Positions 1 to 52,276 of a stretch of DNA of 52,276 nucleotides are shown here, in pieces. Each line of letters opens with the position of its first letter. Positions within the stretch are counted from its first letter, which is position 1. The notes under the pieces are model-generated. The model saw only the letters and a program-made list of their open reading frames with translations, had not been told where the DNA came from and did not search any database. The stretch lies in assembly GCF_012184425.1 (NCBI RefSeq), contig NZ_VTOW01000011.1, positions 1 through 52,276 of the forward strand. The letters run 5' to 3'. A program made the position numbers and the translations under genes. This DNA is from Candidatus Manganitrophus noduliformans. GTDB lineage: Bacteria > Nitrospirota > Nitrospiria > SBBL01 > Manganitrophaceae.

Positions 1-15
1 CTCTTTGGTACTCAT
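1..15 (-). CDS. Transposase N-terminus, IS1202/ISNCY-like (partial)
   Basis: On the minus strand an ATG at 15-13 begins Met-Ser-Thr-Lys-Glu and runs off the window. It is preceded at 16-24 by AAGGAGGTG, a very strong ribosome-binding site. The position relative to the element end matches the start of the complete transposase at 8736 (Met-Arg-Ser-Ser-Glu), which supports both start calls. Only five codons are visible, so the family call rests on the terminal repeats. Confidence 0.5.
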
Positions 16-126
16 CACCTCCTTGTCCTCTCCGACCATCCTGCCCTCCTAATTCGGGCAGACAGTCTATCAGTAAAGAGGACATTTCTACTTTGGCAGA
101 ATAGGACATTATCTCTTTGGGATTAC
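1..126 (-). mobile_element. IS1202/ISNCY-like element, right end only (cut by window edge)
   Basis: The stretch ends with paired copies of a GGACATT motif and a terminal GGATTAC at about 120-126. It is laid out like the complete element's right end at 8797-8850 (GGACATTTCTATTTTGG, then GGACATTATCACTTTTGG, then ATTAC). The sequence is clearly diverged from that copy, so this is a related element rather than an identical one. The body lies beyond the left edge. Confidence 0.7.
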
Positions 127-733
127 ATTTATTTGTTGGACACTACACTAGGCTCTCTTCGATAAAGATTGATATCTCCTTCTTTGGAAAAATGGCCCGT
201 CAGACCGCTCCGACGGCTCCTTTTATCCAACAACATCCACCTGCTCCAAGATTGTGCTTCTTCTTGTGGCTGCCTGTGAATGAGGCCAGCTCATGAAGGT
301 GATAAACAGTCAAGAGGTGTAACGATCGCAGGACAACATTCATTAACGGGGATGCCGCCCTTTTTGCGCTCCGGCAAAGACGATCTGCGCGGGTTAATGC
401 CACGCCCAAGGGCACCGAGCGCCACACATATGTGGGGGAACGAGTTTACTTCGGCAACCTGACCCCTGTTTAACGCGTTGTTTCGATTCAGGGTTTACTC
501 CATTTTAGTATCCCATCATCTCAGTATCCTCGTCTTTACAAAATGAGGGATCGTAAGTATAGTTATAAAGATAATAAAGATTATATAAAGGTATTTTGTC
601 TGTTGACGGACGATTGTCAAGATTGTGTCATGCGGCGATTCCTCACGGAATGTATTCCTCATTTTTTCCTTCCCCACAAGTCCCCGATCCGCCGACCGTT
701 TTTGAGAAATCTTCAATGCCAAGAGGGATGCCG
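127..733. other. Intergenic region, about 600 bp, no supported gene
   Basis: Two small open frames of 60-75 codons on opposite strands overlap at 200-462; neither has a recognisable product, motif or ribosome-binding site. The last part, 540-600, is very AT-rich (for example TATAGTTATAAAGATAATAAAG near 556) and is a plausible promoter zone for the EAL gene at 734, but I cannot pair a good -35 with a good -10 element. Confidence 0.5.
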
Positions 734-3148
734 ATGAAGCGGCTTTCCTTTTCGAGCCTGCGCGTCCGTCTATTTTTTCTTGTCCTTACTGCTGTGTTTC
801 CGGCCTTGGGACTTGTGTTCTATACCGCTCTGGAACAGAGGCACTCAGCCACGGTCGAAGCGCAGCAGACCGCCCTGCGATTGGCCCGGCTCGCTTCCGG
901 AAATCAAGGACAATTGATCGGGGGGGTGCGTCAGCTCCTCGTCGGCTTATCCCAGCTTCCGGAGGTTCGCTCCGGGGATACGGAGGGGTGCGGTGCAGTT
1001 CTCTCAAAAGTCCTACAACAATACCCGCTTTATGCCAATCTCGGCGTAGCGAGTGCCGACGGGATGGTCTTCTGTAGCGCGCTGTCGGCGCTTGGCCCTG
1101 CCAACCTCTCCGACCGGGCTTATTTTCAGCGAGCGATCCAGACGGGCGATTTCGCTATCGGCGACTATCAGATCGGCCGTATTACCGGCAAGGCCACAGT
1201 GAATTTCGGCTACCCCGTCATGAAGGATGGCCAGATCGAAGTCGTGATCTTCTCCGCGCTTGATTTAGCATGGCTCAACCGGCTCGCATCCGAGGCGGAA
1301 TTGCCACCGGGATCAACGTTTACCGTGTTCGATCGGAACGGGACCATTTTATTCCAATACCCCAATCCAGAGAGGTGGATCGGCCGATCCCTGAAGAACA
1401 CCTCTTTCGTCAGGGCTATTCTCGATCAACGGACGGGCGTTGCGGAAGCGGCGAGCATGGAGGGGATTCCGAGCCTATTTGGATTTGCCCCTCTCTTCGG
1501 TACTCAAGAGTCTGGAGATGTTTACGTCGGGGTTGGCATTCCCAGAGAGGCGGCCTTCTCCGAAGTAAATCGGATTTTCTCCCGTCATCTCCTGGGGCTC
1601 GGCCTAGTCGGGGCCTTGACCTTTCTCACCGCCTGGGTCGGGAGCGATCTCTTTGTTCTCCGCCAGGTAAACGCGTTGACGGAGACGACCCGACGGTTTG
1701 CGGCGGGAGATTTCAGCGCGCGGAACGGACCCTCCTATCGAAAAGGGGAGTTGGAGCTGCTGGCGCGAACCTTCGACGAGATGGCCGAATCGATCCAGAA
1801 ACACACCGCGGCCCTGGAACACCAAGCCACTCACGATAGACTAACCGGCCTTCCCAACGCGGCGCTGCTCCGAGACCGCCTTCACCAGGCGATCCTGGCC
1901 GGACAGCGGGAACGAAAACCGCTCGCGCTGCTTGTCGTGGACCTGGATCGCTTCAACGAGATAAATGACACCCTCGGCCACAAAAACGGCGATCTCGTTC
2001 TGAGAGCGGTCGGCGTTCGTCTGCTGGAAGGACTGCGGAAATCCGATACGGTCGCGCGGCTCGCCGGCGATAGGTTCGCAGTGATGCTCCCCATGACGGG
2101 GGTCGAGGGGAGCATCGAGGCGGCCCAGAAGATCGCAAAACGGTTGGAGGAGCCTTTTTTCCTGGAAGAATTGGCGCTTGATGTGGAAGTCAGCGTCGGG
2201 ATCTCCCTTTTCCCCGACCACGGAGAGGAAGCGGAGCTTCTCATCCGACGGGCGGATGTGGCGATCTCTTTAGCCCGGCAGAGCGGAAACGGGTATGCGG
2301 TTTATGTTTCCGAGCGGGACCAACACAGCACACGACGGCTTGCGCTCCTGGGGCAATTGCGCCAGGCGATCGAGACCGGACAGTTGATTCTCTATTATCA
2401 GCCGAAGATTGATCTCAGATCCGGCCGCGTCATCGGCGTGGAAGCGCTCGTGCGCTGGATACACCCGGAATTCGGTCTGATCCCGCCTGATGAGTTTATT
2501 GCGCCCGCGGAGAAGAGCGGGTTGATCCGGCCTCTGACTCTCTGGGTGGTGGAAGCGGCGCTGCGTCAATGCCGCGCCTGGCGGGAGGAGGGGCGTGCGT
2601 TCTCGGTCTCGGTCAATGTGTCGGCGCGGAATCTCCTCGATTCGCAGTTCCCGGATCAGGTTGCGGGACTGCTTCAGACACATGGCGTGTCCCCATCCCA
2701 GTTGGAGCTTGAGATTACCGAAAGCGCGATTATGGCCGATCCGTCAAAAGCGCTGGAGATTCTCAGGCGTTTCAATCAGACGGGGATCTCTCTTTCGATC
2801 GACGACTTCGGGACAGGCTACTCCTCCTTAGGCTACCTCAGGAAGCTGCCGGTGGATACGATCAAAATCGATAAATCATTCGTGAAAAACATGACCATGG
2901 ATGAGAATGACGCGATGATCGTCCGCTCGACCATCGACCTGGGGCATCATTTGGGGCTGAAGGTTATCGCCGAAGGAGTGGAGAATCAGGAGATATGGAA
3001 TCATCTCGTCCTCGTCGGCTGCGATGCGGCGCAGGGATATCATATCAGCCGGCCGATTCCTGCGGCGGAGATGGGACGGTGGCTCGCGGAGCTTGCTCCA
3101 CAAAAAGGCTGGATCGTCGGGACGACGCGAGACCGGAACCCCCGGTAG
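734..3148 (+). CDS. Membrane c-di-GMP phosphodiesterase: Cache-HAMP-GGDEF(degenerate)-EAL
   Basis: The 804-residue protein has an N-terminal membrane helix (about 10-32), a periplasmic Cache-type sensor containing SDRAYFQRA and GDYQIGRITG, a second helix, a HAMP linker, GGDEF at about 360-530 and EAL at about 545-790. The GGDEF signature reads AGDRF (444-448), so cyclase activity is unlikely, although an RxxD (RKSD) sits five residues before it. The EAL domain looks intact: EALVRW from 570, SVNVSARN, EITES, DDFGTGYSS, IKIDKSF and AEGVE. It should hydrolyse c-di-GMP, perhaps with the GGDEF half as a GTP-sensing regulator. I chose ATG 734 because AAGAGGG sits six bases upstream; the open frame extends back to 596 and ATG 728 is too close to the ribosome-binding site. 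A diguanylate cyclase follows on the same strand. Confidence 0.9.
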   Translation: MKRLSFSSLRVRLFFLVLTAVFPALGLVFYTALEQRHSATVEAQQTALRLARLASGNQGQLIGGVRQLLVGLSQLPEVRSGDTEGCGAVLSKVLQQYPLYANLGVASADGMVFCSALSALGPANLSDRAYFQRAIQTGDFAIGDYQIGRITGKATVNFGYPVMKDGQIEVVIFSALDLAWLNRLASEAELPPGSTFTVFDRNGTILFQYPNPERWIGRSLKNTSFVRAILDQRTGVAEAASMEGIPSLFGFAPLFGTQESGDVYVGVGIPREAAFSEVNRIFSRHLLGLGLVGALTFLTAWVGSDLFVLRQVNALTETTRRFAAGDFSARNGPSYRKGELELLARTFDEMAESIQKHTAALEHQATHDRLTGLPNAALLRDRLHQAILAGQRERKPLALLVVDLDRFNEINDTLGHKNGDLVLRAVGVRLLEGLRKSDTVARLAGDRFAVMLPMTGVEGSIEAAQKIAKRLEEPFFLEELALDVEVSVGISLFPDHGEEAELLIRRADVAISLARQSGNGYAVYVSERDQHSTRRLALLGQLRQAIETGQLILYYQPKIDLRSGRVIGVEALVRWIHPEFGLIPPDEFIAPAEKSGLIRPLTLWVVEAALRQCRAWREEGRAFSVSVNVSARNLLDSQFPDQVAGLLQTHGVSPSQLELEITESAIMADPSKALEILRRFNQTGISLSIDDFGTGYSSLGYLRKLPVDTIKIDKSFVKNMTMDENDAMIVRSTIDLGHHLGLKVIAEGVENQEIWNHLVLVGCDAAQGYHISRPIPAAEMGRWLAELAPQKGWIVGTTRDRNPR

Positions 3149-3245
3149 ATCCCCCTTGAGACCTCAAGGATCGCGGGGCCTTATGAGCGGAGCAAGGAGT
3201 TCCCGGCAAGAATAGATCCAGGATGCTCCCCCAATTTGGGAAACG

Positions 3246-4562
3246 ATGCGGGTTTCGATCAGGAAAAGACTTTCCGGCTTCATGCTGGCGATGGTCGTTC
3301 CGACAGTGGTGATCGGTGCGGGGAGCCTTTTCCTTGTACAGGAAGTGGTCGATCGGTTTGAAGCCGCCATCGCCGAGGGCGAGGAGGAGATCCTACCGGC
3401 CATTCGCCTTCAAACCCTCATTAATAGAGCTATCATATTTCCAAACGACTATTTGGCGACGGGAGGTCGTCAAGAGATCTCCCGTTTCAGAGAGGCTGCG
3501 GCGAAGGTCGACGCAGAATTCGACCGGATGGTAGAGAGATCTCTTTTCGATCATCAAGAAGAAAAGGGAATGGTTCAGGAAGCGCTCGGCTACTGGCTTG
3601 CTTCCCGTCAGACCGCCACGACCCTCCTCGGCATCTCGGAGCCGGTCGGAAACCCGGAAGCAGCCCGCCTGATGGCGCTGATGGATTCCCAGGCGATGCA
3701 GGCAACGAAGTCGCTCGGAGCGATCTTTACGATCGCGCAGGAAGAACGGAGGGTTGAGTTAAGAAGGGCGAACGAGGCCTATCGCCGCATGATACAATGG
3801 GTTGTCTTTCTTTCGGCGGCCGGTATGTTCGCGGGCATTGTCCTCGTCTTCCTTTTGGACCGTCATCTGACCCGTCCGGTCCAGGCCCTTACCGAGGGCG
3901 CCGTGCGGATTGGGGGCGGAAATCTGGACTATCGTATTGAAATCAGAACCGGGGACGAGTTGGAAGTCCTTGCGGTGGAATTCAACCGGATGGCGGTGAT
4001 CCTTCACGAAGACCGGGAGGCCCTGAAACACTTGGCACTGCACGACGGGATGACCGGCCTGCTGAATCACAGGGAGTTTCATCGCCGCTTGAGCGAAGAG
4101 TTCAGCCGGGCCGAGCGTCATCGGAGGCCGTTGACGCTGATGATGATTGACGTCGATCACTTCAAAAAATTCAACGACGCTTACGGTCACCCTCAGGGAG
4201 ATAAGTTGTTGAAGCTGGTTTCGGAGGCGATCAAAGAGTCTGTTCGCCAAAGCGACATCGTGGCGCGCTATGGCGGAGAAGAGTTTGCGGTCCTAGTGGT
4301 CGACACAGCCGTTCCGGAAGCGACGGCTTTGGGATGGCGAATCCAAAAGAGGATTTACGATATGGGACCCGAAATAGTCCGCCTGATTACCGGTGTCGAT
4401 GGCGTTCCCGTGACGGTCAGCATCGGAGTGGCCTCTTACCCCGACGGAGCTGCGACAGAAGGTGATCTCGTCCAGTTGACCGATCAGATGTTGTACATGG
4501 CCAAAAAGAAGGGGCGTAACCAGGTTTGCACGGCGGCTCAGGACGGCGCTCCAAAGGAATAG
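3246..4562 (+). CDS. Membrane diguanylate cyclase (sensor-HAMP-GGDEF)
   Basis: This 438-residue protein should make c-di-GMP from two GTP at the inner membrane. An N-terminal helix (about 10-32) is followed by a mostly helical periplasmic region of about 150 residues resembling a four-helix-bundle sensor, a second helix (about 182-205), a HAMP domain and a C-terminal GGDEF domain. The signature is GGEEF at 343-347, and RQSD five residues upstream is a canonical product-inhibition I-site, so the enzyme looks active and feedback-controlled. It lies 97 bp after the phosphodiesterase, giving an adjacent make/break pair. It converges on the NtrC-type regulator gene with only 12 bp between stops. 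The ribosome-binding site before ATG 3246 is weak. Confidence 0.92.
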   Translation: MRVSIRKRLSGFMLAMVVPTVVIGAGSLFLVQEVVDRFEAAIAEGEEEILPAIRLQTLINRAIIFPNDYLATGGRQEISRFREAAAKVDAEFDRMVERSLFDHQEEKGMVQEALGYWLASRQTATTLLGISEPVGNPEAARLMALMDSQAMQATKSLGAIFTIAQEERRVELRRANEAYRRMIQWVVFLSAAGMFAGIVLVFLLDRHLTRPVQALTEGAVRIGGGNLDYRIEIRTGDELEVLAVEFNRMAVILHEDREALKHLALHDGMTGLLNHREFHRRLSEEFSRAERHRRPLTLMMIDVDHFKKFNDAYGHPQGDKLLKLVSEAIKESVRQSDIVARYGGEEFAVLVVDTAVPEATALGWRIQKRIYDMGPEIVRLITGVDGVPVTVSIGVASYPDGAATEGDLVQLTDQMLYMAKKKGRNQVCTAAQDGAPKE

Positions 4563-4574
4563 ACGGGAGGTCGA

Positions 4575-5981
4575 TCAGAATAAGGGCTCCAGCTTATACT
4601 TATCCATTCGATATCGGAGGGTATCGCGGGTGAGTCCCAGGAGCTTTGCCGCATGAGTGACATTCCATGAGGTCTGCTTCAGCGCCTGGAGAACAAGATC
4701 GCGCTCGACCTCTTCGAGCGAGATTCCCTGCGGCGGGAGGAGAAACCGACCCTCGCTCTCCTTATCTTGGTCCTTGTGTATTTTGACAAGGCCGGGGAGG
4801 AGTGCAAGCTGGTCCGGCTCAATCGTCTCCTGCTTTGAGAGGAGGACGGTCTGCTCGATCATATTTCTCAATTCGCGGACGTTGCCGGGCCATGAATAAT
4901 CGAGGAGCGCCTTTTCGGCTTCCGGACTGAAGCGCATTCCCTGTTTTCCATATCGCCGGGAGTGGATTTTCAAGAAATGGTTGGCGAGAGGGAGGATGTC
5001 GCTCCCTCGGCTGCGGAGCGGAGGAAGCTCCAGGTGGATGATCCGAAGCCGAAAAAAGAGGTCCGGCCGAAATCGTCCTTGGCGGACCGATTCTTCAAGG
5101 GATTGGTTCGTTGCGGTAATGATCCGGACGTCGACCTTCTGTTCTCGAATATTCCCAATGCGGCGGATCACTTTATCCTCGAGTGCTTTGAGCAATTTGG
5201 CCTGGAGGGATATTTCAATCTCCCCGATCTCATCCAAGAAGAGGGTTCCTCCTTCCGCAGCCTGGAAAAGGCCGATCTTCTTCTCCTTTGCGTCTGTGAA
5301 GGCGCCCCGCTCATATCCGAAGAGCTCGGCCTCCAGGAGCTGTGTTGGAATCGAGGCGCAGTTAATTTCGATAAAAGGACCATTTTTTCGCGGGCCGTTG
5401 TAGTGAAGAGCCCGAGCCGCCAGCTCCTTTCCGGTGCCGGTCTCACCGGTGATCAGGACAGCGGGCGGGTCCCCCTCCGTTAATTTCCGCTCCGAATCGA
5501 TAATTTGCTCGATCCGGTTTTTCAATGAACGCATCGGCGGCGACTTCCCAATCAGGGCGGAAAGCGTACTTTCACCGGCCTCTTTTTCCCTGTAATAAGA
5601 GAGGGTCCCTTCCAACTTGGTCTGTCCGACCGCCTTGTCGAGAAGGACCTTGAGTTTTGCGAGGACCAGCGGTTTATTCATAAAGTCATAAGCGCCGGCC
5701 TTCATCGCGTCGACTGCCGTTTCGATGTTCCCATGTGCGGTGATGATGACGATCTTCACCTGCGCGTCACGCTCCTTTATCCGAGCGAGGGCGTCAAGGC
5801 CGCTCATTCCCGGCAGCTGTAGATCGAGTAAGATGACGTCCGGCTTAAACGAATCGAGCTGCTGGAATCCTTCCTCGGCGCTCTGGGCGATTCGGACCTC
5901 GTATCCATAGCGTTCCAGATACGTCTTCATGTTTCTTGCCAGCGTCGTTTCATCTTCAATGATGAGAATGGCATACGACAT
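4575..5981 (-). CDS. NtrC-family sigma-54-dependent response regulator
   Basis: This 468-residue cytoplasmic protein has the classical three-part layout: receiver (about 1-120, phospho-acceptor Asp53 in LLDLQLPG), AAA+ sigma-54 activation domain (Walker A GETGTGKE, Walker B GGTLFLDEIGE) and a Fis-type helix-turn-helix at the C-terminus (NVTHAAKLLGLTRDTLRYRM). The sigma-54 contact loop reads GAFTDA instead of GAFTGA, a tolerated variant in some family members. The kinase gene lies four bases upstream on the same strand, so the two are co-transcribed and are presumably a cognate pair. It is one of two such activators in a window with several sigma-54-type promoters and could drive some of them; that link is inference. 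Confidence 0.93.
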   Translation of the reverse strand: MSYAILIIEDETTLARNMKTYLERYGYEVRIAQSAEEGFQQLDSFKPDVILLDLQLPGMSGLDALARIKERDAQVKIVIITAHGNIETAVDAMKAGAYDFMNKPLVLAKLKVLLDKAVGQTKLEGTLSYYREKEAGESTLSALIGKSPPMRSLKNRIEQIIDSERKLTEGDPPAVLITGETGTGKELAARALHYNGPRKNGPFIEINCASIPTQLLEAELFGYERGAFTDAKEKKIGLFQAAEGGTLFLDEIGEIEISLQAKLLKALEDKVIRRIGNIREQKVDVRIITATNQSLEESVRQGRFRPDLFFRLRIIHLELPPLRSRGSDILPLANHFLKIHSRRYGKQGMRFSPEAEKALLDYSWPGNVRELRNMIEQTVLLSKQETIEPDQLALLPGLVKIHKDQDKESEGRFLLPPQGISLEEVERDLVLQALKQTSWNVTHAAKLLGLTRDTLRYRMDKYKLEPLF

Positions 5982-5985
5982 CGAT

Positions 5986-7332
5986 CTACCCCGCTGATGG
6001 AATGTGTAGTAAAACAGTGGTTCCGATCCCCTCTTTGCTTTCCATCTGCAGCGTCCCGCCGTGCCGCTCGATGATCCGTTTGGCCAGCGAGAGGCCGACC
6101 CCCATTCCCTTCGATTTCGTCGTGTAAAAGGGTTTAAAGATTTTGTCCATCTGAGCTTCCGGAATGCCGCTTCCGGTATCTTTGATCACGATTTCGACGC
6201 GGCCGGCATTTTTCTCGTTTTGGCTGGAGACCCGCAATTCTCCTCCTTCCGGCATGGCATCGAGCGAGTTTGCGATCAGGCTGATTAAGACGTGACGCAT
6301 CAATGCCTCGTCCGCGTGGACGAGGGGAGAGGACGGTTCCAGGGTCAGCGTCGGCTTCACGCTCCGCTTCCTCATCTCACGATCGAGGGAGTCGAGGGTC
6401 GATTGGATCAGATCGTTGATCCGGATGGAGGCGGGATTTCCGCTCGGCGGTTTGGAATAGACGAGCAGCTCCCGAATCCAGTCCTCAATCCGGTCTGTCT
6501 CATGAATGATCTCCTCGGCGGTGGCGCGAAAGGGCGGGTTTTCTTCCAGTGCGACCTCCGCGGAGGAGCGGATAGAGGCGAGCGGATTCCGGATGCCGTG
6601 GGCCACGGCCGAAGCCATCTCTCCGATGGCGGCCATCGTTTTGGATTCAACGAGCTGTTCCTGTTGCCGGCGGATGACCCGGGCCGCACGGCGTACGATC
6701 CAAAAGAGAGAGACATAGAGAAAGATTCCTCCCAGGCCCGCGCTCAACCAGACCAGTTGATTTCCACGCTGAATGGCATGAAACAGCGTAAGCGGAACCT
6801 TGTAGACTTCCACCACGCCGACCACTTTGTTCTCGGAGAGGTTCCAAACCGGGATATATATTTCAGCGAAAAAAGGAACCTCCTGATCGAAAACATGCTC
6901 CGGCTTGGATGATTTCCCGGAAGTCCCGCTCGTGACGGCCAGTTTTCCCGAGAGCGCCGTCTCCAATTGGGGGTTGGGGCTGAAACGATGGCCGATGAAG
7001 CGATCGTCATCCGACCAGAGAATCGATCCGTTGCCGTTGTAAACGTTGGCGCGGACCACCTCCGGCATGGTGGCAATCTGCTTGAAGAAGGCCTCGAAAA
7101 CAGTTTTCGTCTTCCCGGGATCATCCGTCTCGAAATAGCTGCGTGTATTCTCCGCTTGCGCGATGGTCTGGACAAACTCCATCGTCACGACCGCGTCGCG
7201 CTGGAGCATGTTGTGCGTGAGAAAGCTCGAGAGGAGGATGGAGGAGACGGCTGTGATCAGACCGACGGAGAGGAAGCTCAGAAGAGCAAACCAGCGAAGG
7301 AGGTTAAAGGGTTGTTTCTCTTCAATCGGCAT
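5986..7332 (-). CDS. Membrane sensor histidine kinase, NtrB/ZraS-like
   Basis: This 448-residue kinase has two membrane helices (about 15-38 and 195-213) around a periplasmic sensor of about 150 residues. The dimerisation/phosphotransfer domain carries His245 in SAVAHGIRNPLAS, and the ATP-binding domain shows the N box (LIANSLDAMPEGGE), the G1 box (DTGSGIP) and a G2 region (KGMGVGLSLAKRI). The layout and the downstream NtrC-type partner resemble ZraS/HydH-type systems that sense periplasmic conditions; the stimulus cannot be read. An IS1202-like element sits about 100 bp upstream of its start, so the original promoter may have been separated or altered. Confidence 0.92.
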   Translation of the reverse strand: MPIEEKQPFNLLRWFALLSFLSVGLITAVSSILLSSFLTHNMLQRDAVVTMEFVQTIAQAENTRSYFETDDPGKTKTVFEAFFKQIATMPEVVRANVYNGNGSILWSDDDRFIGHRFSPNPQLETALSGKLAVTSGTSGKSSKPEHVFDQEVPFFAEIYIPVWNLSENKVVGVVEVYKVPLTLFHAIQRGNQLVWLSAGLGGIFLYVSLFWIVRRAARVIRRQQEQLVESKTMAAIGEMASAVAHGIRNPLASIRSSAEVALEENPPFRATAEEIIHETDRIEDWIRELLVYSKPPSGNPASIRINDLIQSTLDSLDREMRKRSVKPTLTLEPSSPLVHADEALMRHVLISLIANSLDAMPEGGELRVSSQNEKNAGRVEIVIKDTGSGIPEAQMDKIFKPFYTTKSKGMGVGLSLAKRIIERHGGTLQMESKEGIGTTVLLHIPSAG

Positions 7333-7415
7333 GAGGTTATAATCGAAGAACGGGTGAATTCATTTCTATTGATCCAAAACATCAATCAATGTAACTGATT
7401 ACTTTCTGTGAGTCA

Positions 7416-7429
7416 ATGGATGCCTCCGG
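7416..7429 (+). repeat. Target-site duplication, left copy (14 bp)
   Basis: ATGGATGCCTCCGG is directly repeated at 8851-8864 on the other side of the IS1202-like element. A perfect 14-bp match abutting both ends of a complete insertion sequence is best explained as the duplicated target. Confidence 0.85.
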
Positions 7430-8850
7430 CTTTGTCAAGCCAAAATAGAAATGTCCTCTTTCTACCAAAATAGAAATGTCCGGTTTTAGGGGTTTGGAGC
7501 GAGTTCTCTTTTTCTGTTTCGACCAAACTGAAAATTCCTCCACGGATGATCTGCTACGGGCTTGCTGTTCTTGAGTGTTTGGTTGCGCTCAGAAGGCGGC
7601 TGCACTTTCAGTGGCCGACTCAGAATCTCTGTGTAAGGTAGACTCCTTCCTCGGTGACTCAAATGCAACGAGCCGTCCAACCACTCTTCAACGCAGATCT
7701 TCTCTGCCCGAATATTCTTCTGAATTTGATACAGCTTGCCTTCATAAGAGATTGTCCAATCCTTCCTCAATACCCGCTCGCTCTTAAGGCAGAGAATTCG
7801 ATCTAGCTCTCTTGCAGGAGGAGCCGCCCGATGCAGGTCCCCCGGCTTTAGCGGGACAACCCTAAAGCGTCTGTTATAGATCGGCAGATATTTCTCTAAG
7901 AATCGGTTTGCTTCTTCGATGCTTGCAATCTTCTCAAGGCGCATCTCCTTGACCAGTCGGTCCTGAAAGGTGCGAAAGAGTCGCTCGATTCTCCCTTTGG
8001 CTTGGGGGGAGTCCGCATGGATGACTTCCACCGCTAATTCCTGGAGGCTTCTCTGAAACTGGCTCATCGGCTTGCTGTCTAAGAGTTGTTGCTCTTCGCT
8101 CTGCTTTGCAGTCGATTTGTAGGTCGAATGCTTGTCGATATAGACTTCCAAGGGAACCCCATCGCGCTGGATGTAGCGCCGAAGGCTGTCCATGGCGGGG
8201 TAGGTGCCTTCGTACTCGTAAAAACGAGCATACACGCGGCTGGTCGCATCGTCGATGTAGGCCATCAGTACACACCAAGGCCCTCTGCCCTCCAGCCAGT
8301 CGTGATGGGAGCCATCCATCTGCAACAACTCCCCCAACTGCCCTCGCCTCTGTCGCCAGCGCCGATGCGGCCGCTTCTTCCGGCTCGGATACGCAATCCC
8401 TTCCGCCTTCAGCCACAGCCGAAGTGTCTCATCGCTGAGAGGAATGGCATTGCGCTCCGAGAGCTTCTCCGCCGCCCGCGTCGGCCCAAACCCCGCATAC
8501 TCTTGCTGGTAGATCTTCAGCACTTGCCGCTTACTCTTCTCGTCCGTCCGCCGGTTCGAGGGCCTGCCTCGGCTGCGATGACACAGCCCTCGCTCTCCTT
8601 CCTCTAATAGCCGCCGCTTAAGTCGGCGAATCTGTCGATCGGTTAACCCCAAATGTGCTGCCGCTTGCTTCTGGGTCAGCCCCTTCTCGATGACCTGCTC
8701 GATAATATGCAGCCGCCTTGCTTCGCTGCTCCTCATCACCAAAATGTCCTCCAAAGCTCCTCCGTCTCCTCTCAAAATGAAGGAAGCAGTGTAGCTTATA
8801 TAAGGACATTTCTATTTTGGTAAAAGCGGACATTATCACTTTTGGATTAC
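7430..8850 (-). mobile_element. Complete IS1202/ISNCY-like insertion sequence
   Basis: About 1.42 kb, with the transposase on the minus strand. The ends carry related inverted sequences: GTCAAGCCAAAATAGAAATG on the left (from 7434) and, on the reverse strand of the right end, GTAATCCAAAAGTGATAATG. Each end holds two spaced copies of a GGACATT/AATGTCC motif (left copies within 7439-7480), likely transposase-binding sites. ATGGATGCCTCCGG is present at 7416-7429 and again at 8851-8864, a 14-bp target-site duplication, which fits the long duplications known in this family. The exact termini are uncertain by a few bases. The intact open frame and perfect duplication suggest recent insertion. Confidence 0.85.
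7486..8736 (-). CDS. ISNCY/IS1202-family transposase
   Basis: The 416-residue protein cuts and joins the element's ends. The N-terminus holds a helix-turn-helix (LTQKQAAAHLGLTDRQIRRL) followed by the HRSRGRPSNR segment typical of this family. A retroviral-integrase-type catalytic core comes next, with candidate acidic residues in LLQMDGSHHDW, YIDDATSR and GRIERLFRTF, and then a C-terminal beta-rich region. The frame opens at 8775, but ATG 8736 (MRSSEARRLHI) matches the strongly supported start of the related element at the left window edge. The gene is intact, so the element may still be active. Confidence 0.9.
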   Translation of the reverse strand: MRSSEARRLHIIEQVIEKGLTQKQAAAHLGLTDRQIRRLKRRLLEEGERGLCHRSRGRPSNRRTDEKSKRQVLKIYQQEYAGFGPTRAAEKLSERNAIPLSDETLRLWLKAEGIAYPSRKKRPHRRWRQRRGQLGELLQMDGSHHDWLEGRGPWCVLMAYIDDATSRVYARFYEYEGTYPAMDSLRRYIQRDGVPLEVYIDKHSTYKSTAKQSEEQQLLDSKPMSQFQRSLQELAVEVIHADSPQAKGRIERLFRTFQDRLVKEMRLEKIASIEEANRFLEKYLPIYNRRFRVVPLKPGDLHRAAPPARELDRILCLKSERVLRKDWTISYEGKLYQIQKNIRAEKICVEEWLDGSLHLSHRGRSLPYTEILSRPLKVQPPSERNQTLKNSKPVADHPWRNFQFGRNRKRELAPNP

Positions 8851-8864
8851 ATGGATGCCTCCGG
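8851..8864 (+). repeat. Target-site duplication, right copy (14 bp)
   Basis: Second copy of ATGGATGCCTCCGG. Beyond it the flanks differ (CTTT on the left copy's inner side, TTCC on the outer side here), so the match is limited to 14 bp. Confidence 0.85.
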
Positions 8865-9098
8865 TTCCTGCAGATCATTTGGGATGATCTTGACGGGGGA
8901 GCGGGCAAAGATCGCTGAGCCGGGGAGGGGAGGGTTGGCGTCATCACAGAACAGGATGGGCCATCGGCTGTCGGTCACCCTCGGCATCGGCGTCGCCTGT
9001 TTCACTGTCGATGCCGTCTCGGCGGACCACCCTGGTTTATACAGACCAAGAGCTGTATGCGGATAAAAATACAAGGGCGAAACCGGACTAATCTGCAC
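8865..9098 (-). pseudogene. Possible small ORF interrupted by the insertion sequence
   Basis: On the minus strand an open frame starts at 9098 (MQISPVSPLYFYPH...) and runs into the insertion sequence. Removing the element and one duplication copy joins the frame (…LQEPEASIDSQ…) to a stop at 7384-7382, giving about 100 residues. I recognise no domain, and the reading may be chance. The remaining bases up to 9141 show nothing else. Confidence 0.2.
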
Positions 9099-9141
9099 GA
9101 TGGGGGGGAGGTCTTTCCCCGAGTCCGGTCCACCCCAAGCG

Positions 9142-9983
9142 TCAGAAGTCGGGGAAGCGATCCCCCGCCCCGGTGTTCAGCCCGGGTGTAACGAAGGCTT
9201 GATCGCGCGGGAAGTCGCTTCCGGTAAAGCCGTTCCCGCTTCTGAAGTTTTCTCCTCCACCGTATTCAAACGGGATCATCAAACCGAGGTGAAATGGGGT
9301 TCCCGACGCGGGACCAATCTCGCCTCCTTGGTCAGGATCATCCCGGTTATCATATCGACCGGACCGGTGAATCGGTCCACATCGGAGTCTGCGATGGAGG
9401 TGAATGAGAGGGCTGAATCGGTTTCGGTAAAGGCAATCGTTAAGCCGCTGCCTGTATTGATCTCCTGAAGAATTTGCTGATCGATCAATACGCTCATTGT
9501 CGAGGGGTCCATCGCAAAGGTCACATGCCCGGCGGCATGGAAGGGATCTCCCGGCACGAAACCCAGCCCGAGATCGACCGTCGATGTGACGGTTCCGGCC
9601 GGCGTGTTTGGGCCTTCAAAACCTTGAGGCGCGGTCTGTGGATCGGCCCCTCCGAATGTGCTGCAGGGAATTCCGCAGCCGAAGTCCGCCTCGGACCAGA
9701 CAGTCTTGAAGGGGTTGCCGGTGAACGATCCCGGCATCCCCGGCGCTTTGACATAATTGCCGAGGGTACAGGTCATCACGCCGTCTACGCCGTGGCTGGC
9801 GTCGCAATCGGGCAGACCGGCCGATTGCATCACCGTTTGAAGTTGAGAGGGGCTGATGTCAAACCCGAACGTCCTCGATCCAACGGTAGTGCTGGCGGTA
9901 TTGATCTGGATGTTCTGACCGAAGGCCACCCCGGTTAATAGGCAAAAAAACAACATTCCTCCGCTTAAAAACCGCAGTCTCAT
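9142..9983 (-). pseudogene. Secreted protein of unknown function, frameshifted near its 3' end
   Basis: The open frame 9983-9279 encodes 234 residues with a clear signal peptide (MRLRFLSGGMLFFCLLTGVAFG, cleavage near residue 22) and a secreted region rich in Gly, Thr and Asp with four Cys. Near 9330-9340 the coding pattern moves to another frame: in that frame the sequence reads DPDQGGEIGPASGTPFHLGL followed by about 40 more plausible residues and a stop at 9144-9142. In the nominal frame the end turns into an Arg/Pro-rich tail, as expected after a frameshift. I do not recognise the family. A possible sigma-54 promoter lies at 10225-10240. The frameshift could be genuine decay or a sequencing error. 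Confidence 0.5.
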
Positions 9984-10224
9984 ATCCTTGATGTGTCTGT
10001 GTCGCCCCTGCTTTACTTCACTTTCCGGCGTAGAAGACTTTTCGATCTGCCTGTGTCCGGAGAATATACTGTTATTTTATACCATTTCCTGTTAAGACGC
10101 GTAATAAGCGATCTGTTTCAAAGAACCGATTCGGCGGATGGCTCTGAAACGACTCCGGTTATCCTTGTGACCCAATTTGTCCATCGAATTGCAATGACAA
10201 TATTGGATCCCTCTTTAAAAATAA

Positions 10225-10240
10225 AGCAAAAAGTGCGCCT
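10225..10240 (-). promoter_or_regulatory. Putative sigma-54 promoter (minus strand)
   Basis: Reads AGGCGCACTTTTTGCT on the minus strand: GG, ten bases, GC, with TTGC at -12. It points to the secreted-protein gene starting at 9983 and would leave a leader of about 230 bases, unusually long, which lowers confidence. It lies about 160 bp from the palindrome at 10401. Confidence 0.45.
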
Positions 10241-10350
10241 TGAGAATGAATTTCCCGGACGACGAGACTTGCCGAATATTCAGCGTTATTTAAGGAGTGG
10301 TTTCGCTATAGCTATATAAGACGCGGGAAATCATGATCTTCCACAAGTGG

Positions 10351-10368
10351 TTTGGGGGAATCGCCCAA
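10351..10368 (+). promoter_or_regulatory. Half-site of the GGGGG...CCC regulatory motif
   Basis: TTTGGGGGAATCGCCCAA resembles one arm of the palindrome at 32616-32655 (TTTGGGGGATTTGCCCCA) and lies 33 bp before the full palindrome at 10401. It is probably a weaker additional site for the same DNA-binding protein. Confidence 0.4.
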
Positions 10369-10400
10369 CGAAGGTAGTTGAAGACGAGGGGGTCGGAAGC

Positions 10401-10438
10401 GTGGGGGAAATGCCCCATGGTTGGGGTATTTCCCCCAC
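10401..10438. promoter_or_regulatory. 38-bp palindromic site, probable sigma-54 activator binding site
   Basis: Arms GTGGGGGAAATGCCCC and GGGGTATTTCCCCCAC are inverted repeats with one mismatch around a short centre (ATGGTT). Each arm is itself an imperfect palindrome. The site lies 96 bp upstream of the plus-strand sigma-54-like promoter, a usual distance for an enhancer. A near twin with the same spacing is at 32616-32655. A transcription terminator is an alternative, but the matched twin between two divergent promoters argues for protein binding. Confidence 0.6.
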
Positions 10439-10533
10439 TTTATTATTCCACACGCTTCTCTTCGGCGGGGATCTTCATATTGAATTTTAGTTTTTTCAAT
10501 GGGAAAAAAGGTTGCATGAGTGGGGTAGATGGT

Positions 10534-10549
10534 TGGCATACACTTTGCG
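10534..10549 (+). promoter_or_regulatory. Putative sigma-54 promoter
   Basis: TGGCATACACTTTGCG has GG at 10535-10536 and GC at 10547-10548 separated by ten bases, with TGGCA and TTGC matching the consensus. Transcription would begin near 10560, about 14 bases before the ATG at 10574. Confidence 0.7.
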
Positions 10550-10573
10550 TTTAAGAATCGCCGGGGATTGTCT

Positions 10574-11117
10574 ATGATCAAAAAGGCGGTTTGGACCATT
10601 CTGTTTCTGACCCTCTCCAATCACAGTTTGGGGGCAAGTTCAGACGACTTCTTTTCGAACACGACAAGCGTGGATCGTCTTTCGACCGGAGCGGACGGTT
10701 CCTGTCCGGGATGTCCCGGTTTCAATCCGGAACGGGTTATCGGTCACGCAAGGACCGATCCGGATGGAACTGGCCCGATCCGGATCGAGACAGAGCACGA
10801 CGCGCTTACCTCTGAGCAGATCAATCCAATCGCTACTGTTGACAACGACGGGGTTTCGGTCCGATTTGGGGACTCACGAATGATCCCGTTCCCTCCGGTT
10901 CGAGCAATCTCCTCATCCCCGGATTCCTCCATGACCCTGCGGAGGAGCGGACGCTCCGCTGTCTGTCGCGGGAGACGTGCGGATTTAATAACGATCAAGG
11001 TATCATCTCTCACTATCCTCCACCGGTTTCGTCACGATCGACAGCGTCACCGGAGAGGGCTGTCTTGCCGGCGTTCAGGTAGATCCCTTTCATGCAAATG
11101 GGCAGAGCTGCCGGTAG
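10574..11117 (+). pseudogene. Secreted protein of unknown function, with apparent frameshifts
   Basis: ATG 10574 opens a signal peptide (MIKKAVWTILFLTLSNHSLGA) followed by Asp/Thr-rich sequence with a CPGCPG motif. After about 10865 the nominal frame becomes Arg/Ser-rich and implausible. A second frame carries on with GLTNDPVPSGSSNLLIPGFL, and from about 11000 a third reads GFVTIDSVTGEGCLAGVQVD and then DPFHANGQSCR to a stop at 11115-11117. Both shifts go in the same direction. The most economical reading is one gene broken by two indels. No family recognised. It starts 25 bp after a good sigma-54-like promoter, so it may once have been strongly regulated; a neighbouring secreted gene is broken too. 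Confidence 0.5.
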
Positions 11118-11228
11118 GCCGAGGGGCGGCGGCGACGAGGCCGCACGGCCGGGTGGACGCGATCGGGGATCTGGCCTGAGGAAAACAGAGGGTTGACTCA
11201 AGACCGTTTGGGCAGACCCCCCCCGTTA

Positions 11229-11244
11229 TGGGGGATTTGCCCCA
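11229..11244 (+). promoter_or_regulatory. Orphan half-site of the palindromic motif
   Basis: TGGGGGATTTGCCCCA is identical to bases 32618-32633 of the perfect palindrome. It lies 60 bp left of the IS630 insertion. On the other side of that element is a receiver-protein gene, so the site may once have controlled that gene. A small hairpin (TTGCCTT and AAGGCAA arms) follows at about 11249-11270. Confidence 0.5.
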
Positions 11245-11338
11245 GCACTTGCCTTCAGGCGTCAAGGCAAATAGAATGTTTCACCGTATTTTGGCGGATA
11301 GATAGTTACTGAGCCGACCACCAAATAGTGCGTAGTTT

Positions 11339-12372
11339 TTAGGATGCATAACGAACATGATCCTCGCAAAACAGGTTTCTGATAATTTGCGGTTGCTTCT
11401 GCCGTCGATGCAGATGGCTGCGCACGGTGGCCATGAGTTCTGTCCGGTTGGTCGGTCGGCTTTTGCCGAGCCCATTGGTCTTGACGTCCTGGTTCAGCAA
11501 TTCGTCGAGATTCAGTTCCGGGCAGTAGCCCGGCATCCGTATGAGCCTCAGTCGTGGTTGGTGTTGGTTTACAAAGCGCTTGGCCACGCCGGATTTGTGC
11601 ACCGGATGTCCGTCCACGATCAGATAGATCCTGCCGTCGAACTGCTTGAGCAACCGCTTCATGAACTCCACAAAAACGGACGCCTTGAACTTGCCCTGAA
11701 ACACCATAAAGGCCAAGGCCCCCTTGTTGGTAATCGCCGAGATCATATTGCAGCCAAAGCGGCTCCCGGTGGCCCGTACCACGGGGGTTCTTCCTACCGG
11801 CGCATAGCTTGTACCTGTGACATGGTCGCTACGCAATCCCATCTCATCACCCCAGTAGATCACGGCCTTTTCCCGCTTGGCCTGTCGGGCAATCGCCGGA
11901 TATTCCTGCTTCAACCAGCGCGCGATGGCCGTATCGGTCCTCTCGTAGGCGCGTCGCACCGGTTTCTGGGGACTGAGGCCCCAGGCCTGAAAGTAGCGTC
12001 CCACAGTGACCGGCGAGACCTCGACCCCATATTCCCGCGCAATCAGGCTCGCCACCGCCCCGCGCGTCCACAGATAGAACGGCAGCTTCAATTGATCGGG
12101 CATCTTGCCTACGATCAACAAGCGGATGTGCTCGGAGCGCCTTGCGCTCAGGCGCTTCTCCCCCTGACGCCGTCCCCGGCGCTTGAGCTTAAGCGCCCGC
12201 AGCCCGCCTTCCCGTCAAGCCGCATCCATTTGCTCACCGCCCGCAGACTTGCTCCAAACGTGCGCGCCGCCTCGCTCTGCACCGTCCCACGGCGGACCGC
12301 CTGCACAACTTGCCGGCGCAACAGATGCAGCGCCGAGGACTCCAATTTCCTGGCATCATTTCGTTTGTGCAT
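11339..12372 (-). pseudogene. IS630-family transposase, split into two frames
   Basis: The N-terminal frame (12372-12148) encodes a helix-turn-helix segment (RGTVQSEAARTFGASLRAVSKW). The C-terminal frame (stop at 11339) encodes the DDE domain, with VIYWGDEMG, YLIVDGHPVHKS and PGYCPELNLDELLNQ giving the catalytic Asp, Asp and Glu. Near 12200-12215 a minus-one shift would join RLDGK to GGLRALKLKRRGRRQG and restore one protein of about 340 residues. Some insertion sequences use programmed frameshifting, but I see no classical slippery heptamer, so an inactivating mutation is equally possible. Confidence 0.75.
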
Positions 12373-12378
12373 GCCAGG

Positions 12379-12384
12379 TATAAT
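12379..12384 (+). promoter_or_regulatory. Possible outward -10 box in the IS630 right end
   Basis: A perfect TATAAT lies inside the IS630 end, pointing right, 53 bp before the ATG of the receiver gene at 12437. No good -35 hexamer is visible 16-18 bases upstream (TCATTT is the nearest), so this is a weak prediction. Confidence 0.3.
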
Positions 12385-12436
12385 AGCACACTACGCACTA
12401 TTTAGTGAACTGATCAGTAAGTATAGGAGGAACATC

Positions 12437-12832
12437 ATGTTGAAAAACCGGGTTTTGATTGTCGAAGATGAACCGCTCCTTCGGAAGAACATCGCCATCA
12501 GCCTGCGCCGGGAGGGTTATGAAGTGATGGAAGCGAACAACGGGGCGGAAGCATGGAAGATATTCAATGTCACTTCAATTGATCTTCTTATTCTGGATAT
12601 CGGTCTGCCCGATTATGACGGCATCAATTTGCTGAGGGAGATTCGAGCGATTCACCCTCAACTTCCGGCGATCGTTATGACGGCCCGGGATGCTCCTGAG
12701 GCGGAAAACAGGGCGATCGAATCGGGGGCATCGGTTTTCTTCACGAAGCCGATTGTTCTTCGGGTACTGAAAGCGGAGATTCGGAACATTCAGGAAAACA
12801 GATATTGCGAACAAACAAGCAATAAACAGTAA
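12437..12832 (+). CDS. Single-domain response regulator (receiver only)
   Basis: The 131-residue protein is a complete CheY-like receiver: acidic pocket in VEDE (9-12), phospho-acceptor Asp54 (LILDIGLP), conserved Thr in MTARD and Lys104 (FFTKPI). There is no output domain, so it probably acts by protein contact or as a phosphate relay. ATG 12437 is well supported by AGGAGG six bases upstream; the frame is open much further left, but only through the insertion sequence. The IS630 element ends 15 bp before the ATG, so present expression must come from the element or from read-through. A kinase and NtrC-type regulator follow 200 bp downstream. Confidence 0.9.
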   Translation: MLKNRVLIVEDEPLLRKNIAISLRREGYEVMEANNGAEAWKIFNVTSIDLLILDIGLPDYDGINLLREIRAIHPQLPAIVMTARDAPEAENRAIESGASVFFTKPIVLRVLKAEIRNIQENRYCEQTSNKQ

Positions 12833-13039
12833 TTAAGGAGTCGGAATCTGAAATCGGGAAAACGGCGGCGGCGCCTGTGAAAACCGTGGGGGGCGTCAAC
12901 CATCACGTACTCCGCTTCATGACATCGTTGGCGACAAAGATTGCCTTTACTCGAATCCCGTTCCGGTCGATCGCAATGACTACGCATTCGCCATCCTTTC
13001 GATTTTCAAGCCGAGGTTCTGTGTACACGGATATCAAAT

Positions 13040-15058
13040 ATGACTCCTGAAACGCGACAGCCTCCCCGATCCGGTTCGATCAACCATCCGATTTTCCGCA
13101 GCCGCCTTTTCTTTAAGTTCATCATCCCCTATATCTTCTTGATCGTGACAGTGTTCTCTCTGAGCGGATGGCTCTTCTTCTCTTCCGCGAGCGAGGCGCT
13201 CGACGCGGAATTGTCCCGGCGGCTCGTGGGGGTCGCCGATCTGGTCGCGCGGACGGTCAATCCCGCTTTCCTGATGAGAATTGAGCCTGGGGACGAAGAC
13301 ACCTCGCTCTACCGTCTCATCCTGGAAGATCTTGGAAAGATTCGGGAAGCGACCCGTGTCAAAGATATTCATCTCTTCGACCGTGAGAACAGAGTGATCG
13401 TTGATTCAGACGGAACGCAGGCGATTGGCGAGGAGAATCTTTTCCTTCAGATTGACTCCTATGAGCTCGACCAGGTATGGAGCGGCCGGACGGTCTCCTC
13501 GGTTCTTTATCGAGGACGGGATGGCCGATTTTACAAGGCTGGCTATGCCCCTTTGAAGGACAGCCAAGAGGAAATTATCGCGGGGGTCGGGGTTGAGGTG
13601 GGGGTTGATTTCATGCAGATTGTGGGCCGGGTCCGCCGCCAATTCATCGGGATCACCCTGGCCAGCGGGGGATGCATTCTCCTGATTAGTTTTCTCCTCT
13701 CCCGTTCGATGATCCGTCCGATTCAGATTCTGACGGCCGCTACGGAGCAGCTCGGAAATGAGGGGAACTACCCGCAAGTCGATTTAAAGCGAAGAGACGA
13801 ACTGGGCGATCTCGGAAGACATTTTAATCGGATGATCGCTCAGATTCGGACGAAAGATGCGCTGCTTCGCCGAATGTACGATGAAGAGAGAGCCCGAGCC
13901 GATATACTCGAGGGATACAGTCAAACGCTTTTGAAAAGCATCCCGAGCGGGGTCTTGGGGGTGAATCTGAAAGGAGAGATCACCTCATGCAACCCGGCTG
14001 CCGAGAACATCCTTGGCCTCTCTTCATCGGCCCTTCTGGATCGACCGGTTCAGGGGGCGCTCGGCGCCTGTTCTCCCTTGGAGAAAATCATCATGTCCAC
14101 GGTCACGACCGGAAGCGAGACGGCCTGGGAAGAATTCCCGATCGAAGACCCTTCCGGGGGAAAACGCTGGATCGGTGCGATGGCTTCGCCGATTAGAGAC
14201 CAGAGAGGAAGAGAGATCGGCGCCACTGCAGTTTTTGCCGATCTCACGGAGGTAAAAAATCTGCAGGATGAGATCGCGTTGAAGCGACAGATGGCGCTTC
14301 TCGGCGAGCTTTCCGCGGGGATGGCGCATGAGATCCGAAACCCGCTTGCCGCCATTCAAGCCCTCGGTGAGCTGCTCAGTCGCAGAGTGAAGGGAATGGC
14401 ATACCTCCGGGATGAAAAAGAAAAGATCGATTCTGCGGAGGGGGATCTTGAAGAACTGAGTCGGGACTTGGTCGCCGAAATCAGGCATCTGAACCGGTTC
14501 GTCACCGAATTTCTGACCTATGCGCGAATGCCGCTGTTCCGTTTTGAGAAAACCGACCTCCCGGAGATCATCGATGCGGCCCTCTCACTAGCCGCTCCCT
14601 CGGGAACACCGGAACGGATCGTCGTCGAGAAGAGGTTTCCGGAGCATTTTCCCGCAGTGTCCGTCGATCCGCTCGAATTTCGGCGTGTCCTTCTCAATTT
14701 GATCCAGAACGCGCTCCAAGCGATAGGGACGGAAGGAAAGCTTCGGATCGAAGCCGAGATCGTCCCCCCTCATCTCGTCCTCCGAATCTCCGACACGGGG
14801 CCCGGGATTCCCGCCGCGCAGCGGGACAAAATCTTTCGTCCTTTTTTCACAACCAAGCGGGGAGGGACGGGGCTTGGTCTGGCGATTTCAGAGCGGATTA
14901 TCCGTGAACACGGAGGGAGTCTGACTTTTGAAACAAAAGAAGGGAAAGGGACGACCTTCATCGTTCAGATCCGTCTGGAGGAATCAGAAAGAGAGACGAC
15001 TCTGGAGACGGATCGGTCGCAGGGGAACCGGCTCTTCCCCGGCCAGACTCCGGGATGA
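13040..15058 (+). CDS. Membrane sensor histidine kinase (sensor-HAMP-PAS-HisKA-HATPase)
   Basis: This 672-residue kinase has membrane helices at about 25-48 and 205-228 enclosing a Cache-like periplasmic sensor (DIHLFDRENRVIVDSDG), then HAMP, a PAS domain (about 300-420) and a kinase core with His430 (GMAHEIRNPLAAIQ), the N box NLIQNALQAIG, DTGPGIP and GTGLGLAISERI. The Asp/Glu-flanked loop near residues 475-485 lies inside the dimerisation domain. The NtrC-type regulator begins 33 bp downstream, so they are almost certainly a cognate pair. No clear ribosome-binding site precedes ATG 13040, and the true start could be slightly downstream. Confidence 0.9.
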   Translation: MTPETRQPPRSGSINHPIFRSRLFFKFIIPYIFLIVTVFSLSGWLFFSSASEALDAELSRRLVGVADLVARTVNPAFLMRIEPGDEDTSLYRLILEDLGKIREATRVKDIHLFDRENRVIVDSDGTQAIGEENLFLQIDSYELDQVWSGRTVSSVLYRGRDGRFYKAGYAPLKDSQEEIIAGVGVEVGVDFMQIVGRVRRQFIGITLASGGCILLISFLLSRSMIRPIQILTAATEQLGNEGNYPQVDLKRRDELGDLGRHFNRMIAQIRTKDALLRRMYDEERARADILEGYSQTLLKSIPSGVLGVNLKGEITSCNPAAENILGLSSSALLDRPVQGALGACSPLEKIIMSTVTTGSETAWEEFPIEDPSGGKRWIGAMASPIRDQRGREIGATAVFADLTEVKNLQDEIALKRQMALLGELSAGMAHEIRNPLAAIQALGELLSRRVKGMAYLRDEKEKIDSAEGDLEELSRDLVAEIRHLNRFVTEFLTYARMPLFRFEKTDLPEIIDAALSLAAPSGTPERIVVEKRFPEHFPAVSVDPLEFRRVLLNLIQNALQAIGTEGKLRIEAEIVPPHLVLRISDTGPGIPAAQRDKIFRPFFTTKRGGTGLGLAISERIIREHGGSLTFETKEGKGTTFIVQIRLEESERETTLETDRSQGNRLFPGQTPG

Positions 15059-15091
15059 AGCCGGCGCTGGATTCCATGAAGGAGTAAAACG

Positions 15092-16447
15092 ATGATTCGG
15101 ATGTTGATTGCGGAAGACAAAGAGGCGATGCGGCGATCCTTGGTCCGTCTCTTCTCTGAGAAAGGCTACGAAGTGATCGAGGCCGGGAGCGGAGCGGAGG
15201 CGCTGGAGCGCTTCAATGAGATGGAGATCGATCTGGTCATTACCGATCTTCAGATGGGAGAGATCGACGGCCTCCAGCTCCTTCGTGAAGTCAAAAAACG
15301 AGCGCCGCAGACCCCGGTCCTGATGGTCACGGCGTTCGGAACGGTGGAAACCGCTGTGGAGGCGATGCGGCAAGGGGCGTTTGATTATCTCCTCAAACCC
15401 TTTTCGCTGACCGAGATTGAGGCGCGGGTGGAGAAGGCCCTGGAGCAAAGAAGGCTTCTGACGGAAAACCGCTACCTGAGGGAAACGCTCGATCATGCCG
15501 CCGGGCGGATGATCGGCCGCTCGGAGAAGATGCAGCAGGTCTACCGCCTCATTGAAAAGGTGGCCCCGCACACCTCCCCTGTACTGATCCTTGGGGAGAC
15601 AGGAACGGGAAAAGAGATGGTCGCGAGAGAGATTCATCAGAGGGGCGCTCGGAAAGACGGCCCCTTCATCGCGGTCAATTGCGGGGCGATTCCGGAAAAT
15701 CTACTGGAAAGTGAGCTCTTCGGATATGAGAAAGGGGCCTTCACGGGGGCTTCGGCTCAAAAGAAAGGACGGCTGGAACTGGCCGAGGGAGGAACTCTTT
15801 TTCTGGATGAGATCGGGGAGCTTCCTCTTTCCCTTCAGGTCAAGCTCCTGCGGTTTTTACAGGAGCTGGAAATCCAGCGGGTGGGGGGGACAAAAACCAT
15901 CCGGGTCGATGTCCGGTTGATTGCCGCGACGAACCGCGATTTAAAGAGGGAAATCGAGGAGCATCGCTTCAGAGAGGACTTCTATTATCGAATTCGGGTG
16001 ATTGAAATCCATCTTCCTTCCCTGAAAGAACGGCATGGAGATATACCGGAGTTGTCGGCCTACTTCTTGCAAAAAATCAGTCGTGAGATTCATAAGAACC
16101 TCGGGATGCTCCCGGAGGTCCTTGATCTCTTGACCCTCTACCGTTGGCCCGGGAATGTGCGGGAATTGGAAAACGTCATCGAACGGGCCGCCGTTCTTGC
16201 AGAGGGGGAGATCATCAAGGCGGGCGACCTTCCTCCGGAGCTCCAACTGGTTTCAACCCCGGCGGGATCAAACGGGGAATCGAACGAGCTGGGGCTGACC
16301 GAACGACTGGAGATGCTGGAGCGTGAAATTATCAAGAAGACCCTGGATGAGACGACGGGAAATCAGACACAAGCGGCCAGGATGCTCCGTGTGCACCGCA
16401 GTTCGCTCCAGTACAAAATGCGCAAGTATGGGCTATTGGATCAGTGA
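15092..16447 (+). CDS. NtrC-family sigma-54-dependent response regulator
   Basis: This 451-residue activator has a receiver domain (Asp52 in VITDLQMGEIDG), an AAA+ domain (Walker A GETGTGKE, intact GAFTGA loop, Walker B GGTLFLDEIGE) and a Fis-type helix-turn-helix (NQTQAARMLRVHRSSLQYKM). AAGGAG seven bases before ATG 15092 fixes the start. It is encoded right after its likely kinase and overlaps the next gene by 20 bp. With its canonical GAFTGA it is the best candidate in the window to activate the sigma-54-like promoters near palindromic sites; no sequence evidence yet assigns the sites to it. Confidence 0.95.
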   Translation: MIRMLIAEDKEAMRRSLVRLFSEKGYEVIEAGSGAEALERFNEMEIDLVITDLQMGEIDGLQLLREVKKRAPQTPVLMVTAFGTVETAVEAMRQGAFDYLLKPFSLTEIEARVEKALEQRRLLTENRYLRETLDHAAGRMIGRSEKMQQVYRLIEKVAPHTSPVLILGETGTGKEMVAREIHQRGARKDGPFIAVNCGAIPENLLESELFGYEKGAFTGASAQKKGRLELAEGGTLFLDEIGELPLSLQVKLLRFLQELEIQRVGGTKTIRVDVRLIAATNRDLKREIEEHRFREDFYYRIRVIEIHLPSLKERHGDIPELSAYFLQKISREIHKNLGMLPEVLDLLTLYRWPGNVRELENVIERAAVLAEGEIIKAGDLPPELQLVSTPAGSNGESNELGLTERLEMLEREIIKKTLDETTGNQTQAARMLRVHRSSLQYKMRKYGLLDQ

Positions 16448-17321
16448 GGGGATTAAAGGGTCTCTGCGTTACGGCGTCATCTTAAGTGTCTTGTTATTGG
16501 CCGTTGGTATTTGCCGGGGGATCTCCTTGGCGGGTGAGCGGACCGATTCCCTTGTTGAGGAAATCCGCGCCTTTGACACAACCTTTCAGCAGGTGTTGAA
16601 TTTGCTCGATCGATCGGCGCGTCAATCCGAGGAGGTTTCGCGGGAAGTCCAGGTCCTCAAGTCACAAAAAGCGGCCGGAGTTCTCCATCAGATCCGGCTG
16701 GAAGGACTCCTCTCCCGCTTAAGGGAAATTCTCCTTGATCGGCGGGAGTTGAAAAAACTGGAGCAGAATCTCCACGCTGAACGAGAGAAAAAGGTGCGGC
16801 TCTTATATGATCTGATGGGGGAAGAGATCGATTCTCTCCTTCGCGAGGCGGAGGCGTCGATGCGCCGGGGGGAAGTGCAGCGGGCGGACCAGATCCATCG
16901 CGCGGTGTTGGCAAAAATGCAGGCGCGGGAAGATCTGCGGCGGCCCCGTTCGCTCCATATCGCTGTACTTCCGAAGATCGAGATACCCGATCTGGAGGGG
17001 GCCTCCCCGGCCCAGACGAGGGAGATGGCGATTCTCCTTCGAAATGATGCCGAGACACTCGAAAAAAAGCGGAATGAAATGGAGGAGGAGAGCCGGCTTC
17101 TTCGGGAAGATCTCAAGATTAAACAGACCCTGGCCCGGCTTCAGGGATTTCCCAGAGGGATTGAAAAAGAGCCGATCGACCGGCAGATTCGGACGTTGGA
17201 AGAGAGGCTGGCGGCGCTCGATCAGGCAGTTGAACGGTATGCGGAGCGGGTCCAGGCTCTGTTTGCAATGTCGGACGAGATGCTGGCAAGAGCGAAACGG
17301 GAAGAGGATCATTTAAAGTAA
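16428..17321 (+). CDS. Membrane-anchored coiled-coil protein of unknown function
   Basis: The 297-residue product has an N-terminal hydrophobic segment (about 15-33, YGVILSVLLLAVGICRG) that is a signal anchor or signal peptide. The rest is almost wholly charged helix with long heptad patterns, so an elongated periplasmic coiled coil is likely. ATG 16428 lies inside the last codons of the upstream regulator gene (20-bp overlap), which suggests translational coupling; the frame extends back to 16323 without signal-peptide logic. It sits between the kinase/regulator pair and a TPR lipoprotein, so a structural or sensing role in that system is possible. No family recognised. Confidence 0.75.
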   Translation: MGYWISEGIKGSLRYGVILSVLLLAVGICRGISLAGERTDSLVEEIRAFDTTFQQVLNLLDRSARQSEEVSREVQVLKSQKAAGVLHQIRLEGLLSRLREILLDRRELKKLEQNLHAEREKKVRLLYDLMGEEIDSLLREAEASMRRGEVQRADQIHRAVLAKMQAREDLRRPRSLHIAVLPKIEIPDLEGASPAQTREMAILLRNDAETLEKKRNEMEEESRLLREDLKIKQTLARLQGFPRGIEKEPIDRQIRTLEERLAALDQAVERYAERVQALFAMSDEMLARAKREEDHLK

Positions 17322-17332
17322 GGGTGGCGGAG

Positions 17333-18010
17333 ATGCGGCAACGGATGCTTCGATTCATGTTTTCCTTCGGCTTTTTTTTCAGAGGACGCATGATCCTTCC
17401 ACTGCTCTTTTCCTGGCTCGTCCTGAGCGGATGCGCTTCTAGTCTACACCTTCGGGGGCTCGAAGCGACAGACCGGGGAGACCACGATCTAGCCGTTCGG
17501 CTTTATCTGGAATATTTGAAGAACCATCCTGATGACCTCCGGGCCAGAAACGATCTCGGCGTTTCCTATCTTCGGAGCGGACAATACGACCTCGCCTTTT
17601 TGGAGTTTCAGAAGGTCCTCGCCGCCGATCCGCGGTATGTCCGGGCTTATTACAACATCGCCTTGGTCTACAACTTCAAAGGGCTTCCCGAGGAGGAGTT
17701 CAACGCCTACTTGAAAGCATTGAAGATCGACCCGGTCCATCTTCCGACCCGGTTGAACCTCGCTCATCTCTATATCGAACGGGGAGAAACCGCGAGGGCA
17801 AAAGAGATTTACGAAACGGTCCTGGACGAGTATCCGAACCAGCCCCGCGCCCTCTACAACCTCGCCCTGCTCTACGACCAGGAAGGAAAAGAGGGGGATG
17901 CTCTCGCCCTACTTGAGCGGTTTTTACAGCAGCAGCCCGATCCGGAATGGAGAGAAGAGGCCGAGCGGCATCTCGACAGGCTAAAGAGGTTTTTCCCGCC
18001 CCCTTTTTAA
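17333..18010 (+). CDS. TPR-repeat lipoprotein
   Basis: This protein of about 225 residues carries a lipoprotein signal with lipobox LSGC (Cys about residue 35), then at least four tetratricopeptide repeats (for example GDHDLAVRLYLEYLKNHPDD and GQYDLAFLEFQKVLAADPRY). Such proteins serve as periplasmic scaffolds, often for outer-membrane secretion machines. Start choice is open: GTG 17324 and ATG 17333 share an AAGG ribosome-binding site, and ATG 17391 would give a shorter signal peptide. It follows the coiled-coil gene by 11 bp and ends the operon that begins with the kinase at 13040. Confidence 0.85.
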   Translation: MRQRMLRFMFSFGFFFRGRMILPLLFSWLVLSGCASSLHLRGLEATDRGDHDLAVRLYLEYLKNHPDDLRARNDLGVSYLRSGQYDLAFLEFQKVLAADPRYVRAYYNIALVYNFKGLPEEEFNAYLKALKIDPVHLPTRLNLAHLYIERGETARAKEIYETVLDEYPNQPRALYNLALLYDQEGKEGDALALLERFLQQQPDPEWREEAERHLDRLKRFFPPPF

Positions 18011-18341
18011 CCCATCGGAATGGAGGGGGTGCCAGTTCTTCGGCGGTCCGGCCGGAAAACGGTCAATCAAGGATACCGTACCGGACTCGATTTGAAGAAA
18101 AGGGTGGGCCTTTCAACCTGTTTCATCGGTCTTTTGAGCCGACCCTCTCCGCCGATCCGGGAAGGACCCACTGACAGGCCTGGGCATGGAAATTGCTTTT
18201 GGCACTGCCTGACCGCTTCAATCCTTTGAGGGATTCGCTGGATTGGCGTTCTTGTAAATACGGGTACGAGCTGGAAGAGTGACTGTTCCGGTCCTGTGAA
18301 GCAAAGCCGCCGGTTGATGCCTCGGCACTTTGGAAAAGGAT
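18011..18341. other. Intergenic region upstream of the methyltransferase gene
   Basis: 331 bp. The only structure I can support is a sigma-54-like promoter at 18182-18197. No clear terminator follows the TPR gene. Confidence 0.5.
18182..18197 (+). promoter_or_regulatory. Putative sigma-54 promoter
   Basis: GGGCATGGAAATTGCT: GG at 18183-18184 and GC at 18195-18196 with ten bases between, and TTGCT matching the -12 element. It would start a transcript near 18208, about 130 bases before the methyltransferase ATG. No copy of the palindromic motif is evident nearby. Confidence 0.6.
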
Positions 18342-19553
18342 ATGAGAAGCAATAAGATAGAGATCGCTTCACTGATTGATCAGAGCAAGATCGCCGCGCA
18401 GGAAAACCTGAACGAGCTTCTGGAGAGAAAAAAATCCTTAGAAAAGGTTGCGCCGCAGTTTAAAGTGGTTGTCTCCGACGTGCGCGACTTTCTCGAAGAG
18501 ATGAAGCAGAAACTCGATTTGGAAGAGTCGCATATTGAATACGACGGCGCCGCTGAACGGAAGCGGATCGAGAAGGAAACCCTCGGCCACGCGGAGAAAG
18601 TGATGATGCCGCTCCTTCATCCCGCGCTTCTATCGATGAATGATATCGTCCGGGATTTTACGCAGGCGGAGCATCACGTCCATCGAAATTATTTTCAGCG
18701 CCACCTTCATTCCCTTCTGCTCTTGTCTCCTTTTGTCTGCCGGGCCTATTCCAAGCCGCTTGGTTTTCCGGGAGATTATGAGATGATGAACATGCTTTAC
18801 GGGGACCACGATGTTGGAGAGAGCCTCTTTGCCCGTTTGATCAACCGGTATTCCTGCCGCGTCACGGCCGCGCAAGCGGTGGTCGACCGGGTGCCCTACA
18901 TGCTCGATAAGATGAATCGCGCCATTGCGCGAAATCTTCACCGGGAGGAGGGGGTTTTCATCACCAGCATCGGTTCGGGACCGGCTCAGGAAGTGCAGGA
19001 CCTGATCCGGACCAATCCCCACAGTGATCGATGTCGCGTAAGTCTGGTCGACATGGCCCAGGAAGCGCTCTGGCAATGCCATTCGAGAATCTTAGATTTA
19101 AAATCAACCTTCGACAGCCGGATCGATGTGCACTATCTGAACAGGACGGTTCATCAGTTGATTAGAGATCCGGAAGCCCTGGCGCCGTATACCGGCCAGG
19201 ACTTGATTTACACCGTCGGCCTGTTCGATTATCTTCCCGTTCATATCGCAAAGAGGCTGACTCAGAAGTTATGTCAACTGTTGTCCGACCAAGGTGAGTT
19301 GGTTATCGGGAATTTCGACGTGTCCAACGACTCCCGTTATTATATGGAGTACGCGGCGGAGTGGTATCTCATCCACCGCACCCCTGAAGAGATGCGTGTG
19401 TTGGCGGAAGAAATCCCTTCGGTTTCAGAAGTTGTCGTCGAGTCGAACGACAACGGCGCACAACTTTACCTGATCATCCGAAAAGACAGAAAACTCAGAT
19501 CCCTTCCTGGAAAAGGATTGATTGCCCTGCCGGCGTTCAATAAAGCAAACTGA
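18342..19553 (+). CDS. SAM-dependent methyltransferase, 3-hydroxypalmitate methyl ester (PhcB-like) type
   Basis: This 403-residue cytoplasmic protein resembles proteins annotated as 3-hydroxypalmitic acid methyl ester synthases (Ralstonia PhcB group). The hallmark block AYSKPLGFPGDYEMMNML is followed by a Rossmann motif I variant (ITSIGSGPAQEV), an acidic SAM-ribose position (VSLVDMAQEAL) and DLIYTVGLFDYLPVHIAKRL. The first 100 residues are helical, probably coiled coil. The expected reaction is transfer of a methyl group from SAM to a long-chain 3-hydroxy fatty acid, giving a diffusible signal; that function is inferred from family and context. ATG 18342 follows AAGGA closely; TTG 18330 is an alternative. 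A kinase, an OmpR-type regulator and a receiver-only protein follow, as in phcBSRQ. Confidence 0.75.
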   Translation: MRSNKIEIASLIDQSKIAAQENLNELLERKKSLEKVAPQFKVVVSDVRDFLEEMKQKLDLEESHIEYDGAAERKRIEKETLGHAEKVMMPLLHPALLSMNDIVRDFTQAEHHVHRNYFQRHLHSLLLLSPFVCRAYSKPLGFPGDYEMMNMLYGDHDVGESLFARLINRYSCRVTAAQAVVDRVPYMLDKMNRAIARNLHREEGVFITSIGSGPAQEVQDLIRTNPHSDRCRVSLVDMAQEALWQCHSRILDLKSTFDSRIDVHYLNRTVHQLIRDPEALAPYTGQDLIYTVGLFDYLPVHIAKRLTQKLCQLLSDQGELVIGNFDVSNDSRYYMEYAAEWYLIHRTPEEMRVLAEEIPSVSEVVVESNDNGAQLYLIIRKDRKLRSLPGKGLIALPAFNKAN

Positions 19554-19562
19554 AGCAAACTG
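19543..19562 (+). repeat. 10-bp tandem duplication
   Basis: AAGCAAACTG occurs twice head to tail and spans the methyltransferase stop codon. The duplication moved that stop and changed the spacing to the kinase gene. Confidence 0.8.
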
Positions 19563-19669
19563 CTGACCAAAATTTCCTGATCGCTTTTCGTAAATACCTA
19601 CACGAAGTCAATGTCTTTCGCGTTCAGATTGCCTGCGTTTTAGGTTCCATCCTTGTTCCCCTCTTCAGC

Positions 19670-20881
19670 GTGCTCGATTACTTCCTCGTTCCGGATTATT
19701 TCCGGATGTTCTTTGAAATTCGGCTGTTTTGCGCGGCGGCGACCCTTCTTCTTTTTGTCCTGACCTTTACCTCGATTGGGAAAAAAAACATCATTTTCCT
19801 CGGTGTGGCCGCTCCGATTTTGATCGGCGGCGCGATCTCGCTGATGATCCGCTATCTGGGAGGATATGAGTCGTCCTATTATGCGGGCCTCAATCTGGTG
19901 ATGCTCGCGATTACCCTTTTGTACGCATGGGATGTTCGGATCACGGCCGGAATCTGCTTCGTTATCTACGGATCGTATCTCTTGCCGATTCTTCTTAAGG
20001 ACGATATCCGCCGTCCTGAGATCCTGATCAATAACAACGCCTTTCTCTTAGGGACGGCCTTTATCGCCATGACCAGCGCCTACTTCGTTTTCAGGTTGCG
20101 GTACCAGGAGTTTGAGTCGCTTTACCGATTGGAGGAATCTCGAAAGGCGCTAGAAATTTCCAAGAAGAAGCTGGAAGAGGCGGGGGTATTGAAAGGGCAA
20201 TTCTTTGCCGATATCAGTCATGAGTTGAGGACGCCGCTTTCCGTGATTCGAGGCGAGGCGGAGGTCACGCTGCGTGGAAAAGAGAAGCCAGCCGATGAAT
20301 ACAAAAAGGTGCTCCAGTACATCGTTCTACTGACCGAGCAATTGAATCAATTGGTGGGCGACCTCCTCTTTTTGGCCCGCTCCGAATCGGGAGACATCCG
20401 AATCGAGAGACGGCCGGTCTCGCTTTCGGAAATTTTTGTCCATGTTTGCCGCGCAGGCGAAACGCTTGCTCAGAAAAAAGAGATCAAGGTTTCCTTCATC
20501 GGCCAAGATCAGGAAGTTTTAGTGGGAGGAGACGTCCAGCGACTGAAGCAGCTCTTTCTGATTTTGGTTGATAACGCCATCAAGTATACCTGTTCCGGAG
20601 GAGAGGTCCGGATTTCTCTGCGGAAGGATGGACGATTCGGCCGGGTGGAGATATCCGACAATGGGATCGGCATCCCTGCAGAGGCTCTCCCCTACATTTT
20701 CGAGCGCTTTTACAGGACGGAGAGAGCAAGGTCAATGGCCCACGGCGGGGCCGGACTGGGGTTATCGATCGCGAAGTGGATCGTCGAAGCGCACCAAAGC
20801 GCCATATCGATCTCCAGTGTCGTCGGTGTCGGGACAACGGTTGCCGTTGATCTGCCTCTGTTGGAGAAGGCGAAGGTCTAG
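19670..20881 (+). CDS. Multi-TM sensor histidine kinase (PhcS/LqsS-like position)
   Basis: From GTG 19670 the protein is 403 residues, with five full membrane helices, a coiled linker and a kinase core (His184 in FFADISHELRTPLS, N box LILVDNAIKYT, DNGIGIP, GGAGLGLSIAKWI). The coding frame clearly extends upstream to about 19544: in frame it reads RKYLHEVNVFRVQIACVLGS and completes the first of six membrane helices, but holds no ATG, GTG or TTG, only CTG codons (19550, 19577). The true start is therefore non-canonical or was lost. Six-helix sensors of this kind in PhcS and LqsS detect lipid-like signals, so its place after the methyltransferase suggests it is the signal receptor (inference). 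It ends 1 bp before the regulator gene. Confidence 0.85.
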   Translation: MLDYFLVPDYFRMFFEIRLFCAAATLLLFVLTFTSIGKKNIIFLGVAAPILIGGAISLMIRYLGGYESSYYAGLNLVMLAITLLYAWDVRITAGICFVIYGSYLLPILLKDDIRRPEILINNNAFLLGTAFIAMTSAYFVFRLRYQEFESLYRLEESRKALEISKKKLEEAGVLKGQFFADISHELRTPLSVIRGEAEVTLRGKEKPADEYKKVLQYIVLLTEQLNQLVGDLLFLARSESGDIRIERRPVSLSEIFVHVCRAGETLAQKKEIKVSFIGQDQEVLVGGDVQRLKQLFLILVDNAIKYTCSGGEVRISLRKDGRFGRVEISDNGIGIPAEALPYIFERFYRTERARSMAHGGAGLGLSIAKWIVEAHQSAISISSVVGVGTTVAVDLPLLEKAKV

Positions 20882-20882
20882 A

Positions 20883-21557
20883 ATGCGGGTTCTCCTTGTA
20901 GAAGATGACGAGCGGGTTGTCGGTTTTATCAAAAGAGGGCTGGAGGCCGAGCACTTCCAGGTGGAAGTGGCGCCCGACGGGCTGAAGGCGATTGAAATGG
21001 CCACGTCTATTCCTTATCAAATGATCATTCTCGACCTTGCGCTTCCTTTAAAGAACGGCGATGAGGTTTGTCGGGTTCTCCGGGAGGAGAAGGTTCAGAC
21101 GCCGATCCTGATGCTGACGGCGAGAGACACGGTTCAAGAGAAAGTAGAGGGCCTGGCGATCGGCGCCGATGATTACTTGACCAAACCTTTTGCATTCGAA
21201 GAACTCTTGGCCCGGATCAAAGCCCTTCTCCGCCGCGCCGGGCCCTATCGGGAGGCAGTTTCCGAGCTGAGGGTTGCTGATCTTGTCTTAAACCAGGGGA
21301 CCCACGAGGTCCGCCGAGGGGACAAAGTTATCAACCTGACGGCGAAGGAATTCGCCCTTCTGGAATATTTAATGCGCCACCCCAACCGAGTGTTGAGCCG
21401 GACCGCGATTCTCGAACAGGTCTGGGGATACCAGTATGATACCTTCACTAATTCGGTCGAAGTCTATGTCCTTTATCTGCGTAAAAAGATCGATCACGGG
21501 CATTCGAAGAAACTCATTCAAACCATTCGGGGCGTCGGTTACAAAATTTCCGACTGA
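20883..21557 (+). CDS. OmpR-family response regulator
   Basis: The 224-residue protein has a receiver domain (VEDDE at 6-10, phospho-acceptor Asp51 in ILDLALP, LTKPF) and a C-terminal winged helix (NLTAKEFALLEYLMRHPNRV ... IRGVGYKI), so it is a DNA-binding regulator activated by phosphorylation. It starts 1 bp after the kinase stop and is surely its partner. The frame is open back to 20568, but only as a shadow of the kinase. A second, shorter receiver paralogue follows. Confidence 0.95.
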   Translation: MRVLLVEDDERVVGFIKRGLEAEHFQVEVAPDGLKAIEMATSIPYQMIILDLALPLKNGDEVCRVLREEKVQTPILMLTARDTVQEKVEGLAIGADDYLTKPFAFEELLARIKALLRRAGPYREAVSELRVADLVLNQGTHEVRRGDKVINLTAKEFALLEYLMRHPNRVLSRTAILEQVWGYQYDTFTNSVEVYVLYLRKKIDHGHSKKLIQTIRGVGYKISD

Positions 21558-21688
21558 TTTTCCGAATTCATCGCCCCTCGCATCTTTAATTAACCCGGGT
21601 CTTATCAGCTCCTCATCTTTTTCTTATTTGGTTTTTATCTTCCTTTGATAATCTGATAGCGTTTTTTGAAATATTTTTGGAGGAATCG

Positions 21689-22045
21689 TTGCGGATTTTG
21701 ATCATTGAAGATGACGAGCGAATTTCAGGGTTCATGAAAAGGGGCTTGGAGGCGGAAGCGCATGACGTGCGGGTCGCCCTGGACGGAGAGAGAGGAATAG
21801 ACCTGATTCAAACGGCCTCTTTCGACCTGATCATTCTGGATGTCTATCTTCCCCAAAAAAACGGATTGGAAATTTGCAGATACCTAAGAAATCAAAGGAT
21901 CATGCCCCCCATATTGATGATGACTGCAAAAGATTTTTCGGATCTGAAGGAGGAGGGGATGCGCGCCGGCGCGAACGATTACCTGACGAAGCCTTTTCCT
22001 TTTGAAGTTCTCTTGAAGAAGATTGACAAGCTTGTCTGCCATTGA
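21689..22045 (+). CDS. Receiver-only response regulator, paralogue of its upstream neighbour
   Basis: This 118-residue protein starts at TTG 21689, five bases after GGAGG. It is a full receiver (IEDDE, Asp51 in ILDVYLP, LTKPF) and ends right after it. Its sequence tracks the receiver of the preceding OmpR-type protein closely (shared DDERI/VSGF-KRGLEAE, ILM-TA-D, DYLTKPF-FE-LL), so it arose by duplication with loss of the winged helix. No remnant of that domain is visible in 22046-22158. In Ralstonia the phc operon also ends with a receiver protein (PhcQ), which makes its place suggestive. Confidence 0.85.
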   Translation: MRILIIEDDERISGFMKRGLEAEAHDVRVALDGERGIDLIQTASFDLIILDVYLPQKNGLEICRYLRNQRIMPPILMMTAKDFSDLKEEGMRAGANDYLTKPFPFEVLLKKIDKLVCH

Positions 22046-22158
22046 TGGATTTCGGGCAGGGAAACCCGTTTTCAGGCATGGGCCGGGCTCAGATATTGGC
22101 TTCGTTGATTTTTAAGCCTCTTTTTCGTGAGATTTGTTCACAGAGAGCGACCCGTTTT

Positions 22159-22174
22159 TGGTATGGGGCTTGCT
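22159..22174 (+). promoter_or_regulatory. Putative sigma-54 promoter
   Basis: TGGTATGGGGCTTGCT has GG at 22160-22161 and GC at 22172-22173 with a ten-base spacer and a perfect TTGCT. Transcription would start near 22185, about 20 bases before the glycosyltransferase ATG. Confidence 0.65.
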
Positions 22175-22205
22175 TTATCTAAAATTGTTTTAACCGGAGG
22201 CAGCA

Positions 22206-23495
22206 ATGAAGAAGTTGATGGTTTACTCCCATGATACATTCGGCCTTGGAAATATTCGGAGGATGCTTTCGATTTGCCAGCATCTGATTTCATCGACGCC
22301 CGATCTCTGTATCCTGCTCATCTCGGGATCTCCGATGATTCAGAGCTTTCGGCTTCCTCCTCGACTCGACTATGTGAAGCTGCCGTGTCTGAGCCGAACC
22401 GAGCGCGAGGGCTACTCTGTGAAAAGCCTCGGAACGGGGCTGGAGGAGATGATGGCGCTTCGGTCGGATCTGATCCTGACGGCGGCGGCGAATTTCAAGC
22501 CGGATCTTTTTCTGGTCGACAAGAAACCGTACGGAGTCAAGGGTGAATTGGAGGAAGTTTTCAAGTATCTGGAACTTCATTCTCCGGAGACGAAGAATGT
22601 GCTCCTGCTTCGGGATATCCTTGACCGGCCGGAGGCCACCATCCCGATCTGGGAGAAGAACGGCTACTACGACGCGATCCGCTCCTTTTACGACCTTGTC
22701 CTGCTGGTCGGCCTGCCGGAGATCTTCGATCCGAGAAAAGAGTACCGGTTTCCGGCTGAGATTGCGGAGAAGGTTCGGTTCTGCGGGTATATCCGGAGAG
22801 AAGCCGGGTCGAAGCGCCGGGACGAGATCAGGGAGGAGCTCGGTTTGAACGGAGAGCAGCTCGTTCTGGTAACGCCGGGAGGGGGAGAAGATGGCTATCG
22901 TCTCTTGGAGACGTATATTATGGGACTGGAGCAGATCTCCGGTGGGGATCGCCACAGAAGCCTGATCGTCTGCGGTCCGGAGATGCCGAAAGTCCAAAGG
23001 GAAAGGCTCCAGCAAAAGATGGCCCAATATCCTCATGTCGGGATGGCTGAATTCACCAATGACCTGATGAGTTACATGGACGCGGCCGATGTGGTCGTAT
23101 CCATGGGGGGGTATAATACCGTCTGCGAGATCCTCTCCCTCCGGAAACGGGCGGTGGTGGTCCCCCGCGCCAAACCGGTGGAGGAGCAATGGATCCGCGC
23201 GGAGCGATTCTCCCGCCTTGGGCTCTTTAAGACGGTTCACCCTGACGATCTCACGCCGCAAACGTTGATGCGCGCCCTTCTTGACGAACTCGGCAGGGAA
23301 GCGCGTCACGCCCCGCCTCCCCCGCAAATCGATCTCAACGCGCTTCCTCGGATTACAGAATGGATCTCCATACTCCTTGCCGAATCTGAAAAGGCATCGA
23401 ACCAGGTTTCGGGGGATGGAGAAGATTGGGCCGTCGATTTCTTCAAGGAGCTTCCGGATCGCCTTGAGGCGCTCCCGGCTGAAGGCCGCCTGTGA
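22206..23495 (+). CDS. MurG-like predicted glycosyltransferase (COG4671 type), copy A
   Basis: This 429-residue soluble GT-B-fold protein resembles the COG4671 / GT28-like group. The N-terminal half starts with YSHDTFGLGNIRRM and contains PDLFLVDKKPYGVKGEL; the C-terminal nucleotide-sugar half has VLVTPGGGEDGY and SMGGYNTVCEILSL, the equivalent of the MurG donor-binding loop. CGGAGG supports ATG 22206. It is strongly similar along its whole length to the protein at 34368-35660 and shares the GGYNTV-EI motif with a third at 41359. A sigma-54-like promoter lies just upstream. It probably adds a sugar to the glycan exported by the nearby ABC transporter; donor and acceptor are unknown. Confidence 0.82.
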   Translation: MKKLMVYSHDTFGLGNIRRMLSICQHLISSTPDLCILLISGSPMIQSFRLPPRLDYVKLPCLSRTEREGYSVKSLGTGLEEMMALRSDLILTAAANFKPDLFLVDKKPYGVKGELEEVFKYLELHSPETKNVLLLRDILDRPEATIPIWEKNGYYDAIRSFYDLVLLVGLPEIFDPRKEYRFPAEIAEKVRFCGYIRREAGSKRRDEIREELGLNGEQLVLVTPGGGEDGYRLLETYIMGLEQISGGDRHRSLIVCGPEMPKVQRERLQQKMAQYPHVGMAEFTNDLMSYMDAADVVVSMGGYNTVCEILSLRKRAVVVPRAKPVEEQWIRAERFSRLGLFKTVHPDDLTPQTLMRALLDELGREARHAPPPPQIDLNALPRITEWISILLAESEKASNQVSGDGEDWAVDFFKELPDRLEALPAEGRL

Positions 23496-23552
23496 CTGGC
23501 CAGCCGACCTCTTTCATGCAGTGAACGCCTCTCCTTTATCAGGGTATCCCCT

Positions 23553-24105
23553 TTGGGTGAATCGTGGGGCTTCTCCGTCGGCGCGTCGATGGACAGCGGG
23601 AAGACCACGACGGTGGGTTATCTCGCAAGAAGTTTGAAAGGGATCTGGAAAAAGGTGGCCTATCTCAAACTGACCGGGACTGCCTACAAAAAGGATACCG
23701 ATTTTGTGAGCGGTTTTTCCGAAGTCGGTTTTCCATCGGCCTATCACTGCGAGACCGAGGAGTTGATGGACCTCTATCAGACCCTGTTTGAAAGCGTGTC
23801 AGCGGTCCGCCCCGCTGATATCATCGTGGAGATCGCTGACGGACTTTATCAGCGGGAAACCAGTTTTTTGTTGAAGAACGGACGCTTTTTCTCTACAGTA
23901 TACGCTGTTCTCCTCTCATGCGGGGACAGCCTCATGCGTGATCAGCGGAGTCCAGTTTCTGACCGCGGTCGGGGCGAGGCCGGCGGTTGTCTGCAGCGTC
24001 TATCTATACGATGAGTCCGATGCTATCGAGGAGGTCAGATCGGGGTGCAATGTCTATATCCAAAATCTCTGGACGTGTGGTCGGTCCTTAAACCAAACAC
24101 GTTGA
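23553..24105 (+). pseudogene. Decayed P-loop NTP-binding protein
   Basis: The frame from 23553 holds a P-loop (VGASMDSGKTTTVGYLARS) and a block ending VEIADGLYQRETSFLL, features of DUF1611/dethiobiotin-synthetase-like nucleotide-binding proteins. No convincing start is present (the frame begins at a TTG in mid-domain). Near 23930 the frame must shift to continue as SCVISGVQFLTAVGARPAVV and stop at 24103-24105. I read it as a broken gene between the glycosyltransferase and the ABC exporter. The exact family is uncertain. Confidence 0.55.
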
Positions 24106-24150
24106 GCTTCACCTCCCAATCTATGTGCGTATCAGATACGACGATCGAGA

Positions 24151-24528
24151 GTGGAGTCATCTGAAAAGGTCGCTCCTTTGGGAATCTCCCTGGACGCGCC
24201 GAGGGAGAAGGAAGGGGTCTATTCAGACGTGCTGGTGAAGATAACCGATGGGACCGCCCTGCCCGGCGATATCCTGGTCTATGCGAGTTCGCCGGAGGAA
24301 CTGGAAGTGCAGAGAAAGAAGTTCGGGAAGAGTGGGGTCGGACGTGTGGTGATCGTTGTTGGATCGCACGGTTGGGAGGCGATGATGCCGGGGGGAAGGA
24401 CGGGGCCGGTTATCGACGATTGCTGGAGGGATGGGGGGGCGCTGGACACAGGGCCGAGCGTTAAAGGCTGTCTACCACATCAAGGGGATCATAATGTCCA
24501 GCCCGACCCGGATAAAGGATGGAAGTGA
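24151..24528 (+). CDS. Hypothetical 125-codon frame, possibly a gene remnant
   Basis: A GTG-started frame reads ESSEKVAPLGISLDAPREKE and continues to VVIVVGSHGWEAMMPGG with plausible composition for about 80 residues, then ends in low-quality sequence overlapping the ABC transporter start by 10 bp. No family recognised and no good ribosome-binding site. It may be the remains of a gene that decayed together with the P-loop gene just upstream. Confidence 0.3.
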   Translation: MESSEKVAPLGISLDAPREKEGVYSDVLVKITDGTALPGDILVYASSPEELEVQRKKFGKSGVGRVVIVVGSHGWEAMMPGGRTGPVIDDCWRDGGALDTGPSVKGCLPHQGDHNVQPDPDKGWK

Positions 24529-26303
24529 AAGGACCGACCCGCTTTAAACAGCTTGTCTTGAGCCATCTCCGTCAAGTGAAGGGGTCTCTTTCGCTCGCGA
24601 TCCTCTGCATGCTCGGTTTCACGTTGACCGAGGTGATGGCTCCCTGGCCGCTGAAGATCATCTTCGACCATATCCTCTTGGACAAGCCGCTTCCCTCCGC
24701 GCTCTCCTTTTTGGGAGGTCTTTTTCAAAATGGAAAATTCTTCGCCTTGATTTTTATCTCCTCTGCGATCATCCTGATTGCCCTCTTCAGGGGGATCTTC
24801 TCCTACTCAAAGCTCTACCTCACCTCCCGCATCGGCTATGAAGCGGTCTATCTTCTTCGGCGGGAGCTTTTCTCCCACCTTCAGCGGCTTTCCCTCTCCT
24901 TTCATAACCGGGCCCGGTCGGGGGAGCTCCTGACCAAGGTCACGGGGGACACCAACGCGTTGCGGGATGTTTTTGCCGAATCGGCCCTCCTTTTTGCCTC
25001 TCATCTGCTGACGGTCCTCGGGATGTTCGTGATCATGTTCGCCATGAACTGGAAGTTGAGCTTGATCGTCCTCGCGAGCTTCCCTCTCCTTTTCTACGGC
25101 CTTTTTTACCTCTATGGAGAGATTAAGGCGTCGGCGAAGCGGCAGCGGAAAAAAGAAGGAATGGTCGCCTCCCGCATCGGCGAGATCCTCACCTCCATCC
25201 CAATGATCCAGGCGTTTGGGAGGGAGCGGTACGAAGAGGCGCGGTTCGAGGCGGAGAGCGCCGAGACCCTGGAGGAGAGCATCCGGACCGCGCGGATGGG
25301 GGCCGCGGCGACGCGGGCGGTGGAGGTGATCAGCGCCGGCGGGATTTGGGTGGCGGTCCTCTTCGGATCGCTGCAGGTTCTCAAGGGAAAGATGGCCCCC
25401 GGGGATGTCTTCGTCTTCGTCTCCTATCTGACCAACATGCACAAGCCGATCCGGGATCTGGCGAAGCTGTCGACCAAGTTTTCCAAAGCGATGGTAAGCG
25501 CCGAACGGATCTCCGAGATTTTAGAGATCGAGCCGTCGATCCAGGATCGTCCCGACGCCGTCGAAGCGTCTAATCTCAAGGGCAAGATCGTTTTCGATCG
25601 GGTCTCTTTCGATTACGGGGATGGGAGGGAGATCTTGAAAGATATCTCTTTCGCCATCTCCCCCGGCGAGCGGGTCGCCCTGGTTGGGGCCTCCGGGGCG
25701 GGGAAGTCGACGATCGTCAGCCTGATCCTTCGCCTCTACGATCCGACGCGGGGGACGATCTTCATCGATGGGGTCAACACCAAGGATTATCGGCGCGAAT
25801 CGCTCCGCCATGAGATCGGGATTGTTCTCCAGGAGGCCCTCCTCTTCGGGACGACCCTCCGGGAAAATATTTCATACGGGAAGCCGGATGCAACCGTCGA
25901 AGAGATTGAGGAGGCGGCGCGCCAGGCCCACGCCCACGACTTTATTATGACCTTTCCGGAGGGATACGACGCCATTGTCGGGGAGCGAGGGAGCACCCTC
26001 TCCGGAGGCCAGCGTCAGCGAATCAGCCTGGCCCGGGCGATCATCAAACGGCCTTCCATTTTGGTTCTCGATGAGCCGACCTCCGCGATCGACGCCGAAT
26101 CGGCAAGGCTGATCGAGGAGGCGGTCGACCGGATGCACAAGGGAAAAACCTGCCTGGTCATCGTCCACCAGTTCTCGTCGATCAGACATTTCGATCGGAT
26201 TCTGGTCCTCAAAGAGGGAGAATTGGTGGAGCAGGGGACCCATGACGCGCTTCTAAAGCGGAAAGGATACTACTATGAACTCTTTCGACTCCAGGGGCTT
26301 TAG
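24519..26303 (+). CDS. ABC exporter (fused permease and ATPase), MsbA-like
   Basis: The 594-residue half-transporter has an N-terminal six-helix permease domain (about 1-320) and a C-terminal nucleotide-binding domain: Walker A GASGAGKST, Q-loop LQEALLFG, signature LSGGQRQRISLARA, Walker B SILVLDEPTSAID and a switch His in IVHQFSS. It would act as a homodimer at the inner membrane, pumping a lipid-linked or hydrophobic substrate outward at the cost of ATP. Flanked by a glycosyltransferase and an alginate-export-type barrel, the likely cargo is a glycolipid or oligosaccharide. It ends 3 bp before the barrel gene, so they share a transcript. Confidence 0.93.
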   Translation: MEVKGPTRFKQLVLSHLRQVKGSLSLAILCMLGFTLTEVMAPWPLKIIFDHILLDKPLPSALSFLGGLFQNGKFFALIFISSAIILIALFRGIFSYSKLYLTSRIGYEAVYLLRRELFSHLQRLSLSFHNRARSGELLTKVTGDTNALRDVFAESALLFASHLLTVLGMFVIMFAMNWKLSLIVLASFPLLFYGLFYLYGEIKASAKRQRKKEGMVASRIGEILTSIPMIQAFGRERYEEARFEAESAETLEESIRTARMGAAATRAVEVISAGGIWVAVLFGSLQVLKGKMAPGDVFVFVSYLTNMHKPIRDLAKLSTKFSKAMVSAERISEILEIEPSIQDRPDAVEASNLKGKIVFDRVSFDYGDGREILKDISFAISPGERVALVGASGAGKSTIVSLILRLYDPTRGTIFIDGVNTKDYRRESLRHEIGIVLQEALLFGTTLRENISYGKPDATVEEIEEAARQAHAHDFIMTFPEGYDAIVGERGSTLSGGQRQRISLARAIIKRPSILVLDEPTSAIDAESARLIEEAVDRMHKGKTCLVIVHQFSSIRHFDRILVLKEGELVEQGTHDALLKRKGYYYELFRLQGL

Positions 26304-26306
26304 ACG

Positions 26307-27707
26307 ATGCCCACGAACCACCCGGTCCCTCCGTTCGCTGAACACGCGCGCTCCCTTTTAGAAAAGAGAAGAACGCGCCGGATCGCCTCCTTCCTGATTG
26401 CGATGCTTCTTTTGATCGAATCTTCCCTTGTTCTAGCGGTCGATGAGGGTCGTGACGGGTCCGTTCTGACCGACTCGGTTGAAAAGAAAGAGCCTCCTCC
26501 CCTCGATACGGATGCCTCCCCCTCGTTGAGGATCCAGATTGCCCCGGACCTCTTTCTGGGGGCGAGGCTTCAATTCAGCGCTCTCAGAAGGGAAAATCGG
26601 GACCTGGCGGAGGAGATCGAGGATGATCAGACCCGCCTGGAAACGCTTATCGACCTGGCGGCCCAGGCCCTCCCGGGGGAAGGCCTGGCGCTTTTCGGAG
26701 AAGCGCGCCTGTCGCGTCGGCGCCTTTCCGGAGACGGGGAGGGGCTGATTCTTGAAGAGTCGAAGATCCGTCTCAGAAGGGCATATCTTCTCTGGAGCGG
26801 TTTTCCCATCGCCTCCGCCGACCTTCAGATCGGACGTCAGCGGTTTTCCGATTCCCGGGAATGGCTCTATGATGAAAACCTCGATGCCGTCCGAATGCGG
26901 GTCAAGGGGGATCTTCTCGATCTGGAATTGTCCGTCAGCACCAACCTTCTTGATCCGGAGGAACCGGAAGATGAGATGCGAAATTATATCCTCTACGCCA
27001 CCACCCGTCCCGGACAGAAAGAGAAGGTGTCGCTCTACGGCATCGCCCGGCGGGATCGGAGCGAAGCGGGCCGTGATCCGACGTTCCTCGGTATTTCTTG
27101 GAGGGGGAGGTCGATCGAGAATCAGCGTTACTGGTTGGAGGCGGCGTTGGTCTCGGGACAAGACGGCTCTCAGGCGCTGAGGGGATACGGATTCGATCTC
27201 GGCTGGACCTCCCGCTTTGATTCGCCGATCGAGCCTTCTTTTACAATCGGCTACGCCTTCGGATCGGGGGACCCGGACCCCGATGACCGGATCGATCGGA
27301 ACTTCCAGCAGACCGGCCTTCAGGATAATCAAGCGAAGTTCAACGGCGTCGTCAAATTCAACTACTACGGGGAACTGTTCGATCCGGAGTTGAGCAATAT
27401 CATTATCGGGACCGCCGGCGTCGGAATTATCCCCTATTCGAAGACTTCCATCGATCTTGTCTATCATTACTACTCTCAGGTCTATGCTTATCTCGAGCGT
27501 CCCAATGTGTTCCGCGACGCCGGCGTGAAGCGAAGACCTTCCGGAAGGTCGAGGGATCTGGGTCAGGAGGTCGATCTCATCCTCGGAACCAAGGTCATTC
27601 GTAATGTTCAAATGGCGCTTTACTCGGGCATCTTCATGCCGGGAAAAGCATTTCCAGGATCAGAAAATGCGTTTTTCACGGAATTCAAAATACAGGTCTC
27701 TTTCTAA
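26307..27707 (+). CDS. Alginate-export (AlgE)-like outer-membrane barrel, copy A
   Basis: This 466-residue protein has a long basic N-terminus and a signal sequence (SFLIAMLLLIESSLVLAV, about 31-48). The mature part has the alternating polar/apolar strands of a porin and ends in Phe (IQVSF), the usual outer-membrane sorting signal. Blocks such as LQIGRQRFSDSREWLYDENL and YGELFDPELSN match alginate-export family porins, which let anionic polysaccharide cross the outer membrane. It follows the ABC exporter by 3 bp, making a plausible inner-to-outer route. A clear paralogue lies at 46797-48104 with nearly the same motifs. Confidence 0.85.
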   Translation: MPTNHPVPPFAEHARSLLEKRRTRRIASFLIAMLLLIESSLVLAVDEGRDGSVLTDSVEKKEPPPLDTDASPSLRIQIAPDLFLGARLQFSALRRENRDLAEEIEDDQTRLETLIDLAAQALPGEGLALFGEARLSRRRLSGDGEGLILEESKIRLRRAYLLWSGFPIASADLQIGRQRFSDSREWLYDENLDAVRMRVKGDLLDLELSVSTNLLDPEEPEDEMRNYILYATTRPGQKEKVSLYGIARRDRSEAGRDPTFLGISWRGRSIENQRYWLEAALVSGQDGSQALRGYGFDLGWTSRFDSPIEPSFTIGYAFGSGDPDPDDRIDRNFQQTGLQDNQAKFNGVVKFNYYGELFDPELSNIIIGTAGVGIIPYSKTSIDLVYHYYSQVYAYLERPNVFRDAGVKRRPSGRSRDLGQEVDLILGTKVIRNVQMALYSGIFMPGKAFPGSENAFFTEFKIQVSF

Positions 27708-28431
27708 AGGGAGCCGTTCGACGACGCTTTCCGTGTCGCTGCTCTTCTGCCTGATGCTCGCCGGATGCGGAGGGATCGTCCCGGGTCCTCCTCCGACGGT
27801 CCACTCCACCCAACCGGCGGCGGGCGCCGCCGATGTGCCGCTCAACACCGCTATTGCCGTGACCTTCAGCGAAGAGATGGACCCGAATACGATCACGACC
27901 GGCACGTTCTTCCTGGACAGAGGGGCGACCGGGACGGTTTCCTACGCCGGTTTGACGGCGACCTTCACGCCGTCCGGCCCGCTGGCTCCTTCGACCACCT
28001 ATACCGTCACGGTCACCACCGGGGCGAAGGATTTGGTCGGGAATTCCCTCGAAGAGAACCACCTGTGGACATTTACAACCGGAACCCTCTCCACAACCGC
28101 CCCCCCCGCGGATCTCTCTCCGCCGACGGTTATTTCTACCACCCCGGGACCCGATGAGAAAGATGTCTCCTCCAACACCGCCATTACCGTAACGTTCAGC
28201 GAAGAGATGGACCCGAATACGATCACGACCGGCACGTTCTTTCTGGACAGAGGGGCGACCGGAACGGTCTCCTACGCCGGCTTGACGGCGACCTTTACGC
28301 CGTCCGGCCCGCTGGAGTTTGACAGAAGCTACACCGCCACAGTGACCACCGGGGCGAAAGATCTGGCCGGAAATCCCCTCGAGATAAATCAGGTCTGGGG
28401 GTTCAAAACGGAAAAGCCGCCTATTCGCTAG
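27667..28431 (+). CDS. Lipoprotein with two Big_5 Ig-like domains
   Basis: ATG 27667 lies inside the end of the barrel gene (41-bp overlap). The 254-residue product has a lipobox (CLMLAGCGG, Cys about residue 34) and two Ig-like Big_5 domains, each built around TFSEEMDPNTITTGTFFLDR and GLTATFTPSGPL. The two domains are nearly identical at the DNA level, a 330-bp unit in tandem. Such domains usually serve adhesion or surface assembly. The gene converges on the epimerase-like gene, the two stop codons overlapping by two bases (28429-28430). Confidence 0.88.
   Translation: MRFSRNSKYRSLSKGSRSTTLSVSLLFCLMLAGCGGIVPGPPPTVHSTQPAAGAADVPLNTAIAVTFSEEMDPNTITTGTFFLDRGATGTVSYAGLTATFTPSGPLAPSTTYTVTVTTGAKDLVGNSLEENHLWTFTTGTLSTTAPPADLSPPTVISTTPGPDEKDVSSNTAITVTFSEEMDPNTITTGTFFLDRGATGTVSYAGLTATFTPSGPLEFDRSYTATVTTGAKDLAGNPLEINQVWGFKTEKPPIR
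27841..28350 (+). repeat. Tandem 330-bp coding duplication
   Basis: GAAGAGATGGACCCGAATAC begins at 27871 and again at 28201, a 330-bp offset (110 codons), with long near-identical stretches on either side. The near identity points to recent duplication or gene conversion. Confidence 0.85.
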
Positions 28432-29372
28432 GGGAGAATAGCGGTCCGGTGTTCCGGGGGTTCCGAAGAGGCGGTTTTCCCCCGAAGCCATTGGTTCACG
28501 GTGAGTCGGACCGCCTCCTCGAACGGCATCGGTTCAATTCGGAGAACCGCTCTCATCAAAGAAAGATCAACCGTGTGCGGCTCGGTAATGATGTTCACCC
28601 GCTCGGGGTTCAGCCCCCATTGTGGATGGACAAACGACGCGATCCCGGCGAGCGGATAGACGAACCATTTCGGGATGTGGACAAAACGGCGCCGGTTGTT
28701 TCCGAGCGCGCGGCAGAACCGCCTCGCAAATTCGTTGAAAGGGACGAGATCTTTCCCCGCGAGCGAAATTGCCAGGCCTACCGAGGCCGACGTTTCAAGG
28801 GCGGAGGCGAGGGCGGCGCAGACTTCATCGACATGGATCGGCTGGCTAGTGTAGGCCCCGTCTCCGATGATCGGAATGTACCGCGCCGATTTCCAGAGCC
28901 GCAAGGTCCTTCCCAGGTCTTTCGCTCCGTGTCCGACAATCGTATCCGGCCGTAGGATCGTCCACTCCAGGTCGGAGCGCATCACAGCTTCCTCGGCCTC
29001 GGTCTTCGATCGGGCGTAGGGGCCCTTCCCGGGAAATAAAACGCAGAGCGAGGAGACGAAAATGAAGCGTCTGATCCCATGGGCGCGGGCCGCGGCGATG
29101 AGGTTTCTTGTCCCGACAGTCGTGGCGTTGAAGCTTCCCGCCGCGTAGGCCCGATTGGGCGTCGCCCCCCCGATATGGAGAACGGCGTCACAGCCCGTTG
29201 TCGCCGAGAGCAGGCTGTCGGCATCGAGGAGGTCTCCCGTTGCGATTCGAACCCTTTTTCCGGAAAGGGAGTCGCCTCTTACCAGCGCCGTGATACCGAA
29301 CCGTCGGTGGTATCGGTCGATGAATCGCCCTCCGACAAATCCGGTTCCCCCGGTGAGGAAGAGACGGTTCAT
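28428..29372 (-). CDS. NAD(P)-dependent epimerase/dehydratase-like SDR
   Basis: The 314-residue extended short-chain dehydrogenase has a Rossmann motif at the N-terminus (LTGGTGFVGG), a Ser in FVSSLCV and the catalytic YARSK. It acts on a nucleotide sugar or similar substrate in the cytoplasm; the exact reaction cannot be read. I chose ATG 29372 (MNRLFLTGG) because it overlaps the upstream stop in an ATGA arrangement; an ATG at 29390 is in frame. It is translationally coupled to the CDP-alcohol phosphotransferase, so the two may work on one lipid or glycan head group. Confidence 0.88.
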   Translation of the reverse strand: MNRLFLTGGTGFVGGRFIDRYHRRFGITALVRGDSLSGKRVRIATGDLLDADSLLSATTGCDAVLHIGGATPNRAYAAGSFNATTVGTRNLIAAARAHGIRRFIFVSSLCVLFPGKGPYARSKTEAEEAVMRSDLEWTILRPDTIVGHGAKDLGRTLRLWKSARYIPIIGDGAYTSQPIHVDEVCAALASALETSASVGLAISLAGKDLVPFNEFARRFCRALGNNRRRFVHIPKWFVYPLAGIASFVHPQWGLNPERVNIITEPHTVDLSLMRAVLRIEPMPFEEAVRLTVNQWLRGKTASSEPPEHRTAILP

Positions 29373-30013
29373 CGGATCGAAAGCCTCCATGCGGTGAGGA
29401 GCCTCTGGATCAGCGAATACGTTGTGAGGAGAGAGAGGAGAATGAAAAGAAGAAAAAACTGCTGAAAGGGGGTCAGGGCGATGAGGAGCGCATAGCGGGC
29501 GGCGCGAAGCGACAAGGCGTCGCTGATAGGTTGATGGAAAACGGCTTCGATATTGGATGAGATGTTGGTGGAAATCAGCGTCGTCGTGACGACATAAACC
29601 CCCAATGGAAAGGGAACCTGCATGAAGAGGGGATAGAGCGAGAGGATGACGGCATCGCTGATCTTGTCGGCGGTCCGGTCGAAGAGCTTGCCGAGCGGCG
29701 TCTCGGCGTTCGATTGTCTGGCAACGGCGCCGTCGATCAGATCGCAGAAGCCGTTCAGAGCGATGAACCCGGTGGCGAGGAGAAAGTGCTGAATGCTGAA
29801 AGCATAAGCAATGCCGATAAGGAAAACAAGACCCAAACCCGTGACCGCGTTGGGAGAGATCCCGAAGGCGACGAAGGGTCGCGCCAGTCTCCGCTTCAGA
29901 GAAGAGATTGGGGGGATCGTGACGGTCGCGCGCGGGGATCCGAACGCTAAAGGTTTAGCGTCTCTTCGCGCCGCGTTTAATTGTCTATAGAGAGACCGTT
30001 TCGTTTCGATCAT
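29369..30013 (-). CDS. CDP-alcohol phosphotransferase family membrane enzyme
   Basis: This 214-residue integral membrane protein has the full CDP-alcohol phosphatidyltransferase signature: Asp91, Asp94-Gly95, Ala98-Arg99, Gly108, Asp112, Asp116 (DLIDGAVARQ...G...D...D). About five membrane helices follow residue 45. The family transfers a phospho-head group from a CDP-linked donor to an alcohol, making phospholipids or related phosphodiesters. GGAG six bases before the ATG supports 30013. The neighbouring dehydrogenase may supply or modify the alcohol. The substrate is not predictable. Confidence 0.9.
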   Translation of the reverse strand: MIETKRSLYRQLNAARRDAKPLAFGSPRATVTIPPISSLKRRLARPFVAFGISPNAVTGLGLVFLIGIAYAFSIQHFLLATGFIALNGFCDLIDGAVARQSNAETPLGKLFDRTADKISDAVILSLYPLFMQVPFPLGVYVVTTTLISTNISSNIEAVFHQPISDALSLRAARYALLIALTPFQQFFLLFILLSLLTTYSLIQRLLTAWRLSIR

Positions 30014-30111
30014 GTTCGCTCCCGTTTTTCACCATTTTTAATTTTCGATCCCTTCAATGCCCAAGGGGTCTTTTCGACGGCGCTGTTTACCGCCCCGAAG
30101 AATCGGCGCTC

Positions 30112-30384
30112 TTACCGGATTGTTTGGAGCAGCATCCAGAGGCCGATTAAAATAAATCCGGATCCGGCGACCGCCTTCAACACAATGGGCGAGAGGATCG
30201 AGGCAAGCTTCGCTCCGGCGATGACCGCAATGCCTGTGCTGAGGACCAAGGCCCCCGCGGCGGCGAAGAAAATCGCGGTCTTATCGGTATTCTGATCCGC
30301 CGCGTAGAGAAGCGTTGCGAGCTGTGTTTTATCCCCTAGTTCGGCCAAAAAGACGGTTATGAAAACGATCACCAGTTTCTGCAC
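30112..30384 (-). CDS. GDT1/UPF0016-family cation transporter, single-domain
   Basis: This 90-residue protein with three membrane helices carries the hallmark ELGDKT (Glu15-Thr20) of the GDT1/TMEM165 family, whose members move Mn2+ or Ca2+. It is half the usual two-motif length, so it should function as a dimer, possibly with another half-size subunit encoded elsewhere. I chose GTG 30384, six bases after AGGAG. The frame extends to an ATG at 30417, but that ATG lies in the loop of a terminator hairpin, which makes it an unlikely start. A secreted acidic repeat protein is encoded upstream on the same strand. Confidence 0.82.
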   Translation of the reverse strand: MQKLVIVFITVFLAELGDKTQLATLLYAADQNTDKTAIFFAAAGALVLSTGIAVIAGAKLASILSPIVLKAVAGSGFILIGLWMLLQTIR

Positions 30385-30403
30385 TTCCTTCTCCTCGAAT
30401 ACC

Positions 30404-30434
30404 AAAAATGACGCCATCTCAGGGCGTCATTTTT
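30404..30434. terminator. Bidirectional intrinsic terminator
   Basis: TGACGCC (30409-30415) pairs with GGCGTCA (30423-30429) around a seven-base loop and is flanked by AAAAA and TTTTT. On the minus strand it ends the RGDG-repeat gene, whose stop is at 30461, and separates it from the GDT1-type gene. Confidence 0.8.
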
Positions 30435-30460
30435 GTTTGTGTCGGATATAAACGCTTCGG

Positions 30461-31132
30461 TTATCTGTGGTCTTCTCTCTCCCGTTCGCGGTGCCGTTCC
30501 CGATCGGATCTCTCCCTCGACTCGGAGCGCGTTCTGGCTTCCAATCGGATCTCCTGACGACTCTCCGTCCGATCGCGGTCTCGGGATTCGATGCGCGTTT
30601 CCGATCGGCTGCGATCTTCCGATTCCCGGTGTCGTTCCCGAGTGCGCTCTTCGAAGCGATGATCCCGATGATCTTCGTCCCGGGTCAAGAGTCCCCGGTC
30701 ATCGCGTCCCCGATGGGAGTGGTCTTCGCTTCGTCCGTGTCGGCCCGAATGGTCATCAACCGATCCGTCTCCCCGGCGCGTCCGCCCATCCGGATCATGG
30801 CCTGGCTGGCTGTCATCGACGCTCCCGTCGCCGCGCAGTTTGACGAGCCCCGGCGCGAACTCCCGGGCCGATCGGCTTTCCGTCTCATTCTTAAGGGTAC
30901 CTGGGGCGAATTCCCTTGCGGATAGTGGCTGGGAATCGTCAATGCTTCCATCCCCGCGTTTTTTTATTCCCGGGGCGACGGAGCGGGCCGAGTTGTCGTC
31001 GATCGTTCCGTCTCCTCTCCATTTCGGATCGTCGGCCCGGTCGTCCAGCCCTGCAGAAAAAGAAGGAGCCGTTCCAAAAAGGGCGAACAGCGCCCCGGCA
31101 ACCAGTATCGCTTTTCCTCTGAATCGAATCAT
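30461..31132 (-). CDS. Secreted RGDG-repeat protein with a highly charged tail
   Basis: The 223-residue protein has a signal peptide (MIRFRGKAILVAGALFALFG, cleavage near residue 27). The mature N-terminal half has four copies of RGDG(S/T)(I/V)DD (from about residues 39, 59, 100 and 120) mixed with two REFAPG units. The C-terminal 95 residues are almost entirely Arg, Glu, Asp, His and Ser and should be disordered. The Asp-rich repeats could bind divalent cations. AAGGAGG seven bases before the ATG and a near-perfect sigma-54 promoter 46 bp upstream support the start and suggest tight control. No family recognised. Confidence 0.85.
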   Translation of the reverse strand: MIRFRGKAILVAGALFALFGTAPSFSAGLDDRADDPKWRGDGTIDDNSARSVAPGIKKRGDGSIDDSQPLSAREFAPGTLKNETESRSAREFAPGLVKLRGDGSVDDSQPGHDPDGRTRRGDGSVDDHSGRHGRSEDHSHRGRDDRGLLTRDEDHRDHRFEERTRERHRESEDRSRSETRIESRDRDRTESRQEIRLEARTRSESRERSDRERHREREREDHR

Positions 31133-31177
31133 TTTGTTTCCTCCTTGTGGATTGAATTGTGACCATGACCTGTCTTT

Positions 31178-31193
31178 TGCAATTGGAGTGCCG
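31178..31193 (-). promoter_or_regulatory. Putative sigma-54 promoter (minus strand)
   Basis: Reads CGGCACTCCAATTGCA on the minus strand, with GGCAC at -24 and TTGCA at -12 and ten bases between GG and GC. It is the best match to the consensus in the window. Transcription would begin near 31167, about 35 bases before the RGDG-repeat gene. Confidence 0.75.
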
Positions 31194-31294
31194 CGCGATT
31201 TCCGCTCCAGGGACGAGATGTCGGGGGCATGGACGGTTTCGGATGATGGAAAAAAAGCAGTTCCGACCTCTTCACAGCCGGATTTTCGGCAGCT

Positions 31295-32461
31295 TTAAAA
31301 AAAATAGGCGAGCGAAGCGGCGTAGAGTGTCTCTTTAAATTCCACTGCGGAATCGGAGGAGTTTCTCCAGAGATATTCGGAACGGGCGCGGATCAGGATC
31401 TTGGGGAAAGGCTGGTAACGCAGTCCGATGAGAAGAAGATGGTTGGTATCGCGCCGTCCGGCGTGGATCGGCTCGACATCTTCGGGGAGGTCGGTGGTGA
31501 AGACCTTTTGCCGGACGCGATACCGCAGCCGTACCATCAGCGGGGAGGCGAACCGATAACTGATCTGGACCCCCCCCGCCTGGGCCCGGTAGGAGGCATT
31601 GTCCTGTCGGACGGCTTCTCCATCGATCGGCACGGCGCCCCCCTTTGCCGATCCGGCTTCGACAGCATAATCGATCGATAAACGCCAGGAGAGAGCCGGT
31701 CGGAAGGTCTGTGGAAGGCCGAGTCTGACGAGGTCGGTGTCCTTCGCGTCGAAGTCGGCGTTGTAATCGAGGCGGTTATAGGTGACGGAGAGGCCGGTGT
31801 TCCACCAGGAAGTGAGATCGCGGTCAATCTGCGCGGTGAATCCAGCCGATCTTAATTCGATGGTCGGGAGGGTCGGGTCCTCTTTGTCAAGGGAGGCCGG
31901 CGGCGAGAATTGCAGGAAAAGACTCCCATAGTATTTTTCTCCAAATGGGCGCTCCCCGCCGACTTCGAAGAACGAGTAATTGAGCTCCTGGATTTGGAGA
32001 TACCGATTCAGGACGGCCGCCCCGCTCCATCGGGTCTTCCGCGGCCGGTAGGCTAAAGAGAAAGCCGACTCCCAGATCAGATCCGATTCAATTTTGCTCT
32101 TCGCCTGAAACACGTTGCTGTCGTAGATGAGGCCGGTCTCTATTTCTCCCGTCCATGCGTGTTTTTTCTTCTCTGTCTCTTTGGAGGTGGAGCCTTCTTC
32201 AGCAAGCGCGGGGACTGCCAGAAGGATCAGACTGAGCGCCGCCGCGAGTCCGAATGAGCGGCCCCTTCTTCCTTGCCCCGGCCGGTGGGGAAAGGACCGT
32301 TTGAAAGATCCGGCGGGATTCTCTTCGTCGGGAAATTGTTTGAACCGTTCTTTCGCCGTCACCCTGAGACCCCCATTCTCCTTATCCTCCGTCCCGGTAT
32401 CGGTTCCGGCCATTGGGCCGCCAGCCTTAATGTTTCGGTCTCTTTCTTCGATCTTCGCCAC
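31295..32461 (-). CDS. Predicted outer-membrane beta-barrel protein
   Basis: This 388-residue protein starts at GTG 32461, with GGAG eight bases upstream and a sigma-54-like promoter placed to start transcription about 20 bases before it. A long charged N-terminal stretch precedes a signal-peptide-like segment (FGLAAALSLILLAVPALAEE, near residues 70-90). The mature part (about 300 residues) has amphipathic strands rich in Tyr, Arg and Ser and ends YAASLAYFF, the C-terminal Phe typical of outer-membrane barrels. The length before the signal segment is odd; initiation at a later start, for instance ATG 32413, would shorten it. Function unknown; possibly a porin or secretion barrel. Confidence 0.75.
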   Translation of the reverse strand: MAKIEERDRNIKAGGPMAGTDTGTEDKENGGLRVTAKERFKQFPDEENPAGSFKRSFPHRPGQGRRGRSFGLAAALSLILLAVPALAEEGSTSKETEKKKHAWTGEIETGLIYDSNVFQAKSKIESDLIWESAFSLAYRPRKTRWSGAAVLNRYLQIQELNYSFFEVGGERPFGEKYYGSLFLQFSPPASLDKEDPTLPTIELRSAGFTAQIDRDLTSWWNTGLSVTYNRLDYNADFDAKDTDLVRLGLPQTFRPALSWRLSIDYAVEAGSAKGGAVPIDGEAVRQDNASYRAQAGGVQISYRFASPLMVRLRYRVRQKVFTTDLPEDVEPIHAGRRDTNHLLLIGLRYQPFPKILIRARSEYLWRNSSDSAVEFKETLYAASLAYFF

Positions 32462-32491
32462 GGTATTTTCTCCATCCGAATTTTCTGGTTA

Positions 32492-32507
32492 CGCAATTGC
32501 TATGCCA
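32492..32507 (-). promoter_or_regulatory. Putative sigma-54 promoter (minus strand)
   Basis: Reads TGGCATAGCAATTGCG on the minus strand, with the GG and GC elements ten bases apart. It drives the barrel gene starting at GTG 32461, with a leader of about 20 bases. Confidence 0.72.
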
Positions 32508-32615
32508 TGCGAGGGGAATCTTCAACGATCAGTTGGTCGCTTTTGGGGTCAATCATACTTTCGCGGGCATCTTCATCTGTTTTCGATAGGATTTTTCTTT
32601 CCTTTGAACCGGGCG

Positions 32616-32655
32616 TTTGGGGGATTTGCCCCATGACTGGGGCAAATCCCCCAAA
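32616..32655. promoter_or_regulatory. Perfect 40-bp palindrome, probable activator binding site
   Basis: The arms TTTGGGGGATTTGCCCCA and TGGGGCAAATCCCCCAAA are exact reverse complements around TGAC. It lies about 110 bp behind the minus-strand promoter and about 280 bp before the plus-strand promoter, suitable enhancer distances for both. The half-site recurs at 10351, 10401 (both arms) and 11229, so it is a conserved DNA-binding motif. Confidence 0.68.
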
Positions 32656-32931
32656 TAGAGGTAGGGGGTGCAAGGTTCAGGCGACCCGGCGATGAGGAAA
32701 TCGTCTATTTTCATTTAATCATAAGGTGGGGAAAGCGGGTGAGGACTGCCGGATTTTCGGCACCGTTGCCGGGAATCCGTTAATCACGAGCGCTTCGCTA
32801 AGCGAAGGGATCCGCGTGTTTTAAAGCGGATCGAGCCATCGCCTGTATTTTTCTTGTTATCCGTCGGATTGGCATCTCTCTCCTGGTATTGTGGCCGATC
32901 CCAGCAGGTCATACAGCTATGTTTCTAAGGT

Positions 32932-32947
32932 CGGCATGCTGTTTGCT
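32932..32947 (+). promoter_or_regulatory. Putative sigma-54 promoter
   Basis: CGGCATGCTGTTTGCT has GG at 32933-32934 and GC at 32945-32946 with ten bases between, and a perfect TTGCT. It would start transcription near 32958, about 117 bases before the lipoprotein ATG. Confidence 0.65.
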
Positions 32948-33074
32948 TTCTGAAGTCCGGCAGTGGGAAGGTATCCACGCGAAGTTATCGTCCCTCCATT
33001 GAGATTGGGAGAAATCTTTCCTGATCATCGACGGTAAAAGGGATTCGATTTTACTTAAAATAAGGAGCCATACA

Positions 33075-34193
33075 ATGAAAATCGCATTGAAGTTTTTTGG
33101 TGTCGCTATGATCGGGCTCGCCGTCGCCGCCTGCGGCGGTGGAGGGAGTGACGACGGCGGATCTGACGCGATCGCGCCGACATTGGGGATCACGTCGGTT
33201 CAGAAGGTGGGGGCGACGGCAATACCGAATGGGAATGTGTCGTCGAAACCCGTTTTTGCGTCGAATTTCCTGAGAAAGGGATGGAGCCTAGCCCCCCGGC
33301 AGGCCTTTGCTCAGCCGGCTTCTTGCCTTTCGGACGCCCCGACCTCTTTTGATGTCTCCGGCGGCAAGATCTGGGTAAAACAGGCATACGCCATTCTAGA
33401 TGAAGTCGAATTCAACCGGGAGCCGTCGACGACGCCGAGCCCGGAGTTTGGCCCCTTCGCGCTTGATCTGACGAACAGTGACGACACCGTCGGGGAGGCG
33501 ATCACGGTTGACGTTCCCGAGGGGAACTATAGCGGCGTCAAGTATCGGATCAAACGGGTCGACGATACTAATGACGATGGAACGCCGATGGTTATCCTGA
33601 ACGTGACCGATTCGGCTGCCTTCAAGAATCTCATTATGAATACTGATGTCAAGCGCCGGCCGAGCGTCTGGATCGAGGGGGTGATCGGCGTCGGATCAGA
33701 GGCCGCGGGATTCTCTTCTTGTAAAGATTTCACTTTCGTCACCGATCACCGCTGGGAGGTGACCGTTCCCTTTCAGAGTTCGTCCGCCGGATCGACGGCG
33801 CTTGACGCCGTTCTTCTCTTCGATCTGTCGGGAGCATTCAACGCGGCACTGGCCGGATCGAGCGCGGAGGCCCTGTCGGCAGAGGTGGGACAGTGCTCCT
33901 CTGAGGTCGTCGATCGGGGCGAGTGCATGGGACCGGTGTATCTAGACGGTCGGACCAAGGATGAGCGTCACGGAACGCCTCTTGCTAAAGTCATTACCGG
34001 CGAGTTTCCCAAGCATACGGATGTCTTCGTGCAGTCCGTCACCGCCGCGAGGGGCTTTGACGACAATCCATCTATCTCCGACATGGTGGACAGCACCGCT
34101 CCCGCGGGAACGACCGTCATCGACGACAGCGCCGTGCGGGTGAGCGGCGACGACAACCCGTCTGTTTCGGACCTTGCCGAGACACCCGGGTAA
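33075..34193 (+). CDS. Secreted lipoprotein of unknown function
   Basis: This 372-residue protein has a lipobox (GLAVAACGGGG, Cys about residue 20) and a Gly/Asp-rich linker. A block CLSDAPTSFDVSGGKIWVKQ and following strands resemble, weakly, DUF4382-type lipoprotein domains. The C-terminus has two related units, FDDNPSISDMVD and GDDNPSVSDLAE. AAGGAG seven bases before the ATG supports the start. A sigma-54-like promoter lies upstream and a strong GC-rich hairpin follows the stop, so it looks monocistronic. Function unknown. Confidence 0.82.
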   Translation: MKIALKFFGVAMIGLAVAACGGGGSDDGGSDAIAPTLGITSVQKVGATAIPNGNVSSKPVFASNFLRKGWSLAPRQAFAQPASCLSDAPTSFDVSGGKIWVKQAYAILDEVEFNREPSTTPSPEFGPFALDLTNSDDTVGEAITVDVPEGNYSGVKYRIKRVDDTNDDGTPMVILNVTDSAAFKNLIMNTDVKRRPSVWIEGVIGVGSEAAGFSSCKDFTFVTDHRWEVTVPFQSSSAGSTALDAVLLFDLSGAFNAALAGSSAEALSAEVGQCSSEVVDRGECMGPVYLDGRTKDERHGTPLAKVITGEFPKHTDVFVQSVTAARGFDDNPSISDMVDSTAPAGTTVIDDSAVRVSGDDNPSVSDLAETPG

Positions 34194-34208
34194 ATCAACC
34201 TGTCACAG

Positions 34209-34238
34209 CCGGGCGGCGGGGAATCCCCCGCCGCCCGG
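34209..34238 (+). terminator. GC-rich hairpin after the lipoprotein gene
   Basis: A 13-bp stem (CCGGGCGGCGGGG pairing with CCCCGCCGCCCGG) with a four-base loop lies 15 bp after the stop codon. No T-tract follows at once (the first T-run is about 20 bases later), so it may be an imperfect terminator or an mRNA-stabilising structure. Confidence 0.6.
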
Positions 34239-34367
34239 ACCGGCAAACCGCCTTTAAGATTTTTCATTCAGAGGCTAGCGCTTTCCTCTCCCAACAGCCC
34301 AAGCCCAAGAGAATAGACTCCTTTCAACAGTACCGGTGTACGACTCGTCATTGAGGGTGAGAAGACA

Positions 34368-35660
34368 ATGAAAAAACTGATGGTTTACTCGCACGACACC
34401 TTTGGCCTGGGGAACATCCGTCGAATGCTCTCGATCTGCAAATATCTGATCGACTCCATCCCCGATCTCTCGATCCTGATTGTTTCCGGCTCTCCGATGG
34501 TTCATACGTTCCGGATTCCGCAGCGGCTCGACTACATCAAACTTCCCTGTCTTCGCAGGACCGATCGGGAAGGTTATTCGGTCAAGTACCTCGGCACCGA
34601 CATCGGGGAGACGATGCGGCTCCGATCCGAGCTGATTCTTTCCGCGGTTTCCCACTTCAGGCCTGACCTTTTCCTGGTTGACAAGAAGCCGTACGGGGTG
34701 AAGAAAGAATTGAAAGGGGTGCTGAATTATCTGAGGATACATCTCCCGGAGACCAAACTGGTCCTCCTGCTCCGGGATATTCTCGACAGCCCGGAGGCAA
34801 CCATCCAGACGTGGAAACAGAATCGATACCAAGAGGCGGTCCGTCTCTTTTACGACCGCGTCTTCGTGGTCGGCTCGCCCGAGGTCTTCGATCTCAGAAA
34901 GGAGTATCGGCTGTCGCCCTCCGTCTCCGAGAAGGTGCGGTTTTGCGGCTATATCCGGCGGGAGGTCGGCCTCAAAGGGGGGGATGCCGTCCGGAAGGAG
35001 ATCCAATTGAGGGATGAGAAGCTGGTCCTGGTGACCCCGGGAGGAGGGGAGGATGGATACCGCCTAGTGAAGACCTATCTCTCCGGCCTGGAGCATCTCC
35101 CGGCCGGCCTGAAAATCCGCAGTCTGATCGTCTGCGGGCCGGAGATGCCGGAAGCGCAGAGAAAAGAGCTTTTCCAAGCGGCGGCCGGACGGCCGTCGGT
35201 GCAGATCACCGAGTTCACTGACGATTTGATGAGCTACATGGAGGCGGCTGATGTCGTCCTTTCCATGGCCGGATACAATACGGTCTGCGAGATCCTGTCC
35301 CAGAAGAAGCGGGCGATCGTGGTCCCCCGGGTTCACCCGGTGAAGGAGCAGCTCCTCCGGGCGGAGCGGATGGCCCGGCTCGGACTCCTCCGGATGGTTC
35401 ATCCCGATCGCCTCACTCCGCAATCGCTGGCCGGCGCGCTTCTGGAGGAACTCGGCCCACAGAAAGCCGGGTCTCCCTCCCCATCCCCTTTGGAACTGGA
35501 AGCGCTTTCCCGGATTCGGGATGGGGTCTTGCGGTTTTTATCCCCCTCCGAGTCGGCGGAAAATGGAGATGGGACCGTGTCCCGGTTGGATCGTCCGGGT
35601 CCCGCGCCATTGCGTGATTATGTTCGGCCGCTTCCCGTCAGCAGGTCAGGTGAAGGATGA
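34368..35660 (+). CDS. MurG-like predicted glycosyltransferase (COG4671 type), copy B
   Basis: The 430-residue paralogue of 22206-23495 opens with the identical YSHDTFGLGNIRRMLSIC and shares the VTPGGGEDGYRL and AGYNTVCEIL motifs. It is first in a long run of glycan genes. Its ATG has a GAGGGTGAGAAG-type ribosome-binding region. Its last four bases overlap the next gene (ATGA), indicating translational coupling. No sigma-54-like promoter was found in the 174 bp upstream, in contrast to copy A. It should transfer an unknown sugar to a lipid- or oligosaccharide-linked acceptor on the cytoplasmic side. Confidence 0.84.
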   Translation: MKKLMVYSHDTFGLGNIRRMLSICKYLIDSIPDLSILIVSGSPMVHTFRIPQRLDYIKLPCLRRTDREGYSVKYLGTDIGETMRLRSELILSAVSHFRPDLFLVDKKPYGVKKELKGVLNYLRIHLPETKLVLLLRDILDSPEATIQTWKQNRYQEAVRLFYDRVFVVGSPEVFDLRKEYRLSPSVSEKVRFCGYIRREVGLKGGDAVRKEIQLRDEKLVLVTPGGGEDGYRLVKTYLSGLEHLPAGLKIRSLIVCGPEMPEAQRKELFQAAAGRPSVQITEFTDDLMSYMEAADVVLSMAGYNTVCEILSQKKRAIVVPRVHPVKEQLLRAERMARLGLLRMVHPDRLTPQSLAGALLEELGPQKAGSPSPSPLELEALSRIRDGVLRFLSPSESAENGDGTVSRLDRPGPAPLRDYVRPLPVSRSGEG

Positions 35661-36817
35661 GGAAAGATCCCCCTTTCAAAGTCTGTTATCTCTTGAAGCG
35701 CTATCCGCGTCTTTCCCAGACATTCATCCTCAATGAGATGCTGGCGTTGCAACGGCAGGGGTTCGACATCACCGTCGTGGCGTTGAAGCCGTCCGGAGAA
35801 GAGATCGCGCACGAGAGGTACCGAGACCTGAAGGCGCCGGTTCACTATCTCTCCATTCTCCCAGCCGCAGCACCCGCGATCCGATCCGTTGCCGAGGAGG
35901 ACGTTTCTCTTTCGGCCCAAGCGGAGCGGATCGCCTCCCTCGTCGCCCGCTTAGGAATCGATCACATTCATGCTCATTTCGCGACGTGGGCCGCCGCTGC
36001 TGCATCGCTGGCGAGCGAGTGGACCGGCATCCCTTTTAGTTTCACGGCCCATGCGAGGGATATCTACCATCAGAGCGTCGACGGAAAAGCCCTCGGTCGG
36101 ATGATCGGAAAAGCCCGCTTCGTCGTCACCGTGAGCGAATTCAACAAGCGGTATCTCGAAGGGCTGATTTCACCGCGGGAAGGGCGCGTCGTCCGTCTCT
36201 ACAACGGCGTTGATCTGCAACAGCTGCGGCCGACGGATCAGGAAAAAGCTCCCGAGCTGATCGTCGGCGTCGGACGGCTGGTAAAAAAGAAAGGGTTTCA
36301 TGTGTTGATCGACGCCTGCAGAATTTTGAAAGAGAAGGGCCAGCCGTTCCGGTGCATCCTGATTGGAGAAGGGGAAGAGCGGGTTGACTTGGAGAAGCGT
36401 ATCGAGATGTATTCTCTCGAAAAGGATCTGTTCCTGTTGGGCGCCCGGACCCAAAACGAGGTCATCGAATGGGTGCGAAGGGCGTCGGTCTTCGTCTTGC
36501 CGTGCATCGTCAGCGAGGATGGCGATCGCGATGGGCTCCCGACCGTTCTTCCCGAAGCGATGGCTCTCGGGACGCCGGTCGTTTCAACCCCCGTTTCCGG
36601 CATCCCTGAAATCGTCCGGCACGGGGAGACGGGGCTCCTCGTCGGCGAGAAGGACCCGCAGGCGCTTGCCGATGCAATCGAGGACCTCCTTGCGTCGCGG
36701 GAATTGCGAACCCGTTTGACGGCCGCCGCCCTGCTAACGGTTCGGAAGGATTTTTCCCTTTCGGAGAATGTGGAACGGCTCAAGGAGTTGTTTCTCATGG
36801 GAGGAGGAGAGGAATGA
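35657..36817 (+). CDS. GT4-family glycosyltransferase
   Basis: This 386-residue GT-B enzyme resembles WcaL-like group-1 transferases. The N-terminal domain has YLLKRYPRLSQTFILNEM and DHIHAHFATWAA; the C-terminal domain has VGVGRLVKKKGFHVLIDAC and the donor-phosphate motif in DGLPTVLPEAMALGTPVV, matching the EX7E pattern. It should use a nucleotide sugar to extend an exopolysaccharide or lipid-linked glycan in the cytoplasm. The start overlaps the preceding stop by four bases, as does its own end with the next gene. Confidence 0.92.
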   Translation: MRKDPPFKVCYLLKRYPRLSQTFILNEMLALQRQGFDITVVALKPSGEEIAHERYRDLKAPVHYLSILPAAAPAIRSVAEEDVSLSAQAERIASLVARLGIDHIHAHFATWAAAAASLASEWTGIPFSFTAHARDIYHQSVDGKALGRMIGKARFVVTVSEFNKRYLEGLISPREGRVVRLYNGVDLQQLRPTDQEKAPELIVGVGRLVKKKGFHVLIDACRILKEKGQPFRCILIGEGEERVDLEKRIEMYSLEKDLFLLGARTQNEVIEWVRRASVFVLPCIVSEDGDRDGLPTVLPEAMALGTPVVSTPVSGIPEIVRHGETGLLVGEKDPQALADAIEDLLASRELRTRLTAAALLTVRKDFSLSENVERLKELFLMGGGEE

Positions 36818-38094
36818 GTCTGTCTGTCGGGAAGGCAACTGCGGGGCCCCCTGTCTGGCTGCGGAAGCGGTCTTTTGAGGAAATGAAACGCACTCTCGCC
36901 CAAGGAGAACTCCTGCATTCCCTTCAGGGGCTTTTTCAAGAAAGTGGGGAGACTCTCACCGGAATTTCCCTGGCCGAGGAGAAATATGAAGAGGAGTGCA
37001 TTTTCCTGGTGTTGCTCCTTGAATTTAAGGGGCCCGGCTGCCGGATCGTCTGCCCGAGAGAGTGGGTTTTTCAATATCTCCTCGACGATGATCTCTTCGG
37101 CGCAGGCCCGATCCGCTTCTGGTCTTACCCCGAAGATCCGGAACTCCCGATCCTGGCAAGACTTCATTCCTCTCCAGGTTTTTTTCAGGAGACGGCCTGG
37201 GAGAGTTGCGCTGGAGAGGTTTTTCCCGAAGACGGCGATTTCTGCATGCAGCGGCTCCTCTACAACCCGGGGCGGAGGGCGACCTTTCTCGTCGTTTCAG
37301 AGAAGACGGGAAGAAAGTTTATCCTGAAAGCCGTCCGGCCGAAGGAGTGGAGGGTCTCCCTGGAGAAGCTGGAATGGATGGACCGCGCCGGACTTCACAA
37401 GACAATCCTCTTTCCCCGCATCGTCGCATATTCCTCCCGCGATTATCTCTTCCTCTACGACTACCTTCCCGGTGTTAGGATCGATCGGCTGGGGCCGGAG
37501 CGTCGTGAAGAATTAAAGACCGGCATTTATGAAGAGGTCATCATGCTGTTGACTGAGCTTCATCAGACAACACTCCCCGGCTTGCCCCGATGGAGCCCGC
37601 ACCGGGAAATCGGTGCGCTCTCCGCTCTCACGGACCTTCTTGAAATCCGCGCCCCCGGCGTGGCCGCCGTTGTTCAACCGATGGTCGAAGAGATCGCCGA
37701 TGATTTGATCCAGAGGAATCAGACCAACACGCAGCCGATTCATCACTCCTTTTCCGCCAAACACCTTCTCTATTATCCCGACAGGGGGAGGGATCGGCGA
37801 CTGGCCGTCCTCGACTGGGACAGCGCCGTCTTGGGACCGCAAGAGAAGGATCTCGCGTCGTTCCTGGCCAGCTTCTCGGAAGGGGAAGAAGAGGCCCTCT
37901 TCTTTATCGCGCAGTACCGCCGCAAGAAGGGCTCCGAACTGGATCTGAAGTTGATTCACCGGTTCATTCAAGTCAGACGCCTGATAAAGATTTGCCGCAA
38001 GGTCTTGAGGGGAGACTCCTCGGATGAGAGAAATGCAAAAGCTCTGAGGGAGCTTGACCTACTCGCAAATGAAAAACCGAGGCTCGGACCGTGA
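36814..38094 (+). CDS. APH-fold phosphotransferase-like protein lacking the catalytic Asp (predicted pseudokinase)
   Basis: This 426-residue protein has an N-terminal region of about 130 residues of unknown role and a C-terminal aminoglycoside-phosphotransferase/choline-kinase fold. The DxD motif is present (LDWDSA, Asp334 and Asp336). The catalytic loop, normally HGDFHxxN, reads HHSFSAKH at 310-317: the catalytic Asp is Ser312 and the metal-binding Asn is His317. It is therefore probably inactive as a kinase, and may bind a substrate or regulate one of the three intact homologues at 40112, 42432 and 45151. It is coupled to both neighbours by overlapping start/stop codons. Confidence 0.78.
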   Translation: MSLSVGKATAGPPVWLRKRSFEEMKRTLAQGELLHSLQGLFQESGETLTGISLAEEKYEEECIFLVLLLEFKGPGCRIVCPREWVFQYLLDDDLFGAGPIRFWSYPEDPELPILARLHSSPGFFQETAWESCAGEVFPEDGDFCMQRLLYNPGRRATFLVVSEKTGRKFILKAVRPKEWRVSLEKLEWMDRAGLHKTILFPRIVAYSSRDYLFLYDYLPGVRIDRLGPERREELKTGIYEEVIMLLTELHQTTLPGLPRWSPHREIGALSALTDLLEIRAPGVAAVVQPMVEEIADDLIQRNQTNTQPIHHSFSAKHLLYYPDRGRDRRLAVLDWDSAVLGPQEKDLASFLASFSEGEEEALFFIAQYRRKKGSELDLKLIHRFIQVRRLIKICRKVLRGDSSDERNAKALRELDLLANEKPRLGP

Positions 38095-40148
38095 TGGAAT
38101 CGCAATGCGTCTTCATCGACAAAATCGATTGCATGCCGCCGGATGTTTTCCTGCGTCATTTCCTGACGCGGCGGAATGTGGCCTGTCCCGATCCGCCGAA
38201 GGCGACGGAGGCGCAGTTGGAGAACGCCAAAAAGATCGTCCAGAACCGCTTCGACTTAATCGGCGAGGAGGTCACCCTTCGGGACGGATTCTCGTGGAAG
38301 GAGAGTCCGAGCCACGATAAGGAGTGGCAGATCGCGCAACATAAGTTTTATTTCGCGGTTGACCTCATTCAAGCCTATCGGCACGATCGGGACCCGGTCT
38401 ACCTGAAGAAGTGGATCTCTCTGATCGATTCCTGGTTGGAGGAGATGGGGTCGGGATACATTGCCGCCAGCGACGCCCAGGTGGAGGCGAAACGGATCGA
38501 ACACTGGGTGAACTCGTTTCTGCTGTTGCGGGGACTCCCCTGCGAGCCGTTTCTGACGGCGGGCTTTCTGCGAAGGTGGCTCGCGCGGATTGCCGAGGAG
38601 ACGCGCTACATTTCCACACATCTGAAGCCGGTCCGCAACCACCGAACCTTTCAATTGTATTCCGTGTTCCTGGTCGGTGTCGTCTTTCCGGAGTTTCGCC
38701 TTCATTCCGATTTTCTTGAGACGGGGGGGAAGAAGCTGACCGAAAATCTGCTGACCGACTTCCTTGGAGACGGCGTTCATGTAGAACTCTCGACGCACTA
38801 CCATCAGTTGGTCCTGGAGACCGCCCTCTCGTTCATAGAGTGGGCGCGATTGAACTGCTTCCCTCTCGACGATCTCCTTCTGGATCGGCTGCATCGGGCC
38901 CTCGCGTTCAGCATGTACATGCAATGGCCGAACGGCGACATCCCTCTGATCAACGACTCCGACAATGGAGATCATCTTGAACTGCTAAGAAGGGGAGGAC
39001 GGCTCTTTCACAACGACCGTCTTCTTTGGGCAGGCACGCTCGGGCGTGAAGGGATCCCCCCTGAATCGCCTTCCCGGCATTTCAGCCGATCAGGATATTT
39101 TGTTTTCTCGGACGGTTGGGGAGAAGATCCTGCGACTTACGCGCGCCGTCAGCATGTCTTTTACGATTGCGCGTTGTTGGGGGAGGGAAGCCACAGCCAT
39201 TACGATCTCTTCAGCTTCTGCTACTACGTGAACGGGGAGCCGGCGATCATCGACCCGGGCCGGTATACCTACTCGTCCGACCCCGACCCGGAGGGAATCG
39301 ATTGGCGCGGAAGATTCAAGAGCACCGCCTTCCATAATACCGTCTCAATCGATGGAAAGGATCAGACCCGCTATCTCTCCCGGACCAAACATGGGCCGGA
39401 GGTGGAGATCGCGGAGAAGGCCTTCTCCATTGGAATGGAATCGGACTGGGTGTCGGCCCAGGCGCGAAGCGCGGAGTATTCCCCCCGGCATACAAGACTG
39501 TTTATTTACATGTGCCGGGAATATCTCTTTGTCCATGACGATGTTGAAATCGAGGATGGGGTTCCACACAACTGTGCGCTCTCCTTCCATTTATCCGAGA
39601 AGTGGGACGGCCTGGTCTATTCCGAGGCGAGTGAAACGGAATGGGTCGTCCGAACCCCGCTGTTGCAGGTGCGGTCGCACCGGGCGCCGGATGCGGCGCT
39701 GTCGATCGAATCGGGATGGGTTTCCCGTCAATACGGCGTCAAAAGGAGGGCCCCGGTGATCCGGATCACCCGGACTGCGGCGCAGTCGCTCTCTTTTACG
39801 ACCGTGCTGGCGCCGACCGCCTCTCCGTCACCTCTCATCTCCGCGATGAATCAGGCAGCGTCCCCTGCGGAAAAGGGTTGTCTCTTTCGTGTGGACGGAA
39901 TGAAAGGAGGTGAGCCCTTTCATGATTGGTATCTCTTCCCGGATAAAAGAACGGCGTATTTGCAAACCGATCGACTCGTTTTCCGAGGCGGCTTCTTGGC
40001 CTTTCGACAGAACCGCAGTGGAAAGATAGTGCATCTCCTGGCCCACGGAGCTGAGTCGATCCAGATCGAAGGAGTTCCTCATTGGCGGAGCGAAACACCG
40101 AAGGAGGTCGAGTGGTCGTTCGGCCGGTCGACTTCTTCCCCTTTATAG
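38094..40148 (+). CDS. Heparinase II/III-like polysaccharide lyase (alginate-lyase fold)
   Basis: The 684-residue protein has an alpha/alpha-toroid domain (to about 330) and a beta-sandwich C-terminal domain, as in PL12, PL15 and PL17 lyases. Likely active-site residues include NHRTFQ (182-187), HYH (235-237) and GEGSHSHYD (His367, His369, Tyr370). I see no signal peptide, so it may act in the cytoplasm, unlike most secreted lyases; a role in trimming or recycling a cluster intermediate is possible. ATG 38094 overlaps the upstream stop (TGATG). A uronic-acid or aminosugar polymer is the most likely substrate, and would suit the alginate-type porins here. Confidence 0.82.
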   Translation: MESQCVFIDKIDCMPPDVFLRHFLTRRNVACPDPPKATEAQLENAKKIVQNRFDLIGEEVTLRDGFSWKESPSHDKEWQIAQHKFYFAVDLIQAYRHDRDPVYLKKWISLIDSWLEEMGSGYIAASDAQVEAKRIEHWVNSFLLLRGLPCEPFLTAGFLRRWLARIAEETRYISTHLKPVRNHRTFQLYSVFLVGVVFPEFRLHSDFLETGGKKLTENLLTDFLGDGVHVELSTHYHQLVLETALSFIEWARLNCFPLDDLLLDRLHRALAFSMYMQWPNGDIPLINDSDNGDHLELLRRGGRLFHNDRLLWAGTLGREGIPPESPSRHFSRSGYFVFSDGWGEDPATYARRQHVFYDCALLGEGSHSHYDLFSFCYYVNGEPAIIDPGRYTYSSDPDPEGIDWRGRFKSTAFHNTVSIDGKDQTRYLSRTKHGPEVEIAEKAFSIGMESDWVSAQARSAEYSPRHTRLFIYMCREYLFVHDDVEIEDGVPHNCALSFHLSEKWDGLVYSEASETEWVVRTPLLQVRSHRAPDAALSIESGWVSRQYGVKRRAPVIRITRTAAQSLSFTTVLAPTASPSPLISAMNQAASPAEKGCLFRVDGMKGGEPFHDWYLFPDKRTAYLQTDRLVFRGGFLAFRQNRSGKIVHLLAHGAESIQIEGVPHWRSETPKEVEWSFGRSTSSPL

Positions 40149-41362
40149 AATCGGGACATCCTTTCTATCCCTTCCTCCGGCGGTTTGAAGCGCCTTTAAA
40201 CGAGGAGGGACTCTTCGACCTGCTTCAAAAGAAGCGGGAGAGAGGGGAGAAGGTTGTGGTCCATGCGGAAATAAAAGGGAAGCGGCGACTGGACGGTGGA
40301 TGGACATTGGACCGATTTTACTGGTCGCTGCAATCATGGGATCAAACCGGCACGATCGATTTTCGAGCCCGCATGCTTCACTACGCGGCCAAGACCGATC
40401 GGATGGAGTTTTGCGACTTCCCGATGGACCCATATTTGAACTCGCTCTCCTCCCTGTTTGGCGGAATGGATCGCAGTGCTCACCGTGTCGATATTCTTCG
40501 GTATGTCCCTCTTCGGAGGCTGACGTTTCGACTCGTCCCCCTGTCGGGGAACGGGTCCTCCGCCATTGGGAAGTTCAAACGGCGGTCGCGGCTGCGGGAG
40601 GCGTATGATCGGCTGGCAGCCGTTTATCTAGCGGTCGCCCGTTCGAGTGCGCCCTTCTCCGTGGCTGCGCCGCGGGGGATCGACGAAGATCGCTCCCTTT
40701 TCTTTCAGAAGGAAGTGCCGGGTCGCGACCTGGCTTCTCAGCTCGATTCCGGAAACTTCCGGGAATCGCTGGAAGGGCTCGGCGGTCTGCATCGGGATCT
40801 CCATCGACTTCGGGCGGTGGAGGTTCCTGTATGGGATTTAAACGCGTTTATCCAACAGCTTCGCGACGACATCGACTGGATCGCTTTTTTCCAGTCGGCG
40901 CTCGAGCTGTTCCTCAGGGAAACCCTGGCCCTCCTGTTGCGAAATGTACCCAAGGTCGATCCGGCGGCGTACACCTTCTGCCACGGCGACTTTGTCTGCT
41001 CCCAGGTATTAAGAGAAGGCGACCGCTGGTCGCTGATCGATTTCGACCTCTGCAAAAAAGGGGATCCGTACCTGGAGCTCGCGATGCTGACGGCGTCTTT
41101 GAAGTATGATGTCCCTCTGTTTGAAGAGCGGATCATCGGCGCAAACGGGGGGAAGGCGGATTTGCTCGAAGACGGCGTTGCTGCCTATTTAGACGGATAT
41201 CAGAAGCGTGCGGGGGAAACCCTTTGTCGACAGAGACTGATCTGGTGTCGGGTCTGTGCTGAAATCTATTACCTTGCGCTGATGTTCAAGAAAAATCGAT
41301 TTCATCCGGCGATGCTCCGATACGCAGTCGAACAACTTCACGCGTTGAGACAACAAATATGA
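40112..41362 (+). CDS. APH-fold sugar kinase-like protein
   Basis: The 416-residue product carries an intact phosphotransferase loop, HGDF at 291-294 (catalytic Asp293), and a metal-binding DFD (IDFDLC). AAGGAGG precedes GTG 40112 by four bases and fixes a start inside the end of the lyase gene (37-bp overlap); the frame is open back to 40082. Relatives with this fold phosphorylate small alcohols and sugars, such as N-acetylhexosamine 1-kinase. In this operon a sugar or oligosaccharide is the likely acceptor. The first 170 residues are not part of the recognisable kinase core. Confidence 0.8.
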   Translation: MVVRPVDFFPFIESGHPFYPFLRRFEAPLNEEGLFDLLQKKRERGEKVVVHAEIKGKRRLDGGWTLDRFYWSLQSWDQTGTIDFRARMLHYAAKTDRMEFCDFPMDPYLNSLSSLFGGMDRSAHRVDILRYVPLRRLTFRLVPLSGNGSSAIGKFKRRSRLREAYDRLAAVYLAVARSSAPFSVAAPRGIDEDRSLFFQKEVPGRDLASQLDSGNFRESLEGLGGLHRDLHRLRAVEVPVWDLNAFIQQLRDDIDWIAFFQSALELFLRETLALLLRNVPKVDPAAYTFCHGDFVCSQVLREGDRWSLIDFDLCKKGDPYLELAMLTASLKYDVPLFEERIIGANGGKADLLEDGVAAYLDGYQKRAGETLCRQRLIWCRVCAEIYYLALMFKKNRFHPAMLRYAVEQLHALRQQI

Positions 41363-42435
41363 GTGGTGCGGGAGATAAGCCGTTGAAATCGCCAGGTCGG
41401 TTTCTGTTTCAGTTGCACAATCGTCGGGGAATGGGACATCTGATGCGCGGTCGGAACATCGCCGCGGAGATCCGCGCTCTGCGGCCCTCTGCGGAAATCC
41501 TCTTTTACACCCGAAGTGCTCCGCCGGCCCCGTGGGACCCAGACATCCGCCTCTTTGTCGAGAATCCCGATAGAGGCTCACGCTGGCACGATGCGGTTCT
41601 CTCGTTTTCGCCGGACGTCTTGGTTTACGACACCCTCCTTTCCGGAGAGATTCGGTGTGAACCCGATTCCCCTTTCCTGCGGCGGGTCTATGTAATGCGA
41701 AAATCAAAGGAATCGAGGCAAGCGGAAATCTTTGATAACCCGGCGCTGGATTGGGTCGACCGGATCGTCATTCCTCACCTGCCGGAGGAGTTCTCGGTCG
41801 ATCTTCCTGTATCGCTTCAGCGAAAGAGTATCTATGTCGGGCCGATCGTCCGGCTTCCGCGGAAAGAGACGCAATCGGCATTGAAGACGAAATACCGGAT
41901 CGCAGAGGGAGAGTATCTCCTCACTTCAACGACGGGAGGAGGAGGATTTGCGGACCATGCCGAATCTTTTTTCGAAACGGTATTCGAGGTTCACCGGCGA
42001 CTTTGCCCGCAAATGCCGAACCTGAGGCATCTGGTCGTGACGGGGCCGAATTTCAAGGGTTCCCTCCGCCCCCTGGAGAGAATGGAGATCGTCTCATATG
42101 AACCGGATTTGATCGATCTGATCGCCCTGTCGGATATAGTCATCGCCGAAGGGGGCTACAACACGGTCAATGAGATCCGCCTGACCAAGACGCCGGCCGT
42201 TTTCCTTCCCAGCGACCGGAAGTTCGATGATCAGGAGGAGCGGGTTCGATCCCTGGAGGAGAAGGGGCTTGCCTTCGTCTTTCCAGAGCGGTCATCGACG
42301 GTCGCTTCCGAGATTTCTCGTCTCTGCGCGTCGGCGTCGGTTCTGGAACAGATCCGGCGAAACTACGAATCGGACCGGATGGTCATCGGCAACCGCACAG
42401 CGGCGGAGGCCATTGTGGAGTGTATTGATCGATGA
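41359..42435 (+). CDS. MurG-like predicted glycosyltransferase, third family member
   Basis: This 358-residue GT-B protein is related to the two COG4671-type copies but shorter. It has HNRRGMGHLMRGRNI near the N-terminus (the Gly-rich acceptor loop), STTGGGGFADHA in the donor half and AEGGYNTVNEIRL as the nucleotide-sugar signature. It lies between two APH-fold kinase genes and is joined to both by ATGA overlaps. Donor and acceptor are unknown. Confidence 0.84.
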   Translation: MSGAGDKPLKSPGRFLFQLHNRRGMGHLMRGRNIAAEIRALRPSAEILFYTRSAPPAPWDPDIRLFVENPDRGSRWHDAVLSFSPDVLVYDTLLSGEIRCEPDSPFLRRVYVMRKSKESRQAEIFDNPALDWVDRIVIPHLPEEFSVDLPVSLQRKSIYVGPIVRLPRKETQSALKTKYRIAEGEYLLTSTTGGGGFADHAESFFETVFEVHRRLCPQMPNLRHLVVTGPNFKGSLRPLERMEIVSYEPDLIDLIALSDIVIAEGGYNTVNEIRLTKTPAVFLPSDRKFDDQEERVRSLEEKGLAFVFPERSSTVASEISRLCASASVLEQIRRNYESDRMVIGNRTAAEAIVECIDR

Positions 42436-43367
42436 AGGTGAATCTGGCCGGCGCCGCCAAACGAATCTTGGAGCGGATCAAGATGGACGGAGACCGTCCC
42501 GTCCGATGGGTTGCGAAGGTTCTCAGCGAGACCCCGGGTGAACGAAAGGTGGTTCAATACCGGTTCTTCCCCCGGGGGAGGCAGGCTCATTCCAAGCCGC
42601 TATTTTGTTGCGTTGCGAAGTTCTATCAGGATGAAAGAGGAGAGGAGACCTCGCGCGTCATGGAGACGCTGTCAAAGGAGCATCAACGACCGGTCTCTCT
42701 TTTGGCAGTTCCTCGCTCTCTATATTATGATCCGGGGGCGCGTTTCGCGGTTCAACAATTCGTCGAGGGGGTCCCGTTTCCCGAACTGATCACTCTGCCC
42801 AACAGCCGTCGATATTTTGTCCTCGCCGGGAAGGCGCTTGCCGGCCTCCATGCACGGGCGGTCCCGGTGGGAGAGATCAGATGGCTTTCTGATCATCTCA
42901 TCGATCTTATTCATCCCCACCCTCTCCTCCTTGCAGAGCAGATCCCTTCGTATCGGTCGCGCATCGATTCGATCCTCAAGGCGTTGCACGAATGGGAAGA
43001 GAGAGTGGTCGATCACCGAGCGCATGCCCCAATCCACCGCGATTTTCATCTAAGACAGCTCTTTTATGGAGATGATCGTGTTTGGCTGGTCGATTGGGAC
43101 CTCTTCGCAAAGGGGGACCCGGCCCTCGACGTCGGGAATTTTATCGTCTATTTGACGACCCGTCTGCCGGAGCGCGCCGCCTCTTCGATCGATGCATTTC
43201 TGGAAGGGTATTTCTCCCTACAGCCGGCCGATCTTCTGAAAAGGGTGCCGCTCTATCGCGCTTTTACCTTTCTGCGGCTTGCCTGCAAGCGGTTTCGACT
43301 CAAAGAGGAAGATTGGGAGGAAAAGGTGGAAGGCCTCCTCTTTCGAGCCGAGCGGGCGCTGCGATGA
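42432..43367 (+). CDS. APH-fold sugar kinase-like protein
   Basis: The compact 311-residue member of the phosphotransferase family has HRDFH at 202-206 (catalytic Asp204) and VDWDLFAKGDPALDVGNF as the metal site. The HRD form of the loop recalls protein kinases but is also seen in APH enzymes. It lacks the extra N-terminal domain of its homologues here, so it is closest to a minimal sugar or choline-type kinase. Both ends overlap neighbouring genes by four bases. Confidence 0.82.
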   Translation: MKVNLAGAAKRILERIKMDGDRPVRWVAKVLSETPGERKVVQYRFFPRGRQAHSKPLFCCVAKFYQDERGEETSRVMETLSKEHQRPVSLLAVPRSLYYDPGARFAVQQFVEGVPFPELITLPNSRRYFVLAGKALAGLHARAVPVGEIRWLSDHLIDLIHPHPLLLAEQIPSYRSRIDSILKALHEWEERVVDHRAHAPIHRDFHLRQLFYGDDRVWLVDWDLFAKGDPALDVGNFIVYLTTRLPERAASSIDAFLEGYFSLQPADLLKRVPLYRAFTFLRLACKRFRLKEEDWEEKVEGLLFRAERALR

Positions 43368-44536
43368 GAGATCGAACGATGAAACGGTTAAAGGTGGCGC
43401 ATGTGATCAACAGCATTGGCCTGGGAGGGGTCCCGGCCGCCGTCTACCATCTTTTGGAGGCCCTTCCGCCGGAGCGCTATGAACTCTCCCTCTATACCCT
43501 GAAACGGTACTCCGACCATGCCGACGTTCGGGAAGAGGTGGCGGAGCGGTTTCGCCGTCTCGGCATCCCTATTTTTTCCCCGGACCGGGATGAAAAAAAG
43601 TTTCAGGTCGTGGCGCAGCTTTGCGAATGGATCCTGCGGGATCGAATCGACCTCCTCCACACCCACTCGTACAAGCCGAATCTTTACGGCCGTCTCGCCG
43701 GAGTTTTATGCAGGGAGCGGGGGGTGAGAATCGTCGCCCACTATCACAACCAGTACGACGATAAATGGGAGCGGGACGGAAGTCTCATCTATGATCGACT
43801 TTTAGATCGCTTCTCGGACCGGTTGATCGCCTGCTCGGAGTCGGTCCGGGAGCACCTTGTGCAACGAGTCGGCCTTCCCTGGGAGCGGATCGATGTGATC
43901 CTCAATGGAGCGGATCTCTCCCGGTTTCAGCCCCGGGAGGATGCGCAGCGGGTCAAGGGGGAGATGGGCCTTCCGTTGGACCGCCCGATCGTCGCGGTCG
44001 TCGGAAGGATCTCGGAACAAAAGGGCCAGGACGATTTTATCTACGCGGCAAAAACCATCCTCCGACAGGTTCCGGAGACCCTTTTCCTCGTCATCGGCGC
44101 CGCTGATGAGGCGGAGCGGCTGGTTCAATTGCAGCGTCTTGCCCAGGAGCTCGGGATCGAAAAGGAGATTATCTTTACAGGATACATCGCCGATATGTCG
44201 AAGATATACCCGCTCATAAATGTACTGGTCGTCCCTTCCCGATGGGAGGGATTCGGTCTCGTCTTGGTCGAAGCGATGGCGGCCGGAAGGGCGATCGTGG
44301 CGACGCGCGTCGGCGCGATTCCGGAGGTGGTCGTTGCCGGTGAGACGGCCCGGCTGGTTCCGCCCGGCTCCCCTGCAGCGATCGCCTCCGAGGTCGTCTC
44401 TCTGCTTCAAAATCCGGAGCGGGCGAGAAAGATGGGAGAGAGGGGGATTGCGCGGGCCGCTGACTTCTCCTGGAAACGGGCGGGGATGGAGCTCGACCGG
44501 ATTTACGAGGATCTGCGGAGGGGAGACGCGGGATGA
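43364..44536 (+). CDS. GT4-family glycosyltransferase
   Basis: The 390-residue GT-B enzyme starts MRDRTMKRLKVAHVINSIG from ATG 43364, which overlaps the upstream stop. It has GLGGVPAAVYHLLEAL, a His in LLHTHSYKPN, VGRISEQKGQDDFI for nucleotide binding, and the EX7E-type segment in WEGFGLVLVEAMAAGRAIVA. An alternative start, ATG 43379, is in frame. This is a typical group-1 transferase for polysaccharide or glycolipid assembly, different enough from the other GT4 at 35657 to use another linkage. Confidence 0.92.
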   Translation: MRDRTMKRLKVAHVINSIGLGGVPAAVYHLLEALPPERYELSLYTLKRYSDHADVREEVAERFRRLGIPIFSPDRDEKKFQVVAQLCEWILRDRIDLLHTHSYKPNLYGRLAGVLCRERGVRIVAHYHNQYDDKWERDGSLIYDRLLDRFSDRLIACSESVREHLVQRVGLPWERIDVILNGADLSRFQPREDAQRVKGEMGLPLDRPIVAVVGRISEQKGQDDFIYAAKTILRQVPETLFLVIGAADEAERLVQLQRLAQELGIEKEIIFTGYIADMSKIYPLINVLVVPSRWEGFGLVLVEAMAAGRAIVATRVGAIPEVVVAGETARLVPPGSPAAIASEVVSLLQNPERARKMGERGIARAADFSWKRAGMELDRIYEDLRRGDAG

Positions 44537-45141
44537 AGGAGGGGCGGATTTTCCTAATCCGACATGGGAAAACGGAATGGAACGGCGAGCGCTATTTGGG
44601 ATGGGAGGACGTTCCACTGAGCGAAACCGGTAAAAAGCAGGCAGATGAGATTGACCTCGCATTGCAGAACGAACGGATTGATATCATCTATTCAAGCCCG
44701 CTGACCCGCGCGGTGGAGACGATCAGTTCGTTTGCTCAAAAAAGAGGCATTCCGGTCTACACGGCAGAAGATTTGAGAGAACTTCACTACGGCCGATGGC
44801 AGGGATTATGTAAGTCGAAGCACAAGCTGAATGTCATCCAGCAGTATCGTGTTTCTCGGCTTCCTCAGGGGGAGAGCCTCTTTGATGTCTATCTCCGGGC
44901 CGTCTGCTTCCGCGGCAGATTGGAATCGGATTTGGGAGCGGGGAAGAACGTCGCCGTCGTCGGGCATTTTTGGAGCAATAGAATGCTGGAGGGGGTGATT
45001 CGTCGCGTCCCGTTCAAATCGATTCTGGATCAACCGGCCTATCGGCCTAAAAACGGGTCTCTGCTTCAAATGAAATACAGGGTGGAGGCCGACGGGGAGC
45101 TCTGCATCTCGTCTGCGTCTTTTGTGGTACAGGGGTTTTAA
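44533..45141 (+). CDS. Histidine phosphatase (phosphoglycerate-mutase-like)
   Basis: The 202-residue protein has the RHG motif (Arg10, His11, Gly12; LIRHGKTEWN), Arg59 (SSPLTRA), Glu83 (LRELHYGRW) and the second catalytic His145 (VVGHFWSNR). All expected active-site residues are present. It should remove phosphate from a small molecule or sugar phosphate in the cytoplasm. Among four APH-fold proteins it may reverse or proofread a phosphorylation step. It overlaps the upstream GT4 gene by four bases and lies 9 bp before the last kinase gene. Confidence 0.93.
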   Translation: MKEGRIFLIRHGKTEWNGERYLGWEDVPLSETGKKQADEIDLALQNERIDIIYSSPLTRAVETISSFAQKRGIPVYTAEDLRELHYGRWQGLCKSKHKLNVIQQYRVSRLPQGESLFDVYLRAVCFRGRLESDLGAGKNVAVVGHFWSNRMLEGVIRRVPFKSILDQPAYRPKNGSLLQMKYRVEADGELCISSASFVVQGF

Positions 45142-45150
45142 GGAAATCGG

Positions 45151-46512
45151 ATGAATGTGAAATGGAACCACCTACAGCGAGGAGCGAGGAGTCCCTTCGG
45201 GAAAACCCATCGGAACGTTTCCCCGGATCCCTTTTATGGGCAGGTTGATGAGTTTTATGATCAGGCGCATGTCCTCTCCCACCTGAAGGGCACCCTCGGG
45301 GATCATTGCGTTCCCGACCGATGTGAAATCGTCAATGTGAGGTATTACTTCAAGAGGTCGTTCCAGGTAGTTTACAAGCTCTACGGGAAAGAAGACCCTA
45401 CAATTTTGACGGTGTTTTTTCTACCGCAGGGCGAGAGCGCGAAGCATTACCGGGAGAAGCTCGCCGCAGTGACGAATCGCGTCCGTGTGATTCATTTTCC
45501 TTCCTGGAATGCAGTCGGGTGGGTTTTTCCTGAAGATCCGACCCTTCGCGCTCTTCAAAAGATGACGGATGAGGGGAGGTTGAGAAGCGGGTTGGGTCGA
45601 TGCATCCGCCGTTTCCTTAAACCCGGACCGATTCGCTGGGATGTGATGAACTACCATCCGGAGAGACGGTGTGCGCTTCGGTATCTCCTCTCGGAGGGAG
45701 ATTATACGTTTGTCGGAAAAGTCGCGTCGAGTGAATCGACTGTAACGGCGCATCGAAATTTGATGCGCCTTTGGGGGTGGTCTTCTCGGCGATTCAGGAT
45801 TCCTGAACCGCTCGGGTTGGAGGACGAACAGGGCATCCGTTGGGAATCGTTCATCACGGGCAATACCATTGGTGATCTTTTTTCAGAGATCTCCCTGAGC
45901 CCGTTGATGAAGATGGCCGCCTTCGATCTGTCAAACCTCCATCAGATCGGGATGGAGGATCTTCCACTGAATGATTCGAATCAGATTCTCCTCAGGTTGG
46001 AAAAGAAGATCATGCCGGTCGTCCTTCAGAGATTATCTCCGCTCGGGCCGTCCCTTGAGAATGTTTACCGCCTACTGGTTCAGAAGGCTGGGCTGTTGCC
46101 CGACAGCCGTGTCATGACGATCCACGGAGATTTTCACGCCGCCAACATTCTGTTTGACTCCGACGGGTTGACCTTCATTGATATGGACAGCCTTTCCCTG
46201 GGGGATCCGGCCTATGATCTTGCGTTATTTGGAAGTCGTCTTTTGCTCTTGGCACTCCTGGAAGGAGCCCGAATGAATGAAGTTGCAGAGGCCGTCGCCG
46301 GATTCCCAGGAACATACGAGGAGCTGTCCGGAACCGCCATTCCGGATCGAACCTATGCATGGTATTTGGCGGCGCTCCTTGTCGGGCGACAGCTCAAAAC
46401 CTGCATCAGGCACTGTGCGCCGGCGTTGGAAGACCTTGCTCCGGCTTTGTTGCATTGTGCCAGGGAGACGTTGGAGCGAGGGCGTTTTGATGCGGCGATC
46501 ATAAGGAACTAA
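45151..46512 (+). CDS. APH-fold sugar kinase-like protein, two-part
   Basis: The 453-residue protein has an APH-like core with a fully canonical loop HGDFHAANIL at 325-334 (Asp327, Asn332) and DMDS for metal binding. Residues 1-200 are not a plain N-lobe: they include blocks (KRSFQVVYKLYG and CALRYLLSEGDYTFVGK) that look like two N-lobe-type sheets, so the gene may derive from two kinase modules. TAAGGA seven bases before the ATG supports the start. It ends the operon-like run begun at 34368. Confidence 0.82.
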   Translation: MNVKWNHLQRGARSPFGKTHRNVSPDPFYGQVDEFYDQAHVLSHLKGTLGDHCVPDRCEIVNVRYYFKRSFQVVYKLYGKEDPTILTVFFLPQGESAKHYREKLAAVTNRVRVIHFPSWNAVGWVFPEDPTLRALQKMTDEGRLRSGLGRCIRRFLKPGPIRWDVMNYHPERRCALRYLLSEGDYTFVGKVASSESTVTAHRNLMRLWGWSSRRFRIPEPLGLEDEQGIRWESFITGNTIGDLFSEISLSPLMKMAAFDLSNLHQIGMEDLPLNDSNQILLRLEKKIMPVVLQRLSPLGPSLENVYRLLVQKAGLLPDSRVMTIHGDFHAANILFDSDGLTFIDMDSLSLGDPAYDLALFGSRLLLLALLEGARMNEVAEAVAGFPGTYEELSGTAIPDRTYAWYLAALLVGRQLKTCIRHCAPALEDLAPALLHCARETLERGRFDAAIIRN

Positions 46513-46658
46513 AAGAGTGGGTCTGGTCGCTCATCGTGCGCCTGTAGGGTCTCCATCAAGTGAGCCTTTTCAACCGACGGGTCGCCCTCCACGATTCGTC
46601 TTCTCCGGAGCGCCATTCGCGAGAACATTTCGTGCGGATGGTGTCGAGAATGATGCTC

Positions 46659-46664
46659 TATAAT
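46659..46664 (+). promoter_or_regulatory. Possible -10 box upstream of the second AlgE-like gene
   Basis: TATAAT is a perfect sigma-70 -10 match about 130 bp before the predicted start of the barrel gene. No convincing -35 hexamer is present at 16-18 bases (the region reads CGGATGG). The surrounding 46513-46745 shows no other supported feature. Confidence 0.3.
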
Positions 46665-46796
46665 TGAGCAAAGCGCCGATGAAGAACTCCTTCGGCGTAC
46701 TGGATGCTATGCCGGGCTCTATCAGCTTCGGAAAGCTCAAATTAGGAGACCGTCAAGATCAAATCGACAAAGACGTTTATACTTCCGCTGATTGGA

Positions 46797-48104
46797 TTGT
46801 TTTTTTTGATGGAAGGTCCATTTGCCTTTGCGAGGGAGATTCAACCGGCTGTCACGGAAGCGGACCAACCCGCTGCCGAAGAAACCGTCTCAAGCGCTTC
46901 TCTGGATCCGGACGCCTCACCTGCTTTACGATTCGAGGTAACGCCGCATCTTTCGATAGGAGCAAAGATGCAATTGAGTGTTCTAAGAAGAAGCAATCGC
47001 GATCTAAACAATAAGAAGGAAGACGACCAGAATCGAACTGAAACTACATTGGGCCTTGCGACAGAGGTCATTCCACGCACCGATATTGAAATATTCGCGG
47101 AGGCGCGGCTGACCGATCAGCGCTTCTTTATGGATGGGGAAGGGCAAACGACCGATGAAACCAAAGTCCGACTCAAAAGAGGATACATCCTTTGGAGGGG
47201 TGCCGTTTTCCCTGCAATTGATTTACAGGTGGGACGACAACGTTTTGCCGATTCACGGGAATGGATCTACGATGAAAACCTCGACGCCGTCCGCCTTAAA
47301 TTGAATAAAGACCTTTTTGCCTTGGAATTCTCCGTCAGTTCGAACCTGTTTGATCCCGAGGATCCAGAGGATCGAATACGAAACTATGTTGCCTATGCCG
47401 CCTATGAGCCGAGTAAGGGAGACAAAATTGCACTGTATTGGATTGCCCGGCACAGTCCAGGGGGAGACCAGAATCCCGAATTCGTCGGACTTTCCTGGAG
47501 AGGAAAATCTTTTCAGAACCAAAAGTATTGGCTGGATCTCGCTTCCATTTCAGGGCGGGATGGTTCTGTGAAGCTGCAAGGGTATGGGGCCGATTTGCGC
47601 TGGACTTACCTTTTCGATCAATGGATGGAGCCCTCCATCACCCTCGGTTATGCCTTTGGATCGGGCGACCCTAATCCGCTGGATGATGTGGACGGAAGCT
47701 TCCGGCAAACCGGGCTTCAGGACAACCAGGGAAAATTCAATGGGGCCGTGAAATTCAAGTACTATGGCGAATTATTTGATCCGGAACTGAGCAATATGAG
47801 GATCAGAACTTTTGGACTCGGAATCATCCCTTTTAAAAAGACCTCTTTGGATTTTGTCTATTACTCCTATTCGCTTGTCTATTCACATTTGGCGCCGAAT
47901 CACACCCTCCGGGATGTCGGCATTAAAAAGGACCCCTCCGGAAAATCGAAAGATCTTGGCCATGAGGTGGACCTTATCGTAGGATTGAAGATTTCTCGTT
48001 TGGCACGGGTGGAAATTTCGACGGCTGCTTTCATTCCTGGGAAGGCGTTTCCCGGTTCAGACAGCGCTTACTCCGGAGAGATGACTGTTCGAATTTTATT
48101 CTGA
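46797..48104 (+). CDS. Alginate-export (AlgE)-like outer-membrane barrel, copy B
   Basis: The 435-residue protein is a clear paralogue of 26307-27707: both share IDLQVGRQRFADSREWIYDE-type blocks, YGELFDPELSN and a C-terminal Phe (VRILF). TTG 46797 cuts into the signal peptide. In frame upstream the sequence reads KIKSTKTFILPLIGLFFLME, a complete signal region, and TAGGAG stands at 46743-46748, but no ATG, GTG or TTG follows at the right spacing (the codons are ACC GTC AAG ATC). The true start may be a rare codon or may have been lost. It would carry the glycan made by the preceding operon across the outer membrane. Confidence 0.82.
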   Translation: MFFLMEGPFAFAREIQPAVTEADQPAAEETVSSASLDPDASPALRFEVTPHLSIGAKMQLSVLRRSNRDLNNKKEDDQNRTETTLGLATEVIPRTDIEIFAEARLTDQRFFMDGEGQTTDETKVRLKRGYILWRGAVFPAIDLQVGRQRFADSREWIYDENLDAVRLKLNKDLFALEFSVSSNLFDPEDPEDRIRNYVAYAAYEPSKGDKIALYWIARHSPGGDQNPEFVGLSWRGKSFQNQKYWLDLASISGRDGSVKLQGYGADLRWTYLFDQWMEPSITLGYAFGSGDPNPLDDVDGSFRQTGLQDNQGKFNGAVKFKYYGELFDPELSNMRIRTFGLGIIPFKKTSLDFVYYSYSLVYSHLAPNHTLRDVGIKKDPSGKSKDLGHEVDLIVGLKISRLARVEISTAAFIPGKAFPGSDSAYSGEMTVRILF

Positions 48105-48169
48105 TCATGTTCGTGATACCGATCTTGAGTAAGGTTTAAGCCTTCGGGTAGAAAAGGGGAGGCCCGACG

Positions 48170-49555
48170 TTGAAGATGAAAAGTCGCCCCACTTGTGTAG
48201 GACAGGCTTCTATGGAACGAATCCGCTCTATCCCTCATCATGATTACCTGACGGACCTTCCGAATCGTGTTGGGGCGCACGATTGTTTGGATGAGGCATT
48301 GACGCGGGCGCGGCGCCGATTTTCTAAAGTCGCTGTATTGTCGCTCGATCTTGATCGATTTCATCTGATCAATGAGACATTGGGATTTCTGTTCGGCGAC
48401 CTTTTGCTGCAATCGATCTCGGAGCGTCTCAAAGGGATCCTGTCGGAAGGGGATTCGGTTGCGCGTGTCGGCGACGACGAATTCGTTATGATCTTGGCCC
48501 ATATTACCGAAGCAGAAGAGGCTGTAAAAACGGCCCAGAAGGTCCGAGAGGAATTGTCAGGGCCCCACAGACTGAAGGATCATCAAATCATGACGGTCGA
48601 TTTTCGAATCACCGCAAGCATCGGGATCGCGCTCTCTTCTCTGAATGGAGATGAAGCGGAGACCCTGCTTAAAAACGCCAACAGCGCCATGATGTGGGCA
48701 AAGAGGGAGGGAGGAGATTGCTACCACTTTTATACGGCGGAGATGAACGCCGCGATTCTGGAACGGCTGACCCTGGAGAGCGGCCTGCGCGATGCACTGC
48801 AGAGGAACGAGCTTTTTTTGGAGTACCAGCCTCAGCTTGACCTAATGACAGGCAAGATTGTCTGTGTAGAAGCCTTGGCTCGTTGGAATTACCCGGGTAT
48901 CGGCGTGATCCCCCCTTCTCGTTTTATTCCCTTAGCTGAGGAAATGGGGCTAATTGGCCTGCTCGGACAACGGGTACTCGAGACGGCTTGTGTGCAGAAT
49001 AAAAAATGGCAGTGGGCGGGTCTCCCCCCGATTCGGGTTGCGATCAATCTGTCCGCCTACCAACTCCAGCAGAAATCTCTGGTCGAAACAGTGAAGAGGG
49101 TGTTAAAGGAGACGGGAGTCAATCCGGCCGATCTCGAATTCGAAATCACCGAGACAATCATGATGCAGAACATCGAGGCAACCATCGCGACACTTTTTGA
49201 ATTGAAAGAGATGGGAATACGAATCGCAATGGATGATTTCGGCACCGGGTATTCTTCCTTGACCTACCTGAGGCGTTTCCCGATCGATGTCTTAAAAATG
49301 GACCGTTCTTTCCTTGTCGACACCTCCGGCAAGCAGGACAGCATGGCCATTATCATTGGCATGATCGATCTGGCGCGCAGGCTGAAATTAAGAGTCGTTG
49401 CAGAGGGGGTTGAAACAGAAACCCAGCTTGATTCTTTGCGTCTTCACGGTTGTGATGCAATCCAAGGTTTTCTCTTCAGCTCTCCGCTTCCTGCGGATGA
49501 CGTAACGAAGTTGCTGAGGGGGATCTCGGGTGATTCCCGGAAATGCCGGAAATGA
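48170..49555 (+). CDS. Cytoplasmic GGDEF-EAL protein, probable c-di-GMP phosphodiesterase
   Basis: The 461-residue protein has no membrane segment. Its GGDEF domain reads GDDEF (101-105), so cyclase activity is doubtful. The EAL domain is complete: EALARW from 234, INLSAYQ, FEITET, DDFGTGYSS, KMDRSF and AEGVET. TTG 48170 is preferred because GAGG lies seven to eight bases upstream; ATG 48176 is possible. It lies 65 bp after the AlgE-like gene, where c-di-GMP control of polysaccharide export would make sense. There is no sensor domain beyond the short N-terminus. Confidence 0.9.
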   Translation: MKMKSRPTCVGQASMERIRSIPHHDYLTDLPNRVGAHDCLDEALTRARRRFSKVAVLSLDLDRFHLINETLGFLFGDLLLQSISERLKGILSEGDSVARVGDDEFVMILAHITEAEEAVKTAQKVREELSGPHRLKDHQIMTVDFRITASIGIALSSLNGDEAETLLKNANSAMMWAKREGGDCYHFYTAEMNAAILERLTLESGLRDALQRNELFLEYQPQLDLMTGKIVCVEALARWNYPGIGVIPPSRFIPLAEEMGLIGLLGQRVLETACVQNKKWQWAGLPPIRVAINLSAYQLQQKSLVETVKRVLKETGVNPADLEFEITETIMMQNIEATIATLFELKEMGIRIAMDDFGTGYSSLTYLRRFPIDVLKMDRSFLVDTSGKQDSMAIIIGMIDLARRLKLRVVAEGVETETQLDSLRLHGCDAIQGFLFSSPLPADDVTKLLRGISGDSRKCRK

Positions 49556-50410
49556 TCGAGCAGCATAGCGTGATGAGGTGGAAGGCCGGAGGTGTGGCGT
49601 GATCAGATTCCAGCAGGGGGGATTAGAAATTGCCTCATGCCGCTCTTCGGCTCATTCTTTTATGAATTTGGAAACTGTCAAAAAACCAGCGTACATTATT
49701 TGGCCACACTCCTCCGCTCGCCGATTACCCGGCCTAATGCTGTGGGACGGTCATCAACGACCGGAAGCTGCCAGATTTACATCAGATGGTTTTCTAAAAG
49801 CGCTCGTTTTCCGGCACCTCCATCTAGATTTTGGGCGGGGCGCCTTACCTGTCCAGAAATAGCGGTTCGGTTTTTGGAGGAAGCGAGATACATTTCTGCG
49901 GCATACCGATTGCTTATACCACGGTCTGCGTTAAGAGATTCGGCGAGGGCTGGCCACTGTCTGCAGGTTTACTCGTCGGTCCGAAGACACGATGGAGATG
50001 TTTCTGCAGCAACTGAACCGAGGAAGTCGCCCAAGAAGACGTCAATATTGTTTCTGGCACTTTCATTCGCCGGAGTGAAAGGATCCCACCCTGATGAACC
50101 AGACAGGCCCTGGTTGTGAACGGGGAGTCTTACTCTTTCTTTGTTAGGAAAGGGAGTACGATCAGCAAATGATTCTAATTGCGACAATCCAATCTTTCCA
50201 TGATTGTCCAGGGTCGGATTCGGTCTGCTTCGGTCTAAGATCTGCGATCCGCTTCCGGACCGAATGGGGTCCTGTATAGTCGCCCATTTCTGATGAGCCG
50301 AGTTATTTTAGGGATGGACGGGCTTCGTTATCCCGTTACAGCGGAGAGCCGTCAAACTTGCATTTCAGCGTTAACACAACCGACACAATCATTCGAGGAG
50401 GATCCATATC
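49556..50410. other. 855-bp gene-poor region, possible gene remnants
   Basis: No intact gene is supported. Open frames here have odd composition. On the minus strand near 49705-49775 a short stretch reads QLPVVDDRPTALGRVIGERR, which looks like the end of a CBS domain, but stops and frame changes interrupt it on the upstream side. An 11-base spacing rules out the GGCAC...GC string at 50056-50070 as a sigma-54 promoter. Confidence 0.35.
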
Positions 50411-51598
50411 ATGCCAAAACGATCGATGCTCATTTCTTATTTCGTGTTCATGGGTCTCATTTTAGTATGGGGAATGCCTGTGCAGGCCAAGCAGGGGGCG
50501 CCCCCTCTGAATGCTCCTTTTGTCGACCCCACCGCCACTGTTACCGGAGCAGACAAGGTCCACCTCGGCGACTCTGTTTATGTGGCTCCCTTCGCCGAAC
50601 TGCGCGCCGGGGCCGATCCTGCGCTTACTATCCATATCGGCGCGGAGAGCGACGTTCAGGACAGCGCGGTCGTTGATGCCACGGCCGGGGCGGTTTCGAT
50701 GGGTGAGCAGGTGATCTTGGCCCATGGGGCCACGGTGAAAGGGCCTGCAAGCCTTGGAGGAGAAGGGATCTGCCCCGGCAGCGTTGCTGTCTGCCCCTCC
50801 TTTGTCAGCTTCAATGCCGAGGTCGACGGCGCTATCATTGAGAAAGACGCCATGGTGTCGGGATTGGCCCGCGTCGCGCCAGGTGTAAGAATCCCCTCCG
50901 GTCGAAAGGTCCTTCCCGGTAAGAACGTCGCCACCCAAGCGGAGGTCCTCACCGAGACGGTCCCGGTCAGCGATGCCGACCGGCTTTTCATGCAGGGGGT
51001 GATCGAGGTCAATGTGGCCTTCGCTGCGCAATACAAGGTTCTCGCGGCCGAGGATCCAAAAAATATTAAGGGAATCAACTACGATCCCGGGAATATGTCC
51101 TTTAATCCCGCCCGCAACCTCCCGACCCTCGCCGGAACCTCCACACAGAACCCGAAATTCCGCAATCGGATCATCGGAGATATCATCATGCATGATAACA
51201 TGAATCATCTGGCGATGGTGATGGGAAGCAAGATCTCCCTTCGGGCGGACGAAGGGGAGCCCTTCCACGTCGGCAGCATTGCCGCCATGGAAGATCGGAC
51301 GACCTTCCACGCCCTGGAGCACAGTCATCTCGACATGGGGAACCTGGGCCGCTACGGCTACCACAGCGTGGTGCATGGCGGGCCGACCAATTTCCCCGTC
51401 CCTGCCGGCAACTCCACCGTCACCGGAGACGGTGTAACCATCGGGGCCTGGTCGGTCTTCTTCCGGTCGCGTGCCGCAGACGGCGTCACGATCGGTTTCA
51501 AGAGCTTGGTCCAGCAGTCCGACCTTGCTCCAGGCACCATTGTGCCGGACCGGACCGTGATGATCGATAACACGATCTTCGGCGCTGTAGAATGGTAA
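50411..51598 (+). CDS. Secreted tandem gamma-carbonic-anhydrase-like protein
   Basis: This 395-residue protein has a signal peptide (cleaved near 26, PVQA) and two left-handed beta-helix segments of the archaeal Cam type. In the first (about 35-215), helix repeats are clear but two expected zinc ligands are replaced (Asp89 and Lys110, with His105 kept). The second (about 255-390) carries SLRADEGEPFHVG (Arg278, Asp280), Asp295, FHALE (His300, Glu303) and YHSVVHGG (His318, His322), which matches the Cam active site except that the last two His are four rather than five apart. It is probably a periplasmic carbonic anhydrase with one working half per chain. GAGGAGG before the ATG supports the start. 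Confidence 0.8.
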   Translation: MPKRSMLISYFVFMGLILVWGMPVQAKQGAPPLNAPFVDPTATVTGADKVHLGDSVYVAPFAELRAGADPALTIHIGAESDVQDSAVVDATAGAVSMGEQVILAHGATVKGPASLGGEGICPGSVAVCPSFVSFNAEVDGAIIEKDAMVSGLARVAPGVRIPSGRKVLPGKNVATQAEVLTETVPVSDADRLFMQGVIEVNVAFAAQYKVLAAEDPKNIKGINYDPGNMSFNPARNLPTLAGTSTQNPKFRNRIIGDIIMHDNMNHLAMVMGSKISLRADEGEPFHVGSIAAMEDRTTFHALEHSHLDMGNLGRYGYHSVVHGGPTNFPVPAGNSTVTGDGVTIGAWSVFFRSRAADGVTIGFKSLVQQSDLAPGTIVPDRTVMIDNTIFGAVEW

Positions 51599-51602
51599 GG
51601 AC

Positions 51603-52109
51603 TTGGATGTCATAAAGGAAAAAGATGTTCGGGAGGGGAGGCCGCATCGGTGGCCTCCCCTGGTGACGGCAGCCGCAGGAACGGCATGGTTGTTGATGAT
51701 CGCTTCCTTTGTCGCGCTGCCGGTTCGAGGGGAAGCGGCCCGTCCGGTCCAAGAGATGGTCGCCACCCTTGAAGACGAAGTTCGGGACCTTCCCGAAAAA
51801 CGAATTGCTTGGTCGACGTTCTGGAAACTCTGCTGGAAAGAGTACCCGGGGGCGACCAGCTATGAGCTGGAGTTCCTGACCAATGAAGGGGTGTCACCGA
51901 GACTTCGCCGCCAGAGCGCGCGATGCTTTCGGATCGAAGTGGCCTCCGGGGAGAATGAGCGGAGAGAGGGGTTTGTTCACCGTAATGTGCAACTGGCCCT
52001 ACAATGGGGGCAGCTGGCCTGTCGGGTGCGGGCGGTGTTCGATGAAGGCCGGGTAAGCGAATGGTCTCCGGCGGTCGTAGTGGGGAAGGCGCTTGGTCAT
52101 AATAAGTAA
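51603..52109 (+). CDS. Secreted protein with a fibronectin-III-like region
   Basis: The 168-residue product has a hydrophobic segment (AAAGTAWLLMIASFVALPVRG, about 23-43) that is a signal peptide or anchor. The following domain has Trp and Tyr spacing (AWSTFWKLCWKEYPGATSYE and SEWSPAVVV) like a fibronectin type III fold. The start is uncertain: TTG 51603 follows the carbonic-anhydrase stop by 4 bp with AAGGA just before it, and no good ATG exists upstream of the hydrophobic segment. Co-transcription with the carbonic-anhydrase-like gene is likely. No function assigned. Confidence 0.65.
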   Translation: MDVIKEKDVREGRPHRWPPLVTAAAGTAWLLMIASFVALPVRGEAARPVQEMVATLEDEVRDLPEKRIAWSTFWKLCWKEYPGATSYELEFLTNEGVSPRLRRQSARCFRIEVASGENERREGFVHRNVQLALQWGQLACRVRAVFDEGRVSEWSPAVVVGKALGHNK

Positions 52110-52226
52110 AGTAGCGAAACGGCAGGATGGACTACCTGAGTGTCTTACCTGTAAAAACCAAGATTTGATCTGACATTTTATGTTGGGGTTCCTGGATGTT
52201 TGGTTTCTCCTGATTGTCAGATCGTC

Positions 52227-52276
52227 TTATGCGACGAGCATCTTCTCCTTGGCCAGAGGCAGACTGTCGATGAATG
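52227..52276 (-). CDS. C-terminal end of an unidentified protein (cut by window edge)
   Basis: On the minus strand the frame entering from the right edge ends FIDSLPLAKEKMLVA and a TAA at 52229-52227. The composition is protein-like, but 15 residues are too few to identify. The bases between 52110 and 52226 show no gene. Confidence 0.3.
   Translation of the reverse strand, partial: FIDSLPLAKEKMLVA

Follow-up and report, generated by a model that had tools for sequence, protein, structure and literature searches.

Tandem 16-bp dyads as a predicted sigma-54 enhancer-binding-protein operator at regulator and exopolysaccharide operons of Candidatus Manganitrophus noduliformans

NtrC-type proteins bind as dimers to dyads and act at a distance on sigma-54 RNA polymerase. 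The site of the PrsK/PrsR system of PEP-CTERM exopolysaccharide bacteria is a TTTACA-ending 17-nt motif, ~63 nt ahead of the promoter and confined to Proteobacteria (Haft 2006, PMC1569441). The 52,276-nt contig analysed here (the window; C11 in whole-genome coordinates) resembles PrsK/PrsR in its NtrC-type response regulator and kinase, adjoining TPR protein and exopolysaccharide neighbourhood, and its site, like that of PrsR, lies upstream of a -24/-12 sigma-54 box and is sometimes repeated (PMC1569441). However, the site is a TGGGG-N6-CCCCA dyad (TGGGGSAWWTSCCCCA), ~95–310 bp from the box, and does not match the PrsR site. Likewise, the two NtrC-type regulators encoded in the window, at 15092 and 4575, reach 427.2 and 387.4 bits against PrsR (TIGR02915), whose cut-off is 502.6, and the TPR protein scores 78 against 312. 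The order of receiver, AAA+ and Fis-type HTH domains, and the paired dyads upstream of sigma-54 promoters, are shared with the NtrC/AtoC/ZraR class. AtoC is the best model for 15092, yet gives 485.8 bits against a cut-off of 714, and the tandem spacing of ~20 bp seen here is unlike that of NtrC, AtoC or ZraR sites. We know of no NtrC, AtoC or ZraR site that this operator resembles in sequence. The type of switch is well known; the operator and regulon appear to be undescribed, as judged from a limited search of the open-access literature. The main text of a Desulfovibrio regulator survey contains no GGGG or CCCC string.

The palindrome at 32616–32655 is predicted to be a UAS for a sigma-54 enhancer-binding protein, most likely that encoded at 15092–16447, activating sigma-54 promoters on both sides (probability about 0.87). 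An enhancer-binding-protein operator had been proposed in the original prediction, and this reading is supported, at the level of sequence, by the motif, its intergenic tandem copies, outward-facing sigma-54 promoters and conservation. Two palindromic sites of this kind lie in the window:

32616–32655, no strand: operator B, tandem 16-bp dyads at 32618–32633 and 32638–32653, centres 20 bp apart
10401–10438, no strand: operator twin, dyads at 10402–10417 and 10422–10437, 20 bp apart, with a weak extra dyad at 10353–10368

The first is, as had been claimed, a perfect 40-bp palindrome centred on TGAC, with 18-nt arms (32616–32633 and 32638–32655; 100% complementary) separated by these 4 nt. A perfect 18-bp arm pair with fixed spacing has an expectation of ~1e-6 per 52 kb (4^-18 × 52,276). 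The internal symmetry attributed to the arms is also real, the half-unit TGGGGGATTTGCCCCA being itself a dyad. For the twin, the predicted coordinates and CCCCA-4-TGGGG core spacing hold but the predicted equality of arm length does not, as its arms (10401–10417 and 10422–10438, again 4 nt apart) are of 17 rather than 18 nt and 94% complementary, with one mismatch. Within the 52,276-nt window the half-unit occurs 10 times at ≤3 mismatches (0.61 expected; 0 of 100 shuffles reach 10), including a further exact copy at 11229–11244 and the weak copy at 10353–10368. Comparison of all copies identifies the 16-bp dyad TGGGGSAWWTSCCCCA, present in two or three tandem copies with centres 19–22 bp apart (~two helical turns), as the conserved unit; the operator reading of the palindrome stands, but the unit is the dyad with its tandem spacing and not the 40-bp palindrome.

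Pattern searches of the whole genome, used here in place of a PWM scan of the 16-bp unit, located tandem dyad pairs at C11:10402, C11:32618, C11:11209, C1:1868790, C3:676247 and C2:976231, and a seventh at C1:1860845 when the spacer was allowed one extra base; a reversed control pattern gave no pairs in this genome. Because a full PWM scan was replaced in this way, weaker regulon members may be missed. Operator B has orthologous counterparts in this genome's own C1 copy, in G003 and G002, and twice in G005, and three dyads in a row are found in the autoregulatory regions of the C1 copy, G005 and G003. The long-range palindrome is not kept at orthologous and paralogous sites (TGGGAGTTTTCACCCA-GTGC-TGGGGCAAATGCCCCA; C3:676247), while the dyads and their 19–22 bp spacing are: the arms at C1:1868790 lack complementarity, and at C3:676247 both units point in the same direction, as a direct repeat. 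Tandem sites with the same outward sigma-54 pattern are also carried by Ca. Manganitrophus plasmid records CP114557, CP114560 and CP114554, the first and last of which are near-copies of the G003 cluster; many of the sites are orthologous copies and hence not independent.

The genome-wide search for copies had been suggested by the original prediction, which named terminator-like copies inside or after genes, with no link to sigma-54, as the outcome that would count against it. No such picture emerged: every tandem copy in this genome and its Candidatus Manganitrophus (Nitrospirota) relatives occupies an intergenic position, with outward-facing sigma-54 promoters beside nearly all of them. Outside pairs, isolated matches to GGGNAWWTNCCC or TGGGGNATTTGCCCCA (2 mismatches) all lie in open frames of at least 157 codons. 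Several copies per genome, in a cluster that is duplicated and also found on circular plasmid records, might suggest a mobile or repetitive palindromic element of REP/MITE type. This is very improbable, as the copies differ in arm composition and in dyad number (2–3), lie at promoter-specific distances and share no common flanking element outside the cluster duplication, and no random insertions with target duplications were seen.

Sigma-54 promoter sequences flank both palindromes:

32492–32507, minus strand: strong sigma-54 -24/-12 promoter TGGCATAGCAATTGCG for the leftward gene, conserved in alignment
32932–32947, plus strand: strong sigma-54 -24/-12 promoter CGGCATGCTGTTTGCT serving the lipoprotein/EPS operon to the right
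10534–10549, plus strand: strong sigma-54 promoter TGGCATACACTTTGCG, ~25 bp before the ATG at 10574 (secreted protein)
10225–10240, minus strand: weak sigma-54-like site AGGCGCACTTTTTGCT, towards the secreted protein 9279–9983

Divergent sigma-54-like promoters had been claimed for both places; this is so at 32616–32655, where both are strong, and at the twin for the rightward promoter, but its leftward counterpart (10225–10240) is weak. A CGGCATGCTGTTTGCT-type box ~300 bp from the operator is also found in the C1 copy, G005, G003 and G002. Counting boxes above one fixed sigma-54 score within 450 bp, the six pairs tested in this genome have eight outward and no inward boxes against 0.3 expected; when six pairs were placed at random 20,000 times in the analysed DNA of this genome, eight was never reached. 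The weak pair at C2:976231 likewise has one outward box. In G005, G003 and G002, all pairs are accompanied by one or more outward boxes and by no inward box. Unpaired core matches served as an internal control, and only one of them had an outward box above threshold, which was marginal. Measured from the centre of the operator to where the -12 element ends, the distances form groups of ~129–144 bp, ~300 bp (312 in the window) and 94–110 bp. In an alignment of region A (the autoregulatory region) between the C1 copy and G005, the operator is 71% identical and the sigma-54 boxes 88%, compared with 48% for the remainder of the interval. As in a sigma-54 UAS, the site is dyad-symmetric, repeated and located upstream of -24/-12 promoters, without overlapping them.

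Dyads of 16 bp are also typical of many one-component regulators, and in principle a dimeric regulator with no connection to sigma-54, whether repressor or activator, could use these sites and share the intergenic regions by coincidence. We consider this improbable, given that the outward boxes are systematic and at the recurring distances above, and that the sites precede two enhancer-binding-protein operons and are upstream of the promoters without covering them. Least credible, together with the repetitive element, is a role as a transcription terminator, an attenuator or a hairpin in RNA. An RNA copy of a perfect palindrome would fold, but only the dyads are conserved, and the palindrome, being upstream of both sigma-54 promoters, falls outside both predicted transcripts. 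A scan of 32616–32655, between the divergent promoters, found no T-tract, terminator call or Rfam match.

Candidate binders for the sigma-54 UAS, and the kinases and single-domain response regulator beside them, are encoded in the same window:

15092–16447, plus strand: NtrC-type enhancer-binding response regulator with receiver (PF00072), AAA+ sigma-54 domain (PF00158) and Fis-type HTH (PF02954, HTH_8)
13040–15058, plus strand: sensor histidine kinase (HAMP, PAS, HisKA, HATPase)
12437–12832, plus strand: single-domain response regulator heading the RR-HK-EBP operon
4575–5981, minus strand: second NtrC-type enhancer-binding response regulator, an alternative or additional candidate binder
5986–7332, minus strand: histidine kinase upstream of 4575, whose promoter in intact copies diverges from operator A

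An enhancer-binding protein with receiver, AAA+ and HTH_8 domains, as expected for a sigma-54 UAS, is thus encoded nearby, and 15092–16447 is the likeliest predicted binder. Its orthologues (88–92%) in the C1 copy, G005 (two), G003 and G002 are all near pairs, and searched against plasmid sequences (tblastn) it matches Ca. Manganitrophus sp. at 89–92%. G004 has neither a 15092 orthologue nor a credible pair; in G001 (72% complete) the orthologue is on a 4-kb contig and no pair was found. Beyond the genus, 15092 orthologues (G014 at 70%; seven others at 55–61%) are not accompanied by such pairs or by a convincing alternative dyad, implying that the site has drifted or that another protein binds it; the recognition helix of the G014 orthologue is nearly identical.

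The mechanism would be the same if the binder were the second regulator, 4575–5981, or if both regulators shared the sites, a reading that we regard as less likely but worth serious consideration. With its kinase, 4575 lies in the same intact clusters, divergent from operator A, so that adjacency alone cannot separate it from 15092; a site-bearing gene for a small membrane protein adjoins 4575 orthologues, and a genus-restricted site is equally compatible with either protein. Orthologues of 4575 are present in this genome, G005 and G003, and absent from G002 (91% complete) and G001 at E≤1e-120. G002 nevertheless has a 15092 orthologue and a well-formed pair with two sigma-54 boxes, which favours 15092 as the binder.

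From this arrangement we infer the binder, its binding, the number of dimers per dyad, looping and the kinase pairing as follows. Each 16-bp dyad TGGGGSAWWTSCCCCA would accept one dimer through the C-terminal Fis-type HTH of the 15092 regulator, and two or three dyads ~two helical turns apart would align the dimers next to one another along one face of the helix. Once the regulator is phosphorylated, probably by the kinase at 13040, its AAA+ domains would assemble at the operator and, by DNA looping, contact sigma-54 RNA polymerase at -24/-12 promoters ~95–310 bp away on both sides, opening them. The effect is presumably activation rather than repression, with a presumed role in the polysaccharide matrix. 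Under this control would come both kinase/regulator operons (autoregulation), the diverging operons for an outer-membrane or secreted protein and for a lipoprotein with exopolysaccharide genes, and membrane proteins of ~80 aa. Operator, candidate activator and predicted regulon together offer a testable regulatory code for a manganese-oxidising group that is hard to manipulate.

Predicted targets fall into three types of region. In region A a divergent kinase (5986 type) faces the response regulator-kinase-regulator operon (12437–16447 type). In region B the gene for a beta-barrel-like or small secreted protein diverges from an exopolysaccharide operon led by a lipoprotein gene, represented in the window by:

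31295–32461, minus strand: outer-membrane beta-barrel-like protein, a weak EpsL match far under the curated cut-off
33075–34193, plus strand: lipoprotein heading an operon of glycosyltransferases, a heparinase-type protein and APH-fold kinases

Like EpsL of exosortase-linked EPS clusters, 31295–32461 is beta-barrel-like and at an EPS locus, but at 20 bits against a cut-off of 275 it is not a member. Exosortase (TIGR02602) has no match within the window and one elsewhere in this genome, at C3:172503. Alginate-export porins and an ABC exporter are also encoded in the window. The predicted sigma-54 circuit would be linked to the polysaccharide coat of this manganese oxidiser. Frame 10529–11179, which follows the twin operator, has a secreted-protein start and an arginine-rich end, and so looks like a frameshifted or decayed gene. 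In G014 (L078 8017–8653) the gene for a secreted repeat protein (GVKLRGDGTVDDTQ), which resembles region B's small secreted protein, has a perfect sigma-54 box ahead of it but lacks a TGGGG dyad.

Region C is defined by a membrane protein family of ~80 aa with members also elsewhere in the genome:

L071 218–580, L074 2076–2318, L072 8367–8597, L005 1044–1310 and L158 1489–1720: ~80-aa membrane proteins, several of them recognisably related, all preceded by a sigma-54 box and by an operator pair or dyad

Outside the cluster, the sites at C2:976231, C3:676247 and C14 are each ahead of members or look-alikes of this family, although the resemblance of the C3 protein was judged by eye alone, and protein search did not return it. 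The C14 paralogue, preceded by a degenerate dyad pair and a sigma-54 box, provides an independent check, since it was located by protein search and the dyads and box were seen only later. This unannotated family would be the main dispersed target of the predicted circuit. Tentatively, a single operator type might serve two autoregulated kinase/enhancer-binding-protein pairs, which together would switch the export of exopolysaccharide and the dispersed ~80-aa membrane proteins, as a movable module on chromosome and plasmids that is possibly tied to formation of a manganese-oxide-bearing matrix; we hold this fuller picture to be doubtful.

The autoregulatory region of the window is broken by two insertion sequences, while the other copy of the circuit is intact:

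11209–11244, no strand: remnant of ancestral autoregulatory operator A, with one intact dyad (11229–11244) and a 29-bp match to the G005 operator
11323–12403, no strand: insertion sequence with 13-bp terminal inverted repeats AAATAGTGCGTAG / CTACGCACTATTT; transposase frame 11339–12121, minus strand
7427–8826 (ends approximate), no strand: insertion sequence; transposase 7486–8775, minus strand, integrase core

The element at 11323–12403, which we take to be IS630-like, lies between the operator remnant and the response regulator gene, ending ~30 bp before the latter, and that at 7427–8826 cuts the region upstream of the kinase gene (7332), starting ~95 bp before it. Kinase gene and operator remnant (11229) are 3.9 kb apart in the window, whereas kinase, operator and response regulator lie within ~0.5 kb in the intact C1 copy (C1:1857000–1876000). 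No sigma-54 box is left beside 11209–11244, and the native sigma-54 boxes of both regulator operons were not found in the window copy. The insertion sequences have severed this copy of the circuit from its own operator.

Across 395 genomes of the phylum, only four weak pairs were found besides those of this genome; the two with a checked promoter neighbourhood were inside open frames and had no sigma-54 boxes. Scanning 84,980 species for exact pairs yielded 30 stretches, all from unrelated organisms; many are tandem repeats or fall inside open frames. Exact TGGGG-N6-CCCCA pairs with a sigma-54-like box ~110–170 bp downstream were noted in L118 (2209–2244; Verrucomicrobiales), where an enhancer-binding-protein gene follows the pair, L121 (7129–7165; Desulfuromonadales) and L104 (3412–3447; betaproteobacterial), possibly reflecting convergent use of a similar site. 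Two circular records of Ca. Manganitrophus sp. GAC2, L150 (CP114557; 36,951 bp) and L151 (CP114560; 34,282 bp), consist almost only of the regulator and exopolysaccharide cluster, with no annotated replication gene; they are either circular modules that have been excised or artefacts that arose when repeated clusters were assembled.

Follow-up and report, generated by a model that had tools for sequence, protein, structure and literature searches.

A conserved but unnamed Nitrospiria locus, most likely for building and exporting a sugar-acid polysaccharide, unusually includes several small-molecule-type kinases and a polysaccharide-cleaving enzyme that lacks a secretion signal

Gene content of the operon

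Ten genes (g1 to g10; Table 1) lie on the forward strand between positions 34368 and 46512 of the window, i.e., the stretch of 52,276 nucleotides analyzed here, which is a whole contig of Candidatus Manganitrophus noduliformans. All ten reading frames are free of internal stops and almost all junctions are 4-base overlaps or gaps of ≤11 bases, so that the tightly overlapping ten-gene operon proposed in an earlier sequence-only reading is real. Overlaps of 4 bases join g1/g2, g2/g3, g3/g4, g5/g6, g6/g7, and g8/g9, and gaps of 11 and 9 bases separate g7/g8 (with the g8 ATG at 43379) and g9/g10; g4 and g5 overlap by 22 bases or more, the start of g5 being uncertain (a TTG at 40082 is possible). 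Pfam assigns the genes to two GT28-type and two GT4 glycosyltransferases, four APH-fold proteins, one heparinase-III-like lyase, and one histidine phosphatase, in agreement with the three types of glycan enzyme and the phosphatase named in that reading. None of the ten proteins (0/10) carries a signal-like hydrophobic N-terminal segment, and all therefore appear to be cytoplasmic; no sugar nucleotidyltransferase that could use a salvaged sugar-1-phosphate was found among the ten genes.

Table 1. Features of the glycan locus in the window
Feature	Position	Strand	Assignment	Support
Two-component system	19670..21557	+	Sensor kinase and OmpR-type response regulator, ahead of first GT28	PF00072 + PF00486
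GT28 paralogue of g1	22206..23495	+	Opens upstream truncated copy	Protein 65%, DNA 70% identity to g1
ABC exporter	24519..26303	+	MsbA/HepA-type, fused TMD-NBD, upstream truncated copy	PF00664 + PF00005
AlgE-like protein	26307..27707	+	Outer-membrane barrel of upstream copy	PF13372 1.9e-30
Lipoprotein-like protein	33075..34193	+	Secreted, precedes g1	Conserved in Manganitrophus copies
g1	34368..35660	+	GT-B glycosyltransferase, GT28_C (MurG-like C-terminal half)	PF04101 4.6e-15
g2	35657..36817	+	GT4 glycosyltransferase	PF00534 6.9e-42
g3	36814..38094	+	APH-fold, likely pseudokinase	PF01636 3.3e-14
g4	38091..40148	+	Heparinase-III (PL12)-like lyase	PF16889 + PF07940 (Hepar_II_III N+C)
g5	40127..41362	+	APH-fold kinase, Q-type (HGDFVCSQ..IDFD)	PF01636 1.7e-16
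g6	41359..42435	+	Second GT28-type glycosyltransferase	PF04101 3.1e-9
g7	42432..43367	+	APH-fold kinase, Q-type (HRDFHLRQ..VDWD), short N-terminus	PF01636 4.8e-14
g8	43379..44536	+	GT4 glycosyltransferase, MshA-like	PF00534 4e-40
g9	44533..45141	+	Histidine phosphatase, branch 1, RHG motif kept	His_Phos_1 PF00300 3.1e-37
g10	45151..46512	+	APH-fold kinase, N-type (HGDFHAAN..IDMD), duplicated kinase N-lobe	PF01636 1.3e-13
AlgE-like protein	46797..48104	+	Outer-membrane barrel	PF13372 3.6e-30

All four APH-fold proteins (g3, g5, g7, and g10) score above the Pfam cut-off, and the catalytic HxD and DxD motifs are intact in g5, g7, and g10. In g3, HHSFSAKH stands where HxDxxxxN/Q is expected, so that the catalytic Asp is missing, while the conserved Lys172 and the DxD at 334-336 are retained; g3 is thus likely a pseudokinase by its sequence, and the four APH-fold proteins first described hold as a fold assignment but include one that appears to be non-catalytic. 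The predicted structure of g10 (pLDDT 85) contains a strand/helix unit (57-125) that recurs at 161-233, an internal repeat also found by profile (E 2e-10). The Q-type motif seen in g5 and g7 is typical of maltokinase-like enzymes. The profile search with the kinases matched methylthioribose kinase and maltokinase among others, with only weak similarity, and neither profile comparison nor solved-structure and fold matches gave a clue to a substrate. The APH-fold sugar kinases (maltokinase, glucosamine kinase, N-acetylhexosamine 1-kinase, and methylthioribose kinase) share the PF01636 fold with the operon kinases, but g10 differs from them by its duplicated N-lobe.

The lyase g4 shares both Pfam domains with PL12 heparinase III (4MMH, 4MMI, and 4FNV), and its residues N183, Y237, and H368 align with N240, Y294, and H424 of 4MMH (4MMI was also aligned), the Asn/Tyr/His triad given for 4MMH in PMC12088678. 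Unlike heparinase III, g4 has no signal peptide and sits in a biosynthetic rather than degradative gene context; an N-terminal hydrophobic stretch is also absent from the other locus lyases that were read, suggesting that the lyase is probably cytoplasmic. With regard to the remaining enzymes, a profile search of the PDB with g1 retrieves MurG, the nearest solved structures to g8 are 3c4q/3c48, and the PDB relatives of g9 include phosphoserine and glucosyl-3-phosphoglycerate phosphatases. MshA acts on a sugar phosphate.

A conserved locus in Nitrospiria

The locus extends beyond the 34368-46512 interval to which it had been confined, as it includes an AlgE-like porin gene after g10, at 46797, and an ABC exporter with a second AlgE-like gene at 24519-27707. 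The porin gene at 46797 has a signal-peptide-like stretch in frame upstream, without a standard start codon before this stretch. The exporter at 24519 scores high against NCBIfam MsbA_rel and HepA, below the cut-offs of both (415.8 bits for HepA NF045513, with a cut-off of 725), and belongs to an upstream copy that is truncated and includes a frameshifted remnant. The lipoprotein-like protein that precedes g1 has no Pfam match and shows 67-76% identity to its counterparts in three further copies (L032, L033, and L043).

The gene order GT28, GT4, lyase, APH1, histidine phosphatase or pseudokinase, APH2, GT28/deacetylase, a second GT4, MsbA/HepA-type ABC exporter, and AlgE porin is common to Manganitrophus, Nitrospira, and sister families, and a complete chromosomal paralogue is present elsewhere in the same genome. 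The window operon is a divergent copy of this Nitrospiria locus. While g1 shares 81-82% identity with the chromosomal paralogue and with another relative (G005), similarity to the paralogue drops sharply after g1 (82%), a pattern that, from the sequence, looks as in a cassette swap. A GT4 and the PL12-like lyase are found downstream of the GT28, as in the family, with g3 intervening; g2 is 39% identical to the GT4 of the corresponding slot in the paralogue and g4 34% to its lyase. Further along, g6 had no match among the 57 other relatives searched, and g8 is 53% identical to a GT4 of G005 that adjoins a histidine phosphatase. The GT28L/deacetylase gene and the ABC exporter are absent from 34368-48104, the ABC gene being at 24519 instead. 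The operon kinases fall outside the conserved APH1 and APH2 clades (identity ≤25%) and match them only in signature type, so kinase roles may not transfer from APH1 and APH2; the long branches make their placement in this quick tree unsure.

Among 246 genomes of the phylum, GT28 was found in 13, the lyase in 12, and the kinase in 14, with pairwise overlaps of 12, 13, and 12; all lyase genomes (12/12) had both GT28 and kinases. The probability of such co-occurrence by chance is approximately 1e-18 or less, a figure that ignores shared ancestry. Conservation in other genomes, on which the sequence-only reading had staked its proposal, was thus found, and the recurrence of the gene combination in many genomes indicates that it is not due to chance. 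A proteobacterial locus (L121) has the order GT28-GT4-lyase-APH1-APH2-ABC. Of 80 related GT28 loci, which are mostly cyanobacterial, 20 carry a UDP-glucose dehydrogenase gene, usually immediately before GT28, suggesting that the glycan likely contains uronic acid; this gene was also found in a Nitrospirota locus (L045), and the 80 loci further include 12 with a GalE/TviC-type epimerase and 23 with an OprB porin.

The window contig shows partial synteny with a circular plasmid; its ends do not overlap, and its assignment as a plasmid thus rests on synteny. Composition did not support a recent foreign origin of the operon, GC and GC3 being similar to those of the paralogue. Neither Rfam families nor tRNA genes were detected in the window.

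Relation to named glycan systems

A literature search, including "GPMC system" and COG4671, found no name for such a locus, in line with the sequence-only reading, to which no named system with this exact gene set was known. The gene content led us to reject a classical capsule or alginate locus, along with a Wzx/Wzy locus, already discounted in the sequence-only reading together with ABC polysaccharide loci, and the Wzm/Wzt and alginate-synthase types. No Wzx flippase, Wzy polymerase, or initiating phosphoglycosyl transferase is present in the ten genes or the tested neighbours. ABC-transporter-dependent capsule systems (Wzm/Wzt or KpsMT with OPX) share the plan of cytoplasmic glycosyltransferases and ABC transport, but the exporter here is a fused PF00664 and PF00005 protein and the outer-membrane component an AlgE-like barrel; separate TMD/NBD subunits and an OPX protein were not found in the ten genes or the tested neighbours. 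Alginate-type synthase-dependent export (AlgE, AlgL) resembles the locus in combining an AlgE-like barrel (PF13372) with a lyase; in contrast, the lyase here is PL12-like without a signal peptide, an ABC exporter replaces the synthase channel, and no GT2 domain (i.e., no Alg8-type synthase) occurs in the ten operon genes. HepA/MsbA-type loci (e.g., for the cyanobacterial heterocyst envelope polysaccharide) share a fused TMD-NBD exporter and several glycosyltransferases, although the exporter here is below both family cut-offs while among the best NCBIfam matches; HEP loci are not known to include APH kinases, a PL12-like lyase, and AlgE.

Proposed function and alternative explanations

An exporter, a porin, a complete paralogue, and a plasmid context, all missed earlier, lead us to read the operon as the biosynthetic interior of one copy of a glycan synthesis-and-export locus, and we consider it fairly probable that this conserved locus serves uronate-glycan synthesis and export. 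The GT28 and GT4 glycosyltransferases would build, on the cytoplasmic side, a glycan containing uronic acid, which the MsbA/HepA-type exporter (24519 or its chromosomal paralogue) would carry over the inner membrane, with the AlgE-like barrel as its outlet. The lyase would probably trim or clear polymer before export (clean-up or length control) as a cytoplasmic counterpart of the periplasmic AlgL. For the kinase step, which we propose tentatively, the APH-fold kinases most likely would phosphorylate small sugars, either acceptors or salvage from lyase products, with the histidine phosphatase taking off the phosphate following glycosyl transfer and g3 acting as a non-catalytic partner. The likeness of g8 to MshA, and that of g9 to glucosyl-3-phosphoglycerate phosphatase among others, was counted in favor of uronate-glycan synthesis and export; the lack of a GT28L/deacetylase gene and of an ABC gene of its own in the operon was counted against it, as was the fact that the usual substrates of MsbA-type exporters are lipid-linked or small rather than long polymers.

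The kinases might instead phosphorylate the growing or finished glycan in the manner of LPS-core kinases, giving an exported product with phosphate on it, as first proposed; this is unlikely, even though each locus has two conserved kinase types at fixed positions between glycosyltransferases and the extra N-lobe could serve as a glycan-recognition element. The phosphatase adjoins the kinases in many copies, the solved kinase relatives act on small molecules, and, in the DNA examined, APH genes are absent from most of the cyanobacterial loci that share the GT/ABC core; the phosphatase and the APH-fold precedents would seem to fit small-sugar phosphorylation at least as well as phosphate on the glycan. 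It is also doubtful that a conserved double-N-lobe APH pair (N-type and Q-type, with phosphatase or pseudokinase between) phosphorylates the glycan or its precursor on a lipid and in this way controls a uronate phosphoglycan that is edited by the lyase and exported through ABC/AlgE, in an unnamed locus class that is partly plasmid-borne in manganese-oxidising Manganitrophus.

A small glycolipid or oligosaccharide may be exported rather than a polymer, with the ABC protein flipping a lipid-linked glycan and the barrel acting as a general porin. The ABC protein resembles MsbA, HepA, and PglK, and genes for a CDP-alcohol phosphatidyltransferase and an SDR protein adjoin several Manganitrophus copies. 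We nevertheless regard such a product as rather improbable, as the polysaccharide-lyase fold is conserved in the Nitrospiria loci, the AlgE barrels of alginate systems handle polymers, and the phosphatidyltransferase is missing beside some copies. Even less probable is that the duplicate in the window is decaying and contributes little, the chromosomal copy being the true pathway: the missing GT28L and in-operon ABC genes, the lost Asp of g3, the irregular start of the 46797 porin, and the truncated upstream copy with its frameshifted remnant are consistent with decay, but ten long intact reading frames with tight overlaps, active-site motifs kept in three kinases, the lyase, and the phosphatase, and a coding GC3 similar to that of the paralogue argue against it. 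Uptake and catabolism of an external glycan, with the lyase and kinases degrading it and phosphorylating its imported sugars, would fit a lyase paired with sugar kinases and the ABC importer near alphaproteobacterial relatives, but is very improbable given four glycosyltransferases, an exporter-type ABC protein, a lyase without a signal peptide, and the absence of an importer among the window genes tested.

If uronate-glycan synthesis and export is indeed the function, Nitrospiria, which include nitrifiers and manganese oxidisers living in biofilms and nodules, share a dedicated acidic-glycan export locus; speculatively, manganese could be bound at the cell surface by such an anionic uronate glycan. 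With its two APH-kinase types conserved alongside glycosyltransferases, the locus offers a testable handle on unassigned APH-fold proteins outside antibiotic resistance, and a signal-peptide-less lyase within a biosynthetic locus raises the question of length control before export. Regulatory genes also accompany the locus, which was counted in favor of this function: of 71 GT28 genes, 33 have a response regulator gene no more than 4.5 kb upstream, as compared to 72 of 550 other genes, and GGDEF-EAL proteins are encoded on the flanks of the window locus.

The ten-gene operon

The sequence-only reading had described ten tightly joined genes in about 12 kb, encoding four APH-fold proteins, glycan enzymes and a phosphatase, and both parts of this description held. 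Ten uninterrupted ORFs were read on a single strand, with nearly all junctions presenting a gap of 11 bases or less or, mostly, a 4-base overlap; Pfam assigned four glycosyltransferases, two of GT28 type and two of GT4, along with four APH-family proteins, one heparinase II/III protein and one branch-1 histidine phosphatase, every one above its curated cut-off. As N-terminal inspection found no signal-like hydrophobic N-terminus among the ten proteins (g1 to g10 in order), the entire operon looks cytoplasmic.

Alignment of the lyase, g4, with heparinase III showed that Asn183, Tyr237 and His368 are kept; these correspond to Asn240, Tyr294 and His424 of 4MMH (PMC12088678). Among the kinase-fold proteins, g5 and g7 contain the motif HxDxxxxQ and g10 contains HxDxxxxN, while g3 lacks the HxD Asp. 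The predicted structure of g10 (pLDDT 85) shows an N-lobe-like unit present twice (57-125 and 161-233), a repeat backed by profile comparison (14 sequences).

Features of the window and of related loci
Location	Feature	Context
34368-46512	Ten-gene operon	
46740-46810	Signal-peptide-like stretch of AlgE-like gene	No preceding in-frame ATG/GTG/TTG start
22206-27707	Truncated second copy, upstream	GT28, ABC and AlgE kept around frameshifted remnant
23496-24518	Frameshifted NTPase-like gene remnant	Between GT28 and ABC exporter; no Pfam match
27604-28431	Lipoprotein-like ORF, two Big_5 Ig-like domains	DNA of the two domains 87% identical
28428-30013	SDR and CDP-alcohol phosphatidyltransferase pair	Kept beside C1 paralogue and one GAC2 plasmid, not the other GAC2 plasmid
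30112-30417	Short GDT1/TMEM165-family (cation/Mn transporter) gene	Adjoins glycan locus, also in GAC1 and GAC2 plasmid copies; host is a manganese oxidiser
596-3148; 48170-49555	GGDEF-EAL proteins	Either flank of region
C1:1870525-1885600	Complete paralogue, same genome	Lipoprotein, then GT28, GT4, lyase, APH1, APH2, GT28 with DUF2334/deacetylase-like fusion, GT4, ABC exporter, AlgE
L041:16783-18441	APHbig, about 550 aa (and relatives)	Weak APH match, no HxD motif; fills slot held by histidine phosphatase in other loci
L033:13381-14394	Radical SAM/SPASM protein	Beside histidine phosphatase in some Manganitrophus copies of locus

Conservation in Nitrospiria and beyond

The paralogue's gene order was found again across Nitrospiria, most copies having a histidine phosphatase or the pseudokinase-like APHbig between the two conserved kinases, APH1 and APH2. 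Among 246 sampled genomes of the phylum, 13 have GT28, 12 have the lyase and 14 have the kinase; all 12 lyase genomes also had GT28 and kinase (hypergeometric values near 1e-19, ignoring shared ancestry), with matches about 20 kb or less apart in most of them. The combination is conserved in other genomes, the check that the earlier reading had called for.

Scanning the collection with a GT28 alignment gave 80 loci, mostly from Cyanobacteria, plus Acidobacteria and Pseudomonadota. Because many loci end at contig edges, gene counts are lower bounds: a second GT28 in at least 62, an ABC exporter in at least 50, GT2 in at least 44, histidine phosphatase in at least 27, OprB porin in at least 23, UDP-glucose dehydrogenase (usually directly upstream) in at least 20, and the lyase and APH1 in at least 8 each, mainly in Nitrospirota. 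A proteobacterial MAG locus (L121) has the lyase and both kinases, and alphaproteobacterial plasmid loci have an importer and another ABC exporter. A response regulator lies upstream of GT28 in 33/71 cases, compared with 72/550 for the remaining genes in these loci.

Proposed function

Lyases resembling g4 act on uronic-acid polymers, in agreement with the UDP-glucose dehydrogenase of related loci. Synthesis and export of a uronate glycan is the best-supported account, and we consider it probable: the glycan would be made in the cytoplasm and acted on by the lyase ahead of export, for which an MsbA/HepA-type ABC protein would work with an AlgE barrel. Fold and profile matches of the kinases are all to generic APH-fold kinases and indicate no substrate. 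More tentatively, the kinases might phosphorylate either small acceptors or sugars recovered by salvage, and the phosphatase would work after them; MshA and glucosylglycerate synthesis are precedents for such a scheme. The phosphoglycan pathway proposed earlier, in which the APH-fold kinases phosphorylate glycan sugars, appears less likely. That reading knew of no named system of this composition, and searches of open-access papers likewise turned up none; we would place the window locus, as a variant, among the ABC-dependent systems for glycan export.

Divergence and plasmid relatives

In DNA, g1 and the paralogue share about 82% identity as far as roughly position 35,500, beyond which identity is about 51-63%, near the global-alignment level for very distant sequence. 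None of the four window kinases exceeds 25% identity to those of the conserved locus or is placed inside the APH1 or APH2 clade in a quick tree, and g6 had no match in the other 57 relatives at E 1e-10. The simplest reading of this divergent interior would be a cassette exchange behind the conserved g1.

The window, 52,276 bases long, spans an entire contig in a genome of 5.17 Mb, and its closest annotated records are from Candidatus Manganitrophus sp. GAC1 and GAC2. Parts of it align at 68-86% to a circular Manganitrophus plasmid record of 34 kb, 'plasmid unnamed5' (regulators, SDR, CDP-alcohol phosphatidyltransferase, GDT1, lipoprotein, GT28, ABC and AlgE), a plasmid link that consists of partial synteny. 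Copies of the glycan locus occur on four plasmid records from Manganitrophus. The flanking GGDEF-EAL proteins suggest c-di-GMP control.
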